A stretch of DNA of 64,000 nucleotides, taken from the NCBI RefSeq assembly GCF_900107235.1, contig NZ_FNPF01000003.1, forward strand, positions 248,001 through 312,000, in the 5' to 3' direction. Every line of letters starts with the position of its first letter. The stretch's first letter is position 1. Under the pieces are notes generated by a model. That model saw nothing but the letters and a program-made list of their open reading frames with translations. It did not search any database and had not been told where the DNA came from. Positions 1 to 64,000 of the stretch are shown here, piece after piece. The DNA is from Citreimonas salinaria (GTDB taxonomy: Bacteria; Pseudomonadota; Alphaproteobacteria; Rhodobacterales; Rhodobacteraceae). Both the position numbers and the translations under genes were made by a program.

Positions 1-156
1 TCGGCCTGCCGTCCCGCGATGGCCGAGGCCTGCATCCGTCAGATGCGCCGGCTTGCGGCCTCGGCGGCCGAGCGCCTGGACGAGACGGTCGCGAAGGACG
101 AGATCGCCGAGGCGCTTGCAGCCGCGCTAAGGGATGCCGCCGACCGGGCGCGGTGA
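1..156 (+). CDS. 3' end of an unrecognised gene (truncated by window edge)
   Basis: The frame is open from base 1 and closes at a TGA. The visible 51 residues are alanine-rich and helical, with no diagnostic motif and no internal start that would make a sensible short gene. The next gene, 155 bases on in the same direction, is a corrinoid-protein activator, so this may be part of a corrinoid or methyltransfer locus. That is only context. No function is assigned. Confidence 0.6.
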   Translation, partial: SACRPAMAEACIRQMRRLAASAAERLDETVAKDEIAEALAAALRDAADRAR

Positions 157-311
157 TCTCGCAGCCTTGGCGGACCTCGCGAACCCGGGTCGTCGGGCCT
201 GCGGCCAATTCACCCGCGCGCGTTCGGGACGAAAGAAGCCCTGGCCCGCGGGTTTCCTTCCATGCGCTGCGCGTTAAGGTGCGCCGCACCACAGGCACGG
301 AGATCTGGCAC

Positions 312-2363
312 ATGGCGGACAAGGACCCTCTGGTCGTCTTCACGCCCTCGGGCAAGCGCGGGCGCTTTCCCGTCGGGACCCCGGTTCTGAGCGCCGCGCG
401 GCAGCTTGGCGTGGATCTCGACAGCGTGTGCGGCGGGCGGGGCATCTGCTCGAAATGCCAGATCGTGCCGGCCTACGGCGATTTCTCGAAGCACGGCGTG
501 ACGGTCGCGAAGGACGCGCTGTCGGAATGGAACGCGGTCGAGCAGCGCTACGACGAGAAGCGCGGGCTGAAGCCGGGGCGCCGGCTGGGCTGCCAGGCGA
601 CCGTGCAGCGCGACGTGGTGATCGACGTGCCACCAGAAAGCCAGGTGCACCGGCAGGTGGTGCGCAAGGCGGCCTCGGCCCGGGTGATCGAGATGGACCC
701 GGCGACGCGGCTGTTCTACGTTGAGGTCGACGAGCCCGACATGCACGAGCCCACGGGCGATCTGGAACGCGTCGCGCGGGCGCTGCGGCAGCAATGGGAC
801 ATCTCCGGCATCGAGGCCGCGTTTCCCGTGCTGGCCGGCCTGCAGAAGACCCTGCGCAAGGGCGCGTGGAAGATCACCGTCGCGCTGCACAAGCCGCACG
901 AGGACGCGGTGCCGCGGCTGGTCGCGGCGTGGCCGGGCCTGCACGAATCCGGGCTGTTCGGGCTGGCGATCGACCTGGGCTCGACCACGATCGCGGCGCA
1001 TCTGACGGATCTGGATACCGGGCAGGTCGTTGCCTCGGCCGGGGTGATGAACCCGCAGATCCGCTTCGGCGAGGACCTGATGAGCCGGGTCAGCTATGCC
1101 ATGATGAACCCCGGCGGCGACGCCGAGATGACGCGCGTCGTGCGCGAGGCGCTGGACACGCTGACCGTCGAGATCGCGGCCGAGGCGGGGGTGGACCCGG
1201 CGCTGATCCTCGAGGCGGTGTTCGTGTGCAACCCGGTCATGCATCACCTGCTGCTGGGCATCGACCCGGTCGAGCTGGGCCAGGCGCCCTTCGCCTTGGC
1301 CACCTCCGGAGCGCTGTCGCTGTCGGCGGTCGAGATGGGTCTGGGCGCCCTGTCCGGCTCTGCGCGGATCTACGTGCTGCCCTGCATCGCGGGGCACGTG
1401 GGCGCCGATGCGGCCGCCGTGGCGCTTTCGGAACAGCCGGGGAAGTCGGACGACCTGGTGCTGGTGGTCGACGTGGGCACCAACGCCGAGATCCTGCTGG
1501 GCGACCGCAGCCGCGTGCTGGCCTGCTCGTCCCCCACCGGGCCGGCCTTCGAGGGCGCGCAGATCAGCTCGGGGCAGCGTGCCGCGCCCGGCGCGATCGA
1601 GGCGATCCGCATCGACCCCGAGACGAAGGAGCCGCGGTTCCGCGTCATCGGCTGCGACTTGTGGTCCGACGAGGACGGCTTTGCCGAAGCGACCGCCCAG
1701 ACCGGGATCACCGGCATCTGCGGCTCGGGGATCATCGAGGCGGTGGCCGAGATGCGCATCGCGGGGCTGATGGACCCGTCGGGTCTGATCGGATCGGCCG
1801 AGCAGACCGGCACCGACCGCTGCGTGGCCGAAGGGCGAACCCATGCCTACCTGGTCCATGACGGCACGGACGAGGGCGGCCCGCGCATCACCGTGACCCA
1901 GGGCGACATCCGCGCGATCCAGCTGGCGAAGTCGGCGCTTTACGCGGGCGCGCGGCTGCTGATGGACGAACGCGGGGTCGAGAAGGTCGACCGGGTGGTG
2001 CTGGCGGGCGCCTTCGGGGCGCATATCTCGCCGCTGCACGCGATGGTGCTGGGCATGATCCCGGACGTGCCGCTGGAACAGGTGACCAGCGCCGGAAACG
2101 CTGCCGGCACCGGCGCGCGCATCGCGCTGTGCAACGTCGCCGCCCGGCGCGAGATCGAGCGCATGGTGCGCGAGATCACCAAGGTCGAGACCGCGATCGA
2201 GCCGCGCTTCCAGGAGCACTTCGTCGCGGCGAACGCGATCCCGCACGCGACCGACACGTTCCCCGAGCTGTCGAAGCTGGTCGTGCTGCCGAAGGTGGCG
2301 TTCGGCGCGGGCGGCGATGGCGATGGCGGCGGCGGCGGGCGCAGGCGCCGCCGCCGCGGCTGA
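312..2363 (+). CDS. ASKHA-domain reductive activator of corrinoid proteins (RamA/RACo type), 683 aa
   Basis: It probably uses ATP and a low-potential electron to re-reduce inactive Co(II) corrinoid proteins in a methyltransferase system. The N-terminal ~100 residues form a [2Fe-2S] ferredoxin domain with Cys40, Cys46 and Cys49 (motif CGGRGICSKC) and Cys94. The rest is the DUF4445/ASKHA part, with a phosphate-binding strand GLAIDLGSTT near residue 217 and a second VDVGTNAEIL motif. The ATG at 312 has a GGAG 8-10 bases upstream; an in-frame start at 153 would overlap the previous gene and add an unrelated leader. The C-terminus ends in an odd Gly-then-Arg tail (GGGGG, then six Arg in a row). 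No corrinoid protein or methyltransferase is visible, so the partner is unknown. Confidence 0.85.
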   Translation: MADKDPLVVFTPSGKRGRFPVGTPVLSAARQLGVDLDSVCGGRGICSKCQIVPAYGDFSKHGVTVAKDALSEWNAVEQRYDEKRGLKPGRRLGCQATVQRDVVIDVPPESQVHRQVVRKAASARVIEMDPATRLFYVEVDEPDMHEPTGDLERVARALRQQWDISGIEAAFPVLAGLQKTLRKGAWKITVALHKPHEDAVPRLVAAWPGLHESGLFGLAIDLGSTTIAAHLTDLDTGQVVASAGVMNPQIRFGEDLMSRVSYAMMNPGGDAEMTRVVREALDTLTVEIAAEAGVDPALILEAVFVCNPVMHHLLLGIDPVELGQAPFALATSGALSLSAVEMGLGALSGSARIYVLPCIAGHVGADAAAVALSEQPGKSDDLVLVVDVGTNAEILLGDRSRVLACSSPTGPAFEGAQISSGQRAAPGAIEAIRIDPETKEPRFRVIGCDLWSDEDGFAEATAQTGITGICGSGIIEAVAEMRIAGLMDPSGLIGSAEQTGTDRCVAEGRTHAYLVHDGTDEGGPRITVTQGDIRAIQLAKSALYAGARLLMDERGVEKVDRVVLAGAFGAHISPLHAMVLGMIPDVPLEQVTSAGNAAGTGARIALCNVAARREIERMVREITKVETAIEPRFQEHFVAANAIPHATDTFPELSKLVVLPKVAFGAGGDGDGGGGGRRRRRRG

Positions 2364-2366
2364 AGG

Positions 2367-3299
2367 TTACGGCCAGATGACGTAGACGTAGGCGACGTAG
2401 CCGGCCAGCAGGGCGGCGCCCTCCCACCGGACGATTTTCATGCCGGTCCAGGCGAAGCCGACGATCACCAGCGACACGGCGATCATCACGAGGTTGTCGA
2501 AGCTGACGATCTCGGCCGGAACGGCGCCGGGCGCGATCAGCGCGGTCGCGCCGCCGATCCCGAGGATGTTGTAGATGTTCGAGCCGATGATGTTGCCGAA
2601 GGCGACGTCGCTTTGCCGCTTCAGCGCGGCGACGACCGAGGTCACCATTTCCGGCATCGAGGTGCCGACCGCGACGATGGTCAGGCCGATCACCGTCTCG
2701 GAGATGCCGAAGCCGCGCGCCAGCGACACCGCGCCATCGACCAGGAAGCCGCCGCCGACGATGACGCAGGCAAGACCGCCGATCGCGATCAGCACCGACA
2801 GGCCGATGCCGGTGGCGGGCTTGGCCCCGTCTGCAGGGGCGGGCGGCGCATTGCGGCGCTCGATCATGAAGGTGAAGACGATGTAGGCCACCAGCGCCAG
2901 CAAGAATCCCGAGCCGACCACGCGACCCAGCGGCATCAGCGCGGCGACAATCGAAAAACCGACCGCCACGGCCAGCATCACCGCCCCGTCACGGCGCAGC
3001 GCGGCGCGCGCGACGGCGATCGGGAACAGCAGCGCGGCCAGACCGCCGATCAGCAGGATGTTGGCGATGTTCGATCCGACGATGTTGCCGTAGGCGATCC
3101 CCGGAGAATCCGCCAGCGCGGCCCGCACCGACGTCACCAGTTCCGGCGTCGACGTGCCGAAGCCCACCAGCGTCAGACCGATCACCAGCGGCGAGACCCG
3201 AAGCGCGGTCGCCACGTTGACGGCGCCGCGCACCAGAAGCTCTCCTCCCAGCACCAGCAGTACTAGCCCCCCTGCCAAAGGCAGCCACACGTCCCACAT
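2367..3299 (-). CDS. Calcium/sodium antiporter, CaCA family (YrbG type), 310 aa
   Basis: Inner-membrane cation exchanger expected to swap Ca2+ for Na+ (possibly with K+). It shows the inverted duplication of the family. Alpha-1 repeat: GFGTSTPELVTS followed by GNIVGSNIANI in the first half. Alpha-2 repeat: AVGTSMPEMVTS followed by GNIIGSNIYNI in the second half. About ten hydrophobic segments are present and the length is normal for YrbG. The gene is convergent with the corrinoid activator, stop to stop, with three bases between, so no independent terminator fits there. The 164 bases upstream contain nothing recognised. Confidence 0.9.
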   Translation of the reverse strand: MWDVWLPLAGGLVLLVLGGELLVRGAVNVATALRVSPLVIGLTLVGFGTSTPELVTSVRAALADSPGIAYGNIVGSNIANILLIGGLAALLFPIAVARAALRRDGAVMLAVAVGFSIVAALMPLGRVVGSGFLLALVAYIVFTFMIERRNAPPAPADGAKPATGIGLSVLIAIGGLACVIVGGGFLVDGAVSLARGFGISETVIGLTIVAVGTSMPEMVTSVVAALKRQSDVAFGNIIGSNIYNILGIGGATALIAPGAVPAEIVSFDNLVMIAVSLVIVGFAWTGMKIVRWEGAALLAGYVAYVYVIWP

Positions 3300-3463
3300 T
3301 CCCGATTTTCCTTCCCGAAATCAGCCGGTTCTCGGTTCCCCCGGTCCGGCGCATGCTGAAGTGTACACGGGCCGGGCCGGCCGCAAGGGGCGCGCGCGAA
3401 AACTTCGGCGGCCGCGCCGCCCGACCCGCCTGCCGCTTGGCGGAATGCCCGGCGTGCAGGCCG

Positions 3464-5431
3464 TCAGACGCGTTCCCCCGCCCAGCTTTCGACAGCCATG
3501 GACCGGACGCGCGCGATGGTGTCCGGGCCCACGTCGGTCAGCCGCTCGGGGCGGTGGGGCTGGTCGTGGTACAGGTAGAGACGCGACAGGAACTGCTCGA
3601 ACTCGAGCGAGCCTTCGCCGTGGCGTTCGCCGTTGCCGCCGGTGGTCACGGTCACGCCGTGGCCCCAGTCCTGCCCGCTGTCGTTGTTGGGGTTGTAGAA
3701 GTAGACCCGCATCTCGCCCGAGCGGCCGGGGGCGACGCGCAGGATGGTGATCGCGTGCCAGCCGATGAACGTGCCGGTCGGATCGGTGAAGGCGATGCCG
3801 GCGGGCTGCGGGTGGATCAGCGGCCGGTCGCCGTTATGGGCGGGGTGATAGCTTTCGTGGAAGCGCGCCACGAAGCGGTCGTAGTCGTCCAGCTTGCCGG
3901 TGGCCACGTCCACCGCCACGGCGCAGTCGCGCGCGACCCACCAGCCGTGGAACTCGGGGTTGATCCAGCGGTGCGGGTCGCCGCCGCGATCCGCGCAGAG
4001 CCGCCCCATCTCGGCGTAGATGCGGTCGAGATGCGGCACCAGCAGGACCGAGACCGGGTCGGCGTCGATCGGTCCGAACCCGGCCAGCCCCGCGGGCAGG
4101 TCGACGGACGAGATCGGCGTGCCTTCGAACTGCATCAGGATCGTCTCGGCCTCGGCGGCCTGGACGATGAGATGCAGCAGGTAGTCGGGGTCGTTCAGCG
4201 CCCACATCGAGATCGCGCGCGCGGACTGGCAGGTGGGATTCGCGCCCTGCCCCACGCCCAGCGGCAGGCCGAGCACCTCGATGATGCCGGACAGGAGAAA
4301 GGTGCCGGGGCGCGCCTGCGGGCCGAAGCCCAGCGCCAGACGGTCGCGCACGGCCGGCGCGAGGTCGATGGTCAGCGCGCGGCGGAGCGCGGGGGCGATG
4401 GGCGGAGAATGCAGCACCCCGCGTTCCAGCAGCATCGCCATGCCGTAAAGGGCCTGCGGCGTGTGCGGCGTGACTGCGGCGCGGATCAGCTCCTCGACCA
4501 GGCCGCGGTAATGCCTCCAGCAATCCAGCCCGGTCGAGCCGAGACCAAGCGCGTCGGGCACCAGCGGACGGTCGGGATAGTCCAGCGCCCAGAGGAGGAA
4601 GCCCACGTGGTAGTCCGACACCAGCCCGGTGTCGTGCATCGAGCGGGCAAAGCCCTTGGCCTCGCGCGCGAGGCCGGCGTCGTCCATGTGTTCGAGCCGC
4701 TCGAAATACGCGGCCAGCCCCGGATCGTCGAGCGTCTCGGCGGTGGGTCCGAAGAGCGCGCTGACCAGACGTTCGGCCCCCAGCCGTTCCGAGCCCGGCT
4801 CGGACCCTTGCCGGTTCAGCGCGATGGCGATCTGCGTGACCATGTTCTTGACCGGCCCCATCTGCACCGGCCGCTGTTCGAGGATGCGCCAGATCTCGGC
4901 CACCATGACGCCAAGGACGTCGCGCAGCCCGATGCGTTCGGCGATCAGCCGCAGGATGCGAGACGTGATCTGCGCGCGGTCGCCGGCGGCGCGGCTGGCC
5001 TCGTCCGAGAATTCGAAGAAGCGCGGCAGGTTCAAAGCCAGCACCTGGGTCAGGAAGTGGCGCGCGTAGTGCTGCTGCAGCCCGGGATGCTGCGCCTCGC
5101 CGGTGGCGACGGCGAGAAAGCGCATCAGGCTGGCGGCCTCCAGCGCGGCCAGGGACCGGTTCTCGCCCGTCAGCGTCTGGCTGGAGAGTTGCGGCAGCAG
5201 CGCCGTGGGCACCTCCCAGTCCGAGCCCGCGAAAAGTCCCGCCTGGTCGAGCCGCATGGCGCGCGCGGCCAGCGCCTCGACGCCGCCGGGCACCGCGATC
5301 AGGCGGCCGATCACGTCCAGAACCGGCCCGCGGTGGCGCTGCTTCGAGAACGGCCGCGCCTGTTCCAGCCGGTCGAGCGCGACGTCGAGCGTGCCCGAAA
5401 GCCGCTCGGCGTCGCCGATTTCGTTCGTCAT
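3464..5431 (-). CDS. Uncharacterised protein with a putative Cys-His-Asn hydrolase-like C-terminal region, 655 aa
   Basis: Not assigned to a family. The first ~370 residues look helical. The C-terminal third contains a motif GANPTCQSARA (Cys401), then GWHAIT (His559) and FYNPNND (Asn580). Cys, His, Asn in that order and spacing is what papain- or transglutaminase-like enzymes use, but the fold assignment is inference. No signal peptide or membrane segment is seen, so it is probably cytoplasmic. It lies 36 bases after the ATP-grasp gene on the same strand, almost certainly one transcript. An in-frame GTG at 5446 would add five residues; the ATG at 5431 with AAGG just upstream was chosen but is not certain. 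The pairing suggests formation and hydrolysis or transfer of an amide or peptide-like bond. Confidence 0.75.
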   Translation of the reverse strand: MTNEIGDAERLSGTLDVALDRLEQARPFSKQRHRGPVLDVIGRLIAVPGGVEALAARAMRLDQAGLFAGSDWEVPTALLPQLSSQTLTGENRSLAALEAASLMRFLAVATGEAQHPGLQQHYARHFLTQVLALNLPRFFEFSDEASRAAGDRAQITSRILRLIAERIGLRDVLGVMVAEIWRILEQRPVQMGPVKNMVTQIAIALNRQGSEPGSERLGAERLVSALFGPTAETLDDPGLAAYFERLEHMDDAGLAREAKGFARSMHDTGLVSDYHVGFLLWALDYPDRPLVPDALGLGSTGLDCWRHYRGLVEELIRAAVTPHTPQALYGMAMLLERGVLHSPPIAPALRRALTIDLAPAVRDRLALGFGPQARPGTFLLSGIIEVLGLPLGVGQGANPTCQSARAISMWALNDPDYLLHLIVQAAEAETILMQFEGTPISSVDLPAGLAGFGPIDADPVSVLLVPHLDRIYAEMGRLCADRGGDPHRWINPEFHGWWVARDCAVAVDVATGKLDDYDRFVARFHESYHPAHNGDRPLIHPQPAGIAFTDPTGTFIGWHAITILRVAPGRSGEMRVYFYNPNNDSGQDWGHGVTVTTGGNGERHGEGSLEFEQFLSRLYLYHDQPHRPERLTDVGPDTIARVRSMAVESWAGERV

Positions 5432-5467
5432 CAGGCCTTGTGCCACAGGGTGGCCCCGCTCGTTGCC

Positions 5468-6694
5468 TTACACATAGAAATCGAGATCTTCCTGGCGCTT
5501 CAAGAGGTCGCGCAGGGTGTGGGCGTCCTCGCCGAAGAAGAAGGCCAGCCCCCAATGGGTTCCGAAGGCGCTGCGCTTCGTGACCTTCTGCTCCATCGGC
5601 TCGGCCAGCTCGTGCCACTCGAAGTAGGGATGGTTCGCGGTCTCCTCGGGGATCTCGAGCTTGCTGACCACGCGGCGGCGCGGATAGACGCCGAAGCAGC
5701 CGGCATGGCCCTTGGCGCCGGTCACTTCCTCGGGGAAGAAGGCGTCGATCTCCTCCTGCGTGGTCTTGGGGTCGAACATCAGCACCAGGCCCTGATAGCC
5801 GTTGAAGCCGTAGGCGCGCTCGATCAGTTCCAGCGCCTTGAAGCCCGGCGGACGGTACGCGACCTCGCCGAAGTAGAGCTTGTTGTCCGAGGTCAGGAAG
5901 TATTCCGGGTGGATGAAGCCGAAGTCGATGTCGAAGGCCTCGATCAGCTTCTCGATCTCCTCGGTGATGCGCGCGCGGTGCGCTTCCAGCTCGGGCGTCG
6001 CCGGCACGAAGACCGAATAGCCCAGCGTCACGTATTCCGAGATGTTGAGGAACTGGATCTTGCGGTCCTTGATCCATGCCTCGACCGCGAATTCCCAGCC
6101 GTCCAGGTGCGATTCGAGCAGCGCGGGGAATTCGTCGTCGGGGATGTTGTCCACGTCCTCGGGCGTGCGGATCACGCGGTGGCCGGCGGTGCCGGACTTG
6201 TCGAAGGCCTTGAAGTGGATCGGATCGTTCGGATCGCCGTCCAGCTTCAGCAGCGTCTGATTGACGCGCTTGAGGAACCGGATCACGTCGGCGCGGTCGT
6301 CGGCCTCTTCGAAGACGCCCACGCGGATTCCGCCAAGCTGCGCGCGGCGCTTCATCAGCGACTTGTCGCGGAACAGCATCGCCTGGCCCAGCAGGCGCGG
6401 GTTCTTCAGCAGCACGGCGTTGACCGCGCCGGACCATTCGACGGTTTCCTCGTAGAGCGGGATCGCGACGTCGACGCCTTCCTCCTGCAGCTTCAGGGCC
6501 AGCTCGTAGGATCGCTCGTTCAGGCGGTCGAAATCCCACGCCATGTAGGGGATGTCGTTCTGCTTGCAGTAATCCTCGGCCCAAGGCGGCGCGACGATTA
6601 TGTAGCGCCGGTCGAACCGGTCCACCGCGTCGATCGCGTTCAAGCTCCAGCCCAGCAGGGCGACATAGCCTTTTTCGGGGTCGTAATCGCTCAT
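5468..6694 (-). CDS. ATP-grasp ligase of unknown substrate, 408 aa
   Basis: ATP-grasp enzymes activate a carboxylate as an acyl phosphate and join it to an amine or thiol. Visible are a Rossmann-like N-terminal part (residues 10-100), the nucleotide-binding lysine and loop FKAFDKSGTAGHRV (Lys163), and the metal-binding strand FGEVAYRPPG near residue 277. The usual Asn of the E-x-N motif is replaced by Ala (Glu277-Val-Ala), as in the EVAxRPxG subgroup. The ATG at 6694 follows GGGAG by nine bases; a longer reading from 6742 lacks a good ribosome site. It is the first gene of a two-gene unit with the Cys-hydrolase-like protein. The substrate cannot be told from sequence alone. Confidence 0.85.
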   Translation of the reverse strand: MSDYDPEKGYVALLGWSLNAIDAVDRFDRRYIIVAPPWAEDYCKQNDIPYMAWDFDRLNERSYELALKLQEEGVDVAIPLYEETVEWSGAVNAVLLKNPRLLGQAMLFRDKSLMKRRAQLGGIRVGVFEEADDRADVIRFLKRVNQTLLKLDGDPNDPIHFKAFDKSGTAGHRVIRTPEDVDNIPDDEFPALLESHLDGWEFAVEAWIKDRKIQFLNISEYVTLGYSVFVPATPELEAHRARITEEIEKLIEAFDIDFGFIHPEYFLTSDNKLYFGEVAYRPPGFKALELIERAYGFNGYQGLVLMFDPKTTQEEIDAFFPEEVTGAKGHAGCFGVYPRRRVVSKLEIPEETANHPYFEWHELAEPMEQKVTKRSAFGTHWGLAFFFGEDAHTLRDLLKRQEDLDFYV

Positions 6695-6987
6695 CCGTCT
6701 TATCTCCCTTGTCATGTTGCCATGCCCGCGTCGCGCGGACACACGCCCCGCGGCACCCGGAAGGCCGCTTCCTCGACAACGATGACGGAAAGGGAGGCCC
6801 GCTGGATCTGCCAGGGCTCGGTCCTGACGTTAACCCTAGATCCCGTGGGGCGGGATTTCAACCGCCGCCCCGGTTCGCCGGGGCCCGCGCGGCGCGCGCA
6901 GGCCGCGAAAGCCGCGCCTCGGCTGCCGCAACACCTTGCGATGTCGCGCAAAAGCTGCCAGCGTCGAAAAGAAACGCAAACGGACCG

Positions 6988-7749
6988 ATGTCACAGACTT
7001 TTCGCTATCCCGAGATCCTCGAGATCGCGCGGCGCGACGGCAAGGTGACCGTCGACGGGCTGGCGCGGCATTTCGGCGTGACCTTGCAGACCATCCGCCG
7101 CGACCTGTCCGAACTTGCCGATGCCGGCCGGCTGGAGCGCGTGCATGGCGGCGCCGTCCTGCCCTCGGGCACCACCAATATCGGTTACGAGGAACGCCGC
7201 GCGCTGAACGCCGACGCGAAGGTCGCCATCGCGCGCACCTGCGCGGGCGCGATCCCCGACGGCGTGTCGCTGTTCATCGGCATCGGCACCTCGGCCGAGG
7301 CGGTGGCCAGTTCCCTGCTGGACCACCGCGGGCTTCTGGTGGTGACCAACAACATGAACGTCGCCAACATCCTGGTCGCCAACCCGGATTGCGAGATCGT
7401 CGTGACCGGAGGGCAGCTGCGGCGGTCCGACGGCGGGCTGGTGGGCAACATGGCGGTCGCGACGATCGCCCAGTTCAAGTTCGACCTGGCGGTGATCGGC
7501 TGTTCGGCGCTGGACCGCGACGGCGACATCCTCGACTTCGACATCCAGGAGGTCAGCGTCAGCCAGACGATCCTGCGCCATGCTCGGCGCAGTTTCCTGG
7601 TGGCGGATCACTCCAAGTTCTCGCGCAGCGCCCCGGCGCGGATCGACTCGCTTTCGGCGATCGACACGCTGTTCACCGACCGTGCGCCCGCCGCCCCCCT
7701 GGTGCGCAAGTGCGAGACGTGGGGCACCACGATCGCGCTGCCGCAGTAG
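6988..7749 (+). CDS. DeoR/GlpR-family transcriptional regulator, 253 aa
   Basis: Sugar-phosphate-responsive repressor type. The N-terminal HTH (residues 6-57) carries the family signature VTVDGLARHFGVTLQTIRRDL. The C-terminal ISOCOT-like sensor domain contains GTSAEA, VVTNN and a late VADHSKF motif, typical of DeoR proteins binding phosphorylated sugars or glycerol-3-phosphate. The ATG at 6988 gives the standard length; earlier in-frame starts give an unrelated leader. It is divergent from the ATP-grasp pair across 293 bases and convergent with the 2-dehydro-3-deoxygalactonokinase gene, either of which could be its target. Confidence 0.88.
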   Translation: MSQTFRYPEILEIARRDGKVTVDGLARHFGVTLQTIRRDLSELADAGRLERVHGGAVLPSGTTNIGYEERRALNADAKVAIARTCAGAIPDGVSLFIGIGTSAEAVASSLLDHRGLLVVTNNMNVANILVANPDCEIVVTGGQLRRSDGGLVGNMAVATIAQFKFDLAVIGCSALDRDGDILDFDIQEVSVSQTILRHARRSFLVADHSKFSRSAPARIDSLSAIDTLFTDRAPAAPLVRKCETWGTTIALPQ

Positions 7750-7790
7750 GAACGTCGGCCGACGCGGATTCCAGACGGCTGGCGGCGGCC

Positions 7791-8711
7791 TCAGCCGGTC
7801 GTGCCCTCGTACGCGGCGCGCAGGCCGCGCAGGGTCAGGTCATCCGCGTCCATCGTCTGCACGCTGGCCGCCTGCGCGCTCAGCGCGGCGCGATAGGCGC
7901 GTGCCAGCCCGCCTGTGCCCAGCACGCGGATGTCCTGTCCCAACCAGTGCGGCCGGCTGCCCGCCAGCTCCAGCCCGATCAGCAGCCCCGAAAGCCGCGC
8001 ACGTGCGGCTCCGGACGAAAGCCCCTGCAACAGACCCGCGGCGCGGATGCCGAACAGCGCGGCGCCGATCCGCTGCGGGCGCGCCATCGCGTCGCCCACC
8101 CCCGCGTCGAAGGCCGCGCCGTCCCAGCCGGTCCCGTCGCCGACATGGTGGCGCAGGACCGAGTGCCGCGACAGCAGCGCGAACAGTTCGCCGGTCATGA
8201 AGGTGCGGAAGCTGACGATCTCTCCGGCACTGACATGCACCCAGCGGGTCTGCTCGCCGGGCAGGCAGAACACCCCGTCGAAGCCGGGCTGCACCGCGAG
8301 CGCGCCGGCAACGATGGTCCCTTCGCCCTGCATCACGTCGGCGGGGCTGTCCTGCTTCATCCCCGGCAGGGCGCGCAGGTCTAGGCGCGGGTCGCGCGTC
8401 TCGATCCTGACGGCGGCTTGGGATGACGGCGGCGGCGCCGGCACGGCGACGAAAGGGACCGCCTGCCTCGCGCCCGCCAGACCGCAGCACAGCACCGGCA
8501 CCGGCTGGCCCGAACCGCCATCGTCCCCGAGCGCGTCGGCCACGAGCGCCAGCAACGCCGGCTCGACGCCGACCGCGCCCGGCTCGTCCGCTCCGGCGCG
8601 GGCCAGGCGCGTGTCGATCACCGACCCATCCGCCCGCATCAGCCAGGCGCGCAGGCGCGCGGCGCCCCAGTCGAGCGCGATCCAATCCGGTCGTTGCATG
8701 GGTTCGTGCAT
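7791..8711 (-). CDS. dgoK: 2-dehydro-3-deoxygalactonokinase, 306 aa
   Basis: Phosphorylates 2-dehydro-3-deoxy-D-galactonate in the De Ley-Doudoroff galactonate pathway. The N-terminus WIALDWGAARLRAW and the central QGEGT motif (family usual: DVMxGEET) match DgoK, and the length is right. The ATG at 8711 has GAGGGG six bases upstream. The matching aldolase (dgoA) and a galactonate dehydratase are not in this window, so the pathway is incomplete here. An unknown gene lies 89 bases upstream on the same strand. The convergent DeoR gene is a plausible regulator. Confidence 0.85.
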   Translation of the reverse strand: MHEPMQRPDWIALDWGAARLRAWLMRADGSVIDTRLARAGADEPGAVGVEPALLALVADALGDDGGSGQPVPVLCCGLAGARQAVPFVAVPAPPPSSQAAVRIETRDPRLDLRALPGMKQDSPADVMQGEGTIVAGALAVQPGFDGVFCLPGEQTRWVHVSAGEIVSFRTFMTGELFALLSRHSVLRHHVGDGTGWDGAAFDAGVGDAMARPQRIGAALFGIRAAGLLQGLSSGAARARLSGLLIGLELAGSRPHWLGQDIRVLGTGGLARAYRAALSAQAASVQTMDADDLTLRGLRAAYEGTTG

Positions 8712-8800
8712 GGCTGCCCCTCATTCGACGTCGCCGACGTTTCGGGGACGGAAGTGCGCCGTCGTGCGGCAATTGTCCACCGCCGAGGCGGCTTGGCCGC

Positions 8801-9676
8801 CTATTCGCCGGGCAGCACGCGGAGCGCCTGGTATCGTAGCCTCGTCGGCCGCCCTTGCGGGGCGCGGGGCGCGCCGGGCAGGCGCGTCAGCATGCAGACC
8901 GTTTGCAGCCCCCGGGTTGCCAGCGCGCCGGTGCCGTTCGGCTGCGACAGCGGACGGTCCGGCAAGCCCCGGGCGACCGCGCCGAGAATCACCGCGCCGG
9001 AGGACGGCATCGGAGCCGTGGACCCGCTGCGCCTGCGCACGAGGTCGAGGTCGAAGCCGACGCCCAAGGCGTCCCGCATCGCGAGCGCGAACCAGCCGGA
9101 GGACGGGCGGACCGTGACGGCGTCGAAGGCGGGCGCGGCGTTTTCGCATCCGCGATGCCGGGCGTGCAGATAGCGCTGCGCCGCGTCGCGGTCGTCGACG
9201 ACGGCCAGCGTCGTGGCGCCGGCTTCGGCCACCAGCACCGCGACGCCGGCACGCAGGACCGACCCTGCCGAGCGCATGTCGTACAGCACCGGCTCTCCGC
9301 CATCTAGTTTGGCCGAGAGTTCTACCAGATGCGCGAAGGAGCTCAGGCAGGCGGCGCGCACATCCGATTCGGGGATGGCGGCGAAGGCGGCACCGCCATG
9401 GGCGTTGGCCGCCAGCGCCAGCGCCGTGTCGCGCTGCAGCGCGTCGGGTCGGCCGAGGCGCGCGGCGGGCAGGTTCAGCGCCTCGACCAGATGGGCCGAT
9501 GCGCGCCAGTCGGGATCGGCATGATCCACGCGCTGCCCAAGCGCCTGCCACGCCGATTCCGGCGTGTCGCCCTGCACCGACAGGACGGGTGCTCCGGGGG
9601 CATGGTGAAAGATCTCGTAGAGGGGCCCGGACCGCGTCCTGACGGGCCCCTGGCAGTACCGGTAAGCGTGCGACAT
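8801..9676 (-). CDS. Hypothetical protein, 291 aa
   Basis: Not recognised. The protein is alanine-rich and soluble, without signal peptide or membrane segment. Its middle contains a possible Rossmann-like strand-turn (VLVAEAGATTLAVVDD). The ATG at 9676 follows a strong AAGGGGGA, but that ribosome site is the 3' arm of a hairpin (9681-9700). The gene lies between the terminator of the TRAP/FMN-reductase operon and dgoK, so it should have its own promoter in the ~60 bases after that terminator. An in-frame start at 9748 would read through the hairpin and adds an unlikely leader. Confidence 0.7.
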   Translation of the reverse strand: MSHAYRYCQGPVRTRSGPLYEIFHHAPGAPVLSVQGDTPESAWQALGQRVDHADPDWRASAHLVEALNLPAARLGRPDALQRDTALALAANAHGGAAFAAIPESDVRAACLSSFAHLVELSAKLDGGEPVLYDMRSAGSVLRAGVAVLVAEAGATTLAVVDDRDAAQRYLHARHRGCENAAPAFDAVTVRPSSGWFALAMRDALGVGFDLDLVRRRSGSTAPMPSSGAVILGAVARGLPDRPLSQPNGTGALATRGLQTVCMLTRLPGAPRAPQGRPTRLRYQALRVLPGE

Positions 9677-9680
9677 GGCA

Positions 9681-9700
9681 TTTCCCCCTTGGTGGGGAAA
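9681..9700 (-). promoter_or_regulatory. Hairpin enclosing the ribosome binding site of the 291-aa gene
   Basis: Read on the minus strand: TTTCCCC, loop ACCAAG, then GGGGAAA, a perfect 7-bp stem whose 3' arm contains the AAGGGGGA Shine-Dalgarno. TGCC and the ATG follow at once. Folding would hide the ribosome site, so translation could be controlled by temperature, a protein or upstream translation. The same inverted repeat could instead be a DNA operator. Confidence 0.5.
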
Positions 9701-9733
9701 ATGCGCGAGAGCCCGAACCGGTTCCGCGTAAAG

Positions 9734-9769
9734 AAGCGCGCCGGACACGGTTTCGTGCCCGGCGCGCTT
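9734..9769 (-). terminator. Intrinsic terminator of the minus-strand catabolic/TRAP operon
   Basis: Arms AAGCGCGCCGG (9734-9744) and CCGGCGCGCTT (9759-9769) pair over 11 bases, and CACG/CGTG extend the stem towards a short loop. On the minus strand the stem is followed by CTTTACG. It lies 37 bases beyond the FMN reductase stop codon. Confidence 0.75.
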
Positions 9770-9806
9770 CAGCGGTTGCTTCGGGGCTGGTGTCGCGGGA
9801 ACGGAC

Positions 9807-10334
9807 CTAGCCCAGCGAGGCCAGGAATTCGTCCATCTGCGCTCCGGCGAAGGCCATGATGTCGTCGTCGCGGAAGACGCCGTTCTCGACCTTCTTGCCG
9901 GCGAAGGGCACGAGGATCTCCTTGCCGGGATGCGGCAGCGCCATCATGCCGGCCAGCACGTATTTCAGGTGCGACTGCGCCCGCACGCCGCCCGTCGCCC
10001 CGCCCGAGACTGTGACGATGAAGCAGCGCTTGTACTTGAACACGCTGTCGAAGGCCGGGCGCGAGGCCCAGTCGATCGCGTTCTTCAGCACGCCGGGGAC
10101 GGAGTAGTTGTATTCCGGCGTGACGAAGACCACGCCGTCGGCCGCGCCGATCGCGTCGCGCAACGCCGCCACGGCCGCGTCGTTCTTGATGTCGTCATTG
10201 TAGTGCGGAAGAGCGGCGATGTCGGCGGTTTCGCAGGTGGCGCGGTCGCCGAGCGCCTCGATCAGCGCCCGCGTCACGGCGCGAGAGGACGATTCAGCCC
10301 TCAGGCTGCCGGTAAGGAACAGGAGTTTGGGCAT
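9807..10334 (-). CDS. NADPH-dependent FMN reductase family protein, 175 aa
   Basis: Small flavodoxin-fold reductase (ChrR/YieF/SsuE group) reducing FMN, quinones or similar acceptors with NAD(P)H. N-terminal phosphate-binding loop TGSLRAESSSRAV (residues 8-20) and the family motif TPEYNYSVPGVLKNAIDW near residue 72. ATG at 10334 with AAGGA upstream. It starts nine bases after the TRAP large-permease stop and ends at a strong terminator, so it is the last gene of the minus catabolic operon. There it may supply reduced flavin or reduce a quinone intermediate; that role is inference. Confidence 0.85.
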   Translation of the reverse strand: MPKLLFLTGSLRAESSSRAVTRALIEALGDRATCETADIAALPHYNDDIKNDAAVAALRDAIGAADGVVFVTPEYNYSVPGVLKNAIDWASRPAFDSVFKYKRCFIVTVSGGATGGVRAQSHLKYVLAGMMALPHPGKEILVPFAGKKVENGVFRDDDIMAFAGAQMDEFLASLG

Positions 10335-10343
10335 GAAGGGTCC

Positions 10344-11654
10344 TTATATGCGTGTGAGCCAGGTCGATATCGACGGAAACAGTATGAGGATCACCAGCGC
10401 GGCCGCCATCGCCCCCACGAAGGGCAACGCGCCGCGAAAGATCTCGCCCACCCTGAGGTCGGTATCGTCCATGGCGGACTTGATGGTGTAGACCGACAGG
10501 CCGAAGGGCGGCGTCAGCAGCCCCATCTCGACCCCGACCACGGTCAGGATGCCGAACCACACCAGGTCGAAGCCCGCCGCGTCGGCCACCGGCAAGGCGA
10601 TGGGCAGCATGATCAGCATGATCGAGATCGAGTCGATCAGGCAGCCCAGCACCACGATCAGCAGCAGGTACGCGATCAGGAACCCGTAGGGGCCGATCGA
10701 ATCCTGCAGGAAGAACTCGGCCAGTTCGCGCGGCACGCCCGACAGGGCGAGCATGCGGCTGAAGAACGTGGCCGCCAGGATCAGGAACAGCACCGAGACG
10801 GTGATCTGGCCGGTCTCGACCAGCAGGTTCCAGAAGGTGCGGCGGTCGAGCGAGCGGCGCCACAGCGCGATCACCAGCGCGCCCACGGCCCCGGCGGCGC
10901 CGGCCTCGGTCGGATTGAAGAACCCGCCGTAGAGGCCGCCCAGCACCAGCAGCATCAGCGACAGGATCGGCACGAACTTCGCCGCGACGGCCCCCCAGCC
11001 GATGTCGTTGTATTCGGCGACGTCGGTGTTCTCGAACACGAAATCCCGCTTCCGGCGCGCCAGCCAGAGGATGGTGACGCAGAACACCACGCTGAGCAGG
11101 ATGCCGGGGCCGATGCCGGCCAGGAACATCGCGCCGACCGACTGCTCGGCCAGCACGGCGTAGACGATCAGCAGCAACGACGGCGGGATCAGCATGCCCA
11201 GCACGGAACTGCCCGCGACTACGCCCGTGGCGAACTTGCGGGTGTAGCCGTGGCGCTTCATCTCGGGAACGGCGACGCGGCTGAAGACCGTGGCCGAGGC
11301 GATCGAGACTCCGGTGATCGAGGCGAAGACCGCGTTGGCGAAGACCGTGGCGATGCCGAGGCCGGCGGTCACCTTGTGCAGCATGCGCTGGAACACGTCG
11401 AACGTGTCGCGCCCGACGCCCGAGACGGTGACAAGCAGGCCCATCAGCACGAACAGCGGCACGACGGCGAAGAGGTATTCCTCGAGGCTGTCATTGGCGA
11501 CCGCGGTCATCATGCTGGTGGCGACCGCGTCGTTGCGCATCAGCGCGACGCCGAGGAACGACACCAGCAGCATGCCCAGCCCGATCGGCATGCCGATGCC
11601 GATCAGCGCGATCAGGCCGAAGATCGCGACCGATCCGATTTCGAGCGAACTCAT
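10344..11654 (-). CDS. TRAP transporter large permease (DctM), 436 aa
   Basis: Main membrane subunit of a tripartite ATP-independent periplasmic transporter, moving an organic acid with the Na+ gradient. About 12 hydrophobic segments over the normal DctM length; conserved GVSIASATVFSRVAVPEM and PPSLLLIVYAVLAEQSVG segments. The ATG at 11654 overlaps the small-permease stop as ATGA. The longer in-frame reading up to 12263 only runs antisense-like through the small permease and was rejected. Confidence 0.92.
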   Translation of the reverse strand: MSSLEIGSVAIFGLIALIGIGMPIGLGMLLVSFLGVALMRNDAVATSMMTAVANDSLEEYLFAVVPLFVLMGLLVTVSGVGRDTFDVFQRMLHKVTAGLGIATVFANAVFASITGVSIASATVFSRVAVPEMKRHGYTRKFATGVVAGSSVLGMLIPPSLLLIVYAVLAEQSVGAMFLAGIGPGILLSVVFCVTILWLARRKRDFVFENTDVAEYNDIGWGAVAAKFVPILSLMLLVLGGLYGGFFNPTEAGAAGAVGALVIALWRRSLDRRTFWNLLVETGQITVSVLFLILAATFFSRMLALSGVPRELAEFFLQDSIGPYGFLIAYLLLIVVLGCLIDSISIMLIMLPIALPVADAAGFDLVWFGILTVVGVEMGLLTPPFGLSVYTIKSAMDDTDLRVGEIFRGALPFVGAMAAALVILILFPSISTWLTRI

Positions 11655-12220
11655 GTGCGGCGGCCTCCGATGACGGTGCGGGCGTCGGCCAGTGCCCGGA
11701 CGACGAATTCGAGGGCGGCGACGCCGAAGCCCAGCAGGATCAGCGCGCGGAACGGCCATGTGGGAAGTGTGGCGATGCCGACGATGCCGATGAACTCGGA
11801 CGCCTCCCAGGCGCCGGTCAGCACGTCCGTCGTCGACCAGGCGATGAGGCCCAGCATCCAGGCCCCGGCGATGTTGAACAGCATCATCAGCAGCGCGGCC
11901 GAGCGCGGAGAGCGCCTCTCGATCGCGTCGAGGATGAATTCGGTCCGCGCCAGTCGTCCGGCACGGATCGCGGTTGCCAACTGCAGCGCGACGATCATGA
12001 CCAGCAGCAGCGCGCCCATTTCCGACACCAGCGGCAACGACGCGCCCATGGAATTGCGCGCCACGATGTCGGCGCAGATGATCACGCCGAGCACGGCGAT
12101 CATCACGGTACCCAGCACGGCCAGGGCCTCTGTCACGAAGCGCCAGGCGCGCGCCGGCCCCGCGAGGTAGGGCGCCGCCGAGCCGTCGGCGGCGCCCTGG
12201 TTGCTGTCGAGCGGCTTCAC
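11651..12220 (-). CDS. TRAP transporter small permease (DctQ), 189 aa
   Basis: Four-helix membrane subunit that partners DctM. Four hydrophobic segments are visible, including AVLGTVMIAVLGVIICADIV and MGALLLVMIVALQLAT. The start is a GTG at 12220 overlapping the DctP stop (GTGA), and the gene ends in an ATGA overlap with DctM, so translation of P, Q and M is probably coupled. Confidence 0.88.
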   Translation of the reverse strand: MKPLDSNQGAADGSAAPYLAGPARAWRFVTEALAVLGTVMIAVLGVIICADIVARNSMGASLPLVSEMGALLLVMIVALQLATAIRAGRLARTEFILDAIERRSPRSAALLMMLFNIAGAWMLGLIAWSTTDVLTGAWEASEFIGIVGIATLPTWPFRALILLGFGVAALEFVVRALADARTVIGGRRT

Positions 12221-13296
12221 GGGCTGACTTCTTCGTCCCAATCGCGGGCGGGTTCTTCGCCACGCGCCCGCAGGCCTTCCATGTAGGCGTTCAGGAACTC
12301 GCCCGCGGGAATACCGCGATCCTGCAGGGGCTGAGCCCAGTCCTGCGCGATGTTGGGCATCTTGTTCACCCACTTCTCGAGCTCGCCCTCGGGCATCTCG
12401 ACGATCTGCACCGGCGGGTTCTGGTTGGCGCCCTGCTCGACCATGGTCTGCAGCGCCGCCTCGTGACGCTCGACCAGGTCCTGGCCGTGGCTTTCGGTGT
12501 AGTAATCGCCCGCTTCCTGCATAGCGTTCTGCACTTCCTCGGGCAGCGTGTCCCAGGTGTCCTTGTTGATCGCGATCGCGCCCGAGAAGGCAGCGCCGCC
12601 ATCGAAGCGGTTGATGTAGGGCGCCACCTCGTAGAGCTTGATCGGCAGCGCGCCAAGCGCCAGCGTCAGCGCGCCGTCCGACACGCCGGTCTGCACATCG
12701 GTGTAGAAGGTGGTCAGCGCACCGTCGACCGCGTTGGCCCCCGTGCCGCGCAGCCACGAGCCCAGCACGCCCGGCGCCGACAGCTTCATGCCGTCGATGT
12801 CGTCGATGCCGGTCAGCGGCTCTTTGGTGTAGATGTCGTAGAGGTCCGTGGCGGTCAGGCCCAGGACGACCAGGTTGTGGCTTTCCCACTCGTCGCGGAA
12901 GGCCTCGTTGGTCTCGAGCAGCTCCTCCATCGTGTCGAGCAGGACCGGCGGGTTCGATGTCGCGAACGGCGCGTTCGAGCTGGCCTGGCTGAGCGGCAGC
13001 TTCGCCTGTTCGAGGAAGGAGAAGACCCAGCCCACGTCGGTGATGCCCTGCTCGACCGACGACAGCGTGGCGTTGGCCTTGTAGAGCTGGCCGCCGAACG
13101 CCTCGTTCCAGTCGATCTCGTAGTTGCCGCTCTCGGCTAGGATCTCGTCGGTCCGGGCCATGAAGTGCGTCTGGATCATGCCGACCCACGGCACCACGGT
13201 CGGGTGCGACGAGGCCACGGTCAGGTTGATCGTCTCTTGCGCGACGGCCGGCACGGCCAGCGTGCCCGCCACGATGGCGCCAAGCAGATGTCTCAT
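12217..13296 (-). CDS. TRAP transporter substrate-binding protein (DctP), 359 aa
   Basis: Periplasmic ligand-binding subunit. A short signal peptide ends near residue 19 (VPAVAQ), followed by a DctP-type fold with LTVASSHPTVVPW at the start and a central segment GMKLSAPGVLGSW. The ATG at 13296 follows AGGGAGGAAA, a strong ribosome site. Being co-transcribed with citryl-CoA lyase-like and CoA-transferase genes, it probably imports the carboxylate they process or its aromatic precursor. The ligand is not identifiable by eye. Confidence 0.9.
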   Translation of the reverse strand: MRHLLGAIVAGTLAVPAVAQETINLTVASSHPTVVPWVGMIQTHFMARTDEILAESGNYEIDWNEAFGGQLYKANATLSSVEQGITDVGWVFSFLEQAKLPLSQASSNAPFATSNPPVLLDTMEELLETNEAFRDEWESHNLVVLGLTATDLYDIYTKEPLTGIDDIDGMKLSAPGVLGSWLRGTGANAVDGALTTFYTDVQTGVSDGALTLALGALPIKLYEVAPYINRFDGGAAFSGAIAINKDTWDTLPEEVQNAMQEAGDYYTESHGQDLVERHEAALQTMVEQGANQNPPVQIVEMPEGELEKWVNKMPNIAQDWAQPLQDRGIPAGEFLNAYMEGLRARGEEPARDWDEEVSP

Positions 13297-13319
13297 TGGT
13301 TTCCTCCCTGTCGAGATCA

Positions 13320-13721
13320 TCAAGTGATGCTGAATGTCTGCGTCGAATTGTCGAGCCTGATCGTGATCGACCCTTCGTTGATCAGCCACGGCCGGACGCG
13401 GAACGCCCGCGCGCCGGCCTTGTGCATCGGATCGCGCTCGGCAATCGCCTTGGCCTCGTCGACAGAGGCCGCGCGCACGATCACCATGCCTTCGCCCTCC
13501 CACTCGGACCCGTCATCGGTCCAGAGCGGGCCGGCGGCGTAGAGGATGCCGTCCTTCTCCAGCTGGACCTGGAAGGCCAGGTGCTCCTCCATGTGGGCGA
13601 ACACCGCGCCCAAGTCATCGACGGGCGTGGTGAAGATCGCGAAGAGCTGCTTTTGCAGCATGCCCCGCGAGGCTTCGAGCACCGCGCCCACTGGCACCGC
13701 CTTGGGATTGTCTTCACTCAT
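13320..13721 (-). CDS. YciI-like protein, 133 aa
   Basis: YciI-fold proteins are small ferredoxin-like dimers, sometimes acting as dehydrochlorinases or muconolactone-isomerase-like enzymes. This protein has the pattern LFAIFTTPVDD, then HLAFQVQLEKDGILYAAGP (family His and Asp region), then a late AERDPMHKAGA. The ATG at 13721 has a perfect GGAGGAG. It sits between the CoA-transferase and TRAP genes, so a step on a ring-cleavage product is plausible but inferred. Confidence 0.75.
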   Translation of the reverse strand: MSEDNPKAVPVGAVLEASRGMLQKQLFAIFTTPVDDLGAVFAHMEEHLAFQVQLEKDGILYAAGPLWTDDGSEWEGEGMVIVRAASVDEAKAIAERDPMHKAGARAFRVRPWLINEGSITIRLDNSTQTFSIT

Positions 13722-13748
13722 TTCGCTCTCTCCTCCGGGTTCGTCGGT

Positions 13749-14891
13749 CTAGCCGGCCTTGCGGCGGGCGATCTCTTCGCGGATCTGGGCGCCGTGCTCG
13801 TCCAGCGTCGGCGGCGGTGCGACGTCGAGTTCCGGCGCCCCGTCGAAATTGTAGGGGGGGCGTACGGTGGTGAAGGTGCCCAGCTCGGACGACGGCACGC
13901 TGACCTTCAGCTTCAGGTGCTGCGCCTGCGGGTCCTCCAGCGCCTCGTCACTGTCGTAGGCGGGCGAGTGCGGCACCTCGTTTTCCAGCAGCAGCGCGGC
14001 CCATTCGTCGCGCGTCTTGCCCTTGAAGATCGGGGTGAAGTGCTCGATCAGCTCGTCCTGGTGCTTGATCCGCTCCAGCCGCTCGTTGAAGCGCGGGTCG
14101 TCGTTCAGCTGCAGCTGCCCGGTCGCCGCCAGCAGCCCCTCCCAGAACTTGGTCGGGCTGGACATGTGGATCGCGATCCATTTCCCGTCCGAGCACTCGA
14201 ACGTGTAGGACTGGCTGACCACCGGGCGCGACAGCGGGCCCATGACCTCGCCCACGCTGTAGTAATGCGTGAAACTGTCGAGGTTGAAGTGGCTCATCGC
14301 CTCGAGCATCGAGATGTCGATGCGGCGCCCCTGCCCGGACTTGCTGCGCTCCAGCAGCGCGGCGAGGCAGGCCATCGCGGCATACTGCCCGGTGACCGCG
14401 TCGGCGATCGCGGGACCGATGACACGGGGGTTCTGCGGCGGGGTCAGCAGACGCAGGTAGCCCGACGCGGCCTGCGCGACGGTGTCGTAGGCGGGCCGGT
14501 CGCGCGACGGTCCGGAGGTGCCGAAGCCGGAGATCGCGCAGTAGATCAGGTCGGGCTTGATGCGGCGCAGCTCGTCCTCGCCCGCGCCCAGCTTCTCGGC
14601 CACGCCGGGGCGGAAGTTCTGGATGAACACGTCGGCGGTGGCGATCAGGTCGTGCAGGACCTGCCGATCGTCGTCGTTCTTCGTGTCCAGAGCAATGGAC
14701 CGCTTGTTGCGGTTGTAGGTCTGGTAATGCGGCGAATAGAGCCCGCCCTTGAAGGCCCGGAACGGATCGCCCGTGCCCGGACGCTCGACCTTGATGACGT
14801 CGGCGCCCAGATCGGCCAGGTGCATGCCGCAGGCGGGTCCGGTGATGTAGGTGCCCAGTTCGACGACGCGGATGTCCTTGAGGATCTTCAT
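13749..14891 (-). CDS. Family III CoA-transferase (CaiB/BaiF type), 380 aa
   Basis: Transfers CoA between carboxylic acids. N-terminal VVELGTYITGPACGMHLADLGADVIKVERPGTGD and NRNKRSIALD are hallmark family segments. The catalytic aspartate is expected in the ADVFIQNFRPGV/DLIYCAISGFG region. The ATG at 14891 overlaps the citryl-CoA lyase stop (ATGA). Together the two suggest activation of a hydroxy- or oxo-dicarboxylate to its CoA ester followed by retro-aldol/Claisen cleavage. Confidence 0.9.
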   Translation of the reverse strand: MKILKDIRVVELGTYITGPACGMHLADLGADVIKVERPGTGDPFRAFKGGLYSPHYQTYNRNKRSIALDTKNDDDRQVLHDLIATADVFIQNFRPGVAEKLGAGEDELRRIKPDLIYCAISGFGTSGPSRDRPAYDTVAQAASGYLRLLTPPQNPRVIGPAIADAVTGQYAAMACLAALLERSKSGQGRRIDISMLEAMSHFNLDSFTHYYSVGEVMGPLSRPVVSQSYTFECSDGKWIAIHMSSPTKFWEGLLAATGQLQLNDDPRFNERLERIKHQDELIEHFTPIFKGKTRDEWAALLLENEVPHSPAYDSDEALEDPQAQHLKLKVSVPSSELGTFTTVRPPYNFDGAPELDVAPPPTLDEHGAQIREEIARRKAG

Positions 14892-15691
14892 TCTGCCGCC
14901 TCCTTGGCGCCCTTGCCGTCGTAGCTGATCGCCTGATCGGCGTGGTTCGACATGATGAAGCCGATCGACCGGGCCTGTTCCTCGAACAGGTGCGCGGCAA
15001 GGCCGGCGGTGCGCGCCAGGATCGGCACGGCTTTCAGCGCCTGCAGCGGCCAGCCGGCGTCGAGAATCGTCGCCGGTATCGCGCCCGAGACGTTGATCGG
15101 CAGCGGCCGGCTGATGATGTCGGTCGCGTGCTTGCCCAGCAGGTCCAGCACCTCGCAGTAGCGACCGGCGATGCCTTCTTGCTGCGCGACGGCGATCAGC
15201 CGGTGCGCGCGCGGGTCGCCGCCCGAATGCTGCGGGTGACCAAGGCCCGCGACCTTGCGCTTGGTCGCCTTGTGTTCCTTCAGCGAGGCGATGACGGCGG
15301 TTTCCAGATCGGTGCCGTCGGCCTCGGCCTTGTCCAGCACCTCCTGCAGGTAGCGCCCGCCCACCTCGGACGAGCCGGCGACGACCGAGCCCATGCCGAG
15401 GATGCCGGCGGCCATCGCGCCCTGGTAGGCCTCGGGACCGGCGGCCAGCGTCATGCGCGCGGCCTGCACCGACGGCACCAGGCCGTGCTCGGCGATCGCG
15501 ACGAGGCAGGCGTCCATCATGCGGCGCTGCGGCTTGGTAGGCTTCTCGCCCAGCACGAGCAGCCAGAAGTAATCGGTGAAATCGATCTGCCCGATCAGAT
15601 CTCCGCACAGGTCATGACCACGGATCGTGATGCTGTCGGCGTCCGATGTGGCGATCGCGGTGAAGGCGTTGTCCTGCTTGCCGATGCGCAT
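14888..15691 (-). CDS. Citryl-CoA lyase-like (short citrate synthase-fold) enzyme, 267 aa
   Basis: Resembles the short citrate-synthase-fold citryl-CoA lyases, which cleave citryl-CoA-type esters to acetyl-CoA and a keto acid. Visible are RGHDLCGDLIGQIDFTDYFWLLVLG, GLVPSVQAARMTLA and GLGHPQHSGGDPRAHRL, the last matching the His-containing GxGHP segment. At 267 residues it is well short of full citrate synthase. ATG at 15691 with AAAGGGAGA. It is the first gene of the minus operon and divergent from the dioxygenase. Its real substrate may be a ring-fission product ester rather than citryl-CoA. Confidence 0.8.
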   Translation of the reverse strand: MRIGKQDNAFTAIATSDADSITIRGHDLCGDLIGQIDFTDYFWLLVLGEKPTKPQRRMMDACLVAIAEHGLVPSVQAARMTLAAGPEAYQGAMAAGILGMGSVVAGSSEVGGRYLQEVLDKAEADGTDLETAVIASLKEHKATKRKVAGLGHPQHSGGDPRAHRLIAVAQQEGIAGRYCEVLDLLGKHATDIISRPLPINVSGAIPATILDAGWPLQALKAVPILARTAGLAAHLFEEQARSIGFIMSNHADQAISYDGKGAKEAAE

Positions 15692-15723
15692 GGCTCTCCC
15701 TTTCGGTCGCGGTATGGGTTACA

Positions 15724-15745
15724 CATACTTTTCGGTATGCGAAAA
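15724..15745. promoter_or_regulatory. Candidate IclR-family operator in the divergent intergenic region
   Basis: Two overlapping inverted repeats share this site: CATAC-N6-GTATG (15724-15739) and TTTTCG-N5-CGAAAA (15729-15745), followed by a run of T. The 148-bp region between the divergent operons is clearly AT-richer than its surroundings and should hold both promoters. IclR proteins usually bind such short A/T-flanked palindromes, and an IclR gene is second in the plus operon. Binding is inferred. Confidence 0.5.
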
Positions 15746-15839
15746 TTTTTCCTCTTGCCGAAAATAATGATCTGTTTACTTTCCCAGTCAAGGCGAAATT
15801 GTCGCACAGGTGTTGCGGCACCCGAGCGGAGGAGCAAAG

Positions 15840-16712
15840 ATGAGCGATATCAACCAGTTCAACATCACGCAGAAGGTGAAGGACAGCTTCGAGACCGAGC
15901 CGGACAGCCGGTTCGAGAAGATTCTGCACTCGGTCATCGACCACCTGCACGACTGCACACGCGAGCTGAACGTCACCCACGACGAATGGATGGGCGTGCT
16001 GAACTTCCTCTACGATTGCGGGCAGATCTCGACCCCGGAACGGCACGAGTTCATCCTGCTGTCGGACGTGCTGGGCTTTTCCGCGCTGGTCGACATGATC
16101 AATACCCGGGGTGGCGCGACCGAGGGATCGAACCTCGGCCCGTTCTACCTGGACGACGCGCCCGAGAAGAAGCTCGGCGCGAACCTGGCAGACGACCGCG
16201 AGGGCGTCACGGTGCTGGTCCACGGCACGGTCACGGACATCCTGCACAAGCCCCTGCCCGGCGCAATCATCGACACCTGGCAGGCCGACGCCACCGGCAC
16301 CTATCCGATCCAGGAGCAGGAGCAGGGCCAGGACAAGATGGACCTGCGCGGCAAGTTCACCTGCGACGAGCAGGGCCGCTACTACTACACCACCGTGCTG
16401 CCCAAGCCCTACACCGTTCCCTATGACGGCCCCGTGGGCAAGCTGCTGCGCGCCGGCAACCGCCACGCGTGGCGCGCCGCGCACCTGCACTACATCGTGC
16501 GCGCCCAAGGCATGCACGACATCACCACCGAGGTCTTCTTCGAGAACACCGAGTACATCGACAACGACGCGGTCTTCGGCGTGCGCAAGTCGTTGATCGC
16601 CAAGCTGGAGCCCGCGAAGAAGATCGACGAGCTCGGCTTCGAGACCGAGAAGAAGCCCGACGCAATGTTCAAGTTCGACTTCGTGCTGGCGCCAGAAAGC
16701 AAGAAGCGGTGA
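15840..16712 (+). CDS. Intradiol ring-cleavage dioxygenase (catechol/hydroxyquinol 1,2-dioxygenase type), 290 aa
   Basis: Non-haem Fe(III) enzyme that opens a catechol-like ring between the two hydroxyls. The four family iron ligands can be placed: Tyr155 (TGTYP), Tyr191 (PKPYTVP), His215 and His217 (RAAHLHYIV). The N-terminal dimerisation helices and length fit the catechol/hydroxyquinol subclass rather than protocatechuate dioxygenase. ATG at 15840 behind GGAGGAG. It is first in the plus operon and overlaps the IclR gene by GTGA. The exact substrate is unresolved; neighbours lack the usual cycloisomerase or maleylacetate reductase. Confidence 0.88.
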   Translation: MSDINQFNITQKVKDSFETEPDSRFEKILHSVIDHLHDCTRELNVTHDEWMGVLNFLYDCGQISTPERHEFILLSDVLGFSALVDMINTRGGATEGSNLGPFYLDDAPEKKLGANLADDREGVTVLVHGTVTDILHKPLPGAIIDTWQADATGTYPIQEQEQGQDKMDLRGKFTCDEQGRYYYTTVLPKPYTVPYDGPVGKLLRAGNRHAWRAAHLHYIVRAQGMHDITTEVFFENTEYIDNDAVFGVRKSLIAKLEPAKKIDELGFETEKKPDAMFKFDFVLAPESKKR

Positions 16713-17512
16713 TACGGATCGAGGACCGGCCGCCGGAATTCGTCGAGGCGCTGGCCAAGGGTCTGGCGATCATCGAAGCGTTCGACGCGGCCAGTCCCGA
16801 GATGTCCCTGTCCGAGATCGCCCGCAAGGTCGGGCTGTCTCCGGCGGCGGCGCGGCGGTCGCTGATCACGCTGTCGGCGCTCGGCTACGTCGCGCAATGC
16901 GGCAAGCGGTTCCACCTGACGCCCAAGGTGATGACGCTGGCATCCGGATTCTACTTCTCGGCCCGGATCGACGAAATCCTGCAGCCGAGGGTGGCCGAGA
17001 TCGTGACGCGCTTCGGCGACGCGGCCTCGGTCGGCGTGCTGACGGGACCGGACGTGGTCTACGTGGCGCACTACTCGGTCCAGCGGGCCCGCCGCGCGGC
17101 CGCCGTGGTCGGCGCGCGCTACCCGGCCTACGCCACGTCGATGGGACGGGTGATGCTGGCCGGGCTGACGGACGATGCGCTTTGCGCCTATCTCGACACG
17201 CTCGACGCGAAGGCGCTGACCTCGAGAACCTGCACCGATCCCGCGCTGCTGCGCGCGGCGATCCTGCAGGCCCGTGCGGACGGCTACGCCACCACGGTCG
17301 ACCAGCTCGACTACGGCATCACGGCGCTGGCCGTGCCGATCCGCAACGCCGCCGGCGACACCGTCGCCGCGCTCAACACCTCGGGCTACACGGGCCTCGT
17401 AACGCCCGAGACGCTGGTGAGGGAACGCCTGCCGGAGCTGACGACCGCCGCGTCCGCCATCGGGCACGACCTGAAGCGCCATCCCGTACTGCAATCCATT
17501 TTCGCGGCCTGA
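16709..17512 (+). CDS. IclR-family transcriptional regulator (PcaR/PobR-like), 267 aa
   Basis: N-terminal winged helix (EALAKGLAIIEAF, then LSEIARKVGLSPAAARRSL, about residues 10-70) and a C-terminal effector domain containing YVAHYSVQRARRA and TTVDQLDYGITALAVPI. This group commonly senses aromatic acids or ring-fission products and controls dioxygenase operons. The GTG start at 16709 overlaps the dioxygenase stop (GTGA), so it is translationally coupled to its probable target and may autoregulate through the palindromes near 15730. Confidence 0.9.
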   Translation: MIRIEDRPPEFVEALAKGLAIIEAFDAASPEMSLSEIARKVGLSPAAARRSLITLSALGYVAQCGKRFHLTPKVMTLASGFYFSARIDEILQPRVAEIVTRFGDAASVGVLTGPDVVYVAHYSVQRARRAAAVVGARYPAYATSMGRVMLAGLTDDALCAYLDTLDAKALTSRTCTDPALLRAAILQARADGYATTVDQLDYGITALAVPIRNAAGDTVAALNTSGYTGLVTPETLVRERLPELTTAASAIGHDLKRHPVLQSIFAA

Positions 17513-17538
17513 CGCCGCATCTCCGAGAGGACCAGACC

Positions 17539-19050
17539 ATGTGCAGACTTTGCAATCCGAAGGCGCCGCAGGTGCCCTGCCCGACGCGACGCGACGTGCT
17601 CAAGGCATCGGCCGTGGGTGCTGCGGCGACGCTGACCGGCCTCGGGGCCAGCCAGGCACAGGCGGCGAGCCATGCGCAAGCCGCAGTCCCTCAGGGCACG
17701 GGAGAGCCGGGCCGCCGCGTGCTGATCAAGGGCGGCACGGTGCTGTCGATGGACAATACCGTAGGCAATTACGCCACCGGTGACGTACTGGTCGAAGGCA
17801 GCCGGATCGTCGAGATCGGCGCCAACATCGACGCGGGCGACGCCGCGGTGATCGACGCGTCGGGCAAGATCGTGATGCCGGGCTTCATCGACACCCACCA
17901 CCACCAGTTCGAAACCGCCCTGCGCAGCCAGCTGGCCAACGGGATCCTGATCAACGACGGGCGCCCCGCGAACGAGCAGAACTACTACGACACGATCCTG
18001 CAGAAGTTCTCGATGGTCTACCGGCCCGAGGACGTCTACATCAACGAATTGTTCGGTGGCATCGCGCAGCTGGACGCGGGCGTGACGACCGTGATGGACG
18101 TGAGCCAGATCCACCACAGCCCCGAGCATTCCGACGCCGCGATCGAGGGCCTGCGCGACGCCGGCCGCCGCGGGGTGTTCGGCTACTTCGAGGGCTGGGG
18201 CGACCGCGCGCAATACCCGGCCGACGCGCGCCGCATCAAGGAGCAGTACTTCAGCAGCGACGACCAGCTTCTGACGATGGTCATGGGCGGCGAGATCTAC
18301 CTGCCCGGATGGGAAGCCGCGTGGGAGATCGGTCGCGACCTGGACCTGCCGATCGCGCTGCACGTGGTGGGCACCTTCGGGATGCGCGACACGTTCGACC
18401 AGCTTGCGCGCGACGGCATGTTCGGCCCCGACAACATCTTCATCCACATGACCGGCATGTCAGACCTGGCGTGGCAGGCTGCGGCGGATGCGGGCAGCCA
18501 CGTCTCGCTGGCCGTGCCGATCGAGATGCACATGCGCCACGGCCTTCCGCCGATCCAGAAATGCCTGGACCTCGGAATATCGACGTCGCTTTCGACTGAC
18601 GTGGAATGCACGATGACGGCGGATTTCTTCACCCAGATGCGCGGGCTGATCACCCTGCAGCGGATGTGGGTGAACGAGGCCGCGCTGCTGGGTGCCGAGG
18701 ATTACCCGGCGCTGATGCAGTGCATCGACGCGATCCGCCACGCCACGATGGGCGGCGCAGAGGGGCTGGGCCTCGCCGACAAGGTCGGCTCGCTCACCCC
18801 GGGCAAGGAGGCCGACATCATCCTGCTGGACGCCGAGGCGATCAACGTGGCGCCGCTGAACAACGCGCCGGGCGCCGTCGTGACGCTGATGGAGCGGACC
18901 AACGTAGACACGGTTATGGTCGCCGGCCGCATCGCCAAGTGGCAGGGCAAGCTGCTGGGCTTCGACGTGCCGCGCCTGCGGTCCGAACTGGAAGCCAGCC
19001 GCGACTACCTTTTCGAGGCTGCCGGAATCGAGCGCGACCTCTTCGCGTGA
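17539..19050 (+). CDS. Tat-exported metal-dependent amidohydrolase, 503 aa
   Basis: Amidohydrolase-superfamily enzyme of the SsnA/TrzN/AtzA-like deaminase-chlorohydrolase group. Residues 59-95 form the beta-sandwich (VLIKGGTVLSMDN). GFIDTHHHQ gives the HxH metal pair, and LSTDVECTM the final metal Asp. The N-terminus is unusual: a cysteine-rich leader MCRLCNP...PC, then TRRDVLK and a hydrophobic stretch ending ASQAQA, a credible twin-arginine signal. A folded metalloenzyme exported to the periplasm fits the cytochrome c gene that follows. ATG at 17539 with GAGAGGA. The substrate is unknown; hydrolysis of a precursor before TRAP uptake is an inference. Confidence 0.82.
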   Translation: MCRLCNPKAPQVPCPTRRDVLKASAVGAAATLTGLGASQAQAASHAQAAVPQGTGEPGRRVLIKGGTVLSMDNTVGNYATGDVLVEGSRIVEIGANIDAGDAAVIDASGKIVMPGFIDTHHHQFETALRSQLANGILINDGRPANEQNYYDTILQKFSMVYRPEDVYINELFGGIAQLDAGVTTVMDVSQIHHSPEHSDAAIEGLRDAGRRGVFGYFEGWGDRAQYPADARRIKEQYFSSDDQLLTMVMGGEIYLPGWEAAWEIGRDLDLPIALHVVGTFGMRDTFDQLARDGMFGPDNIFIHMTGMSDLAWQAAADAGSHVSLAVPIEMHMRHGLPPIQKCLDLGISTSLSTDVECTMTADFFTQMRGLITLQRMWVNEAALLGAEDYPALMQCIDAIRHATMGGAEGLGLADKVGSLTPGKEADIILLDAEAINVAPLNNAPGAVVTLMERTNVDTVMVAGRIAKWQGKLLGFDVPRLRSELEASRDYLFEAAGIERDLFA

Positions 19051-19115
19051 TCAGTGCTATCCTCGTCGCGGGCCCCGTGCATTTTCGCGGCGGCCCGCAC
19101 AACCGGGAGGATATC

Positions 19116-19943
19116 ATGAAATCATTACTGCTGGCGGGCGTGACGGCCTTGGCCGTTTCGCCCGCGATGGCCGAGGGCGATGTCGAGCGCGGCGAATATC
19201 TGGTGCAGACCGTCATGGGCTGCGGCAACTGCCACACGCCGATCGGGCCGGCAGGGTTCGACATGGCGAACGACCTGACCGGGCGGGTGGTCGAGGACAG
19301 CGTCGCCTTCACCGCGATCGCGCCGAACATCACCCCCGCCTCGCGCATCGCGGACTGGACCGACGCCGAACTGGCGAAGGCGATCCGCGAGGGCGTCCGC
19401 CCCGACGGCACGATCATCGGCCCGCCGATGCCCTTCGCGGCCTACCGCGCGATCTCGGACGAGGACCTGTCGTCGATCGTGGCCTATCTGCGCACGGTGC
19501 CGGCCATCGAAAGCGACCCGGGCACCAGCACCTACAACATTCCCCTTCCCCCCGCCTACGGCCCCCCGGTGCAGACCGTGTCGGCGCCCGAACCGGGCGA
19601 GACGGTGGAGTACGGCGCCTACCTGGCCGCGCTCGGCCATTGCATGGAGTGTCACAGCCCGATGACACCGACCGGCCCCGACTGGGGTGCCGGTTTTGCG
19701 CGCGGCGGGTTCGAATTCCACGGGCCGTGGGGAACCTCCATCGCGCCGAACCTGACCAATCACCCCGCCGGGTTGGCCGACTACAGCGACGCCGAGGTAA
19801 AGCAGATGATCACCGGCACGCGGCCCGACGGCAGCCCGATGCTGCCGCCGATGCCCTATGTCTATTTCGACAAGATGACCGAGCGGGACATGAACGCGCT
19901 GGTCCTGTACCTGCGCTCGATTCCCGGCGCGCCGGACGCCTGA
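19116..19943 (+). CDS. Periplasmic diheme cytochrome c, 275 aa
   Basis: Signal peptide (residues 1-19, cut after AMAE or just before) followed by two class-I-like cytochrome c domains, each with a CxxCH haem site: CGNCH near residue 36 and CMECH near residue 177. Candidate axial Met residues lie in the two PPMP segments. This resembles the cytochrome subunit of membrane-bound alcohol/aldehyde or isoquinoline-type dehydrogenases. No dehydrogenase subunit is adjacent, so its electron donor is unclear. ATG at 19116 with GGGAGGA. Confidence 0.88.
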   Translation: MKSLLLAGVTALAVSPAMAEGDVERGEYLVQTVMGCGNCHTPIGPAGFDMANDLTGRVVEDSVAFTAIAPNITPASRIADWTDAELAKAIREGVRPDGTIIGPPMPFAAYRAISDEDLSSIVAYLRTVPAIESDPGTSTYNIPLPPAYGPPVQTVSAPEPGETVEYGAYLAALGHCMECHSPMTPTGPDWGAGFARGGFEFHGPWGTSIAPNLTNHPAGLADYSDAEVKQMITGTRPDGSPMLPPMPYVYFDKMTERDMNALVLYLRSIPGAPDA

Positions 19944-20033
19944 AACACCGATATCTGGACCACGGTCCGGGTGCCGGACATCAGAATGCGGCGCGGGACA
20001 ACCCGCGCCGCGCCCCAACCAGAGAGGACAAAC

Positions 20034-21056
20034 ATGCTCTTTCCCACCTCGCTCGTCGGCAGCTACGCCCAGCCCGACTGGATCATCGACCGCGCCAAGC
20101 TTGGCGGCCGATTCCCGCCCCGCACCCGCGCGGCCGAGCTATGGCGCATCCCGCCCGAGCACCTCGAAGAGGCGCAGAACTCGGCCACGATCGAGGCGAT
20201 CAAGCTGCAGGAAGAGGCCGGCCTGGACATCATCACCGACGGCGAGATCCGGCGCGAGAGCTATTCCAATCGCTTCGCCACCGCGCTGGACGGGGTCGAC
20301 ATCGACAACCCGGGCACCGCGCTCGACCGCTCGGGCCACCCCAACCCGGTGCCGCGCATCGTCGGCGACATCCGCCGCAAGCACGCGGTCGAGGTCGAGG
20401 ACCTGAAGTTCCTGCGCCGCCACACCGACCGGATGGTCAAGATCACCCTGCCCGGCCCGTTCACCATGGCGCAGCAGGCGCAGGACGACCATTACGGCGA
20501 TCCACGCAAGGTGGCGCTGGCCTACGCACAGGCGGTCAAGGAAGAGATCGCCGACCTGTTCGCCGCCGGCGCAGACGTGGTGCAGATCGACGAGCCCTAC
20601 ATGCAGGCCCGCCCCGAGGCGGCCGAGGAATACGGGCTGGAAGCGGTCAACGCCGCGCTGGAGGGTGCGGCCGGCACCACAGCGCTGCACATCTGCTTCG
20701 GCTATGCCGCGATCATCCATGCCCGCCCCGAGGGCTATTCCTTCCTGCCGCAGCTGTCAGGTTGCCACTGCAACCAGATCAGCCTGGAGACCGCGCAAAG
20801 CAACCTCGACACCTCGGTGCTGGAGAACCTGCGCGGCAAGACGATCATTCTGGGCGTGGTCGACCTGTCGGACATGAAGGTCGAGACGCCCGAGGTGATC
20901 GCAGACCGCATCCGCCGCGCGCTGCCGCACGTGGACGCGGACAAGGTGATCGTGGCGCCGGATTGCGGGCTGAAATACCTGCCCCACGACGTGGCCTTCG
21001 GCAAGATGAAGGCGATGGCCGACGGCGCCGCCATCGTGCGGGCCGAGCACCAGTAG
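20034..21056 (+). CDS. MetE-like cobalamin-independent methyltransferase (methionine synthase II family), 340 aa
   Basis: Equivalent to only the C-terminal catalytic half of MetE. It starts FPTSLVGSYAQPDWI and carries the zinc ligands of the family: HICFGY (His and Cys), the acidic QIDEPYM, and a late PDCGLKY Cys. Such half-size proteins lack the N-terminal folate domain and often act in catabolic or alkyl-transfer reactions (for example epoxyalkane:CoM transferase). As last gene of the dioxygenase operon it could remove or transfer a methyl or alkyl group from a methoxylated substrate; this is inference. ATG at 20034 behind GAGAGGAC. Confidence 0.82.
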   Translation: MLFPTSLVGSYAQPDWIIDRAKLGGRFPPRTRAAELWRIPPEHLEEAQNSATIEAIKLQEEAGLDIITDGEIRRESYSNRFATALDGVDIDNPGTALDRSGHPNPVPRIVGDIRRKHAVEVEDLKFLRRHTDRMVKITLPGPFTMAQQAQDDHYGDPRKVALAYAQAVKEEIADLFAAGADVVQIDEPYMQARPEAAEEYGLEAVNAALEGAAGTTALHICFGYAAIIHARPEGYSFLPQLSGCHCNQISLETAQSNLDTSVLENLRGKTIILGVVDLSDMKVETPEVIADRIRRALPHVDADKVIVAPDCGLKYLPHDVAFGKMKAMADGAAIVRAEHQ

Positions 21057-21093
21057 CGGCCGGCACGCGGCGCGACTGACGCGTCGGAAATCG

Positions 21094-21120
21094 GTGCCGG
21101 GGGTAATTTCCCCCCGGCAC
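21094..21120 (+). terminator. Probable terminator after the plus catabolic operon
   Basis: Perfect 10-bp stem GTGCCGGGGG / CCCCCGGCAC around a 7-base loop, 37 bases after the MetE-like stop and between convergent genes. No T-run follows, so efficiency is uncertain. A smaller hairpin (CCGCCC-TTCG-GTGGGGG) lies just downstream. Confidence 0.5.
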
Positions 21121-21286
21121 TCCGCCCTTCGGTGGGGGCTGTTGGGGCGAAGCGCCGGGGTCGCCTTGCGGCCGTGTTCCGTGTTTGGCCTCGGGATGTG
21201 TCCGGATCGTGGCAGGACCGCGGAGCGCCCATGTCCCATCGTTAAACGGTGACGAAAACCCGAGCGACCGCGACTCGCGCGCCGCC

Positions 21287-22705
21287 TTACCGCGCCTCGT
21301 CCACCAAGTCGCGCGCCCGGGCCAGATCGGCGCGGAAGAGATCGGTTTCCCGCGCCCGCGCTTCGCGATCAGGCAGGCGCAGCAGGTAGCTGGGATGCAC
21401 GGTCGCAAGGACGCGCATGTCGTCGGGGCCGGATTCGACCCCGCCACGCCGCTTCAGGATGCCCTTGCCCGACCCAGTCAGCGCCTGCAGCGCCGTCGCA
21501 CCCATGGCGACGATCAGGTCGGGTTTCACGGTCGCGATCTCGCGGTCCAGCCACCAGCGGCAGGCGGTGACCTCGCCCGCGTCGGGGCGCTGGTGGATGC
21601 GGCGCTTGCCGCGCTGCACGAACTTGAAGTGCTTGACCGCGTTGGTGACGTAGACGCCCTTGCGCACGAGACCCGCCGCCTTGGCCTGTTCGTCGAAGAG
21701 ACGACCCGCCGGGCCGACGAAAGGCCGGCCGGCAAGATCCTCCTGGTCGCCGGGCTGTTCGCCCACCACCATCACGCGCGCATCCTCGGGGCCTTCGCCG
21801 AAGATGGTCTGCGTGGCGTCGCAGTAAAGCGGACAGCGCGTGCAGCCGGCGGCCTCGCGGGCCAGCGCGTCGAGAGGGGTGGCGTCAAGGTTCTCCGGCA
21901 TGGTCATCCTCCGGCGGTCGAATTGCGGCGGCGGCGTGCTGAACCCGGCCTCGTGCATGGCCGTGACCTTGGCGCGTGCGCCGGCGATCAATTGGGGAAT
22001 GACCCGCGCCTCGGGCAGGTTCCGCCAGTATCTCACCGGCATCTCGGCCTTCATCGCGTCGACCTTCAGGCGCGCGGGGTTGAAGATGTTGCTGTAATAG
22101 GTGGTCCACAGCGCCTCGATCGGGTCGCCTTCGTCCAGGCGGGTGGACGCCTTCGCCTCCATCCGGAGCGCACTACCGTGATAAATCAACGTGACCTCCG
22201 GCGTAGCGATGATCCAGTCCATGTCGCCGAAGCGGTTCACGAAGAAGTCGGCCACCGGCTCCTCGATCCGGTGCGCTGGTTCGAACCAGGCCGCGAAGCG
22301 GCGGCGGACGGATTGGTCGCCGACCTCGCGGAAGCGGACGAAGGCGTGCATTTTGTGCAGGTCGCGGCGGACGTCCTTGGCGATGCGATCGGCCCGCGCC
22401 ACCAGCGGATCGGCGCGGCGGTCCAGCAGCCTGGGGTCGTCGCGCAGGCGCACGAGAAGGGCGTAGGCCACCGCCATCCCCTGGCCCGACCGCTCGGGGA
22501 TCAGCACCCGCGCCAGGTCGACGAAGCCGCGCGCAACGGTGAAGGCTGTGCCCGTCGCGGGCAGCGGGTCGTCGAACATCGCGGCTGCGTCACCTTCCAG
22601 CCCCCAATCGACCGCCTCGGGCGGCACGCCCTTCGACGCCAGCCTGCGTGCGGCATCGCGCCACGCGGATTCGGTCCCGATGCGCGGCAGGCGCGGGGCG
22701 AACAT
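21287..22705 (-). CDS. DUF4130 domain - UdgX-type uracil-DNA glycosylase fusion, 472 aa
   Basis: The N-terminal ~265 residues match the DUF4130 partner domain; residues ~275-472 are an Fe-S uracil-DNA glycosylase of the UdgX kind. It has the GEQPGDQEDLAG active-site loop (315-326) and the UdgX-specific KRRIH loop (367-371). In characterised UdgX the His of that loop becomes covalently linked to uracil-excised DNA. Cluster cysteines start at GCTRC (288/291), and HPSYLLR is near the C-terminus. It starts three bases after the radical SAM gene, with which it is always expected to pair. The pair has an SOS-type box directly upstream, fitting a DNA-repair role. Confidence 0.9.
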   Translation of the reverse strand: MFAPRLPRIGTESAWRDAARRLASKGVPPEAVDWGLEGDAAAMFDDPLPATGTAFTVARGFVDLARVLIPERSGQGMAVAYALLVRLRDDPRLLDRRADPLVARADRIAKDVRRDLHKMHAFVRFREVGDQSVRRRFAAWFEPAHRIEEPVADFFVNRFGDMDWIIATPEVTLIYHGSALRMEAKASTRLDEGDPIEALWTTYYSNIFNPARLKVDAMKAEMPVRYWRNLPEARVIPQLIAGARAKVTAMHEAGFSTPPPQFDRRRMTMPENLDATPLDALAREAAGCTRCPLYCDATQTIFGEGPEDARVMVVGEQPGDQEDLAGRPFVGPAGRLFDEQAKAAGLVRKGVYVTNAVKHFKFVQRGKRRIHQRPDAGEVTACRWWLDREIATVKPDLIVAMGATALQALTGSGKGILKRRGGVESGPDDMRVLATVHPSYLLRLPDREARARETDLFRADLARARDLVDEAR

Positions 22706-22708
22706 GGG

Positions 22709-23938
22709 CTAGAACAGCTCCATCTGCTGCGGCTTGACGAAGCGCGCGCGCAGGTCGGCGGCATCCAGCTTGGCGGCAGGGTGGTGATCCTTCGTCACGA
22801 TGAAGGGTCGCGCCTGCTTCACGCGCCCGCCCATGCGGCGGATGTCCTCGAGTCCGAGGCTGCCCGAGCGGCGCGCCGCTACGATCCGGTCGACGATCTT
22901 CGTGCCGAAGCCGGGCACCCGCAGCAGCAAGTCCTTCGGCGCGCGGTTCACGTCGACCGGGAAACGGTCGCGGTTCGCCAGCGCCCAGGCGAGCTTGGGG
23001 TCGACGTCCAGGTCCAGCATCCCGGCGCGGTCGCGCGTCACGATCTCGGACAGCTCAAACCCGTAGAAGCGCAGCAGCCAGTCGGCCTGGTAGAGGCGAT
23101 GTTCACGCATCAACGGCGGATCGACCAGCGGAAGCACGGCGCTGGCGTCGGGAATGGGCGAGAACGCCGAGTAATAGACCCGCTTCAGCCCGTAGGCGCC
23201 GTAGAGCCGGTCGGCATTGCCCAGGATCGTCGCGTCATCCGAGCCGTCGGCGCCGACAATCATCTGCGTCGACTGCCCGGCCGGTGCGAACCGGCCCCGC
23301 CGCCGGCCGGTATGCGAGCGGTCGGCGTAATCCTCGCCAGTCAGGCGGACCTTGCCCATCGCGGCGCGGATGCTGCGCGCGTCCTTTTCGGGGGCGTAGG
23401 CCTTGATGCTGGCGTCGGTCGGCAGTTCGATGTTGATCGACAGCCGGTCGGCGGCCAGGCCCGCGCGCTCGATCAGGTCGGGCGCGGCGTCGGGGATCGT
23501 CTTGAGATGCACGTAGCCGCGGAAGCCCTGCGCGCGCAGCGTCTCGGCGATCAGCACCATCTGCTCCATCGTGTAGTCCGAGGACTTGATGATGCCCGAG
23601 GACAGGAACAGCCCCTCGATGTAGTTGCGGCGGTAGAACTCGGTCGTCAGCCAGACCACTTCGTCCACGGTGAAGCGCGCGCGCGGCACGTTGCTGGAGG
23701 CGCGGTTCACGCAATAGGCGCAGTCGAAGACGCAGTAATTCGTCATCAGGATCTTGAGGAGCGAGATGCATCGCCCGTCGGGCGCGTAGGCGTGGCAGAT
23801 GCCCGACCCGGTGGTCGACCCCAGCCCCTTGCCATCGCGCGAGCCGCGCTTGGACGTGCCCGACGACGCGCAGGACGCGTCGTATTTCGCCGCGTCAGAT
23901 AGCAGCGCCAGCTTGTCCTGTATCGTCATCCGAGCCAT
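22709..23938 (-). CDS. Putative DNA modification/repair radical SAM protein (UdgX partner), 409 aa
   Basis: Radical SAM enzyme with CxxxCxxC cluster motif CVFDCAYC (Cys69, Cys73, Cys76) and a C-terminal helix-hairpin-helix (LLRVPGFGTKIVDRIVAARR), a DNA-binding element. Early extra cysteines (CASSG, GICHAY, RCISL) are conserved in this family. It belongs to the family found next to UdgX/DUF4130 genes; the reaction is not established. ATG at 23938 was chosen; ATG at 23929 is an alternative. The LexA-type box ends only two bases upstream of the first ATG, so either the transcript is nearly leaderless or the second ATG is used. Confidence 0.88.
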   Translation of the reverse strand: MARMTIQDKLALLSDAAKYDASCASSGTSKRGSRDGKGLGSTTGSGICHAYAPDGRCISLLKILMTNYCVFDCAYCVNRASSNVPRARFTVDEVVWLTTEFYRRNYIEGLFLSSGIIKSSDYTMEQMVLIAETLRAQGFRGYVHLKTIPDAAPDLIERAGLAADRLSINIELPTDASIKAYAPEKDARSIRAAMGKVRLTGEDYADRSHTGRRRGRFAPAGQSTQMIVGADGSDDATILGNADRLYGAYGLKRVYYSAFSPIPDASAVLPLVDPPLMREHRLYQADWLLRFYGFELSEIVTRDRAGMLDLDVDPKLAWALANRDRFPVDVNRAPKDLLLRVPGFGTKIVDRIVAARRSGSLGLEDIRRMGGRVKQARPFIVTKDHHPAAKLDAADLRARFVKPQQMELF

Positions 23939-23940
23939 GT

Positions 23941-23955
23941 GTTCCCGATACGTTC
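23941..23955 (-). promoter_or_regulatory. SOS (LexA) box GTTC-N7-GTTC upstream of the radical SAM/UdgX pair
   Basis: GTTC at 23941-23944 and GTTC at 23952-23955 with exactly seven bases between, the alphaproteobacterial LexA direct repeat. It lies two bases from the assigned ATG, overlapping the ribosome-binding position. No clear sigma-70 promoter was picked out. Function is inferred from the exact match and the repair role of the genes. Confidence 0.65.
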
Positions 23956-23999
23956 CGCGCGCGGGGCGCGCAAGGCACGGTGCCGTGAGCGCAAGGAAA

Positions 24000-24023
24000 A
24001 TGGCGGCCCCGCAGGACCGCCAT
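24000..24023 (-). terminator. Intrinsic terminator of the DUF892 gene
   Basis: Minus-strand stem ATGGCGG / CCGCCAT with a 10-base loop, followed by TTTTCC, 28 bases after the DUF892 stop codon. Confidence 0.7.
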
Positions 24024-24051
24024 CGTTCGGATCATCGAATGTGCCAGCCGC

Positions 24052-24543
24052 TCAGGTGGCCGCGGCCCGGTTGATGCCGCCGCGGGCCAGTTCGGTCATG
24101 GTCTCGTCGCCGTGATAGGTGTGCGACAGATGCTTGTCGATCTTCGCCGCTTCCTCGTCGAGGCCGAGCCTCTGGGCAAAGGCCTTGCAGCAGCCGTAGC
24201 CGGCGATCGCGTAATGCGCCATGCGCTGATATTGCGTGATGATCATCGCGTCCCGCACGTCGTCGTCCGAGTACGTCTCTTCCAGCACATGCGCGCGCGC
24301 CTCGGCGACGAGGCCCTGCATGCCCTGGCAATGCTCGCCTTCGTGCTGCGCGCCGTGCTCATGGACGATGGCGGCGAGCATCTCCATGCCGTCGGCGATG
24401 CCCTTGTGGCCGGCATGCAGCGCCTCTTTCAGGCGCTCGTCCTTGGCCGCTTCTTCCAGTTCGATGACGATGTCACGCGATTGCCTGCAGGCCGAGAGAA
24501 GGTCCTGCATCTGGTCGATATATAGGTCCTTGAGGTCGTCCAT
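24052..24543 (-). CDS. Ferritin-like DUF892 (YciE/YciF) stress protein, 163 aa
   Basis: Four-helix ferritin-like protein of the YciF group, often induced by osmotic or general stress. It begins DLKDLYIDQMQDLLSA (the DUF892 first helix) and has the family Glu/His pattern (IELEEAAKDERLKEAL, IVHEHGAQHEGEHCQGM, QYQRMAHYAIAGYGC). Soluble, normal length. ATG at 24543 with AAAGGAGA. A perfect EcfG-type promoter lies 39-64 bases upstream and a terminator follows, so it is a monocistronic stress gene. Confidence 0.9.
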   Translation of the reverse strand: MDDLKDLYIDQMQDLLSACRQSRDIVIELEEAAKDERLKEALHAGHKGIADGMEMLAAIVHEHGAQHEGEHCQGMQGLVAEARAHVLEETYSDDDVRDAMIITQYQRMAHYAIAGYGCCKAFAQRLGLDEEAAKIDKHLSHTYHGDETMTELARGGINRAAAT

Positions 24544-24581
24544 GGCGATCTCCTTTCCGGGATGGCTGTGCTTTCCCGGAC

Positions 24582-24607
24582 AACGAAACCGCGGCGCGCC
24601 CTGTTCC
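24582..24607 (-). promoter_or_regulatory. EcfG-type general-stress promoter of the DUF892 gene
   Basis: Minus strand GGAAC (24607-24603), 17-base spacer, CGTT (24585-24582), an exact match to the alphaproteobacterial EcfG/RpoE2 consensus. The predicted transcript start near 24575 leaves a ~32-base leader before ATG 24543. Confidence 0.75.
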
Positions 24608-24616
24608 GTCCCATCC

Positions 24617-26853
<2,237 letters not shown>

Positions 26854-26857
<4 letters not shown>

Positions 26858-28587
26858 GTGAACGTGACTTTCGTGGCAAATCCGTAGGCGTCGCCGGGCG
26901 CACCCTGCGTCAGGTCGGCGCCGGGAATGGGATCATAGGGGGTGCCGAGGGCGGCGACCGTCTCGATCTGACCGGCCTCGAAGCGCCACAGGGCGCGCAG
27001 CGCGCGCGGGCCGGTCTGGCCGACGCCGGCCTCGATCCGGCGGGTCTTCAGCAGCGGCACCACCTTCTCGGCGCGGTGACGCAGCAGGGAACGGGTCAGC
27101 GCACGCCAGTCCTCGGTATCCTCGGGCGGGTGATCGTAGGGGCGCGAGCCGGAGAAGGTATCGCGCGCCACCGGGTCGGGCACGCCTTCGCCGAAGGAGG
27201 CGAAGGCCTTGAACTCCTCGGCGCGTCCCTTGCGCACCGCCTCGGCCAGGTCGCCCTCGAACCCGACGAAGAAACGGAACGGCGTGCGCGCGCCGATCTC
27301 CTCGCCCATGAACAGCATCGGGATGTAGGGCGAGGTCAGCAGCAGCGCGTGCAGCACGCGCATCGGCTCGGGTCCGATCAGGGCGATCAGCCGGTCGCCC
27401 TGCGCGCGGTTGCCGATCTGGTCGTGGGTCTGGTTGGCGTGCAGGAAGGCGGTGGGCGGCAGGTGGCCCGAGGGCGCGCCGCGCGGCTCGCCCTTCGGGC
27501 GCTGCTGGCCCTCGTCCACCTGCCCGCGTTCCAGCGCGGTCACCAGGTCGGCCATCGGATCGACCGCGAAGGGCGCGTAATAGCTGTCGGCCTCGCCCGT
27601 GGTCAGCGCGTGCACCGCGTGGTGGTAATCGTCGTTCCAGGTGGCAACGGCCGTGCCCTCGTCCTGGAAGTCCGGCAGGTTGCGCTCGTCCTCGGTCACG
27701 AGGTGCACGGGGCGGCCCAGGTCCAGCGCGCGCAGACGTTCGGCCATCTCGGTGATCAGGTGCGGCTTGCCGGGGTCCGCGATGGCGTGCACCGCGTCCA
27801 GCCGCAGCCCGTCGAATCCGTAGTCGCGCACCCACATCTCGGCGTTCTGCAGCGCGAACTCGCGCACCGGGCGCAGGCCGTAGTCGATCGCCGGGCCCCA
27901 GGGCGTGTGCGTGCCTTCGCCGAAGAACCGGGGCGAAGTGACGTGCAGATAGGCGCCTTCGGGGCCGAAGTGATTGTAGACCACGTCCAGAAGCACCGCG
28001 ATGCCGGCGCGATGCGCCACGGCGATGAAATCCTTCAGGTCCTCGGGCGAGCCGTAGGCCGGATGCGGCGCGTAGGGCAGCACCCCGTCATAGCCCCAGC
28101 CTCGGTCGCCGGCGAACTGCGCGACGGGCATCAGCTCGACCACGGTGACGCCCGTCTCGGCCAGGTCGGGCAGACGGCGCGCGGCTGCGGCGAAGGTGCC
28201 TTCCGCGGTGAAGGTGCCCACGTGGATCTCCAGGATCGCCGCCTCGGCCCAGTCGCGGCCGGTCCAGCCTGCGGTGTCGGCGGCCGCGGGTTCGACCAAG
28301 ATCGAGGGATCGTGAACCCCGCCGCCCTGCAGGCGCGATGCCGGGTCGGGTACGTATGTCCCGTCCACGACGAATCCGTAGCGGTCGCCTGCCCGCGCAG
28401 CATGGGCGCCGTGCCAGACACCGTCTTCGCCCCGCCGCATGGCGAGATCGCTATCGCCTTCGTCGCCCGCGTCCAGCCGCAGCGCCACGGCAGAGGCGTC
28501 CGGCGCCCATAGCGCGAAGTCCCACGTGCCGCCCGAGGACGGGCGCGGTCCCCAGAAATGCGCCGGATGCGCGGCTGCTTCGGTCAT
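26854..28587 (-). CDS. treZ: Malto-oligosyltrehalose trehalohydrolase, 577 aa
   Basis: Releases trehalose from maltooligosyltrehalose made by TreY. The N-terminal CBM48-like domain (FWGPRPSSGGTWDFALWAPDA) precedes the GH13 barrel with EIHVGTFTAEGTF, DVVYNHFGPEG, GFDGLRLDAVHAI (nucleophile Asp) and a late FMGEEIGA. The ATG at 28587 has AAGGAG nine bases upstream; a TTG 15 bases earlier was rejected. The leader from the stress promoter is ~220 bases and could hold a small ORF. Confidence 0.93.
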
Positions 28588-28608
28588 TGCGGCTCCTTCC
28601 AAGCGGCG

Positions 28609-28740
28609 TCAGGCCTGGCGGAGGCGCCCAGGCACGGCCGGTGTTCGTTTCGGTCGCCACGCCGGCCCGGGGATGCGCGGCCAACGGGCGGGATTGCGGC
28701 GGCAGGTCCATCGCGGCGCGGCGGACAGGGCGAGTGCCAT
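28609..28740 (-). CDS. Possible 43-aa small ORF in the treZ leader
   Basis: ATG preceded by GGGGG, encoding an Arg/Pro-rich peptide (MALALSAAPRW...), ending 21 bases before treZ. It would fill the otherwise long leader between the EcfG promoter and treZ. The composition is what random GC-rich sequence gives, so this is speculative. Confidence 0.18.
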   Translation of the reverse strand: MALALSAAPRWTCRRNPARWPRIPGPAWRPKRTPAVPGRLRQA

Positions 28741-28811
28741 CCCCCGGACCACGCCGGAACCGATGAATATCCTCGGCCTGGCTTTCCCCGATCGCTACGT
28801 CTTCACGTGCT

Positions 28812-28837
28812 AACGCCCGGGTCGACGATGACGTTCC
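28812..28837 (-). promoter_or_regulatory. EcfG-type promoter of treZ-treY
   Basis: Minus strand GGAAC (28837-28833), 17-base spacer, CGTT (28815-28812), an exact match. It lies just beyond the 3' end of the AI-2E permease gene and ~225 bases before treZ. Confidence 0.65.
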
Positions 28838-28866
28838 TGAGGCGCGCTGCGGCACGGGCAATCGCC

Positions 28867-30015
28867 TCAGTCGTGGCCGCGATGGCCGGCCTGCTCGGTC
28901 TCGTCGCGCGTGCCTTCGTCGCCGCGAGCCGACAGAAAGTGGCCGACGCCGTGCAGGGCGGGGATGTGGTCGCAGAAGGTGCGCGCCGCGACCAGAAGCG
29001 GGGTGGCGACCAGCATGCCGACCACCGACCAAAGCCAGGCGAACAGCGTCACGGATAGGAACACCACCACCGGGTTCAGCCGAAGCGACCGCCCCACCAG
29101 CACCGGCGTCACGACCTGGCCCTCGAGGCTGGTGATGATGAAATACACCGCCGCCACCACCGCCGACTGCTCGAGCGTCTCGAGGGTGACGAAGGCGATC
29201 AACCCCGAGCCGAGCACGCCCAGAAGCGCTCCCAGATAGGGGATGAAGTTGAGCAGGAACGCGGCGATGCCCAGCAGGGCGGGATTGGGCATCTGCAGCC
29301 ACCACATCGCGGCACCGATCGCGACGCCCAGCCCCGCATTGATCGCGGTGATCGTCAGAAGGTAGCGCGACAGCTTGCGCTCGATATCGTAGGCCACCCG
29401 GATCGCGCGACGCTTGTCGTGGAAGGTGGGCATGACGTGCACCAGCTTCTCGTGGAACATGTCGCCCGACGCCAGCAGGAAGAACAGCAGGACCAGCGTG
29501 AACACCACCTGCGCCAGGATGCCGGGCAGCGACAGCGCAAGCGACAGCGCGCCGCCGCCTTCCTCCTCGACCTTGACGCGCTGCACGCCGGGCTCGTCCT
29601 CGCCCTCGGCGATCTCGTCGATCTGTTCGGCGGCGTCCTGCACCGTCTCGGTGGTGCCGCGGATCTGCTCGATCTTCTCGCGCAACTCGTAGCTGATGTC
29701 GGGCGCGCGGGCGATCCAGTCGCGCGCGGGCACGGCCAGGCTGGCGGCGCCGAGGGTCAGCACGCCGACGAGGGTGGCCATGATGATGCCGGCGGACAGG
29801 CCGGCGGACAGGCCCATCCGCTCCATCTGCCGCCGCAGCGGGCTGAAGACGAGCTGAAGCAGCAGCGCCAGCACCACGGGCATCAGGAAAGCACGCGCAT
29901 AGGCCAACCCGGCCACAAAGAGCATCAGGAAGATGCCGACCACCGCCCAGCACGGCGCGAGGGCCGCATGCGTTTCCTTGGGCTCGGCGGTGGCGGGCTC
30001 GTGGCTATCGCTCAT
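28867..30015 (-). CDS. AI-2E-family (PerM/TqsA-like) membrane protein, 382 aa
   Basis: Polytopic inner-membrane protein of the AI-2E transporter superfamily, whose members export small molecules or ions; true substrates are mostly unknown. About eight hydrophobic segments, with the central soluble region (DISYELREKIEQIRG...) and signature FLLNFIPYLGALLGVLGSG and EGQVVTPVLVGRSLRLNPVVVFLS. The ATG at 30015 was chosen; a TTG at 30051 is possible since neither has a good ribosome site. A near-consensus EcfG promoter lies ~100 bases upstream, placing it among the stress genes. Confidence 0.85.
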   Translation of the reverse strand: MSDSHEPATAEPKETHAALAPCWAVVGIFLMLFVAGLAYARAFLMPVVLALLLQLVFSPLRRQMERMGLSAGLSAGIIMATLVGVLTLGAASLAVPARDWIARAPDISYELREKIEQIRGTTETVQDAAEQIDEIAEGEDEPGVQRVKVEEEGGGALSLALSLPGILAQVVFTLVLLFFLLASGDMFHEKLVHVMPTFHDKRRAIRVAYDIERKLSRYLLTITAINAGLGVAIGAAMWWLQMPNPALLGIAAFLLNFIPYLGALLGVLGSGLIAFVTLETLEQSAVVAAVYFIITSLEGQVVTPVLVGRSLRLNPVVVFLSVTLFAWLWSVVGMLVATPLLVAARTFCDHIPALHGVGHFLSARGDEGTRDETEQAGHRGHD

Positions 30016-30113
30016 CGGCGCGCTCTGCCCCGCCGCCCGCGCTTCTGCCAAGCGTTCTTGTCGTGCTCAATGGATCGGTCCCCAACCGGCGCACGCGTTG
30101 CCGTGCCAAATCC

Positions 30114-30138
30114 AACCCGTCGGCGCGGCGGCGGTTCC
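30114..30138 (-). promoter_or_regulatory. Probable EcfG-type promoter of the AI-2E-family gene
   Basis: Minus strand GGAAC (30138-30134), 16-base spacer, GGTT (30117-30114). The -10 keeps the GTT core but has G in place of the first C. It is located just past the metallophosphoesterase stop. Confidence 0.45.
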
Positions 30139-30155
30139 CGCCGTCCCGAGCAATT

Positions 30156-30947
30156 CTAGGCCTGCACCCAGCCGTCGGGGCCCGCGGTATAGGCCATGCG
30201 CGACGCGCGGTCGAAAGCGGCGCCCTCCGAGAACACCATGCGCGTCACCTCGATCGAGCGGTGGCCGACATCGAGGATGGCGAAGTCGTTGTCCTGCCCG
30301 CGCAGACGCGACGACGCCGAGGTGCCGCAGTGAACCTGCAGGGTCTGGCCGTCGCTTTTCCGGGCGACGAACGGCTCGACCAGGAAGGTGTGCAGGTGAC
30401 CCGACAGGATCACGTGCGCGCCGCATTCCGCCCAGGCGTCGAGCGCCTCGGGCGCGCCGCGCATCAACGACTTGGCGACCTCGGGCCGGTGGTGGAAGGG
30501 ATGATGCGCCAGGATGATCGGAAGCCTGTCGCCGGCCTCGCGGATCATCGCGCCGACGCGGTCGATCTGGCGTTTATCCACGCGGCCGCGCTGATGGCTC
30601 CAGCGGTCGGTGGTGTCGAGGCCGATCACCCGCGCCCCGTCGCCCTCCCAGACCGGCTCGGTCTCGGGACCGATCCAGCGGCGAAACGCCGCCCGGGGTG
30701 CCAGCAGGCGCGCGGGCAGGTTGAACAGCGGGATATCGTGGTTGCCCGGCACGGCGATCCACGGCGCGGTCAACTCATCCACGAAGGCGCGCGCCGGGCG
30801 GTACTGCGACGCACGCGCGCGCTGGACGAAGTCGCCCGCGACGACGATGAGGTCCGGGCGCGCTCCGGTGATGGCCGCGTGCAGGCGGGACACCAGGCTT
30901 GGGCTTTCGTGACCGAAGTGGAGGTCTGCGATCAGGACGAGGCGCAT
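30156..30947 (-). CDS. Calcineurin-like metallophosphoesterase, 263 aa
   Basis: Bimetal phosphoesterase with all family motifs: DLHFGH (residues 8-13), GDF, PGNHD, HHPFHH and SGHLH. Probably a cytoplasmic phosphodi- or monoesterase; no signal peptide. It overlaps the lipid kinase stop (ATGA) and is the last of a four-gene coupled operon. A phospholipid or nucleotide substrate would fit the neighbours, but this is inference. Confidence 0.88.
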   Translation of the reverse strand: MRLVLIADLHFGHESPSLVSRLHAAITGARPDLIVVAGDFVQRARASQYRPARAFVDELTAPWIAVPGNHDIPLFNLPARLLAPRAAFRRWIGPETEPVWEGDGARVIGLDTTDRWSHQRGRVDKRQIDRVGAMIREAGDRLPIILAHHPFHHRPEVAKSLMRGAPEALDAWAECGAHVILSGHLHTFLVEPFVARKSDGQTLQVHCGTSASSRLRGQDNDFAILDVGHRSIEVTRMVFSEGAAFDRASRMAYTAGPDGWVQA

Positions 30948-32025
30948 CACTCGGTCCGCGCCGTTTCTTCCGCGCCCTCGGTCGCGCGCTGCGTCGGCAC
31001 GATCACGCCCAGCGCATCCGGTTTCAGGCGCACGGTGAACGGCCCCTTCATCCGTTCGCGTTCGCCATCGCGCGCCACCAGCTGGCGGGTCCGTTCGGTC
31101 CGGATCACGAACTCGCTTCCGGTCATCAGCCTGTAATCCTCGCCCGGGTTCACCCGGCGCGTCAGGATCTTGAAGGCGCGCCACAGCAACTGCAGCCTGC
31201 CGCCGTCGGGCGCGAGGTACAGCGCAAGCTGCCCGTCGCGCACAGCGTCCGCTCCCTCCAGCCCATACTCGTCGAGCTGGTAGGGCCGGATCGCGATGAA
31301 CGCCATCGGAGACCGGACGCGGTGTTCGATGCCGTCCACCGTCACGGTCATCTTCAGCGGCCGGTAGAGCGTCAGCATCGCGACGATGACCGACCAGTAA
31401 GCCGCCAGACGGCTGCGGCCCCAGCGAGCATAGATCTTCTCGCGCGCTTCGAGAACCGCCGCGTAGGCGCCCAGGCTGGCATTGTTGATGAAGGTCCGTC
31501 CGTTGATCTCGCCCAGGGCGATCCGCCTTTCGGTGCCCGAGCGCAGCACGTCCAGCGCCTCGTCGATATCCTCGGGGATTCCCATGCTGCGGGCGAGGAA
31601 GTTGAACGTGCCCATCGGCAGCACGCCCAGCCGGGTGCCGGTTTCCGACAGCACGCCGCTGAAGGCGCTGACCGTGCCGTCGCCGCCGGCGGCGACGATG
31701 GTGTCGTATCCTTGTGCCGCCGCCTCGCGGACGGGCTGTTCCAGCCCGGCCTTGGGATCGACGCGGCGCACCTCGAAGCCTTCCATGCCGCCGATCCGAC
31801 GCTCGAGGTCGTCCGTCTCGTCTCGCGCGCGCTTCCGGCCCGAGGCGCGGTTCAGCATCACCAGCGTGCGGCCGGGGCAGGCGCCCTTTCCGGCCTGGCC
31901 GGATGTCGTCCGGCCAGGCGGCCGATCAAGCGGTGCCGGGCCGGACGCCCGAGCGCCTTCGGGAGCGCTCTGGCCGTCTGGAGCGGTTTTTTTTTCGGCA
32001 TACGTCGGTGGTTGCGTCATCGCCG

Positions 32026-32029
<4 letters not shown>
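30947..32029 (-). CDS. Diacylglycerol/lipid kinase family protein (YegS-like), 360 aa
   Basis: ATP-dependent lipid kinase with the glycine-rich motif AAGGDGTVSAFSG (~residues 113-125) and LGVLPMGTFNFLARSMGIP. An unusual ~50-residue hydrophilic Pro/Gly-rich N-terminal extension precedes the domain. ATGA overlaps at both ends tie it to glgX upstream and the phosphoesterase downstream. Membrane-lipid remodelling during stress is the likely theme. Confidence 0.88.
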
Positions 32030-34079
<2,050 letters not shown>

Positions 34080-34080
<1 letters not shown>

Positions 34081-35066
34081 CAGGCAGGTTCCCCTTGGGC
34101 CGCGCGAACGGGTTGGCGCAGCCAGTGATGGGTGAAGGACAGCTTGTCCCGGACCGCGTCGGTCAGGACGAAGGGATAAAGATCGGGAATCTCGAGCGAG
34201 CGGTTCACGTGGTTTATCGCCAACGCGAGGCCGGTGGCGGTGGTCACCAGAGCATTCGCGTCCGGCTCGGCGTAGGCGTCAGGGGGCAGCTTGTGTCCGT
34301 CCAGCCGCAGACCGGCTGCCGACACGCTGTCGGTGAGGTCCGTGAGGTGCATCAGGTGTGCTGCCGTCTCGGCCCAATCCTCGTGTGGATGGGCCGCGGC
34401 ATAGGCGGTGATGAAGGTCGAACCGGGATCGCTCGGGCCGTCGGCATAGTGCTGCTGCAACGCTGCGTCATAGTCGCGGCGCTCGTCGCCGAACAAGGCG
34501 CGGAACGCGACGGTGAAGGCCGCGTTCCGCGCCAGCAGCGTGAACAGGAAATGCGCGATCTCGTGCCGGAAATGGCCGATCATCGTGCGGTAGCGCTCGG
34601 CCAGCGCCTCGCGCCGGGCGATGCGGGTGGGATGCGACGCCTCGGTCACGTTGATCGTGATGACGCCGTCGGCATGGCCCATCGTCACCGTCTCGATGCC
34701 CGCGCCGGTGTGCTCGGACAGCAGGCGAAAGTGCGGGCGCGGGCCCGCGGCGCCCGGCGCGAACCACCCCCAGCGCATCAGATTGGCCAAAACCCAGCGC
34801 TTTGCGGCCTCGGCCCGCGCCCACAGCACGCGGTTCTCGTCCACGGATGTGTCAGGGTGCACGTCAGTCATCGCGCAGGCATGGCACAGGCCGCCACCCG
34901 ACGGTCCGGCCCAGTTGCAGCCGATGGTTTCGCGATTGGCGCAGGGCACATCCAGAGCAACCAGCGCGTCACGCGCCGGATCGTACGCAATCTGCTGACC
35001 GCACCCGCATTGAATATTATCGAAGTACAGCACGCCTGCGCATGCCGCACATCTGTAGGTTTGCAT
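34080..35066 (-). CDS. Putative zinc-binding metallopeptidase with zinc ribbon (DUF2248 type), 328 aa
   Basis: Begins with a zinc-ribbon (CAAC...CGCG, residues 6-30) and another Cys pair (CHAC near 62). The predicted zincin motif is HFRHEIAHF (HExxH) followed by HEDWAETAAH, which could give the third ligand. The family is common in alphaproteobacteria; substrates are unknown. The ATG at 35066 has AGGGGC upstream. A longer start at 35102 would overlap the EcfG promoter (35095-35119), which leaves a ~22-base leader to 35066 and so supports the shorter start. It is the first gene of the four-gene stress operon. Confidence 0.85.
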
Positions 35067-35094
35067 CGACTTGCCCCTAGTGACCGTCATTGTA

Positions 35095-35119
35095 AACGCC
35101 ACACGCCCGGTACTGTTCC
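35095..35119 (-). promoter_or_regulatory. EcfG-type promoter of the metallopeptidase-glgX-lipid kinase operon
   Basis: Minus strand GGAAC (35119-35115), 16-base spacer, CGTT (35098-35095), an exact match. It is divergent from, and 55 bases away from, the plus-strand EcfG promoter. Confidence 0.75.
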
Positions 35120-35174
35120 ACGAGATGCCGTCGCGGCCGATCGCCGGGAATCGTCGCTTTTCAATCGTATCGCG

Positions 35175-35199
35175 GGAACCGTTGCACTAGCATAGCGTT
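35175..35199 (+). promoter_or_regulatory. EcfG-type promoter of the HWE histidine kinase gene
   Basis: GGAAC (35175-35179), 16-base spacer, CGTT (35196-35199), an exact match. Predicted start near 35206, leaving a ~116-base leader before ATG 35322. Confidence 0.72.
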
Positions 35200-35321
35200 G
35201 GGCAGCCCTGTGCGGGCGCGGCCGGAAGCCCCGGCTGAACGCCGGACGGTCCTGCCGGGCCGCAAGACGGAAGACCTGATGCACGGCCGGGGCCGGCGGA
35301 ACGGAGCAAGCGCGGACGAGC

Positions 35322-37118
35322 ATGACCGAGAACAGCAAGGAACTGGTCAGACTTGGCTCCGGCCAGACGATCGACAGCGTGCTGGCCTTCATAGGACTTC
35401 TGACGCCCGAAGGCCGCCTGCTCGAAGTCAACGATCCCGTGCTCGCGGTGTCCGGCATTCAGCGCTCGGACGTGGTGGGCCAGCTGTTCTGGGACTGCGA
35501 CTGGTGGACCTATGACCAGACTGTGCGCGAGCAGGTGCGCGATGCGGTGCAGCGTGCGCGCGCCGGGCAGACGGTGCGCTACGACACCGGGGTCCGCGTC
35601 GCCGACGGCACCCTGCTGGACATCGATTTCCAGATCGCGCCCTACCGCGACACCAACGGCGACCTTATCGCCCTGATCCCGTCCGCAGTCGACATCAGCG
35701 GCCGACGTGCGGTCGAACGGGCGCTGCGCGCCTCGTCCCAGGCGCTGCACGACGTGGTCCGCCACGCGCCCTTCGGCGTGATCCTGGTCGGCGGCGATTT
35801 CCGCATAGAATTGGTAAGCGCCGGCGCCGAGAAGGCGCTGGCGGGCGAAATGCCGATCATCGGTCGTGATCTCGGCGCGGTGATGCGGCAGGCCTGGGCC
35901 GAACCCTTCGCAAGCGAGGTGGTGGATATCTACCGCCGGGTGCTGGAAACAGGCGAGCCATACGCCACCCCCGGCATGGCCGAGCGCCGCACCGGGGGCA
36001 CCTTCGAAGCCTATGACTGGCGCGTCGAGCGGATCACCACCGCCGACGGGCGCCCGGGCCTGGTGTGCTACTTCTACGACCTGTCCGAGCGCGACCGGAT
36101 CGAGGCCGCGCTGATCCGGTCCGAGACGATGTTCCGCGCCACCTTCGAGAACGCCGCCATAGGCATGGCACACGTGGCGCGCGATGGCTCGTGGCTTCGG
36201 GTGAACTCGAAGCTGTGCGAGATCGCCGGCTATTCCAAGGCCGAGCTCGAGCGCGGGCGCTTTCAGGACATCACCGCGCCGGAAGACCTGGACGGCGACC
36301 TGGAGTGCATGCAGGAGATCCTGGACGGCCGACGCGATGAATACGCGATGGAGAAGCGCTATGTCCGCGGCGACGGAACGCAGGTCTGGATCAACCTGAC
36401 CGTGGGCTGCGTGCGCGACAACGCCGGCGAGGTCGAGTACCTGATCGCCTGCGTCGAGGACATCTCGGCGCAGAAGAAGGCAGACGCCCATCGCCAGATC
36501 CTGGTGGAGGAGCTGAACCACCGGGTGAAGAACATCCTCAGCACGGTGCTGTCGGTGTCGTCGCAGACGATCCGGGCGTCGCGCGACCTGGAGGATTTCC
36601 GATCGCGCTTCGGCGGGCGGCTGCAGGCCATTTCGCGCACGCATGACAGCATCTTCGACAGCGATGGCGGCATCGCGCAGCTGCACGACCTGATCGAGGG
36701 CCAGTTCGAAACCTACGTCTCAGAGGTCGGCCGACGGATCAGGGCCTCGGGGCCGCCGGTGGCGCTGAACGCGGCACAGGCCAACGCGGTGGGACTGTTG
36801 GTCCACGAATTGCTGACCAACGCCATGAAATACGGCGCGCTGGCCAGCGAGGACGGGCACATCGACATCACCTGGCGCACCCGTTCCGGCGAACGCAGCG
36901 CGACCGAGGTCGACCTGGTCTGGGTCGAATCCGGGGCGCGGGACGTCACTGAGCCCACGCATACCGGGTTCGGAACCAAACTCATCGAGACGACGGTCGT
37001 CAGGACGCTCGGCGGCACGCTCGAGCGAGACTACCGCCGCGACGGGCTTCGGTGCAGCATGACGCTGCAGATCAGCCGGCATGACGAAACGGACGAAAGC
37101 GCGCACCGCCTAGGGTGA
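35322..37118 (+). CDS. PAS-domain HWE-family sensor histidine kinase, 598 aa
   Basis: Soluble (no membrane segment) sensor with three PAS domains at about residues 16-126, 140-260 and 264-386, then an HWE kinase domain. Phosphoacceptor His400 lies in VEELNHRVKNIL. The N-box is VHELLTNAMKYGAL (495-507) and the diagnostic WVE is at 534-536. In alphaproteobacteria HWE/HisKA2 kinases commonly feed the PhyR-NepR-EcfG general stress pathway. This gene itself has an EcfG promoter, suggesting feedback; no phyR, nepR or ecfG is in the window. A cofactor such as flavin in a PAS domain cannot be judged: no NCRFLQ LOV motif is seen. Confidence 0.9.
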   Translation: MTENSKELVRLGSGQTIDSVLAFIGLLTPEGRLLEVNDPVLAVSGIQRSDVVGQLFWDCDWWTYDQTVREQVRDAVQRARAGQTVRYDTGVRVADGTLLDIDFQIAPYRDTNGDLIALIPSAVDISGRRAVERALRASSQALHDVVRHAPFGVILVGGDFRIELVSAGAEKALAGEMPIIGRDLGAVMRQAWAEPFASEVVDIYRRVLETGEPYATPGMAERRTGGTFEAYDWRVERITTADGRPGLVCYFYDLSERDRIEAALIRSETMFRATFENAAIGMAHVARDGSWLRVNSKLCEIAGYSKAELERGRFQDITAPEDLDGDLECMQEILDGRRDEYAMEKRYVRGDGTQVWINLTVGCVRDNAGEVEYLIACVEDISAQKKADAHRQILVEELNHRVKNILSTVLSVSSQTIRASRDLEDFRSRFGGRLQAISRTHDSIFDSDGGIAQLHDLIEGQFETYVSEVGRRIRASGPPVALNAAQANAVGLLVHELLTNAMKYGALASEDGHIDITWRTRSGERSATEVDLVWVESGARDVTEPTHTGFGTKLIETTVVRTLGGTLERDYRRDGLRCSMTLQISRHDETDESAHRLG

Positions 37119-37171
37119 GGCCTTCTCCGCGGGTGCGTCGAGCGTGGCGGGCAGCCTGCGGCGCTCCGGGT

Positions 37172-37197
37172 GCAACCGAACCTGTGCCCTGCGCGTT
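37172..37197 (+). promoter_or_regulatory. Possible EcfG-type promoter of ku-ligD (one mismatch)
   Basis: GCAAC (37172-37176), 17-base spacer, CGTT (37194-37197). The -35 differs from GGAAC at one position. It lies ~80 bases before the ku ATG and after the kinase stop. Confidence 0.35.
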
Positions 37198-37278
37198 TGC
37201 ACGCCAGGCAGGGCGTCGCGACGGAAGACGTCGGGCGCCGCAGAAGGCGCCACGATCCGCGCCCCCACAGGAGACGCC

Positions 37279-38274
37279 ATGGCATCGCGTGCAGTCTGGA
37301 AAGGTCAGATCCGTCTTTCGCTGGTCTCGATCCCGGTCGAGATCCACAGCGCCACCAGCAGCGGCGCGCGCGTCAGCTTTCGCCAGATCCACGGCCCTTC
37401 GGGCCAGCGGGTGCGCTACGAAAAGACCGTGCCGGGCGTCGGCGCGGTCGAAAGTTCGGACATCAAGAAGGGGTACGAGGTCGGCGACGACGAGTACCTG
37501 CTGCTGGAGCCCGACGAGATCGACGCCATCAAGCTGGAGACCAAGAAGACGCTGGAGCTCGTACAGTTCGTCGGCGCCTGCGAGATCCCGCCGCTTTATT
37601 TCGACAAGCCCTATTACGTGGTGCCCACCGACGACCTGGCCGAGGACGCCTATCGCGTGGTCCGCGACGCGCTGCGCCAGACCGAGATGACGGGCCTGGG
37701 CCAGCTGACCATGCGCGGCAAGGAATACCTGTGCGCCATCCGCCCCTGCGGCGACGGGCTGCTGCTGGAGACGCTGCACTACGCGGACGAGATCAAGGAC
37801 GCCGATCCGCTGTTCACGGGGATCGAGGACGACCCGGCCGACGAAGAATTGCTGTCGGTCGCGACCGAGTTGATCAACCGCAAGACCAAGCCCTTCGAGG
37901 CCGCGGCCTTCGAGGACCGGTACGACATCGCACTGCGCGAATTGCTGGACGCCAAGCGCAAGAACCGCAAGACGCCACGTGCCCGCGCCGGGGCCGAGAC
38001 CTCCGGCGGCACCCGCGGCGGCGACAACGTGGTCGACCTGATGGCGGCGCTGAAGGACAGCCTGAAGGCGGATTCCGGCGCCAAGGGCGGCTCGCGCGCA
38101 TCGACGGCGAAGAAGCCGGCGGCATCGAAATCCACCGGGTCGAAGCCTGCCGCGTCCAAGTCCACCGCCTCCAAGACGACGGCCACCAAGTCGCCCGCGA
38201 AGGCGACGGCTGGCGCCGAGAAGAAATCCACGAGCGCGAAGTCCACCCCGGCCAAGGGCCGGAAGACCGCCTGA
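37279..38274 (+). CDS. ku: Non-homologous end joining protein Ku, 331 aa
   Basis: Binds double-strand break ends and recruits LigD. It begins RAVWKGQIRLSLVSIPVEIHSA and contains YEKTVPGVGAVESSDIKKGYEVG and VQFVGACEIPPLYFDKPYYVVP, typical bacterial Ku core. The core ends near residue 265 and is followed by a Lys/Ser/Thr/Ala-rich low-complexity tail (repeats like KSTxSK) that would add DNA affinity. ATG at 37279 with AGGAGA. ligD follows after one base. A second ku copy cannot be excluded elsewhere. Confidence 0.95.
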   Translation: MASRAVWKGQIRLSLVSIPVEIHSATSSGARVSFRQIHGPSGQRVRYEKTVPGVGAVESSDIKKGYEVGDDEYLLLEPDEIDAIKLETKKTLELVQFVGACEIPPLYFDKPYYVVPTDDLAEDAYRVVRDALRQTEMTGLGQLTMRGKEYLCAIRPCGDGLLLETLHYADEIKDADPLFTGIEDDPADEELLSVATELINRKTKPFEAAAFEDRYDIALRELLDAKRKNRKTPRARAGAETSGGTRGGDNVVDLMAALKDSLKADSGAKGGSRASTAKKPAASKSTGSKPAASKSTASKTTATKSPAKATAGAEKKSTSAKSTPAKGRKTA

Positions 38275-38275
38275 C

Positions 38276-40798
38276 ATGACGCGGCTCGAGGCCTATCACG
38301 GCAAGCGCGACTTCGAAGTCACGCCCGAGCCGCGCGATGGCGGTCGGGCGGACGGTCTCGCCCCAGTCTACTCGATGCAGAACCACGACGCGACGCGGCT
38401 GCACTGGGACCTGCGGCTGGAATACGACGGAGTGCTGCTCAGTTGGGCCATCACGCGCGGCCCCTCACTCGACCCGGCCGACAAGCGGCTGGCGGTCCAG
38501 ACCGAGGATCACCCGATGAGCTATCTCGACTTCGAGGGCACGATCCCCAAGGGCAATTACGGCGCGGGCACGGTGATGCTGTGGGATGTCGGTCACTGGC
38601 AGCCGCTGTCGGACGTCGCCAAGGGGCTGAAGAAAGGCCACCTGTCGTTCGTGCTGCACGGGCTGCGGATGACCGGACGGTGGGACATGATCCGCCTCAA
38701 GCCCGAAGGCAAGCGCGTCAACTGGCTGCTGGTCAAGCACGAGGACGCCGCCGCCCACGGCCCCGATCCGGTCAAGCGCTACACCACCAGCGTCGCCACC
38801 CGCCGCACGATGGATGCCATTGCCGAAGACGCGCCCACGGCGCCGCCGCCCCCGCGCAAGACCGCCCTGCCCCGCTGGCGCCAGCCTCAGCTTGCCACGC
38901 TGACGGACCGTCTTGGCGATCCCGAGCAGCGCTGGCACGAACTGAAGTTCGACGGCTATCGCGCGCTGGTCGCCGTCGGCAAGGGTGGTGCCCGCATCTA
39001 CACGCGCAACGGCCACGACTGGACCGACAGGTTCCTGCCGCTGGTTCCCGCGTTCGAGGAGTTGCCCTGCGACGCAGCACTGATCGACGGCGAGATCACC
39101 GTGGGCGCGGGCCTTTATGGCTTCGGCCGCCTGCAGAAGGCGATCAAGCTGGGTGGGCCGTTCCACTTTCACGCCTTCGACCTGCTGAAGCGCGACGGCG
39201 AAGACCTGACGGGCCTGCCGCTGACCAACCGCCGCGCGGCTCTTGAGGAGTTGTTCACCGACACGCCCCCGCTGGGGCTGCTTCAATTGTCGCCGGTCCT
39301 GCGCGGCGACGCCTCGGACGCTTTCGACCGGGTCTGCCACACCGGCGGCGAGGGGCTGATCTCGAAGCGGATGGACGCTCCCTATCGCGGCGGACGCTCG
39401 ACCGCCTGGGAAAAGATCAAGTGCATCAAGCGCGACGAGTTCGTGGTGATCGGCTGGCAGGACTCGGACAAGAAGGGCCGGCCCTTCGCCTCGCTCGCGC
39501 TGGGGATCGAGGAAGCTGGCGAGATGGTCTATGCCGGCAAGATCGGCACCGGCTGGGATGCCGACACGATGGACGAGATCGCCGCCCGGCTGAAGCCGCT
39601 GGCGCGCAAGACCGCGCCCGCCCCGGTGCCCGCCGCCGAAGCGCGCGGCATGAACTGGGTCACGCCGCGGCTGGTCGTCGAAGTGCGCTACGCCGAAGTG
39701 ACGGAGGACGGCCGCCTGCGCCATCCCAGCTTCGAAGGCCTGCGCGAGGACAAGCCGGCCGACCAGGTTCGCCGCGATCCGCCCACGGCTGCGCTGGAGA
39801 CGGCGGCGGAAACCAAGCCGAAGGCGCGCGGCTCCGCCCCCGCCAAGCCCCAGCGCAGCACGAAGGCAGCGGCAGTTGCGGACGCGGGAGACAAGCGCGC
39901 GACGACGGCCGCGAACGGGCGGGTGACGATCGCCGGCATCTCGCTCAGCTCGCCCGACCGGCGGGTCTTTCCGCAGGCCCGCCACACCAAGCGCGACGTG
40001 GCCGAGTACTACGCCCGCGCAGCCGACCGCATGCTGCGCTTCGCCGGCGACCGACCGCTGTCGCTGGTCCGCCTGCCTGAGGGGCTGGAGGGCGAACGGT
40101 TCTTCCAGAAGCACGCCGGCAAGGGCTTTCCCGACGCGATCCGCACCGTCGAGATCGCCGAGAAGTCGGGCGCAGCCGAATACATGACGGTGCGCGACGC
40201 CGCGGGCCTCGTGGGCGCGGTGCAGATGGGCACGATCGAGTTCCACATCTGGGGCGCGCGGAACGATCGGGTCGAACGCCCCGACCGCATGGTCTTCGAC
40301 CTGGACCCGGATGAAGGGCTGGGCTTCGACGCCGTGAAAGCCGGCGCGTTCGAGATCCGCGACCGCCTGGATGCGCTGGGGCTGCCGAGCTGGCCGTTGC
40401 TGACCGGCGGTAAGGGGGTGCATGTAGTCGTGCCGTTGCGGCGCACCGCCGGGTGGGAAACCGTCTCGCTGTTTTCGCGCATGCTGGCCGAGCTTTGCGC
40501 GCGCGACGCGCCCGAACGCTACACCGCCACGATGTCCAAGGCGAAGCGCAAGGGCCGCATCTTCATCGACTGGCTTCGCAACCAGCGCGGGGCCACGGCC
40601 ATCGCGCCGTGGTCGCTGCGGGCACGCGCCGGTGCGCCGGTCGCCGTGCCGGTGACCTGGACCGAGCTGGAAGCCACCGACCGCGCGAACCTCTTCACCC
40701 TGGACGACGCGCTGAACCGCGATCCCGAGGCCACCCCTCCTCCGGGTCCCGTGTCCCTGTCGGCAGCGGTTCTGAAACGCCTCGAATCCCGGTTGTGA
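38276..40798 (+). CDS. ligD: Multifunctional DNA ligase D, 840 aa
   Basis: End-joining enzyme with domains in the order phosphoesterase, ligase, polymerase (as in Pseudomonas). Residues 1-~170 are the 3'-phosphoesterase (HDATRLHWDLRLE). Residues ~205-500 are the ATP-dependent ligase with KxDG lysine Lys224 (LKFDGYRA). An Ala/Lys linker (505-545) follows, then the primase-polymerase with catalytic FDLDPD (Asp675/Asp677). All three activities look intact. The ATG at 38276 lies within TGACATG, one base after the ku stop. Confidence 0.95.
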   Translation: MTRLEAYHGKRDFEVTPEPRDGGRADGLAPVYSMQNHDATRLHWDLRLEYDGVLLSWAITRGPSLDPADKRLAVQTEDHPMSYLDFEGTIPKGNYGAGTVMLWDVGHWQPLSDVAKGLKKGHLSFVLHGLRMTGRWDMIRLKPEGKRVNWLLVKHEDAAAHGPDPVKRYTTSVATRRTMDAIAEDAPTAPPPPRKTALPRWRQPQLATLTDRLGDPEQRWHELKFDGYRALVAVGKGGARIYTRNGHDWTDRFLPLVPAFEELPCDAALIDGEITVGAGLYGFGRLQKAIKLGGPFHFHAFDLLKRDGEDLTGLPLTNRRAALEELFTDTPPLGLLQLSPVLRGDASDAFDRVCHTGGEGLISKRMDAPYRGGRSTAWEKIKCIKRDEFVVIGWQDSDKKGRPFASLALGIEEAGEMVYAGKIGTGWDADTMDEIAARLKPLARKTAPAPVPAAEARGMNWVTPRLVVEVRYAEVTEDGRLRHPSFEGLREDKPADQVRRDPPTAALETAAETKPKARGSAPAKPQRSTKAAAVADAGDKRATTAANGRVTIAGISLSSPDRRVFPQARHTKRDVAEYYARAADRMLRFAGDRPLSLVRLPEGLEGERFFQKHAGKGFPDAIRTVEIAEKSGAAEYMTVRDAAGLVGAVQMGTIEFHIWGARNDRVERPDRMVFDLDPDEGLGFDAVKAGAFEIRDRLDALGLPSWPLLTGGKGVHVVVPLRRTAGWETVSLFSRMLAELCARDAPERYTATMSKAKRKGRIFIDWLRNQRGATAIAPWSLRARAGAPVAVPVTWTELEATDRANLFTLDDALNRDPEATPPPGPVSLSAAVLKRLESRL

Positions 40799-40888
40799 CT
40801 CACTTTCCGGTGACGGCCGCCCTTAGGCCCGGTTAACGGTTTTCCGCTACTCCCGATCCCACAGCATTTCAAATGTAGGGCAATTCGC

Positions 40889-41197
40889 ATGGGATTTGAG
40901 AAGCGGGCCAACAGGTGGCCAAGCAGCTGGCAGATGATCATCTCGTTCGGCGGCCGCGCAGAATCGGTCGTGGAGGTGCGCAACGTCAGCGCATCGGGAA
41001 TGAAGTGCGCGGGCCGAGCCGAGGCCAGGCCTGGCGAGCGTGTGCAGTTCGGCATCATGGGCCAGAAGGTGACGGGCTACGTAGTGCGCCAGGGCGCGGA
41101 CGACTTCGCCATCTCCTTCCTGCGCCCGCTGACGGACGCGCAACTGCACTGCCTGCGCCAATTCCGCAGGCTTCCCGTGTCCGAGAAGCAGTTCTGA
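40889..41197 (+). CDS. Small PilZ-like domain protein, 102 aa
   Basis: Short single-domain protein resembling PilZ, the c-di-GMP receptor fold. It has a basic N-terminus (FEKRANRW) in place of a clean RxxxR, and VRNVSASGMKCAG matching the (D/N)xSxxG strand. Binding ability is uncertain because the RxxxR is imperfect. ATG at 40889 with AGGG upstream. The CHASE2-EAL protein 2.4 kb away is a c-di-GMP enzyme candidate, but no operon links them. Confidence 0.7.
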   Translation: MGFEKRANRWPSSWQMIISFGGRAESVVEVRNVSASGMKCAGRAEARPGERVQFGIMGQKVTGYVVRQGADDFAISFLRPLTDAQLHCLRQFRRLPVSEKQF

Positions 41198-41247
41198 CGA
41201 TCGGCCCGGGCCACTATGCGCGGTGCGCCACGGCAGAGGCTGCGGCG

Positions 41248-41272
41248 CCCCTGCCATGTGACCCGGCAGGGG
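41248..41272 (+). terminator. Possible terminator hairpin after the PilZ gene
   Basis: Perfect 8-bp stem CCCCTGCC / GGCAGGGG with a 9-base loop in the 257-bp gap before the cardiolipin synthase gene. No T-run, so it is tentative. The rest of the gap shows nothing recognised. Confidence 0.4.
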
Positions 41273-41454
41273 TGCTCCAGCACCGTCCTGATCACCTGCG
41301 CGCCGGATCGGCGTCGTCGCACGATCCTTGCATGCCGCGCGGGACTGTGTGACGTCGCAGCTGACGTGTCGGATTGCCGCCTTCCGGTTTGACACTCCGC
41401 GGCGGCGCGACGACCCTCTGCGACAACGACGACCGCAAGGCGCAGAGAGGACGC

Positions 41455-42855
41455 GTGACAGGCTATTTGACTGCATTGACCGGCGTCGCGCTTATCGCCG
41501 CGGCCGCCTACTGCGTCTGGAGCGCGGTGTCTTCGGCGCGCACACCGCAAGGCGCGCTTGCGTGGACGATCTTTCTCGTTGCGGCGCCCTGGGTGGCTGT
41601 GCCCGCCTACGTGGTCTTCGGCCAGCACAAGCTGCGCGGGCAACGCCTGTCGCACCGCCACACTCTGGCGCTCACGGAGAACGCGAATCTGCCGGTGCCC
41701 GGAACCGCGCCCGCAACGTCGGACCGGATGCGGATCTTCTCGAGGCTCGCGGGCCTGCCGGTCCTGCGCGGCAACAGCGCCGAGCTTCTGATCGACGGCC
41801 ACGCCACGTTCGATGCGATCTTCCGGGCCATCGACGGCGCGCACGACTACGTGCTGGTGCAGTTCTACACCATCGCCGACGACGGGCTGGGCCAGGACTT
41901 CGCCGACAGGCTCATCGCTGCCGCCGCCCGAGGCGTGACGGTGCGGCTACTGTGCGACCGGGTCGGCAGCCACAATCTGCCCCGCGCCTACTGGCGCCGA
42001 CTCGTCGACGCCGGCGTTCACTTCCCAGACCCGCGCACGACCCTGCACCGGGCCTCGCGCAGCCGCGTCAACTTCCGCAACCATCGCAAGACGGTGATCG
42101 TCGACGGGCAATGGGCAACCTTGGGCGGGCACAACGTGACCGACCTGTATCTGGGTCTCGATCCGGGGATGGGGCATTGGCGCGATACCCACATCGCTCT
42201 AAAGGGACCCGTCGTGTCGCAGATCCAGCTCGGCTTTGTGCAGGACTGGCACTGGCAGACGGGCGAGATGCTGGAACGGCTGGACTGGAGCCCGGATGTG
42301 ATCGCCGAAGGCGTGGATGCGGTCACCGTGCTGATGGGGCCGACGGACGACTTCGACACCGGGGCGCTGTTCTTCTTTTCGGCGATCATGCGGGCGCGGC
42401 ACAGGGTCTGGATCGCGACACCCTACGTGGTGCCGGATTTCGACACGCTGTCGGCCCTGAAATGCGCGGCGCTTGACGGCTGCGACGTGCGCCTGCTGGT
42501 GCCCGCGCGCATCGACCACTACCTGCCCTGGCTGGCCGCCTTCGCGTTCTACGACGAACTGCGCCAGGCGGGCGTTCGGATCTACCGCTATTGCGACGGG
42601 TTCCAGCACCAGAAAGTGGTTCTGATCGACGACGACCTGGCCTCGATCGGGACCGCGAATCTGGACAACCGCTCCTTCCGCCTCAACTTCGAGACCATGG
42701 TCATGATCGAGGATACCGAGTTTGCCGCCCGCACCGACGCGATGCTGCGGGAGGACATGAAAGCCACCGACCTTCTGGAGACGCCGCTGAGCCATCAACC
42801 GCTGGTGATGCGGATCGGTGCGCGCCTCGCACGGCTGCTGGCGCCGGTGCTGTGA
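41455..42855 (+). CDS. cls: Phospholipase D-family cardiolipin synthase, 466 aa
   Basis: Inner-membrane enzyme condensing phosphatidylglycerols to cardiolipin. Two N-terminal membrane helices (LTALTGVALIAAAAY and AWTIFLVAAPWVAVPAYVVF), then two intact HKD motifs: NHRKTVIVDGQWATLGGHN and HQKVVLIDDDLASIGTANLD. The GTG at 41455 has AGAGAGGA; an upstream in-frame ATG gives a non-membrane leader and was rejected. The stop overlaps the ATG of the EEP gene by one base, so the two are one unit. Confidence 0.9.
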   Translation: MTGYLTALTGVALIAAAAYCVWSAVSSARTPQGALAWTIFLVAAPWVAVPAYVVFGQHKLRGQRLSHRHTLALTENANLPVPGTAPATSDRMRIFSRLAGLPVLRGNSAELLIDGHATFDAIFRAIDGAHDYVLVQFYTIADDGLGQDFADRLIAAAARGVTVRLLCDRVGSHNLPRAYWRRLVDAGVHFPDPRTTLHRASRSRVNFRNHRKTVIVDGQWATLGGHNVTDLYLGLDPGMGHWRDTHIALKGPVVSQIQLGFVQDWHWQTGEMLERLDWSPDVIAEGVDAVTVLMGPTDDFDTGALFFFSAIMRARHRVWIATPYVVPDFDTLSALKCAALDGCDVRLLVPARIDHYLPWLAAFAFYDELRQAGVRIYRYCDGFQHQKVVLIDDDLASIGTANLDNRSFRLNFETMVMIEDTEFAARTDAMLREDMKATDLLETPLSHQPLVMRIGARLARLLAPVL

Positions 42856-43535
42856 TGACGCTGCGGATCGTGAGTTACAACATCCGCAAGGCGGTGGGGC
42901 TGGACTGGCGCCGCTCACCCGCGCGGGTGCTGCGCGTGATCGACGGACTCGATCCCGACGTCGCCGTTCTGCAGGAAGCCGACAAGCGGCTGGGCGCGCG
43001 GCCAACGGCGCTGCCGCGCGAGATGATCGAGCGCGAGACCGCGCTGCGGCCGGTCGACCTGTCGCTGGGCGCGGGCGGGATCGGCTGGCACGGCAACGCC
43101 GTGCTCGTGCGCAAGGACCTGCCCGTCGAGGCGCGGATGCGCCTTGTCCTGCCGGGGCTCGAGCCGCGCGGCGCGGTGCTGGTGCGGGTGGGGGGCATTT
43201 GGATCGTCGGGACGCACCTGGGGCTTCTGCGGCGGTGGCGGCAGCTTCAGATGGCGACGATCCTGCGCCATCTCGGGCATGTCGCAAGCCATGCACTGGT
43301 GGCGGGCGACTTCAACGAGTGGTCGATGGCGCGCGGCTTCGAGCCGTGGCAGGACGCGCTGCACGTCGTTGCTCCGGGCCCCTCCTTTCACGCATCCCGC
43401 CCTACCGCGTTTCTGGACCGGTTTGCCCACGGATCGGCGGTGCAGATCCTCGATCACGGGGTCGCCCGCGGCGGGCTGGCGGGCATGGCATCCGATCACC
43501 TGCCGATCTGGGCCGAGGTCCAGCAGGCGCGTTGA
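42855..43535 (+). CDS. Endonuclease/exonuclease/phosphatase (EEP) family protein, 226 aa
   Basis: Mg2+-dependent phosphodiesterase/phosphatase fold: SYNIRKAVG, DVAVLQEAD (metal Glu), VGTHLGL, LVAGDFNEW and SDHLPIWAEV (catalytic His). Frequently coupled to PLD-type cardiolipin synthases, suggesting a membrane-phospholipid role. No signal peptide. It begins within the cls stop codon (TGATG). Confidence 0.88.
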   Translation: MTLRIVSYNIRKAVGLDWRRSPARVLRVIDGLDPDVAVLQEADKRLGARPTALPREMIERETALRPVDLSLGAGGIGWHGNAVLVRKDLPVEARMRLVLPGLEPRGAVLVRVGGIWIVGTHLGLLRRWRQLQMATILRHLGHVASHALVAGDFNEWSMARGFEPWQDALHVVAPGPSFHASRPTAFLDRFAHGSAVQILDHGVARGGLAGMASDHLPIWAEVQQAR

Positions 43536-43568
43536 GCGCGGGGCGGCGACGTTCGCGAGGCACCTGCT

Positions 43569-46337
43569 TCAGCCGCGGCGCGCCACTTGGGTCGCACCGC
43601 CACAGAACGTGTCGATGACCTCCTCGAGAGATTGCGGCTTTCCGTAGAAGTAGCCTTGCGCCTCGACGCATCCCTCGCCCAGCAGGATGTCGGCATGCGC
43701 CCGCGTCTCTACGCCTTCGCAGAGCAGGCACAGGTCCATGTTGCGACACAGGTTGTTGACCGAACGCAGGATTGCCATTGCGTGCGCGTCCGTATCGAGG
43801 TTCTGCACGAAGCTCTTGTCCAGCTTGAGCTTTCGCAGCGGCAGTCGCGACAGGTAGGCAAGCGACGAATAACCCGTTCCGAAATCGTCCAGCGCCCACG
43901 AAACGCCGAGCATCTCGATGTCGCGCATGGACTCGATGATGCAATCCGAAGGCGACATCAGTGCCGTCTCGGTCAACTCGAGCCACAGGCGCGCCGGCGG
44001 GATAGCGCTTTCCGACAGCGCCGATTGCACGTCGTCCAGAATACCGTGGTCCAGCATCTGCAGCGCCGAGACGTTCGCCGCTACGGTCACGTCCGCCGGC
44101 AGAAGCCTTGCGTCCAGCGCCGCCCTGTGCAGCACCCAGCGCCCGATCTGGCGGATGAAGCCGTTGGATTCCGCAACCGCGATGAACTCGTCGGGAAATA
44201 TCCGGCCGAGCGTCGGACTGGTCCAGCGCAGCAGCGCCTCTACCCCGATCAGCCGGCCGTCGCGCATGTCGACCTGCGGCTGGTAAACGAGGCTGAGTTC
44301 CTCCTCGTCGATCGCGGTCCACATGGCGCGCTCGATGTCCCGCGCGCGGGTCTTCCTGCGGGTCTTGTCGGGGTCGTGCCGCGCGATGCGCGATCCGCCG
44401 AATTGCCGTGCTTCGTCCAGCGCGTCCTCGGCCTGGTCCAGCACCGCCTGCGCGGAAAGTTCCGTCCCCTCGCCCGTGTCGAAATAGCCGACGCGGGCCC
44501 CGACCAAGGCGCGCGCATCCGAGAGTTCGTAAGGCCTGGTGACGGATTCGTGGATCTGCTCGGCCAGGTCGGCAGGCGAAGCGTCGCCCAAGGCGCAGGT
44601 GGCGAATAGGGCGAAGGAATCGCCGTCCAGGCGCACTACCGGCGACAGGCGTTCGACGTCGTGAAGCAACCGTCGGACCACCTCGGCCAGCAGAAGGTCG
44701 CCGACGTCCCGGCCCAGCGTCGTATTGATCGTCTTGAACCGATGCAGGTTGAACGCGAAGACGGCGATCCGGCCGTGGTCCAGCAGATGCTGATGCACCA
44801 GCCGCAAGAAGGCCTGTCGTCGCAGCGCGCCGGTTCGCTCGTCATGCGCCGACAGGTAAGCCAGCTTTTCCTCTTGCTTTCGCAGATGCGTGATGTCGCG
44901 GGCGGCGATGGTGGCGATGTACTCCTGTTTTGCGGGGGTTCTCAGCCCGTCGGACAATGCCTCGAGCACGGACGGCGTGACGGTGAACTGAAGAATGCGA
45001 TCTCCCAGCCGGGTCTCGGCAAGCGGCTGCGCGCGCCATGCGCCGGAGCGGTAGCACCGGATCGCATCGCGCGCCGCGTCGGCAAAGGCGACGGGCAGCG
45101 CCGCCTCGCCGCGGCCGATCCCCATCTCCATCGCGCTTTTGCTGGCGGTGCGGACATGCAGCACCTCGTCGAGGATGATGATCGTGTCCGAACTGTCGTT
45201 GAACACCTGCTCGAGCAGCCGCCGGGTGTTTTCGATCTCGACGCGTGCACCGCGAATGACCCAACGACTGATATCGATGGTCTGGCCCAACCGCCACGCT
45301 CCGTAAAGCAGAATGCCGGGATAGAAGGGCGCGGTCGACCACTGTACCGAACTCCGCTGGAACAGCACGAGAGCACCCAACTCGACCGCGATCAGAAAGA
45401 AAGCGGCCTTCGCGATGAACGTCCAGGCGCTGAAGTTTTCATCCCGCCGTTGCAGCAGGACGATGAGAGCGCACAACAGGGCGATGGTGGACAACCCGCC
45501 CCGCCGGGTCGGAACGACTTCCTGCATGAGGGTCTCGGCCGCGAGGGCGTGAATGACGGGCCCCGGGACGATGCCGTGGACGGGCACTGCGAAGTTGTCC
45601 CGCAGTTCGACCGCATGCGCCCCGACAATCACAGACTTTCCGGCGAATGCGTCTGGCGCAACGTCGCCGCGCAGCACGTTGATTGCGGAATGGCTCGGAA
45701 CGGTGTCGGGGCGTAGCGCGTAGTTGACGGCAAAGGCCTCGCCGCGGGGTCCGAATGCCCCGGACAGGTACGATGCGGCCGACGCCATATCCTCGCCCGC
45801 CACTTCGGCGCTGTAGTAGTAGTGCCGAACCAGTCCATCGCCATCGGCGGGCACGTTGACCAGGACAGGCCAACTCAGGTCCAGAAACGGGGCGTGGGGC
45901 ATGTTCGCGCCCAGCGTCTCCGGCCCGGGTCCGCCGATCGTCGCGGGCTGTGCGAAGACCGGAAGATACGTGGCGCCTCCGGCGCGCTCCAGCGCGTCGA
46001 TGAAGCCGAGATCGCCCTGTGGGTCGCCCGCGAAGGCAAAGTCGACGTCGAAAAAGACGTCGCGGGCTCCGGCTTCCGTAAAGCGGTCCAGCAGGGCGCC
46101 GTGCACATTGCGAGGCCAGGGCCACTGGCCCACGGCCTTCAGGCTCTTTTCGTCGATCGCGACGTAGACGACCTGGCCGCTGACAGGTTGCGCGCTCAGG
46201 CCCATGCGCAGGTCACCGATCGCCACATCGAGCGGTGCGAGCAGGTCGAAGAACATGGCGATCCCGACGACAAGGCCGGTCACGACAGCAGGAGTGGCGT
46301 CGGTCAACCGGCTCAGGTTTCCGCTGCCTGAAAGCAT
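43569..46337 (-). CDS. CHASE2 sensor with degenerate GGDEF and intact EAL domain, 922 aa
   Basis: Predicted c-di-GMP phosphodiesterase sensing an extracytoplasmic signal. N-terminal membrane anchor (~17-33), periplasmic CHASE2 (~35-275), two or three membrane helices (~283-352), PAS-like region (~370-485), GGDEF (~490-640) and EAL (~665-910). The GGDEF signature is DGDSF (571-575) and the metal Asp pair is NxH, so diguanylate cyclase activity is probably lost. The EAL side keeps EALLRW (700-705), NVSA, ELTE, DDFGTGYSSL (817-826) and KLDK (838-841). The ATG at 46337 has AGGA eight bases upstream, better than ATG 46346. It follows the FecR-type gene, its likely partner. Confidence 0.88.
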   Translation of the reverse strand: MLSGSGNLSRLTDATPAVVTGLVVGIAMFFDLLAPLDVAIGDLRMGLSAQPVSGQVVYVAIDEKSLKAVGQWPWPRNVHGALLDRFTEAGARDVFFDVDFAFAGDPQGDLGFIDALERAGGATYLPVFAQPATIGGPGPETLGANMPHAPFLDLSWPVLVNVPADGDGLVRHYYYSAEVAGEDMASAASYLSGAFGPRGEAFAVNYALRPDTVPSHSAINVLRGDVAPDAFAGKSVIVGAHAVELRDNFAVPVHGIVPGPVIHALAAETLMQEVVPTRRGGLSTIALLCALIVLLQRRDENFSAWTFIAKAAFFLIAVELGALVLFQRSSVQWSTAPFYPGILLYGAWRLGQTIDISRWVIRGARVEIENTRRLLEQVFNDSSDTIIILDEVLHVRTASKSAMEMGIGRGEAALPVAFADAARDAIRCYRSGAWRAQPLAETRLGDRILQFTVTPSVLEALSDGLRTPAKQEYIATIAARDITHLRKQEEKLAYLSAHDERTGALRRQAFLRLVHQHLLDHGRIAVFAFNLHRFKTINTTLGRDVGDLLLAEVVRRLLHDVERLSPVVRLDGDSFALFATCALGDASPADLAEQIHESVTRPYELSDARALVGARVGYFDTGEGTELSAQAVLDQAEDALDEARQFGGSRIARHDPDKTRRKTRARDIERAMWTAIDEEELSLVYQPQVDMRDGRLIGVEALLRWTSPTLGRIFPDEFIAVAESNGFIRQIGRWVLHRAALDARLLPADVTVAANVSALQMLDHGILDDVQSALSESAIPPARLWLELTETALMSPSDCIIESMRDIEMLGVSWALDDFGTGYSSLAYLSRLPLRKLKLDKSFVQNLDTDAHAMAILRSVNNLCRNMDLCLLCEGVETRAHADILLGEGCVEAQGYFYGKPQSLEEVIDTFCGGATQVARRG

Positions 46338-46423
46338 CTTCGCCATCCTGAAAAAGGTGGTGGTGCGTCGAGGGCCGGGCCAATTTCACCTGAAGGACCC
46401 GGCTTTGGCACCAGAGGGGAAGC

Positions 46424-46455
46424 CCCGCCCGGCCGCTTCGGCGGCCGCGCCGGGC
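46424..46455 (-). other. GC-rich hairpin between the FecR-type and CHASE2 genes
   Basis: CGGCCGC-TTCG-GCGGCCG (plus-strand reading) forms a tight tetraloop stem, with outer GCCCGGC / GCCGGGC able to pair as an alternative. On the transcribed minus strand no U-run follows, so it may be an attenuator or RNA-processing element tuning expression of the downstream CHASE2 gene rather than a full terminator. Confidence 0.4.
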
Positions 46456-46470
46456 GTGGTTTTACTCAGG

Positions 46471-47709
46471 TCACATCCTGGCTTTCAGGAGAAGCGCCTT
46501 CGCGTAATCGTTCATGGCGCCGGAAGCATCTGTGCGCATGTCCGAGCGGCCGTTGCCACCGGAATTGCCGTTCCCGTTGCTGCCGGGACTCCCGTTGCCC
46601 GCGTCATCCGAATTGCCGCTGCCGGAATTGCCGCTCCCGCCGCTGCCGGAGTCTCCGCCTCCGCTCCCGCCGGTATTGTCGGTTCCGGCACCGTCTGGAT
46701 TCCCGTTGCCGTTGCCGCCCGAGCTGCCGTCGCCTCCGGAGTTGCCGTTGCCGCCCGAGCTGCCGCCGCCGGAGTTGCCGTTGCCGCCGGAATTTTCGTT
46801 GCCGCCGCCATCGGGATTGCCATTCCCGTTGCCGCCCGTACTTCCGTTCCCGCCGGCGCTGCCGTTCGTATTACCGTTCCCGGCACCGCCACCGTTACCG
46901 CCACTGTTCCCATTCCCGCTGCCACCGGAGTTTTCGTTCCCGCTGCCATTGCCGCCGCCGTTCCCGTTACCGCCAACGTTTCCATTCCCGTTGCCGCCGG
47001 AATTGCCGCTGCCATTGCCGCCAGGATTGCCGTTGCCGTTTCCGCGCGAGTTCCCGTTATTCCCGAGCCTTCCCTTCGATCCGGCAGCACGCACCGTTGC
47101 GGGTTCGGCCGGCCCCATCTGAGCGCTGATTTCCTCGATGACGTCTGCGGTCGCCGGCGGCGCCTCTCTGACGCTGACGCCGCGGCCGCGCGAAGGCGCA
47201 ACGGTCGCCTGCATTCCGGCGGTCACGCGGGTGGCGCCCGATCCGCCCTCATCGCTGACATCGACCGCGCCCCGGTCGACGCGAACCGATGATTCCATGC
47301 CACCGACCGTTACCTCGAAGGCGGTACCCTTCACGACGGCGGCCAGGTGCGGTGTCTTGACGGTGACGTGCTTGCGCGTCCGCACCTCGACGTCGAGGGC
47401 CACGGCGCCGGTGCGCTGCACGACCTTGGTGTTCACGCCGCCGTTATTCCAAGTGGCGACGGCCGCCAGAGTATCGGGGCGAATGAGAATACGCTCTTCG
47501 CCGCGTGTCAAAAGCACACGTCCCTGCCGCTGGGTCTGTATCCAGCTTGCATTCGGAAGCTCGATCCCGGGGTGCAATGCGCTCCAACTGCGGCCGTCGG
47601 GCGCGTAAAACACGTCTCCGCCGACCTTCTCGACGAGCCATCCCGACGCAAGTGCGTTACTGGCCATCAGGATGAAACCCGCCAGCATACTGATAAAACC
47701 GAATTTCAT
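46471..47709 (-). CDS. Secreted FecR-domain protein with long Gly/Asn low-complexity tail, 412 aa
   Basis: Signal peptide (residues 1-21, SNALA), then a FecR-like beta domain (~30-170) with WIQTQRQGRVLLTRGEERILIRP and VKTPHLAAVVKGTAFEVTV, typical of the periplasmic FecR partners of CHASE2 proteins. From ~216 to ~390 the protein is almost only Gly, Asn and Ser in GNGN/GGNG units, and it ends with a normal-looking helix (MNDYAKALLLKARM). ATG at 47709 with GGAGGA. Probably presents or senses a signal for the CHASE2 domain; a matrix or surface role for the tail is inference. Confidence 0.82.
   Translation of the reverse strand: MKFGFISMLAGFILMASNALASGWLVEKVGGDVFYAPDGRSWSALHPGIELPNASWIQTQRQGRVLLTRGEERILIRPDTLAAVATWNNGGVNTKVVQRTGAVALDVEVRTRKHVTVKTPHLAAVVKGTAFEVTVGGMESSVRVDRGAVDVSDEGGSGATRVTAGMQATVAPSRGRGVSVREAPPATADVIEEISAQMGPAEPATVRAAGSKGRLGNNGNSRGNGNGNPGGNGSGNSGGNGNGNVGGNGNGGGNGSGNENSGGSGNGNSGGNGGGAGNGNTNGSAGGNGSTGGNGNGNPDGGGNENSGGNGNSGGGSSGGNGNSGGDGSSGGNGNGNPDGAGTDNTGGSGGGDSGSGGSGNSGSGNSDDAGNGSPGSNGNGNSGGNGRSDMRTDASGAMNDYAKALLLKARM
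46540..47066 (-). repeat. Degenerate short tandem repeat coding the Gly/Asn tail
   Basis: About 530 bases of imperfect units, mostly 6-15 bases long (plus-strand look: ccgttgccg / ccgccggaattg), encoding GNGN and SGG blocks. Repetitive enough to shrink or grow by slippage while keeping frame in 3-base steps. Confidence 0.8.
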
Positions 47710-47916
47710 CGGAGATCCTCCTGTACAGTCAAATCGGAGTTTGACCGCCAGCGGTAAAGGTTGTGCAAAGCCGCAAGGAAATTGCCGCGCAAATACCGCG
47801 AGAATTCGCGGGAAATGCCGGTCAGATCACGCGCTTCGCCGCGGTGACCGATCGGTCGCGGCCGCGCGCTTGATCCACTGCGCGAAAGGGGGTGGCAGCC
47901 GATTCGCGCCGCCGCG

Positions 47917-48588
47917 CTACTGCCGCGCCCGACGCCAGCCGGCCGCGCGAGCCTCGGCTTCTGAGCAGAACCACCGCTCGCCCTCTGCCAGCGCGACACG
48001 CGTTCGGGAATACCAGCGCTGGCCCGGCGCGTGGAAAATGCGGTCACCGTCGCGGGCGATGTTGCCCTTGATCGCGCAGCCATCGGGCGCGGCGGCCGCG
48101 TTTCGTGACGCGCGGGCGCGCCGGCCGGCGGCCCGGAACTCGGCCGGGGCGGCGACCTCGGTCGCATGAAGGCCGCGATCGTTGATCGCGGCAGCCTTCT
48201 CTTCCAGATCGTAATCCATTGAATAGGCGCGGTATGCAAAGGCCAGGCCGTCGGCGACCATCGCGCGCCCCACGTCTTCGCCGCGGACGATGCACCGTGC
48301 TACCGCGCGGCCGTAGCGGTCGGTGTCGAGCACCGTGCAGTCGGCCCGCTGTCCGTCGTAGCGGTCCATCGCCACGCGCGTGACCCACAGGCCGCAATCC
48401 CACATCGGCGCGTCGTCGCCGCCGCAGCGCTGATCCCTTTCGGGCGCGTCTATGCCATGCAGACGCACGCGCGTATCGTCCACGTCGATCGTGTCGCCGT
48501 CGACCACCCGCACCACGCCCTCGATCGGGTCCGCGGCCACGGGCAGCGCGCCGACCATGAGCACCAACAGAGAACAAACTCTTAACAT
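47917..48588 (-). CDS. Secreted thermonuclease-like (SNase) protein, 223 aa
   Basis: Signal peptide (residues 1-19, ALPVAA) followed by an SNase fold: VVDGDTIDVDDTRVRLHGIDAPERDQRCG, then DRYGRAVARCIVRGEDVGRAMVADGLAFAY. The two Arg and the acidic residues expected at the active site are present (RLHGIDAPE, RYGR). A Cys-containing C-terminal segment (~175-223) has CAIKGNI and a W-rich end. The start has GGAGGG almost touching the ATG, an unusually short spacing that may weaken translation. 207 bases separate it from the FecR-type gene; a small hairpin CCGCGA-GAAT-TCGCGG lies at 47796-47811. Confidence 0.85.
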   Translation of the reverse strand: MLRVCSLLVLMVGALPVAADPIEGVVRVVDGDTIDVDDTRVRLHGIDAPERDQRCGGDDAPMWDCGLWVTRVAMDRYDGQRADCTVLDTDRYGRAVARCIVRGEDVGRAMVADGLAFAYRAYSMDYDLEEKAAAINDRGLHATEVAAPAEFRAAGRRARASRNAAAAPDGCAIKGNIARDGDRIFHAPGQRWYSRTRVALAEGERWFCSEAEARAAGWRRARQ

Positions 48589-48661
48589 CCCTCCAGAGAT
48601 GACTCTGGAGCGATTCGCTTCAAGACCAACGACCGAGAAACGTTAATATCCGGTTAACCAG

Positions 48662-50314
48662 TTACCGCTGCGAAGAGCGCCAATCGGGATTGATCCAGGG
48701 CTGCGCGTTCTTGGGCGGAAGCTGGCGGTCCAACACGTGGTCGGCGATCTTCTCGCCGACCATGATCGAGGGCGCGTTGAGGTTGCCGTTGGTGATGCGC
48801 GGAAAGATTGAGGCATCGGCCACGCGCAGCCCCTCCACCCCGATCACCCGGCCCTGCGGGTCGACCACGGCGTCGGGATCATCCGCGCGGCCCATCCGGC
48901 AGGTCCCGCAGGGATGGTAGGCGCTTTCGACGTGTTCGCGGATGAAGGCATCGAGCTCGTCGTCGCTTTGCACCGCGGCGCCCGGTTGAATCTCGTGCCC
49001 GCGATAGGGGGCGAAGGCCTCCTGTCCCAGGATCTCACGCGTCAGCCGGATGCAAGTGCGGAAGTCGGCCCAGTCCTGCGGGTCGGACATGTAGTTGAAC
49101 TGGATCCTGGGCGCCTCGGCCGGATCGGGCGACCGCAGCGTGACCTCACCGCGCGAGGCGGATCGCATCGGCCCCACATGGGCCTGGAAGCCGTGCCCCT
49201 CGGCCGCGACCTTGCCGTCGTAGCGCACGGCGATGGGCAGGAAGTGGAACTGGATGTCGGGATACTCGACCCCGGCTGCCGAGCGGACGAAGCCGGTGCT
49301 TTCGAACTGGTTCGAGGCGCCCGGCCCGCGGCGCGCGAGCAGCCATTGCAACCCGACCCATGCCTTGCCGAAGAGGTTCCAGTACTTCGACAGGCTGATC
49401 GGCTGGGTGGCCGCCTGCTGGATGTAAAGCTCGAGGTGGTCTTGGAGGTTCCGGCCGACGCCGGCGCGGTCCGCGACCGGCGCGACGCCGTGTTCGGCCA
49501 GGTGCGCCGCCGGCCCGATGCCCGACAGCATCAGAAGCTTGGGCGAGTTGATCGCGCCTGCCGACAGGATGACTTCGCGCCCCGCGCGCAGCGTCTCGGT
49601 GCGGCCGCGGCGGATGACCTCGACCCCGATGGCGCGGCCGTCCTCGAAGACCACGCGGCGCACGAGGCCGTTGACGATTCGCGCGCCGAGGCGCTTGGCG
49701 GGACGCAGATAGGCGCTGGCCGCCGACCAGCGGGCGCCCTTCCACACGGTCATGTCGAAGGGGCCGAAGCCTTCCTGCTGGTGGCCGTTGTAATCGGGTG
49801 TGACCGGGTAGCCGGCTTCGCGTCCCGCCTCGACGAAGGCCTTCACCAGCGGGTTGTCGCGCCGCCCGCGGGTAACGTGCAGCGGGCCGTCCTTGCCGCG
49901 CCAGGCGGGGTCCCCGCCATGGGGCCCGGGATGCCAGTGCTCCATCCGCTTGAAGTAGGGCAGCACGTCGGCATAGCCCCAGGCGTCGGCGCCTGTATCG
50001 CGCCAATGGTCGAAATCAAGCGCGTGGCCGCGCACGTAGACCATGCCGTTGATCGAGGACGAACCGCCCAGCACCTTGCCCCGCGGGCAGGCCAGTTCCC
50101 GCCCGCCCAGGTGCGGCTCGGGCTCGGTCCGGTAGCCCCAGTCGTAGCGCGGCATGTTCATCGGGTAGCTCAGCGCGCCGGGCATGTTGATGAACGGCCC
50201 CCAGTCGGACCCGCCGTGTTCCACGACGATGACCGAGCGCCCGGCTTCGGCGAGCCGGTAGGCCATTGCACAGCCGGCGCTGCCGGCCCCGACGACGATG
50301 TAATCCGCGTGCAT
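48662..50314 (-). CDS. betA: Choline dehydrogenase, 550 aa
   Basis: Membrane-associated FAD-dependent GMC oxidoreductase oxidising choline to betaine aldehyde. It has the dinucleotide-binding [17 protein letters not shown] at the N-terminus, GMC signatures [19 protein letters not shown] and [16 protein letters not shown], and the C-terminal HPCGTCRMG active-site region. Normal length. Last gene of the bet operon, 87 bases after betB. Confidence 0.95.
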
Positions 50315-50401
50315 TGGCGGGATCTCCGATGTTTGAGTCCTGCGCCGGGGGCGGAAGCCTCGGGCGGGAATAGGTGAGTCAGATTGGACGGGCGAAGCGG
50401 C

Positions 50402-51859
50402 CTAGAACGGCGCCTCGACATCGCCCATGCGCACGAAGACCGACTTCAGCTGCGAGTAATGCTCGATCGCGGCCTTCGCGTTCTCGCGACCGACGCCGGA
50501 CAGCTTCGAGCCGCCGAAGGGCAATTCGACCGGCGCGTCGTTGTACGAGTTGACGTAGCAGGTGCCCGCCTTGACGCGGCCGATCACGCGGTGCGCGCGG
50601 GCAAGGTCGCGGGTGAAGACGCCGGCGGACAGGCCCATCTCGGTGTCGTTGGCGCGGGCGATCACCTCGTCCTCATCCTCGAAGTCGAGGACCGACAGGA
50701 CGGGGCCGAAGATCTCCTCGCGCGCGATGGTCATGTCGTCGGTGACGTCGGCGAAGACAGTGGGCTCGATGAAGAAGCCCGGGCCGTCGACGGCCTTGCC
50801 GCCTGCGACCAGCCGCGCGCCTTCGGCCTTCCCCTTCTCGATGTAACCCAGCACGATCTCGCGCTGGCGCTCGCTGACCATCGGGCCGAAGTTGGTGGCC
50901 TCGTCCAGCGGATCACCCATGACGACGCCCTTCAGCCGTTCGCTCAGCCGCGAGAGAAACTCCTCGCGGATCGACCGGTGCACGAAGACCCGCGTCCCGT
51001 TCGAGCAGACCTGACCCGTCGAATAGAAGTTGCCCATGATCGCCCCGCCCACCGCGTTGTCGAGATCGGCGTCGTCGAAGACGATCAGGGGCGACTTGCC
51101 GCCAAGCTCCATCGTGACGTTGCGGATGCCTTCGGCGGCGGCGGCGTACACCTTTCGCCCGGTGGCGACCGAGCCGGTCAGCGACACCTTGTCGACGCGG
51201 GGATCGGTGACCAGCGCGTGGCCCACGGCGCCCGCGCCCTGCACCACGTTGATCAGGCCGGCCGGCGCGCCGGCCTCGGTGAGGACCTCGGCGATGCGCA
51301 GCGACGACAGCGGCGTGGTCTCGGACGGCTTGAAGACCATCGCGTTGCCACAGGCCAGCGCGGGGGCGGATTTCCACGCGATGATCTGGCTTGGGTAGTT
51401 CCAGGCGCCGATGCCGACGCAGACGCCCAGCGGCTCGCGGATCGTGTAGCCCCAGTTCTCGCCCAGCTGCACATGCTCGCCAGTCAGCGTGCCGGCGAGG
51501 CCGCCGAAATACTCCAGCGCGTCGGCGGCGCTGGCGGCATCCGCCACCAGCGTTTCCTGCAGCGGCTTGCCGGTGTCCCAGGTTTCCAGCACCGACAGCG
51601 CATGGTTGCGGTCGCGGATGATGTCAGCGGCCCGGCGCAGCACGCGGCCGCGCTCGGCGCCGGTCATCGCGGCCCACTCGGCCTGTGCCCGGCGCGCGGC
51701 GTTCAGCGCGCGGTTGATGATGGCGGGCGTCGCCTCGTGCAGCGTGGCGATGGTCGCACCCGTCGCGGGGTGGATCACCGGCAGGGGCTGGCCTTCTGTA
51801 TCCTCGACGTACTGGCCGTCGATGAAATGGCTTGCGGGGGGCTGAAGATCGTAGCTCAT
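50402..51859 (-). CDS. betB: Betaine-aldehyde dehydrogenase, 485 aa
   Basis: NAD(P)+-dependent oxidation of betaine aldehyde to glycine betaine, the osmoprotectant. ALDH fold with [19 protein letters not shown], catalytic MELGGKSP (Glu) and GQVCSNGTR (Cys nucleophile), and the C-terminal [11 protein letters not shown]. Fifteen bases after betC. Expression should rise with choline through BetI. Confidence 0.95.
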
Positions 51860-51874
51860 CGGGGGCCTTTCGTA

Positions 51875-53383
51875 TCAGTCGCGCGGATAGCGCTGGTCGT
51901 GCTCGAGCACGTTGAGATCCATGTGGTTGCGCATGTAGCGGTCGGACGCGTCGCGCAGCGGCTGGAAGTCCCACGGGTAATAGCCGCCCTGCCGCAGCGC
52001 CTCGTAGACCACGTGACGGCGCGCCTGGCTTTGCCGCACGTCCGCGTCAAAGCGGTCGAGATCCCAGCGCTCGGCCGCCAGCGCGCGAAACGCGTCGAGC
52101 GTCTCGGCGTGGGCGTGGTCTTCGGCGAGGTTCGTCAGCTCGTGCGGGTCGGCGTCGAGGTCGAACAGCTGCTCGGGATCGGGCTGGCAGGCGGTGTATT
52201 TCCATTGCCCGTGGCGCAGGCAGACCATCGGCGCGATGGAGCCTTCGGCAGCGTATTCCATCGCCACCGGCGTCTCGCGCGCGCCGCCGTCGATCAGCGG
52301 CAGCAGGCTTTCGCCGGCGGTCCAGGGGGCGACCTCGTCCATCGACACGCCCGCCAGTGCGCCCAGCGTCGGCGTCACGTCGATGGTCGAGACCGGGTCG
52401 GTCACGGTGCGCCCGCCCTGCCCCGGCAGCGCGATCATCAGCGGCACGCGGGACGACCCCTCGAAGAAGCTCATCTTGAACCACAGGCCGCGCTCGCCCA
52501 GCATGTCGCCGTGGTCGCTGACGAAGACGACGACCGTGTCGTCGGCCATCCGCATGTCCTGAAGCGTCTGCAGCAGCGTGCCGATCTTGTCGTCGAGATA
52601 GCTGATATTGGCGAAGTAGGCGCGGCGCGCGCGGGCGATGTGGTCTTCGGTGATGGCGTAGCTGCGCCAGTCGTTCGCGTCGAACAGCCGCTGCGAATGG
52701 GGATCGTGATCGGTGTAATCCATCGCCGGCACGGTCGGCAGGAGGTGTTCGCAATCCTCGTAGAGGTCCCAGAACCGCTTGCGCGCCACGTAGGGGTCGT
52801 GCGGGTGGGTGAAGCTGACGGTCAGGCACCACGGCCGCTTGTCGTGCCCACGCGCAAGGTCGTACAGCTTCTGCTGCGCCTGGTGGGCGACGTCGTCGTC
52901 GTATTCCAACTGGTTGGTGATCTCGGCTACGCCCGCGCCGGTGACCGAGCCCATGTTGTGGTACCACCAGTCGATCCGCTCGCCCGGCTTTCGGTAATCG
53001 GGCGTCCAGCCGAAATCGGCGGGATAGATGTCGGTGGTCAGGCGCTGCTCGAACCCGTGCAGCTGGTCGGGGCCGACGAAGTGCATCTTTCCCGACAGGC
53101 AGGTCTGCCAGCCCGCCCGGCGCAGGTGGTGTGCGTAGGTCGGGATGTCGGACGCGAATTCGGCGGCGTTGTCGTAGACGCGGGTCATGCTGGGAAGCTG
53201 GCCGGACATGAAGCTGGCCCGCGCCGGCGCGCAGAGCGGCGAGGCCGTATAGGCGTTGGCGAAGCGGGTCGAGCGTTCCGCCAGCGCCTTCAGTTGCGGC
53301 GCGTGCAGCCAGTCGGCCGGCCCGTCCGGAAACAGCGTGCCGTTCAACTGGTCGACCATGACGATCAGGATGTTCGAACTCAT
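51875..53383 (-). CDS. betC: Choline-sulfatase, 502 aa
   Basis: Hydrolyses choline-O-sulfate to choline and sulfate, feeding BetA. Type I sulfatase: formylglycine precursor Cys51 in LCAPARASFMSGQ (C-x-P-x-R), N-terminal metal Asp in VMVDQLNG, FVSDHGDMLGE, and the choline-sulfatase-type C-terminus (YYPWDFQPL). No signal peptide, so cytoplasmic. The ATG at 53383 overlaps the betI stop (ATGA). Choline-O-sulfate is a marine algal and fungal osmolyte. Confidence 0.94.
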   Translation of the reverse strand: MSSNILIVMVDQLNGTLFPDGPADWLHAPQLKALAERSTRFANAYTASPLCAPARASFMSGQLPSMTRVYDNAAEFASDIPTYAHHLRRAGWQTCLSGKMHFVGPDQLHGFEQRLTTDIYPADFGWTPDYRKPGERIDWWYHNMGSVTGAGVAEITNQLEYDDDVAHQAQQKLYDLARGHDKRPWCLTVSFTHPHDPYVARKRFWDLYEDCEHLLPTVPAMDYTDHDPHSQRLFDANDWRSYAITEDHIARARRAYFANISYLDDKIGTLLQTLQDMRMADDTVVVFVSDHGDMLGERGLWFKMSFFEGSSRVPLMIALPGQGGRTVTDPVSTIDVTPTLGALAGVSMDEVAPWTAGESLLPLIDGGARETPVAMEYAAEGSIAPMVCLRHGQWKYTACQPDPEQLFDLDADPHELTNLAEDHAHAETLDAFRALAAERWDLDRFDADVRQSQARRHVVYEALRQGGYYPWDFQPLRDASDRYMRNHMDLNVLEHDQRYPRD

Positions 53384-53949
53384 CGCGTCTCTCCCATCAG
53401 CGCGTAGGCGGTCGTGATGACGTGACATGCGGCGCCCTCGACGCCCTGGCTCGACAGCGCGGCGCGCAGGTAGACGCCGTCGATCAGCGCGGCCAGCGTC
53501 TCGGCCACCGTCTCGGGGTCGGCACAGCGACCGCGCAACGCTTGCACCAGGTTCGAGCGCAGCCGCGCCTGGTAGACCCGCAGCAGCCGGGCCGCCTGCG
53601 CATCGCTGTTGGCCAGCCCGTAGAAGGTCAGCCACGCCGACACGGTGGTCGGCGCAAAGCAGCTTGGCGCGAAATTTGCCGCGACGATCGCCTCGAGCCG
53701 CCGACCCGGCGCGGCCGAGGCCAGCGCGGTGCGCACCTCGGCGCCGTAATCGCTCAGGATCTGGCGCATGGCAGCCAAGAAGATCTGCGCCTTGCCGCCG
53801 AAGTAATGATGCGCCAGCGCCGTCGACATGCCGGCGCGGCGCGCGATCTGGCCCACGGTCACGTCGAGCGAGCCGCGTTCGCCGATTTCCTCGACCGTCG
53901 CGGCGACCAGCGCTGCACGGCGCAGTTGTTCCTGTCCAAGCTTTGGCAT
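53380..53949 (-). CDS. betI: TetR-family repressor of the bet genes, 189 aa
   Basis: Choline-responsive repressor. MPKLGQEQLRRAALVAATVEEI is the characteristic BetI start, followed by the TetR HTH (VGQIARRAGMSTALAHHYFGGK). The ATG at 53949 gives the family length; the longer reading from 53988 runs through the operator and was rejected. The operator palindrome lies 16 bases upstream, so BetI controls its own operon. Confidence 0.93.
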   Translation of the reverse strand: MPKLGQEQLRRAALVAATVEEIGERGSLDVTVGQIARRAGMSTALAHHYFGGKAQIFLAAMRQILSDYGAEVRTALASAAPGRRLEAIVAANFAPSCFAPTTVSAWLTFYGLANSDAQAARLLRVYQARLRSNLVQALRGRCADPETVAETLAALIDGVYLRAALSSQGVEGAACHVITTAYALMGETR

Positions 53950-53964
53950 GCGGGCTGCTTGCCA

Positions 53965-53992
53965 GATATTGATTGACCAGTCAATCAATATC
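53965..53992. promoter_or_regulatory. BetI operator palindrome
   Basis: Two perfect 13-base arms, GATATTGATTGAC and GTCAATCAATATC, separated by two bases. The core TTGATTGA/TCAATCAA resembles known BetI boxes. It is placed just upstream of the betI ATG, where it would cover the promoter of betICBA. Confidence 0.85.
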
Positions 53993-54024
53993 CAGGGCAG
54001 TCCTTCCCGGCATCTTGTGGGGCC

Positions 54025-54924
54025 TCAGCCCTTGGTCTCGTTCACAAGCGGGGTCACGCGCCGCTTCAGCACGTGCTCGCGCCACGTGATGAAGACCACC
54101 GCGCCCATGATAAGCCCGCCGCCCGCAATCACCCACGGGTCGACCGGCTCGGCGAAGAACAGCGCGCCGATCAGCACCGACCAGACCAGCTGCAGGAACG
54201 TCACCGGTTGCGTCACCGTCACCGGCGCGGCGGCGAAGGCCAGCGTCATGGTGAAGTGCCCCGCGGTGGCGAAGGTCGCGACGGCGCAGAGCACCAGAAG
54301 CTCCCACCCGGTGGGCCAGACCCAGACCGCCAGCGCCAGCGGCGCCAGCCCGATGGTCACGGTGATCGAAAGCATCCCTACCACGACGGCGGCGCTGACC
54401 TCGCCTGACAGGATCTTGGCCGTCAGGTAGGACACGCCGAACAGAAGCGCGGTGCCCAGCATGGCGATATGGCCGGGGTCGAGTTCGCGGAAACCCGGGC
54501 GCAGGATCAGCACCGCGCCCACCAGCGCCGCGATGATCGCCATGATGCGCCGCATCGCCAGCGTCTCGCCCAGGAAGAAAACCGCGAGGATCGTGACGTA
54601 GACCGGGTTGAGGTAGTTCATCGCCGTGACCTCGGCGATGGGGATGCGGGTCATGGCGTAGAACCACAGCACCACGCCCACCGTGTGCGCCGCGCCCCGA
54701 AGCGTGAACAGCCCCCACTGGCGGCGTGTCAGCCTGACGGCGCGCAGGGCGGGCATCATCGGGATCAGGAACACCAGGCCGATCAGGTAGCGCAGGAAGG
54801 CCGATTCAGACGACGGGATGCGGCTGCCCAGAAGCTTCACCAGTGCCGTGACCATGACGAAGCACAGCCCCGTCACCACCATCCAGAAGACCCCTGCCCC
54901 GGGCCGCTGCGCCGCATTTTCCAT
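54025..54924 (-). CDS. DMT-superfamily (EamA) permease, 299 aa
   Basis: Ten-helix drug/metabolite transporter with two EamA repeats. The first starts FWMVVTGLCFVMVTALVKLLG with VLWFYAMTRIPIAEVTAMNYLNPVYVTILA; the second contains FAAAPVTVTQPVTFLQLVWSVLIGALFFAEP. Substrate unknown. ATG at 54924 with AAGGG nine bases upstream; the extra N-terminal reading to 55068 is not membrane-like and was rejected. It ends 31 bases before the bet operator and may be unrelated to betaine metabolism. Confidence 0.88.
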   Translation of the reverse strand: MENAAQRPGAGVFWMVVTGLCFVMVTALVKLLGSRIPSSESAFLRYLIGLVFLIPMMPALRAVRLTRRQWGLFTLRGAAHTVGVVLWFYAMTRIPIAEVTAMNYLNPVYVTILAVFFLGETLAMRRIMAIIAALVGAVLILRPGFRELDPGHIAMLGTALLFGVSYLTAKILSGEVSAAVVVGMLSITVTIGLAPLALAVWVWPTGWELLVLCAVATFATAGHFTMTLAFAAAPVTVTQPVTFLQLVWSVLIGALFFAEPVDPWVIAGGGLIMGAVVFITWREHVLKRRVTPLVNETKG

Positions 54925-55200
54925 GGGCTCAACCCTTGGCGCAACCGCCCGCCGGGGGCAAGGCCCGGCTCCCTCGGGAAGCAGTGCAGCAGCCCCTACC
55001 ACAGAGCGAAGCATTCTGCACACCAATGGCGATAATCGGCGAGAAGCCGAGCGCGCGGCTCGATTCAAATGCGTTCACTGCGTCGATAAATAGGCGCGGG
55101 CGTTTGTGCATGGCGACCAGATCGATCCTTGTCGGAAATAGCTGTCGACAGGTAAAATGGCCAGTGCTACCCCTTTGCATTGAAATCTCGGGGTCTGCGC

Positions 55201-56037
55201 ATGTTTCTATCGGATCGTTTCGTTTACGTAGATCTACAGAAGACCGGCACAGAGGCTGTTTTTCAATGGCTTAAAGATCTGAACTTCGCGCGGCGGCGTC
55301 TCGACAAACACGGCAAACCGCCACCGGACGTCATTGATGGCCCGCTGGTGAAATTCGCGACCGTCCGCGACCCGTGGGAGTATTACATTTCCCTATGGGC
55401 ATACGGTGTCGACGACGGCCGGCGATCTGGACCATACAAATCTCTGACAACCTTTCGCCCACACAAGGGGCGGTCCTTGCGCCTGGCGGGATATCGCGGG
55501 GCTCTGTCCTTTCTACCCGCGTTGACGGTCTCCCTCCGGGAAAATCGTGCGGCTAACAGGCGTCTGTACTCAGATGCGAACGATCCCGCTCTGTTCAGGG
55601 CGTGGATGCGTAAGGTCATGCATCCACGCTACGCAGCGTTGCTGTCCGGAGCATACTACGCATCCGGCCTGCACCGCTACGCGGGCTTCTACACATATCG
55701 CTACTGCAACCTGTATTGCCGCGACGAGAGAACCCTGCATTCCGGGCGCCTGCGCGACCTCGCTTCGCTGCGCGCATTCGAGGAGGCAAACTGCTATATC
55801 GACGACTTCATCCAGACCGCAAGACTGACAGCAGATTTCGTCGCCCTGATCGAACGGCACGGATGGGCCGACGAAGAAACGGCTCGCGCGGCGATCGGCG
55901 AGAAAGATCGCGTCAACACATCGCGCAAGGGTCTGACCAAGGCCGAGCATTTCTACGACGCAGAGACAGCCGACCTGGTAGCCGAGCGCGAAAGATTATT
56001 GATCGACCGCTTCGGTTACAGACGTCCTGACGTCTAG
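55201..56037 (+). CDS. Sulfotransferase-family-like protein, 278 aa
   Basis: Likely PAPS-dependent sulfotransferase or a related surface-glycan modifying enzyme. YVDLQKTGTEAVFQWL near the N-terminus matches the 5'-phosphosulfate loop (K-T-G-T), and VRDPWEYYISLWAYG the 3'-phosphate motif (R-D-P...S). No signal peptide. The gene and ~200 bases upstream are visibly lower in GC than all neighbours, with less biased third positions, suggesting recent acquisition. The ATG at 55201 gives MFLSDRFVYVDLQKTG; an upstream TTG at 55180 is possible. No glycan biosynthesis genes are adjacent. Confidence 0.72.
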   Translation: MFLSDRFVYVDLQKTGTEAVFQWLKDLNFARRRLDKHGKPPPDVIDGPLVKFATVRDPWEYYISLWAYGVDDGRRSGPYKSLTTFRPHKGRSLRLAGYRGALSFLPALTVSLRENRAANRRLYSDANDPALFRAWMRKVMHPRYAALLSGAYYASGLHRYAGFYTYRYCNLYCRDERTLHSGRLRDLASLRAFEEANCYIDDFIQTARLTADFVALIERHGWADEETARAAIGEKDRVNTSRKGLTKAEHFYDAETADLVAERERLLIDRFGYRRPDV

Positions 56038-56081
56038 GTAGACCACTGGACCTGGCGTGCAGCTTGCTTCACTGGCGGGAT

Positions 56082-56834
56082 CTAGCCAGCGTGATCCAGC
56101 GCCGCCATCACCTCGTCAGAAGCCTCGAAGTTCGTGGTCACGCGCTGCACATCGTCGTCGTCTTCCAGCGCGTCGACCAGCTTCATCAGGCTCTGCATCG
56201 AGTCGAAGTCAAGCTCGGTCGTCGTCGAGGGCTTCCAGATCAGCTTGGTCGACTGGCTTTCACCAAGCTCGGCCTCGAGCGCGGTCGCGACCTCGTTCAG
56301 GTCGGTGTCGGCGCAATAGACGATGTGACCCTCCTCACCGCTCTCCACGTCCTCGGCACCGGCTTCAATGGCGGCCATCATCACCGTGTCGGCGTCACCG
56401 GCCGAGGCGGGATAGACGATCTCGCCCTTGCGCTCGAACATGAAGGCGACCGCGCCGGTCTCGGCCAAGTTGCCGCCATTCTTGCTGAAGGTGGACCGGA
56501 CGTTCGATGCAGTCCGGTTGCGGTTGTCGGTCATCGCCTCGACGATGATCGCCACGCCGTTGGGGCCGTAGCCTTCGTAGCGGATTTCCTCGTAGTCCTC
56601 GCCCTCGCCGCCCGAGGCCTTCTTGATGGCGCGCTCGATGTTGTCCTTGGGCATGGACTGGGCCTTGGCCTCCTTGATGGCGAGGCGCAGGCGCGGGTTC
56701 TTGTCGGGGTCGGGGTCGCCCATCTTGGCGGCGACGGTGATCTCTTTCGAGAACTTCGAAAACAGCTTGGCGCGCACCGCGTCCTGACGGCCCTTGCGGT
56801 GCTGGATGTTTGCCCATTTGGAATGGCCGGCCAT
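56082..56834 (-). CDS. YebC/PmpR-family DNA-binding/translation factor, 250 aa
   Basis: Starts [19 protein letters not shown], the family hallmark, and has [21 protein letters not shown] and [19 protein letters not shown]. Full length. YebC proteins were annotated as transcriptional regulators; more recent work on the family assigns them to relief of ribosome stalling at proline stretches. No ruvC is next to it in this window. Confidence 0.95.
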
Positions 56835-56991
56835 TGGCGGTGCCTCATGCGGATGTCTGGAACTGCGCCCTCTTATCGCATCGCCGCCATCCTTGCCAAG
56901 TCCGCCCGCGCCACGCGCCGAAGACGGCTTCCTCGCGTCGTTCCGGCAGGAATCTCGTGGGCGTCGGCGCGGGGGCAGAGCCCCAGACAGC

Positions 56992-58770
56992 CTACAAGGG
57001 GAAGAACACCGGGATCAGCAACGCGGCCAGCACGCCCATGCTGAGGTTCAGTGGCAGCCCGACCTTGATGAAGTCCGAGAACCGGTAGCCGCCCGGGCCA
57101 TAGACCAGCGTGTTGGTCTGGTAGCCGATCGGCGTGGCGAAGGCGCAGCTTGCGGCGATCATCACCGCCACCACCAGCGGGCGCGGATCGACCCCCACCG
57201 CCTCGGCAAGGCCGATGGCGATCGGGGTGACGACCACCGCCACCGCGTTGTTGGTCACCGCCTCGGTCAGCAGCGAGGTCATCAGGTAGACCGCCCAGAT
57301 CAGCATGGCACCGGGCAGCAGCGCCAGCCAAGGCGCCAGCGCGTCGACGATCAGCGCCACGGCGCCCGATTCTTCCAGTGCAGCCCCCACGGCCAGCATC
57401 GCGAAGATGAGCGCCAGCAGCCGGCCCTCGACGAACGAGAACGCTTCGTCCGCGTCGATGCAGCGCGCCAGCAGCACGACCGCCACCGCGACGACCGCCA
57501 GCGCCAGGATGGGCGCCACGCCCAGCGCCGACAACACGACGATGCCCGCTAGCGCGCCGATCGCGATCGGCGCATGACTTCTGCGGAACGCGCGCGCAGA
57601 CGGTTTCGACACGTCGACGAGTTGCATGTCGTCGGCCAGACGGCGGATATCCTCGGCGTTACCCTCCAGCAGCAGCGTATCGCCCACGCGCACCACGAGT
57701 TCATCGATCTGGCGACCGATATTCTGGTTCCGCCGGTGGACCGCCAGCGGGTAGACGCCGTAGCGGCGGCGCAAGCGTAGCGCACCCATGCTGCGTCCGA
57801 CCATCTTGCAGCCCGGCGTGATCAGCACCTCGACCGTCGTCGTTTCCTTGGCCGAGACCTGGTCGACGCGCTTGAGCTCCTTGTTGCGCTGCAACGACAG
57901 CAGCTCGGTCATCTGCGTGCGCAGAACCACCCGGTCGCCGACCTGCAGCACCACGCCCTCGAGATTGCGGCGCAGCGATTCGTCGCCGCGGATGACGTCG
58001 ACCAGCCGCACGCCCTCGCGCTTGAACAGCTGCACGCCCAGGACTTCGCGACCGATCAGGTTGCTGTCGGGGGGGATCACCGCCTCGGTGAAGAACTTCA
58101 TGCGCGAGCGGTCGGACAGCATCGTCGCCATGCTGTCGCGCTCGGGCAGCAGGAAGCGGCCGACGAACGCAAGATAGAGCAGCCCCCACAGCACGAGGAT
58201 CGCGGCCACCGGCGTCACCTCGAAGATCGAGAACGGCGCCAGCCCGTGTGCGCGCGCCACGCCGTCCACCAGCAGGTTGGTGGAAGTCCCGATCAGCGTC
58301 AGCGTGCCGCCCATGATCGACGCGTAGGACAGCGGGATCAGCAGCTTGGATGGCGCGATGCGCAGCGATTTCGACATCTGCACGAAGACCGGCAGCATCA
58401 CCACCACCACCGGCGTGTTGTTCATGAAGGCCGAGCCGGCCACCACGCAGGCCAGCACGCCGACGATCGCCACGCGCGGGCGCTCGGTCACCCGTCCCTG
58501 CGCATAGGTGGTCAGCCGGTCCAGCGCCCCGGTTCGCACCAGCGCGCCCATCACCAGGAACAACGTCGCGATCGTCCATGGCGCCGGGTTCGCAAGCACG
58601 GCCAGTCCCGCATCGTAAGACAGCGAGCCGAGAAGCAGGAGCACCGCGACGCCGCCGATGGCGACCACCTCGACCGGATAGACCTCGCGCACGAAAAGCA
58701 CGAACATCGCGGCGACGATCGCAAGCGTCGCAACCGCCTGCCCCGTCTGGCCCAGCGTGATCAATTCCAT
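56992..58770 (-). CDS. SLC13-type permease with two TrkA-C (RCK-C) domains, 592 aa
   Basis: Divalent-anion/Na+ symporter superfamily with ~11 hydrophobic segments split by a cytosolic part. The first half has [17 protein letters not shown] and [23 protein letters not shown]; the second has [16 protein letters not shown]. Between them, about residues 205-390, two TrkA-C domains ([13 protein letters not shown], then [17 protein letters not shown]) would bind a regulatory ligand. Sulfate, a dicarboxylate or silicate are family options. ATG at 58770; an ATG at 58806 has no better ribosome site. Confidence 0.88.
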
Positions 58771-58911
58771 GCGGCGGCCCCAAGACACCCGTTCAACCCG
58801 AGGCATCCTGTCGAAGCCCGAAAGGCGGCACAAGCCCGCGCCACGTGGCGCGCCGCCGCAGCCGCGCAAGATCCCGGCGCACCGCCCGCTTCCTGTGCCA
58901 TCCGCGTCAGC

Positions 58912-59718
58912 TCAGGGGCCCGCGGCGACCAGCCGCCCGCCCTGGCGCACCATCTCGATGCGGGTGGCGCGCCCGGTCGCATCGTCGGTCTCGACGTAGG
59001 TGCCGGACAGCGTGGCCTCGCCCAAAGCGGGCTCGAACCGGGCCTTGCCCATGCCGGTGACGAAACGGCGCATCGGCTCGGTCTTCTCCATCCCGATGAC
59101 CGAATTGTAGTCGCCGCACATGCCCGCATCCGATTGAAACGCCGTGCCGCCGGGCAGGATCTGCGCGTCGGCGGTGGGGATGTGCGTGTGCGTGCCGACG
59201 ACGAGGCTCGCGCGGCCATCGCAGAAATGGCCCATGCCCATCTTCTCGGACGTCGCCTCGCAATGCATGTCGACGATGCGCGCCTGCGCCTGCCCGCCCA
59301 AGCGCCGCAGCGCGTCGTCCACGGCCGAGAACGGGTCGTCGAAGGGGCGCTTCATGAAGACCTGCCCCAGCACCTGCGCCACCAGCACCTTGCGGCCCCG
59401 CGCGTCCTGGAACAGCGCGGCGCCCCGTCCCGGCGCGTTCTTGGCGAAGTTGAGGGGGCGGATGATGCGCGGCTCGGACTCGATCGCCTGCAGCATGTCC
59501 TTCTGGTCGAAGGCATGGTCGCCCAGCGTGACGACGTCGGCGCCGGCCTCGAACAGCAGCCTGGCGTGCGCGGCGGTGATCCCCGCCCCGTTCGAGGCGT
59601 TCTCGCCGTTGATCACCACGAAATCGAGCCGCCAGTCGCGGCGCAGCGAAGGCAGACGCTCGGTCACGGCCGTCCGGCCGGCCCGTCCCATCACGTCGCC
59701 AAGAAACAGAATACGCAT
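58912..59718 (-). CDS. YmdB-type (TIGR00282) metallophosphoesterase, 268 aa
   Basis: Starts MRILFLGDVMGRAGRTAV and has VINGENASNGAGI, TLGDHAFDQKD and VGTHTHIPTADAQIL, the motifs of this dinuclear-iron phosphodiesterase family. The Bacillus member hydrolyses cyclic nucleotides. ATG at 59718; the longer reading begins in non-conserved sequence. It is alone on its strand here, and the 267 bases to the ferredoxin gene show nothing recognised. Confidence 0.93.
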   Translation of the reverse strand: MRILFLGDVMGRAGRTAVTERLPSLRRDWRLDFVVINGENASNGAGITAAHARLLFEAGADVVTLGDHAFDQKDMLQAIESEPRIIRPLNFAKNAPGRGAALFQDARGRKVLVAQVLGQVFMKRPFDDPFSAVDDALRRLGGQAQARIVDMHCEATSEKMGMGHFCDGRASLVVGTHTHIPTADAQILPGGTAFQSDAGMCGDYNSVIGMEKTEPMRRFVTGMGKARFEPALGEATLSGTYVETDDATGRATRIEMVRQGGRLVAAGP

Positions 59719-59985
59719 GCGCGAAGCAGTAGGGCCGCGGGCGGCGAAAGCAAAGACCGAAACGTGCGTCCGGACGATCCGGACCGGGACACTGTCCCTC
59801 CCACGAAAGCCCTTGGCCCGGCGGTGGCGCGAGGCGGACGACAGTTCGATCATGGGACCGGCGATTGCCGCGCGACGGGGCGCGGGCGACCGGCAGCCAC
59901 AAGCGCGACGCCGAACACGCGCCGCGGGCGGAACCGTGCTGGCAGCGCACGCGAAGACGCGGCGCCCCCTCGGGACGGACGCGCC

Positions 59986-60854
<869 letters not shown>

Positions 60855-60892
60855 CCTGCGCGCGACAGGCACGACAGAAGGCCCCAGCGCGG

Positions 60893-61489
60893 ATGCCGAG
60901 ACCCTCCATGGCCCCTTCCGTGCTTACCGGCGCCGCGCCGGGCAGTGCCCGCCCGGACGGTCCGCGCCGGACGTCCAGAGCGATCCTGCGCCTCGTGCTG
61001 GGACTTGCGGTCGCGGGATGCGCGGCCGCGCCGGCGGATCGCGCGCCCGCCCCCGTGCCGCAGCCCCCGGCCGGCTCGGCCCCCGACGCCGAGGGACGGT
61101 GCTGGGCGACAGAACCCGTACCCGCGATCTACGAACAGGTCGGCGGAGAGATCATGGTCATACCCGCCGAGACCGCGCCGGACGGCACCGTGCTGCAAGC
61201 GCCGGTCTACCGCCGCGCCATGGTGCCGCGCCTCGTCCGCCCCCGCGGCGAGATGCGGTTCGAAGCCCCCTGCCCGGCGGTCATGACGCCCGCCTTCATC
61301 GCGTCGCTGCAACGTGCGCTGGCTGCGCGCGGCTTCTACGTGGGCGCCCCCACCGGCCGCATGGACGGTTCCACGCGCAGCGCCGTCAGGCAATACCAAG
61401 CGGGCAAGGGACTGAACAGCGACCAGCTGTCGATCGAGACGGCCCGCGCGCTGGGGCTGGTCGTCGTACCGCGTTCCAGCCTCGAGTAG
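60893..61489 (+). CDS. Peptidoglycan-binding lipoprotein, 198 aa
   Basis: Predicted outer-membrane or periplasmic lipoprotein: basic region (GPRRTSRAILR), hydrophobic core and lipobox LAVAGC (Cys43). The C-terminal ~60 residues form a PG_binding_1 domain (FIASLQRALAARGFYVG...GRMDGSTRSAVRQYQAGKGL). The long n-region suggests that the second ATG at 60908 may be the true start. It could tie the outer membrane to the wall. 38 bases after the OB-fold gene; possible read-through. Confidence 0.8.
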   Translation: MPRPSMAPSVLTGAAPGSARPDGPRRTSRAILRLVLGLAVAGCAAAPADRAPAPVPQPPAGSAPDAEGRCWATEPVPAIYEQVGGEIMVIPAETAPDGTVLQAPVYRRAMVPRLVRPRGEMRFEAPCPAVMTPAFIASLQRALAARGFYVGAPTGRMDGSTRSAVRQYQAGKGLNSDQLSIETARALGLVVVPRSSLE

Positions 61490-61523
61490 CGCCCGCCCCG
61501 CATCGAGCGCCGGCCGGAAAACG

Positions 61524-61547
61524 AAAAAGGGCGCCCGAAGGCGCCCT
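61524..61547 (-). terminator. Intrinsic terminator of the degP gene
   Basis: Minus-strand stem GGGCGCC-TTCG-GGCGCCC with an outer A-T pair, directly followed by TTTTT. It lies 24 bases past the degP stop. Confidence 0.9.
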
Positions 61548-61570
61548 CGTGCAACCCTGTCAGGGTGTGC

Positions 61571-63046
61571 TTACTCCTCGTCGTCGACGCTCAGCGCGAC
61601 GAAGCGCGGATCGCCGCCGCGGCGCACCAGCAGCAGGATCGACTTGCGCCCCGCCTCGCGGGCCGCTTCGACCTGCTCCTCGAAGCCGGCCAGCGTCTCG
61701 ACCGAGGTCTGGCCGGCCTCGGTGATGACGTCACCGACCTGCAGGCCCTTCTCGAAGGCCTCCGAGGTCTCGTCGACCGCGACCACGGCCAAACCGTCCT
61801 GATCTTCGGACAAGCCCAGCTCCAGGCGGATCTCGTCGTAGAGCGGCGACAGGGTCATGCCAAGCGCCTCGAGGCTCGAGGGCTCGTCCTCTGGCAGATC
61901 CGGGCCGGGCTGTGCCACCGGCACGGCCTGCGCCTCTTCGCGGCGGCCCAGCGTGATGCGCAGCGTCTCGGTCTTTCCGTCGCGGTTGACCACCACGCGC
62001 ACTTCCTTGCCAACGGCTGTGTTGCCGACCACGCGCACAAGCTGACGGGTATCCTCGACCTCGACCCCGTCAAAGGACAGGATCACGTCGCCCGCCTGCA
62101 TACCGGCTTCCATCGCCGGACCCTCGGGCACGTCCGAGACCAGCGCGCCGCGCGCCTCTTCCAGCCCCAGCGCCTCGGCCAGCTCGTCAGTCACGTCCTG
62201 GATGCGCACGCCCAGCCAGCCACGGCGGGTCTCGCCGAATTCCTTCAGTTGCTCGACCACGCGGGTGACCACGTTCGACGCCATGGAAAAGCCGATCCCG
62301 ATCGAGCCGCCGTTCGGCGACAGAATCGCGGTGTTCACGCCGATCACCTGGCCGTCGAGGTTGAACAGCGGCCCGCCCGAGTTGCCGCGGTTGATCGCCG
62401 CGTCGGTCTGGATGTAGTCGTCGTAGGTGCCGGACAGTGCCCGGTTGCGCGCCGACACGATGCCCGCGCTGACCGAGAAGCCCTGCCCCAGCGGGTTGCC
62501 CATGGCCACGACCCAGTCGCCCACGCGCATGGTGTCGCTGTCGCCGAACGGGACGTAGACCAGCGGCCGGTCCGCCTCGACCTTCAGCAGGGCGATGTCG
62601 GTGTTGGGGTCGGTGCCGACCACTTCGGCGGGCAGTTCGAAATCCTCGAAGAACTCGATCAGGATCTCGTCCGCGCCTTCGATCACGTGGTTGTTGGTGA
62701 CGATATAGCCGTCTTCCGAGATCACGAAGCCCGAGCCCAGCGCCGAGGACCGGCGCGGACGGTCGGGACCGCCGCGATCCTGGAACTCGCGGAAGAAGTC
62801 CTCGAAGGGCGAGCCTTCGGGCACGATGCCCTGCGGGCCGGACCGCCCCGCGACCATGGTCGAGGTGGTGATGTTGACCACGGCGGGGCTGACGCGCTCG
62901 GCCAGGTCGGCGAAGGATTGCGGTCGGGCCTGCGCATTCGCCATCAGCGATTGCGACATGATCAGCACCATCGACAGCGTCGTGATCCAGAACAGGCGCA
63001 ACGGCGTCGCCAGGTTGCGCGTCCGAGCGATAGAATCCGGTTTCAA
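61571..63046 (-). CDS. degP: DegP/DegQ (HtrA) periplasmic serine protease, 491 aa
   Basis: Envelope quality-control protease/chaperone. N-terminal signal or anchor (~15-38, ending MANAQA), then a trypsin-like domain with His120 (TNNHVIEG), Asp150 (NTDIALLK) and Ser223 (RGNSGGP), then two PDZ domains (about 255-350 and 385-490). The start is a TTG at 63046 with a perfect AAGGAG seven bases before it; upstream ATG/GTG in-frame codons give a non-signal leader. Downstream of hflC/DUF2065 in the usual alphaproteobacterial order, but its own 160-bp upstream region probably holds a promoter. Confidence 0.92.
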   Translation of the reverse strand: MKPDSIARTRNLATPLRLFWITTLSMVLIMSQSLMANAQARPQSFADLAERVSPAVVNITTSTMVAGRSGPQGIVPEGSPFEDFFREFQDRGGPDRPRRSSALGSGFVISEDGYIVTNNHVIEGADEILIEFFEDFELPAEVVGTDPNTDIALLKVEADRPLVYVPFGDSDTMRVGDWVVAMGNPLGQGFSVSAGIVSARNRALSGTYDDYIQTDAAINRGNSGGPLFNLDGQVIGVNTAILSPNGGSIGIGFSMASNVVTRVVEQLKEFGETRRGWLGVRIQDVTDELAEALGLEEARGALVSDVPEGPAMEAGMQAGDVILSFDGVEVEDTRQLVRVVGNTAVGKEVRVVVNRDGKTETLRITLGRREEAQAVPVAQPGPDLPEDEPSSLEALGMTLSPLYDEIRLELGLSEDQDGLAVVAVDETSEAFEKGLQVGDVITEAGQTSVETLAGFEEQVEAAREAGRKSILLLVRRGGDPRFVALSVDDEE

Positions 63047-63160
63047 TGGGATCTCCTTGTCTCTGCCAGCCCGCCACCCGGCGAGCCGCCTTAAGCGTTG
63101 GTCAGCGTTTCGATAGTGACGTGAATAGACGCTTTCGGGCAACACTTAACCCGTTTTTCA

Positions 63161-63184
63161 CCGCTCTCGCGCAAGCGTGAGCGG
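63161..63184 (-). terminator. Possible hairpin terminator/attenuator after DUF2065
   Basis: Arms CCGCTC.CGC and GCG.GAGCGG (one T-T mismatch) close a GCAA/TTGC loop, 22 bases after the DUF2065 stop and before degP. No T-run on the transcribed strand, so partial termination at most. Confidence 0.35.
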
Positions 63185-63206
63185 ACCACGCGGAACCCGT
63201 GATCGC

Positions 63207-63398
63207 CTAGCCCTGCGTGATCCACAACAGCACCAGCCCCGTCGCCAGCGTGGCCAGTCCCAGCGTGCGCCGGGCCTCGACGGGCATGGCGCGCAGGGCC
63301 TCGAGCAGGCGTTCGACAAGCGAAGGGGCCAGTGCGTACACCAGCCCCTCGATCACGAGAACCAGCGCGATTCCCGTCAGGATGTCAGTCCCGCTCAA
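63207..63398 (-). CDS. DUF2065 small membrane protein, 63 aa
   Basis: Two hydrophobic helices (ILTGIALVLVIEGLVYALAP and TLGLATLATGLVLLWITQG) with a short basic loop, as in the DUF2065 family found next to hflC in proteobacteria. Start is a TTG at 63398 overlapping the hflC stop (TTGA), indicating translational coupling with HflC. Function unknown; an accessory of the HflKC/FtsH complex is a reasonable guess. Confidence 0.85.
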   Translation of the reverse strand: MSGTDILTGIALVLVIEGLVYALAPSLVERLLEALRAMPVEARRTLGLATLATGLVLLWITQG

Positions 63399-64000
63399 TT
63401 GGTCTCGAGCGGCGGCGGCGCGTCGCCGGCGCCCTCGTCCTCGAAGGCCTCTCCACCCAGCGGAGCGGGGTCGCCGTCTTCGTCTTCCGGCAGCGGATCG
63501 ACATCCTCGAACCCGGCCTGCGGACCCGCGTCCGGCGCGCCCAGACGCGCCGGCCCGCCTGCCCCGTCGTCCATTTCCTCCAGGTCCTCGACCCGCGGCG
63601 CGACCGGGTTGGACCGGTCGGGAACCATGTCACTTTCCAGTTCGATACCGGCCTCGTTTATCGGCTGCGGCTGGTCCTCGGGCACCGTCAGCGGAGAACC
63701 GGCATTCTCGTTGCGGAAATACTCGAAGAACTGGCTGTCGGGCGTCATCACCATGGTCGAGTTCTCGCCCTGAAGCGCCGACTCGTAGGCTTCGAGCGAG
63801 CGGTAGAACGCGAAGAACTCGGGGTCCGCGCCGAAGGCGGTCGCGTAGATCCGGCTGCGCTCGGCATCGGCCTCGCCTCGGACGATCTGGCCCTCGCGTT
63901 CCGCTTCCGAGATCGTCTCGGTCACCGTCCGGTCGGCCAGCGCGCGCACACGTTGCGCCGCCTCGTTGCCGCGGGCGATCTCGTCGGCGGCCTCGCGCTC
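63395..64000 (-). CDS. hflC: Protease modulator HflC, C-terminal part (truncated by window edge)
   Basis: SPFH-domain partner of HflK that restrains FtsH. The visible 201 residues begin inside the coiled coil (EREAADEIARGNEAAQRV, then EAEREGQIVRGEADAERSRIYATAFG), followed by DPEFFAFYRSLEAYESAL and the last conserved DSQFFEYF. Beyond the conserved end is an unusual ~100-residue acidic, Pro/Gly-rich extension (DLEEMDDGAGG, EDEDGD, FEDEGAGDA). The frame is open to base 64000; the internal GTG at 63949 is not the start. Confidence 0.9.
   Translation of the reverse strand, partial: EREAADEIARGNEAAQRVRALADRTVTETISEAEREGQIVRGEADAERSRIYATAFGADPEFFAFYRSLEAYESALQGENSTMVMTPDSQFFEYFRNENAGSPLTVPEDQPQPINEAGIELESDMVPDRSNPVAPRVEDLEEMDDGAGGPARLGAPDAGPQAGFEDVDPLPEDEDGDPAPLGGEAFEDEGAGDAPPPLETN

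What the first reader, a model, noticed from the sequence alone, without database searches (positions are those of the whole stretch)
24052..43535. A clustered general-stress regulon: several EcfG-type promoters across one 19-kb stress island
Reading intergenic regions on both strands gives four exact GGAAC-N16/17-CGTT matches (DUF892, treZY, metallopeptidase-glgX operon, HWE kinase) and two near matches (AI-2E permease, ku-ligD). They precede nearly every transcription unit from 24 to 40 kb, each in the right orientation. EcfG regulons are usually scattered; here osmoprotection, glycogen turnover, lipid remodelling, ferritin-like protein, sensor kinase and end joining sit together.
Basis: partly seen in the sequence, partly recalled or inferred. 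Interest (0 to 1): 0.78.

Follow-up and report, generated by a model that had tools for sequence, protein, structure and literature searches.

The report
Clustered stress-switch promoters, satellite island
This stretch of a bacterial chromosome groups trehalose, glycogen and DNA-repair genes that appear to be switched on together by the cell's general-stress sigma factor, and it is a smaller satellite of a much denser cluster of the same kind of promoters around the sigma factor's own gene elsewhere in the genome.

Summary
The four exact GGAAC-N16/17-CGTT sites are where stated, intergenic and correctly oriented; two more exact matches are one palindrome inside a gene. The two near sites (AI-2E, ku-ligD) match published EcfG-promoter variants. 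All six transcription units from DUF892 to ligD carry a site. Exact sites precede 4 of 10 island units against 1 of 124 in randomly drawn stretches. The genome has EcfG, NepR and PhyR, though not in the stretch annotated here. Upstream of the metallopeptidase the site is conserved in relatives (18 of 80 exact, 57 of 80 within one mismatch), while the neighbourhood is not, so the promoter travels with the gene. Trehalose genes, glgX, Ku and ferritin-like proteins are EcfG-dependent in Sphingomonas. The window cluster is only modestly denser than chance placement (about 0.013, interval chosen afterwards). The stronger finding lies outside: 47 kb around phyR-nepR-ecfG with 17 exact sites, 16 correctly placed. 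Pooled over 19 relatives, sites fall off with distance from ecfG (28-, 19-, 8-, 2-fold). I read the window as a satellite of a spatially clustered EcfG regulon. Raw site counts per genome separate EcfG-positive from negative genomes poorly. Expression was not tested.

The parts
24052..24543 (-). DUF892 (ferritin-like) gene
24582..24607 (-). exact EcfG-type site GGAAC-N17-CGTT, 38 nt before DUF892
   Evidence: exact site also before the homologue in G047 and G006
24617..26857 (-). treY, malto-oligosyltrehalose synthase
   Evidence: TIGR02401 650.9 bits over a cut-off of 498.65
26854..28587 (-). treZ, malto-oligosyltrehalose trehalohydrolase; overlaps treY by 4 nt
   Evidence: TIGR02402 590.3 bits over a cut-off of 538.8
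28812..28837 (-). exact EcfG-type site GGAAC-N17-CGTT, 224 nt before treZ
28867..30015 (-). AI-2E family permease
   Evidence: Pfam AI-2E_transport 9.5e-50 for the ORF 28867-30051
30114..30138 (-). variant site GGAAC-N16-GGTT, 98 nt before AI-2E
   Evidence: C/GGTT is within the consensus printed in PMC4814048 (passage)
30156..30947 (-). calcineurin-like phosphoesterase, last gene of the metallopeptidase operon
   Evidence: Pfam Metallophos 1.3e-16 for the ORF 30156-31184
30947..32029 (-). diacylglycerol kinase family (YegS-like)
   Evidence: Pfam DAGK_cat 5e-25
32026..34080 (-). glgX, glycogen debranching enzyme
   Evidence: TIGR02100 955.5 bits over a cut-off of 640.9
34080..35066 (-). zinc-binding metallopeptidase (Peptidase_Mx)
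   Evidence: Pfam PF15887 2.2e-73 for the ORF 34080-35102; ATG at 35066 read from the sequence
35095..35119 (-). exact EcfG-type site GGAAC-N16-CGTT, 28 nt before the metallopeptidase
   Evidence: conserved at nearly the same place in relatives
35175..35199 (+). exact EcfG-type site GGAAC-N16-CGTT, 122 nt before the HWE kinase
   Evidence: not examined in relatives
35322..37118 (+). PAS-containing HWE sensor histidine kinase
   Evidence: Pfam HWE_HK 7.9e-23 and several PAS families
37172..37197 (+). variant site GCAAC-N17-CGTT, 81 nt before ku
   Evidence: GCAAC is one of the two most frequent -35 boxes in Sphingopyxis (PMC7083833, passages)
37279..38274 (+). ku, non-homologous end joining
   Evidence: TIGR02772 283.6 bits over a cut-off of 150
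38276..40798 (+). ligD, DNA ligase D
   Evidence: TIGR02776 599.1 bits over a cut-off of 373.2

Best explanation
The window holds a satellite cluster of the alphaproteobacterial general-stress (EcfG) regulon. On stress, PhyR is phosphorylated and takes NepR away from EcfG, all encoded on contig C39 (established mechanism of the family). EcfG-RNA polymerase then starts six transcription units at the sites listed, which make trehalose from glycogen (glgX, treY, treZ), a DUF892 protein, a permease, a metallopeptidase/lipid-kinase operon and a Ku-LigD repair pair. The HWE kinase, itself under such a site, most likely feeds back on PhyR (inferred). Shown: sites, orientation, non-chance placement, conservation upstream of some orthologues, and presence of EcfG, NepR and PhyR in the genome. 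Inferred: that EcfG uses the sites, and the kinase's target.
For: Exact oriented sites before 4 of 10 island units, 0 of 24 other window units and 1 of 124 units in random stretches (p 7.9e-5); spacings 12/13 and 20/21 give no exact oriented site in any of these sets. PhyR, NepR and EcfG found in the genome. The metallopeptidase site is exact in 18 of 80 relatives, 17 of them 54-67 nt before the start (53 nt here), and within one mismatch in 57 of 80; control spacings give 1 of 80 exact and 5 of 80 within one mismatch. Sites before DUF892, ku and treZ or glgX homologues in several relatives. ku and DUF892 occur only in EcfG-positive genomes (8 of 8 and 6 of 6, own excluded; EcfG in 29 of the 60 others). 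The Sphingomonas EcfG regulon includes Ku, a treY/treZ/glgX cluster, ferritin-like proteins and an orphan kinase (PMC6599016, passages).
Against: No expression data. One-mismatch sites are near chance elsewhere: 7 of 124 random units, against 6 and 7 for control spacings, and control spacing 12/13 gives 2 of 10 in the island, so the two variant sites are weak alone. 23 of 80 metallopeptidase relatives have no site even at one mismatch. The treZ site is far (224 nt). treZ co-occurs with EcfG in 5 of 6, p 0.083. Raw site density hardly differs between EcfG-positive and negative family genomes (medians 13.8 and 12.8 per Mb, p 0.086), so counts alone prove nothing. No locus looked at keeps the whole island.
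Confidence: 0.85

Rival explanations
1. The sites are chance matches in GC-rich DNA.
For: A palindromic pair in the window is inside a gene, and 34 of 115 genome matches are coding. EcfG-negative family genomes hold as many matches per Mb (medians 12.8 against 13.8), and two EcfG-negative genomes of 5.6 Mb hold 120 and 137.
Against: In this genome 81 of 115 are intergenic and 67 oriented before a gene; own density is 27 per Mb and 2.7 times the reversed pattern; 1 of 124 random units; conserved position before the metallopeptidase in relatives.
Confidence: 0.05
2. The sites are read mainly by a paralogous sigma factor (EcfG2 on contig C16 or the EcfG-like protein on C48) and not by the C39 EcfG.
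For: The genome has three EcfG-like proteins and two PhyR-NepR-EcfG loci; paralogues share targets in other species (PMC7083833, PMC4814048, passages).
Against: No exact site in the 20 kb around EcfG2, while the C39 locus is embedded in them. A shared motif cannot tell the paralogues apart.
Confidence: 0.25
3. The window segment is a recently acquired mobile stress island, and the clustering reflects import as a block.
For: Gene set patchy in the family (treZ 7, ku 9, DUF892 7 of 61 genomes).
Against: No integrase or transposase family among the 20 window ORFs scanned; the only tRNA call lies inside a coding gene; window G+C is 68.2% and the 95-kb C39 stretch 67.8%. The rest of the window was not scanned for mobile genes.
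Confidence: 0.1

Closest known systems
EcfG (ECF15) general-stress regulon of Sphingomonas melonis Fr1 (PMC6599016)
   Same: Ku, a treY/treZ/glgX cluster, two ferritin-like proteins, MscS and an orphan hybrid histidine kinase depend on EcfG; motif GGAAC-N17-20-GTT (passages)
   Different: In the passages seen these genes carry distant locus numbers (#1102, #1273-6, #1813, #2221 and so on); here six units share 16 kb, and a second region packs 17 sites into 47 kb
EcfG1/EcfG2 regulon of Sphingopyxis granuli TFA (PMC7083833)
   Same: GGAAC-N16-CGTT; GCAAC as frequent -35 variant; paralogous EcfG (passages)
   Different: 104 genes in 79 operons defined with RNA-seq; no clustering described in the passages seen
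Two-locus GSR of Rubellimicrobium thermophilum (PMC12148442)
   Same: Two PhyR-NepR-EcfG loci in one genome, consensus GGAAC-N16-17-C/GGTT (passages)
   Different: Work on signalling by a LOV kinase; no target clustering described in the passages seen

Membership tests
EcfG-dependent promoter | GGAAC-N16/17-CGTT (or the published GCAAC and GGTT variants) upstream of the gene, right strand | tested here: met
   four exact, two variants, all intergenic and oriented
EcfG-dependent promoter | A PhyR-NepR-EcfG system in the same genome | tested here: met
EcfG-dependent promoter | Site conserved before orthologues: metallopeptidase | tested here: met
   18 of 80 exact, 57 of 80 within one mismatch
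EcfG-dependent promoter | Site conserved before orthologues: DUF892, ku, treZ | tested here: inconclusive
   present in some of few relatives; DUF892 2 exact and 3 one letter off of 6, ku 2 and 2 of 8, treZ 1 and 1 of 6
EcfG-dependent promoter | Site conserved before orthologues: HWE kinase, AI-2E | not tested
   no search of relatives made
EcfG-dependent promoter | Transcription lost in an ecfG mutant | not testable with these tools
   needs RNA-seq
HWE/HisKA2 kinase acting on PhyR | HWE_HK domain | tested here: met
HWE/HisKA2 kinase acting on PhyR | Phosphotransfer to PhyR | not testable with these tools
   needs a biochemical assay
Mobile genomic island | Integrase or transposase and attachment tRNA at the edges | tested here: inconclusive
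   none among the 20 window ORFs scanned; one tRNA call inside a coding gene; the rest of the window not scanned

The most novel reading that the evidence does not exclude
EcfG regulons condense physically around the gene of their own sigma factor: promoters of this one kind accrete near ecfG, with density falling with distance, and this genome is an extreme case (47 kb, 17 exact sites, 25 of 31 units with a site at one mismatch) that may also have satellites such as the window and the small C56 contig. If selection and not shared ancestry keeps targets close, regulon position itself is part of the stress response.
Probability: 0.4. Interest if true: 0.68.

Novelty: new variant of a known kind. 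Interest (0 to 1): 0.52.

Why it matters
The regulon, motif and target genes are known. What is unusual is their packing. A measured fall-off of target promoters with distance from the sigma-factor gene, seen when genera are pooled, makes testable whether a global stress regulon has a spatial layout, and offers a way to extend predicted stress regulons, including families without known function, in genomes with no expression data.

Tried and rejected
Chance matching is disfavoured by spacing controls, random stretches and conservation. Whole-island synteny in named relatives was looked for and not found. Raw counts per genome were tried as evidence and failed: EcfG-positive and negative genomes differ little, and in many genomes the reversed pattern is commoner than the real one. 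My first control stretches were placed after I had seen the site list and fall between listed sites, so their 0 of 99 for exact sites is circular, and so is the Fisher value that used them; I replaced them with 12 stretches drawn by a random generator, with the window and the C39 island excluded. I first took the metallopeptidase start as 35068, out of frame, and corrected it to 35066. A first classification dropped the minus-strand loci (102 rows) and was redone with all 115. Around the second regulator locus on C16 there is no exact site in 20 kb, only one-mismatch ones. Outside the family no single hub reached p below 0.01 beyond 2 kb (0 of 10), and control spacings there gave 9 sites in 40 kb hubs against 26 for the motif.

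Sampling: family hubs were examined in 19 of the 29 other EcfG-positive family genomes, class hubs in 10 of 18, taken mostly down the score list with long contigs preferred. Of the relatives with ku or treZ I fetched wider regions for some only. Genome sizes of relatives are rounded, so expected counts are approximate. Gene calls in scripts come from my own codon-based caller. Papers: seven searches; among the titles and abstract starts listed (lists capped, open-licence PubMed Central only) I saw none on spatial clustering of EcfG promoters. Papers opened were seen as passages only.
Full report
What was checked. The window lies at C31:248001-312000 of a 4.26-Mb, 62-contig genome. Named genomes with the nearest metallopeptidase relatives include Salipiger, Paracoccus and Henriciella, so I take it for an alphaproteobacterium of the Rhodobacteraceae kind; the collection holds no other genome of its genus. 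The four exact sites claimed are present. Two further exact matches form a palindrome inside the metallopeptidase gene and I do not count them as promoters. The operons are compact: treZ and treY overlap, and the metallopeptidase, glgX, lipid kinase and phosphoesterase ORFs overlap.

Is it more than chance? The genome has 115 exact matches against 42 for the reversed pattern. I classified all 115: 81 are intergenic and 67 lie, correctly oriented, within 300 nt of a gene start, while 87% of nine control stretches is coding. Units with an exact oriented site: 4 of 10 in the island (24.0-43.6 kb), 0 of 24 in the rest of the window, 16 of 31 in the C39 region, 0 of 24 in its flanks, and 1 of 124 in 12 stretches drawn at random. 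Fisher p is 7.9e-5 for the island and 1.9e-12 for C39 against the random stretches. With one mismatch: 6 of 10, 1 of 24, 25 of 31, 3 of 24 and 7 of 124; control spacings 12/13 and 20/21 give 2 and 0 of 10, 1 and 0 of 24, 2 and 4 of 31, 0 and 2 of 24, and 6 and 7 of 124. So one-mismatch sites are at chance level in ordinary DNA and above it only in the two clusters. A rate estimate from the 47 oriented sites outside both clusters gives 2% of units and p about 3e-5 for 4 of 10. Against uniform placement of the 51 oriented sites outside the C39 island, four within 10.6 kb appear in 252 of 20000 simulations, with the interval taken from the data.

The regulator. NepR is found twice over its cut-off, at C39:33470 and C16:285281. 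C39:32496-34167 carries PhyR, NepR and EcfG. Around it, from C39:24113 to 70629, lie 17 exact sites, 16 of them intergenic and oriented; 67 sites placed at random never gave more than 8 in 46.5 kb in 20000 simulations. Genes there include mechanosensitive channels, PAP2, PRC-barrel, CsbD, MgtC, ferritin, TrkA/TrkH, a trypsin/PDZ (DegP-like) protease, AI-2E permeases, BrkB, and a dehydrogenase/cytochrome/oxidase run. The window is therefore a satellite and not the centre.

Conservation. In 80 named loci around the metallopeptidase, an exact site lies within 150 nt upstream in 18 and a site with at most one mismatch in 57; control spacings give 1 and 5; elsewhere in these loci exact sites run at 0.00077 per 150 nt. 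Of the other window genes only an AI-2E permease (one locus) and an EAL protein (one locus) appear in these loci, which reach at most 10 kb each side. The promoter is kept while the neighbourhood is not. Sites also precede DUF892 homologues (exact in G047 and G006; one letter off in G057, G023, G049 and the second own copy; none in G026), ku homologues (exact in G047 and, at a contig end, G021; one letter off in G018 and G050; of 8 other genomes) and treZ (exact in G047, one letter off in G006; of 6). In G018 and G049 glgX-treZ-treY lie within 20 kb of ligD-ku, the G049 ku there being a divergent one, with sites between in G018. EcfG is found in 30 of 61 family genomes; ku in 9, DUF892 in 7 and treZ in 7 of 61; own genome aside, ku 8 of 8 (p 0.0017), DUF892 6 of 6 (p 0.0095) and treZ 5 of 6 (p 0.083) are EcfG-positive. 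Raw site density does not separate the two groups: medians 13.8 and 12.8 per Mb, p 0.086; relative to the reversed pattern 0.68 and 0.52, p 0.042; own genome 27 per Mb and 2.7.

The wider pattern. In 40 kb around ecfG of 19 relatives, 96 exact sites were found against 10.9 expected from each genome's mean: 28-fold within 2 kb, 19-fold at 2-5 kb, 8-fold at 5-10 kb, 2-fold at 10-20 kb; four control spacings together gave 16. Singly, 8 of 19 genomes are significant at 0.01 beyond 2 kb, and two (G023, G032) have no site. In 10 genomes of other families the folds are 18, 9, 5 and 0.7 (26 sites against 5.5; controls 9), none significant singly beyond 2 kb. This is a gradient and not a fixed operon: families that recur (PLDc_N, BrkB, CsbD, AI-2E, PRC) change order and strand. 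That many ECF sigma factors have targets near their own gene is recalled; for the global regulator EcfG I saw no description of it among the listings.

Known biology. In Sphingomonas melonis, Ku, a treY/treZ/glgX cluster, two ferritin-like proteins, MscS channels and an orphan kinase depend on EcfG (PMC6599016, passages). Sphingopyxis uses GGAAC and GCAAC as its two commonest -35 boxes (PMC7083833, passages), and papers on Methylobacterium and Rubellimicrobium print C/GGTT for the -10 (PMC4814048; PMC12148442; passages). [quoted passage not shown]

Mechanism and limits. Shown: sites, orientation, non-random placement, conservation before some orthologues, presence of the regulators. Inferred: EcfG use of the sites, feedback by the HWE kinase, any benefit of proximity. 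The clustering could be neutral, since genes gained near an existing stress cluster may simply be kept there. On re-checking I replaced a biased control by a random one; the conclusion and the odds of the main reading did not change, and I raised the chance-match rival from 0.04 to 0.05 because raw counts do not separate EcfG-positive genomes.

Noticed in passing
L036/L037/L038 (C39:24113-70629): A 47-kb region around phyR-nepR-ecfG with 17 exact EcfG-type sites, denser than anything in the window.
   Followed up: yes
L213:9339-12749 (C16, about 284340-287750): A second phyR-nepR-ecfG-kinase locus (HisKA_2 kinase, weak dCache match), with no exact EcfG site in 20 kb, only single-mismatch ones.
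   Followed up: partly
L214:2730-5663 (contig C48): A second Peptidase_Mx gene near a third, divergent EcfG-like sigma factor, on a 17-kb contig that also has a desaturase and a PLD-family protein.
   Followed up: partly
L085 and L271 (contig C56): A 9.1-kb contig with four exact matches (two of them one palindrome), a second, divergent Ku (33% identity) and a LigD-like stretch: perhaps another small stress cluster.
   Followed up: no
phyR/nepR gaps in L221, L224, L226, L236, L238, L240, L250, L252: In 8 of 19 relatives two exact sites on opposite strands overlap with an offset of 6-8 nt beside phyR, as if one element served both directions; the own C39 gap has the same with one site a mismatch off. 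Other sites are 2-nt-offset palindromes.
   Followed up: no
window 23354-23446: ARAGORN calls a tRNA-Glu inside the radical SAM gene; probably false.
   Followed up: no
window 40889-41197: A 102-aa ORF between ligD and the PLD gene without a Pfam match at 1e-5.
   Followed up: no
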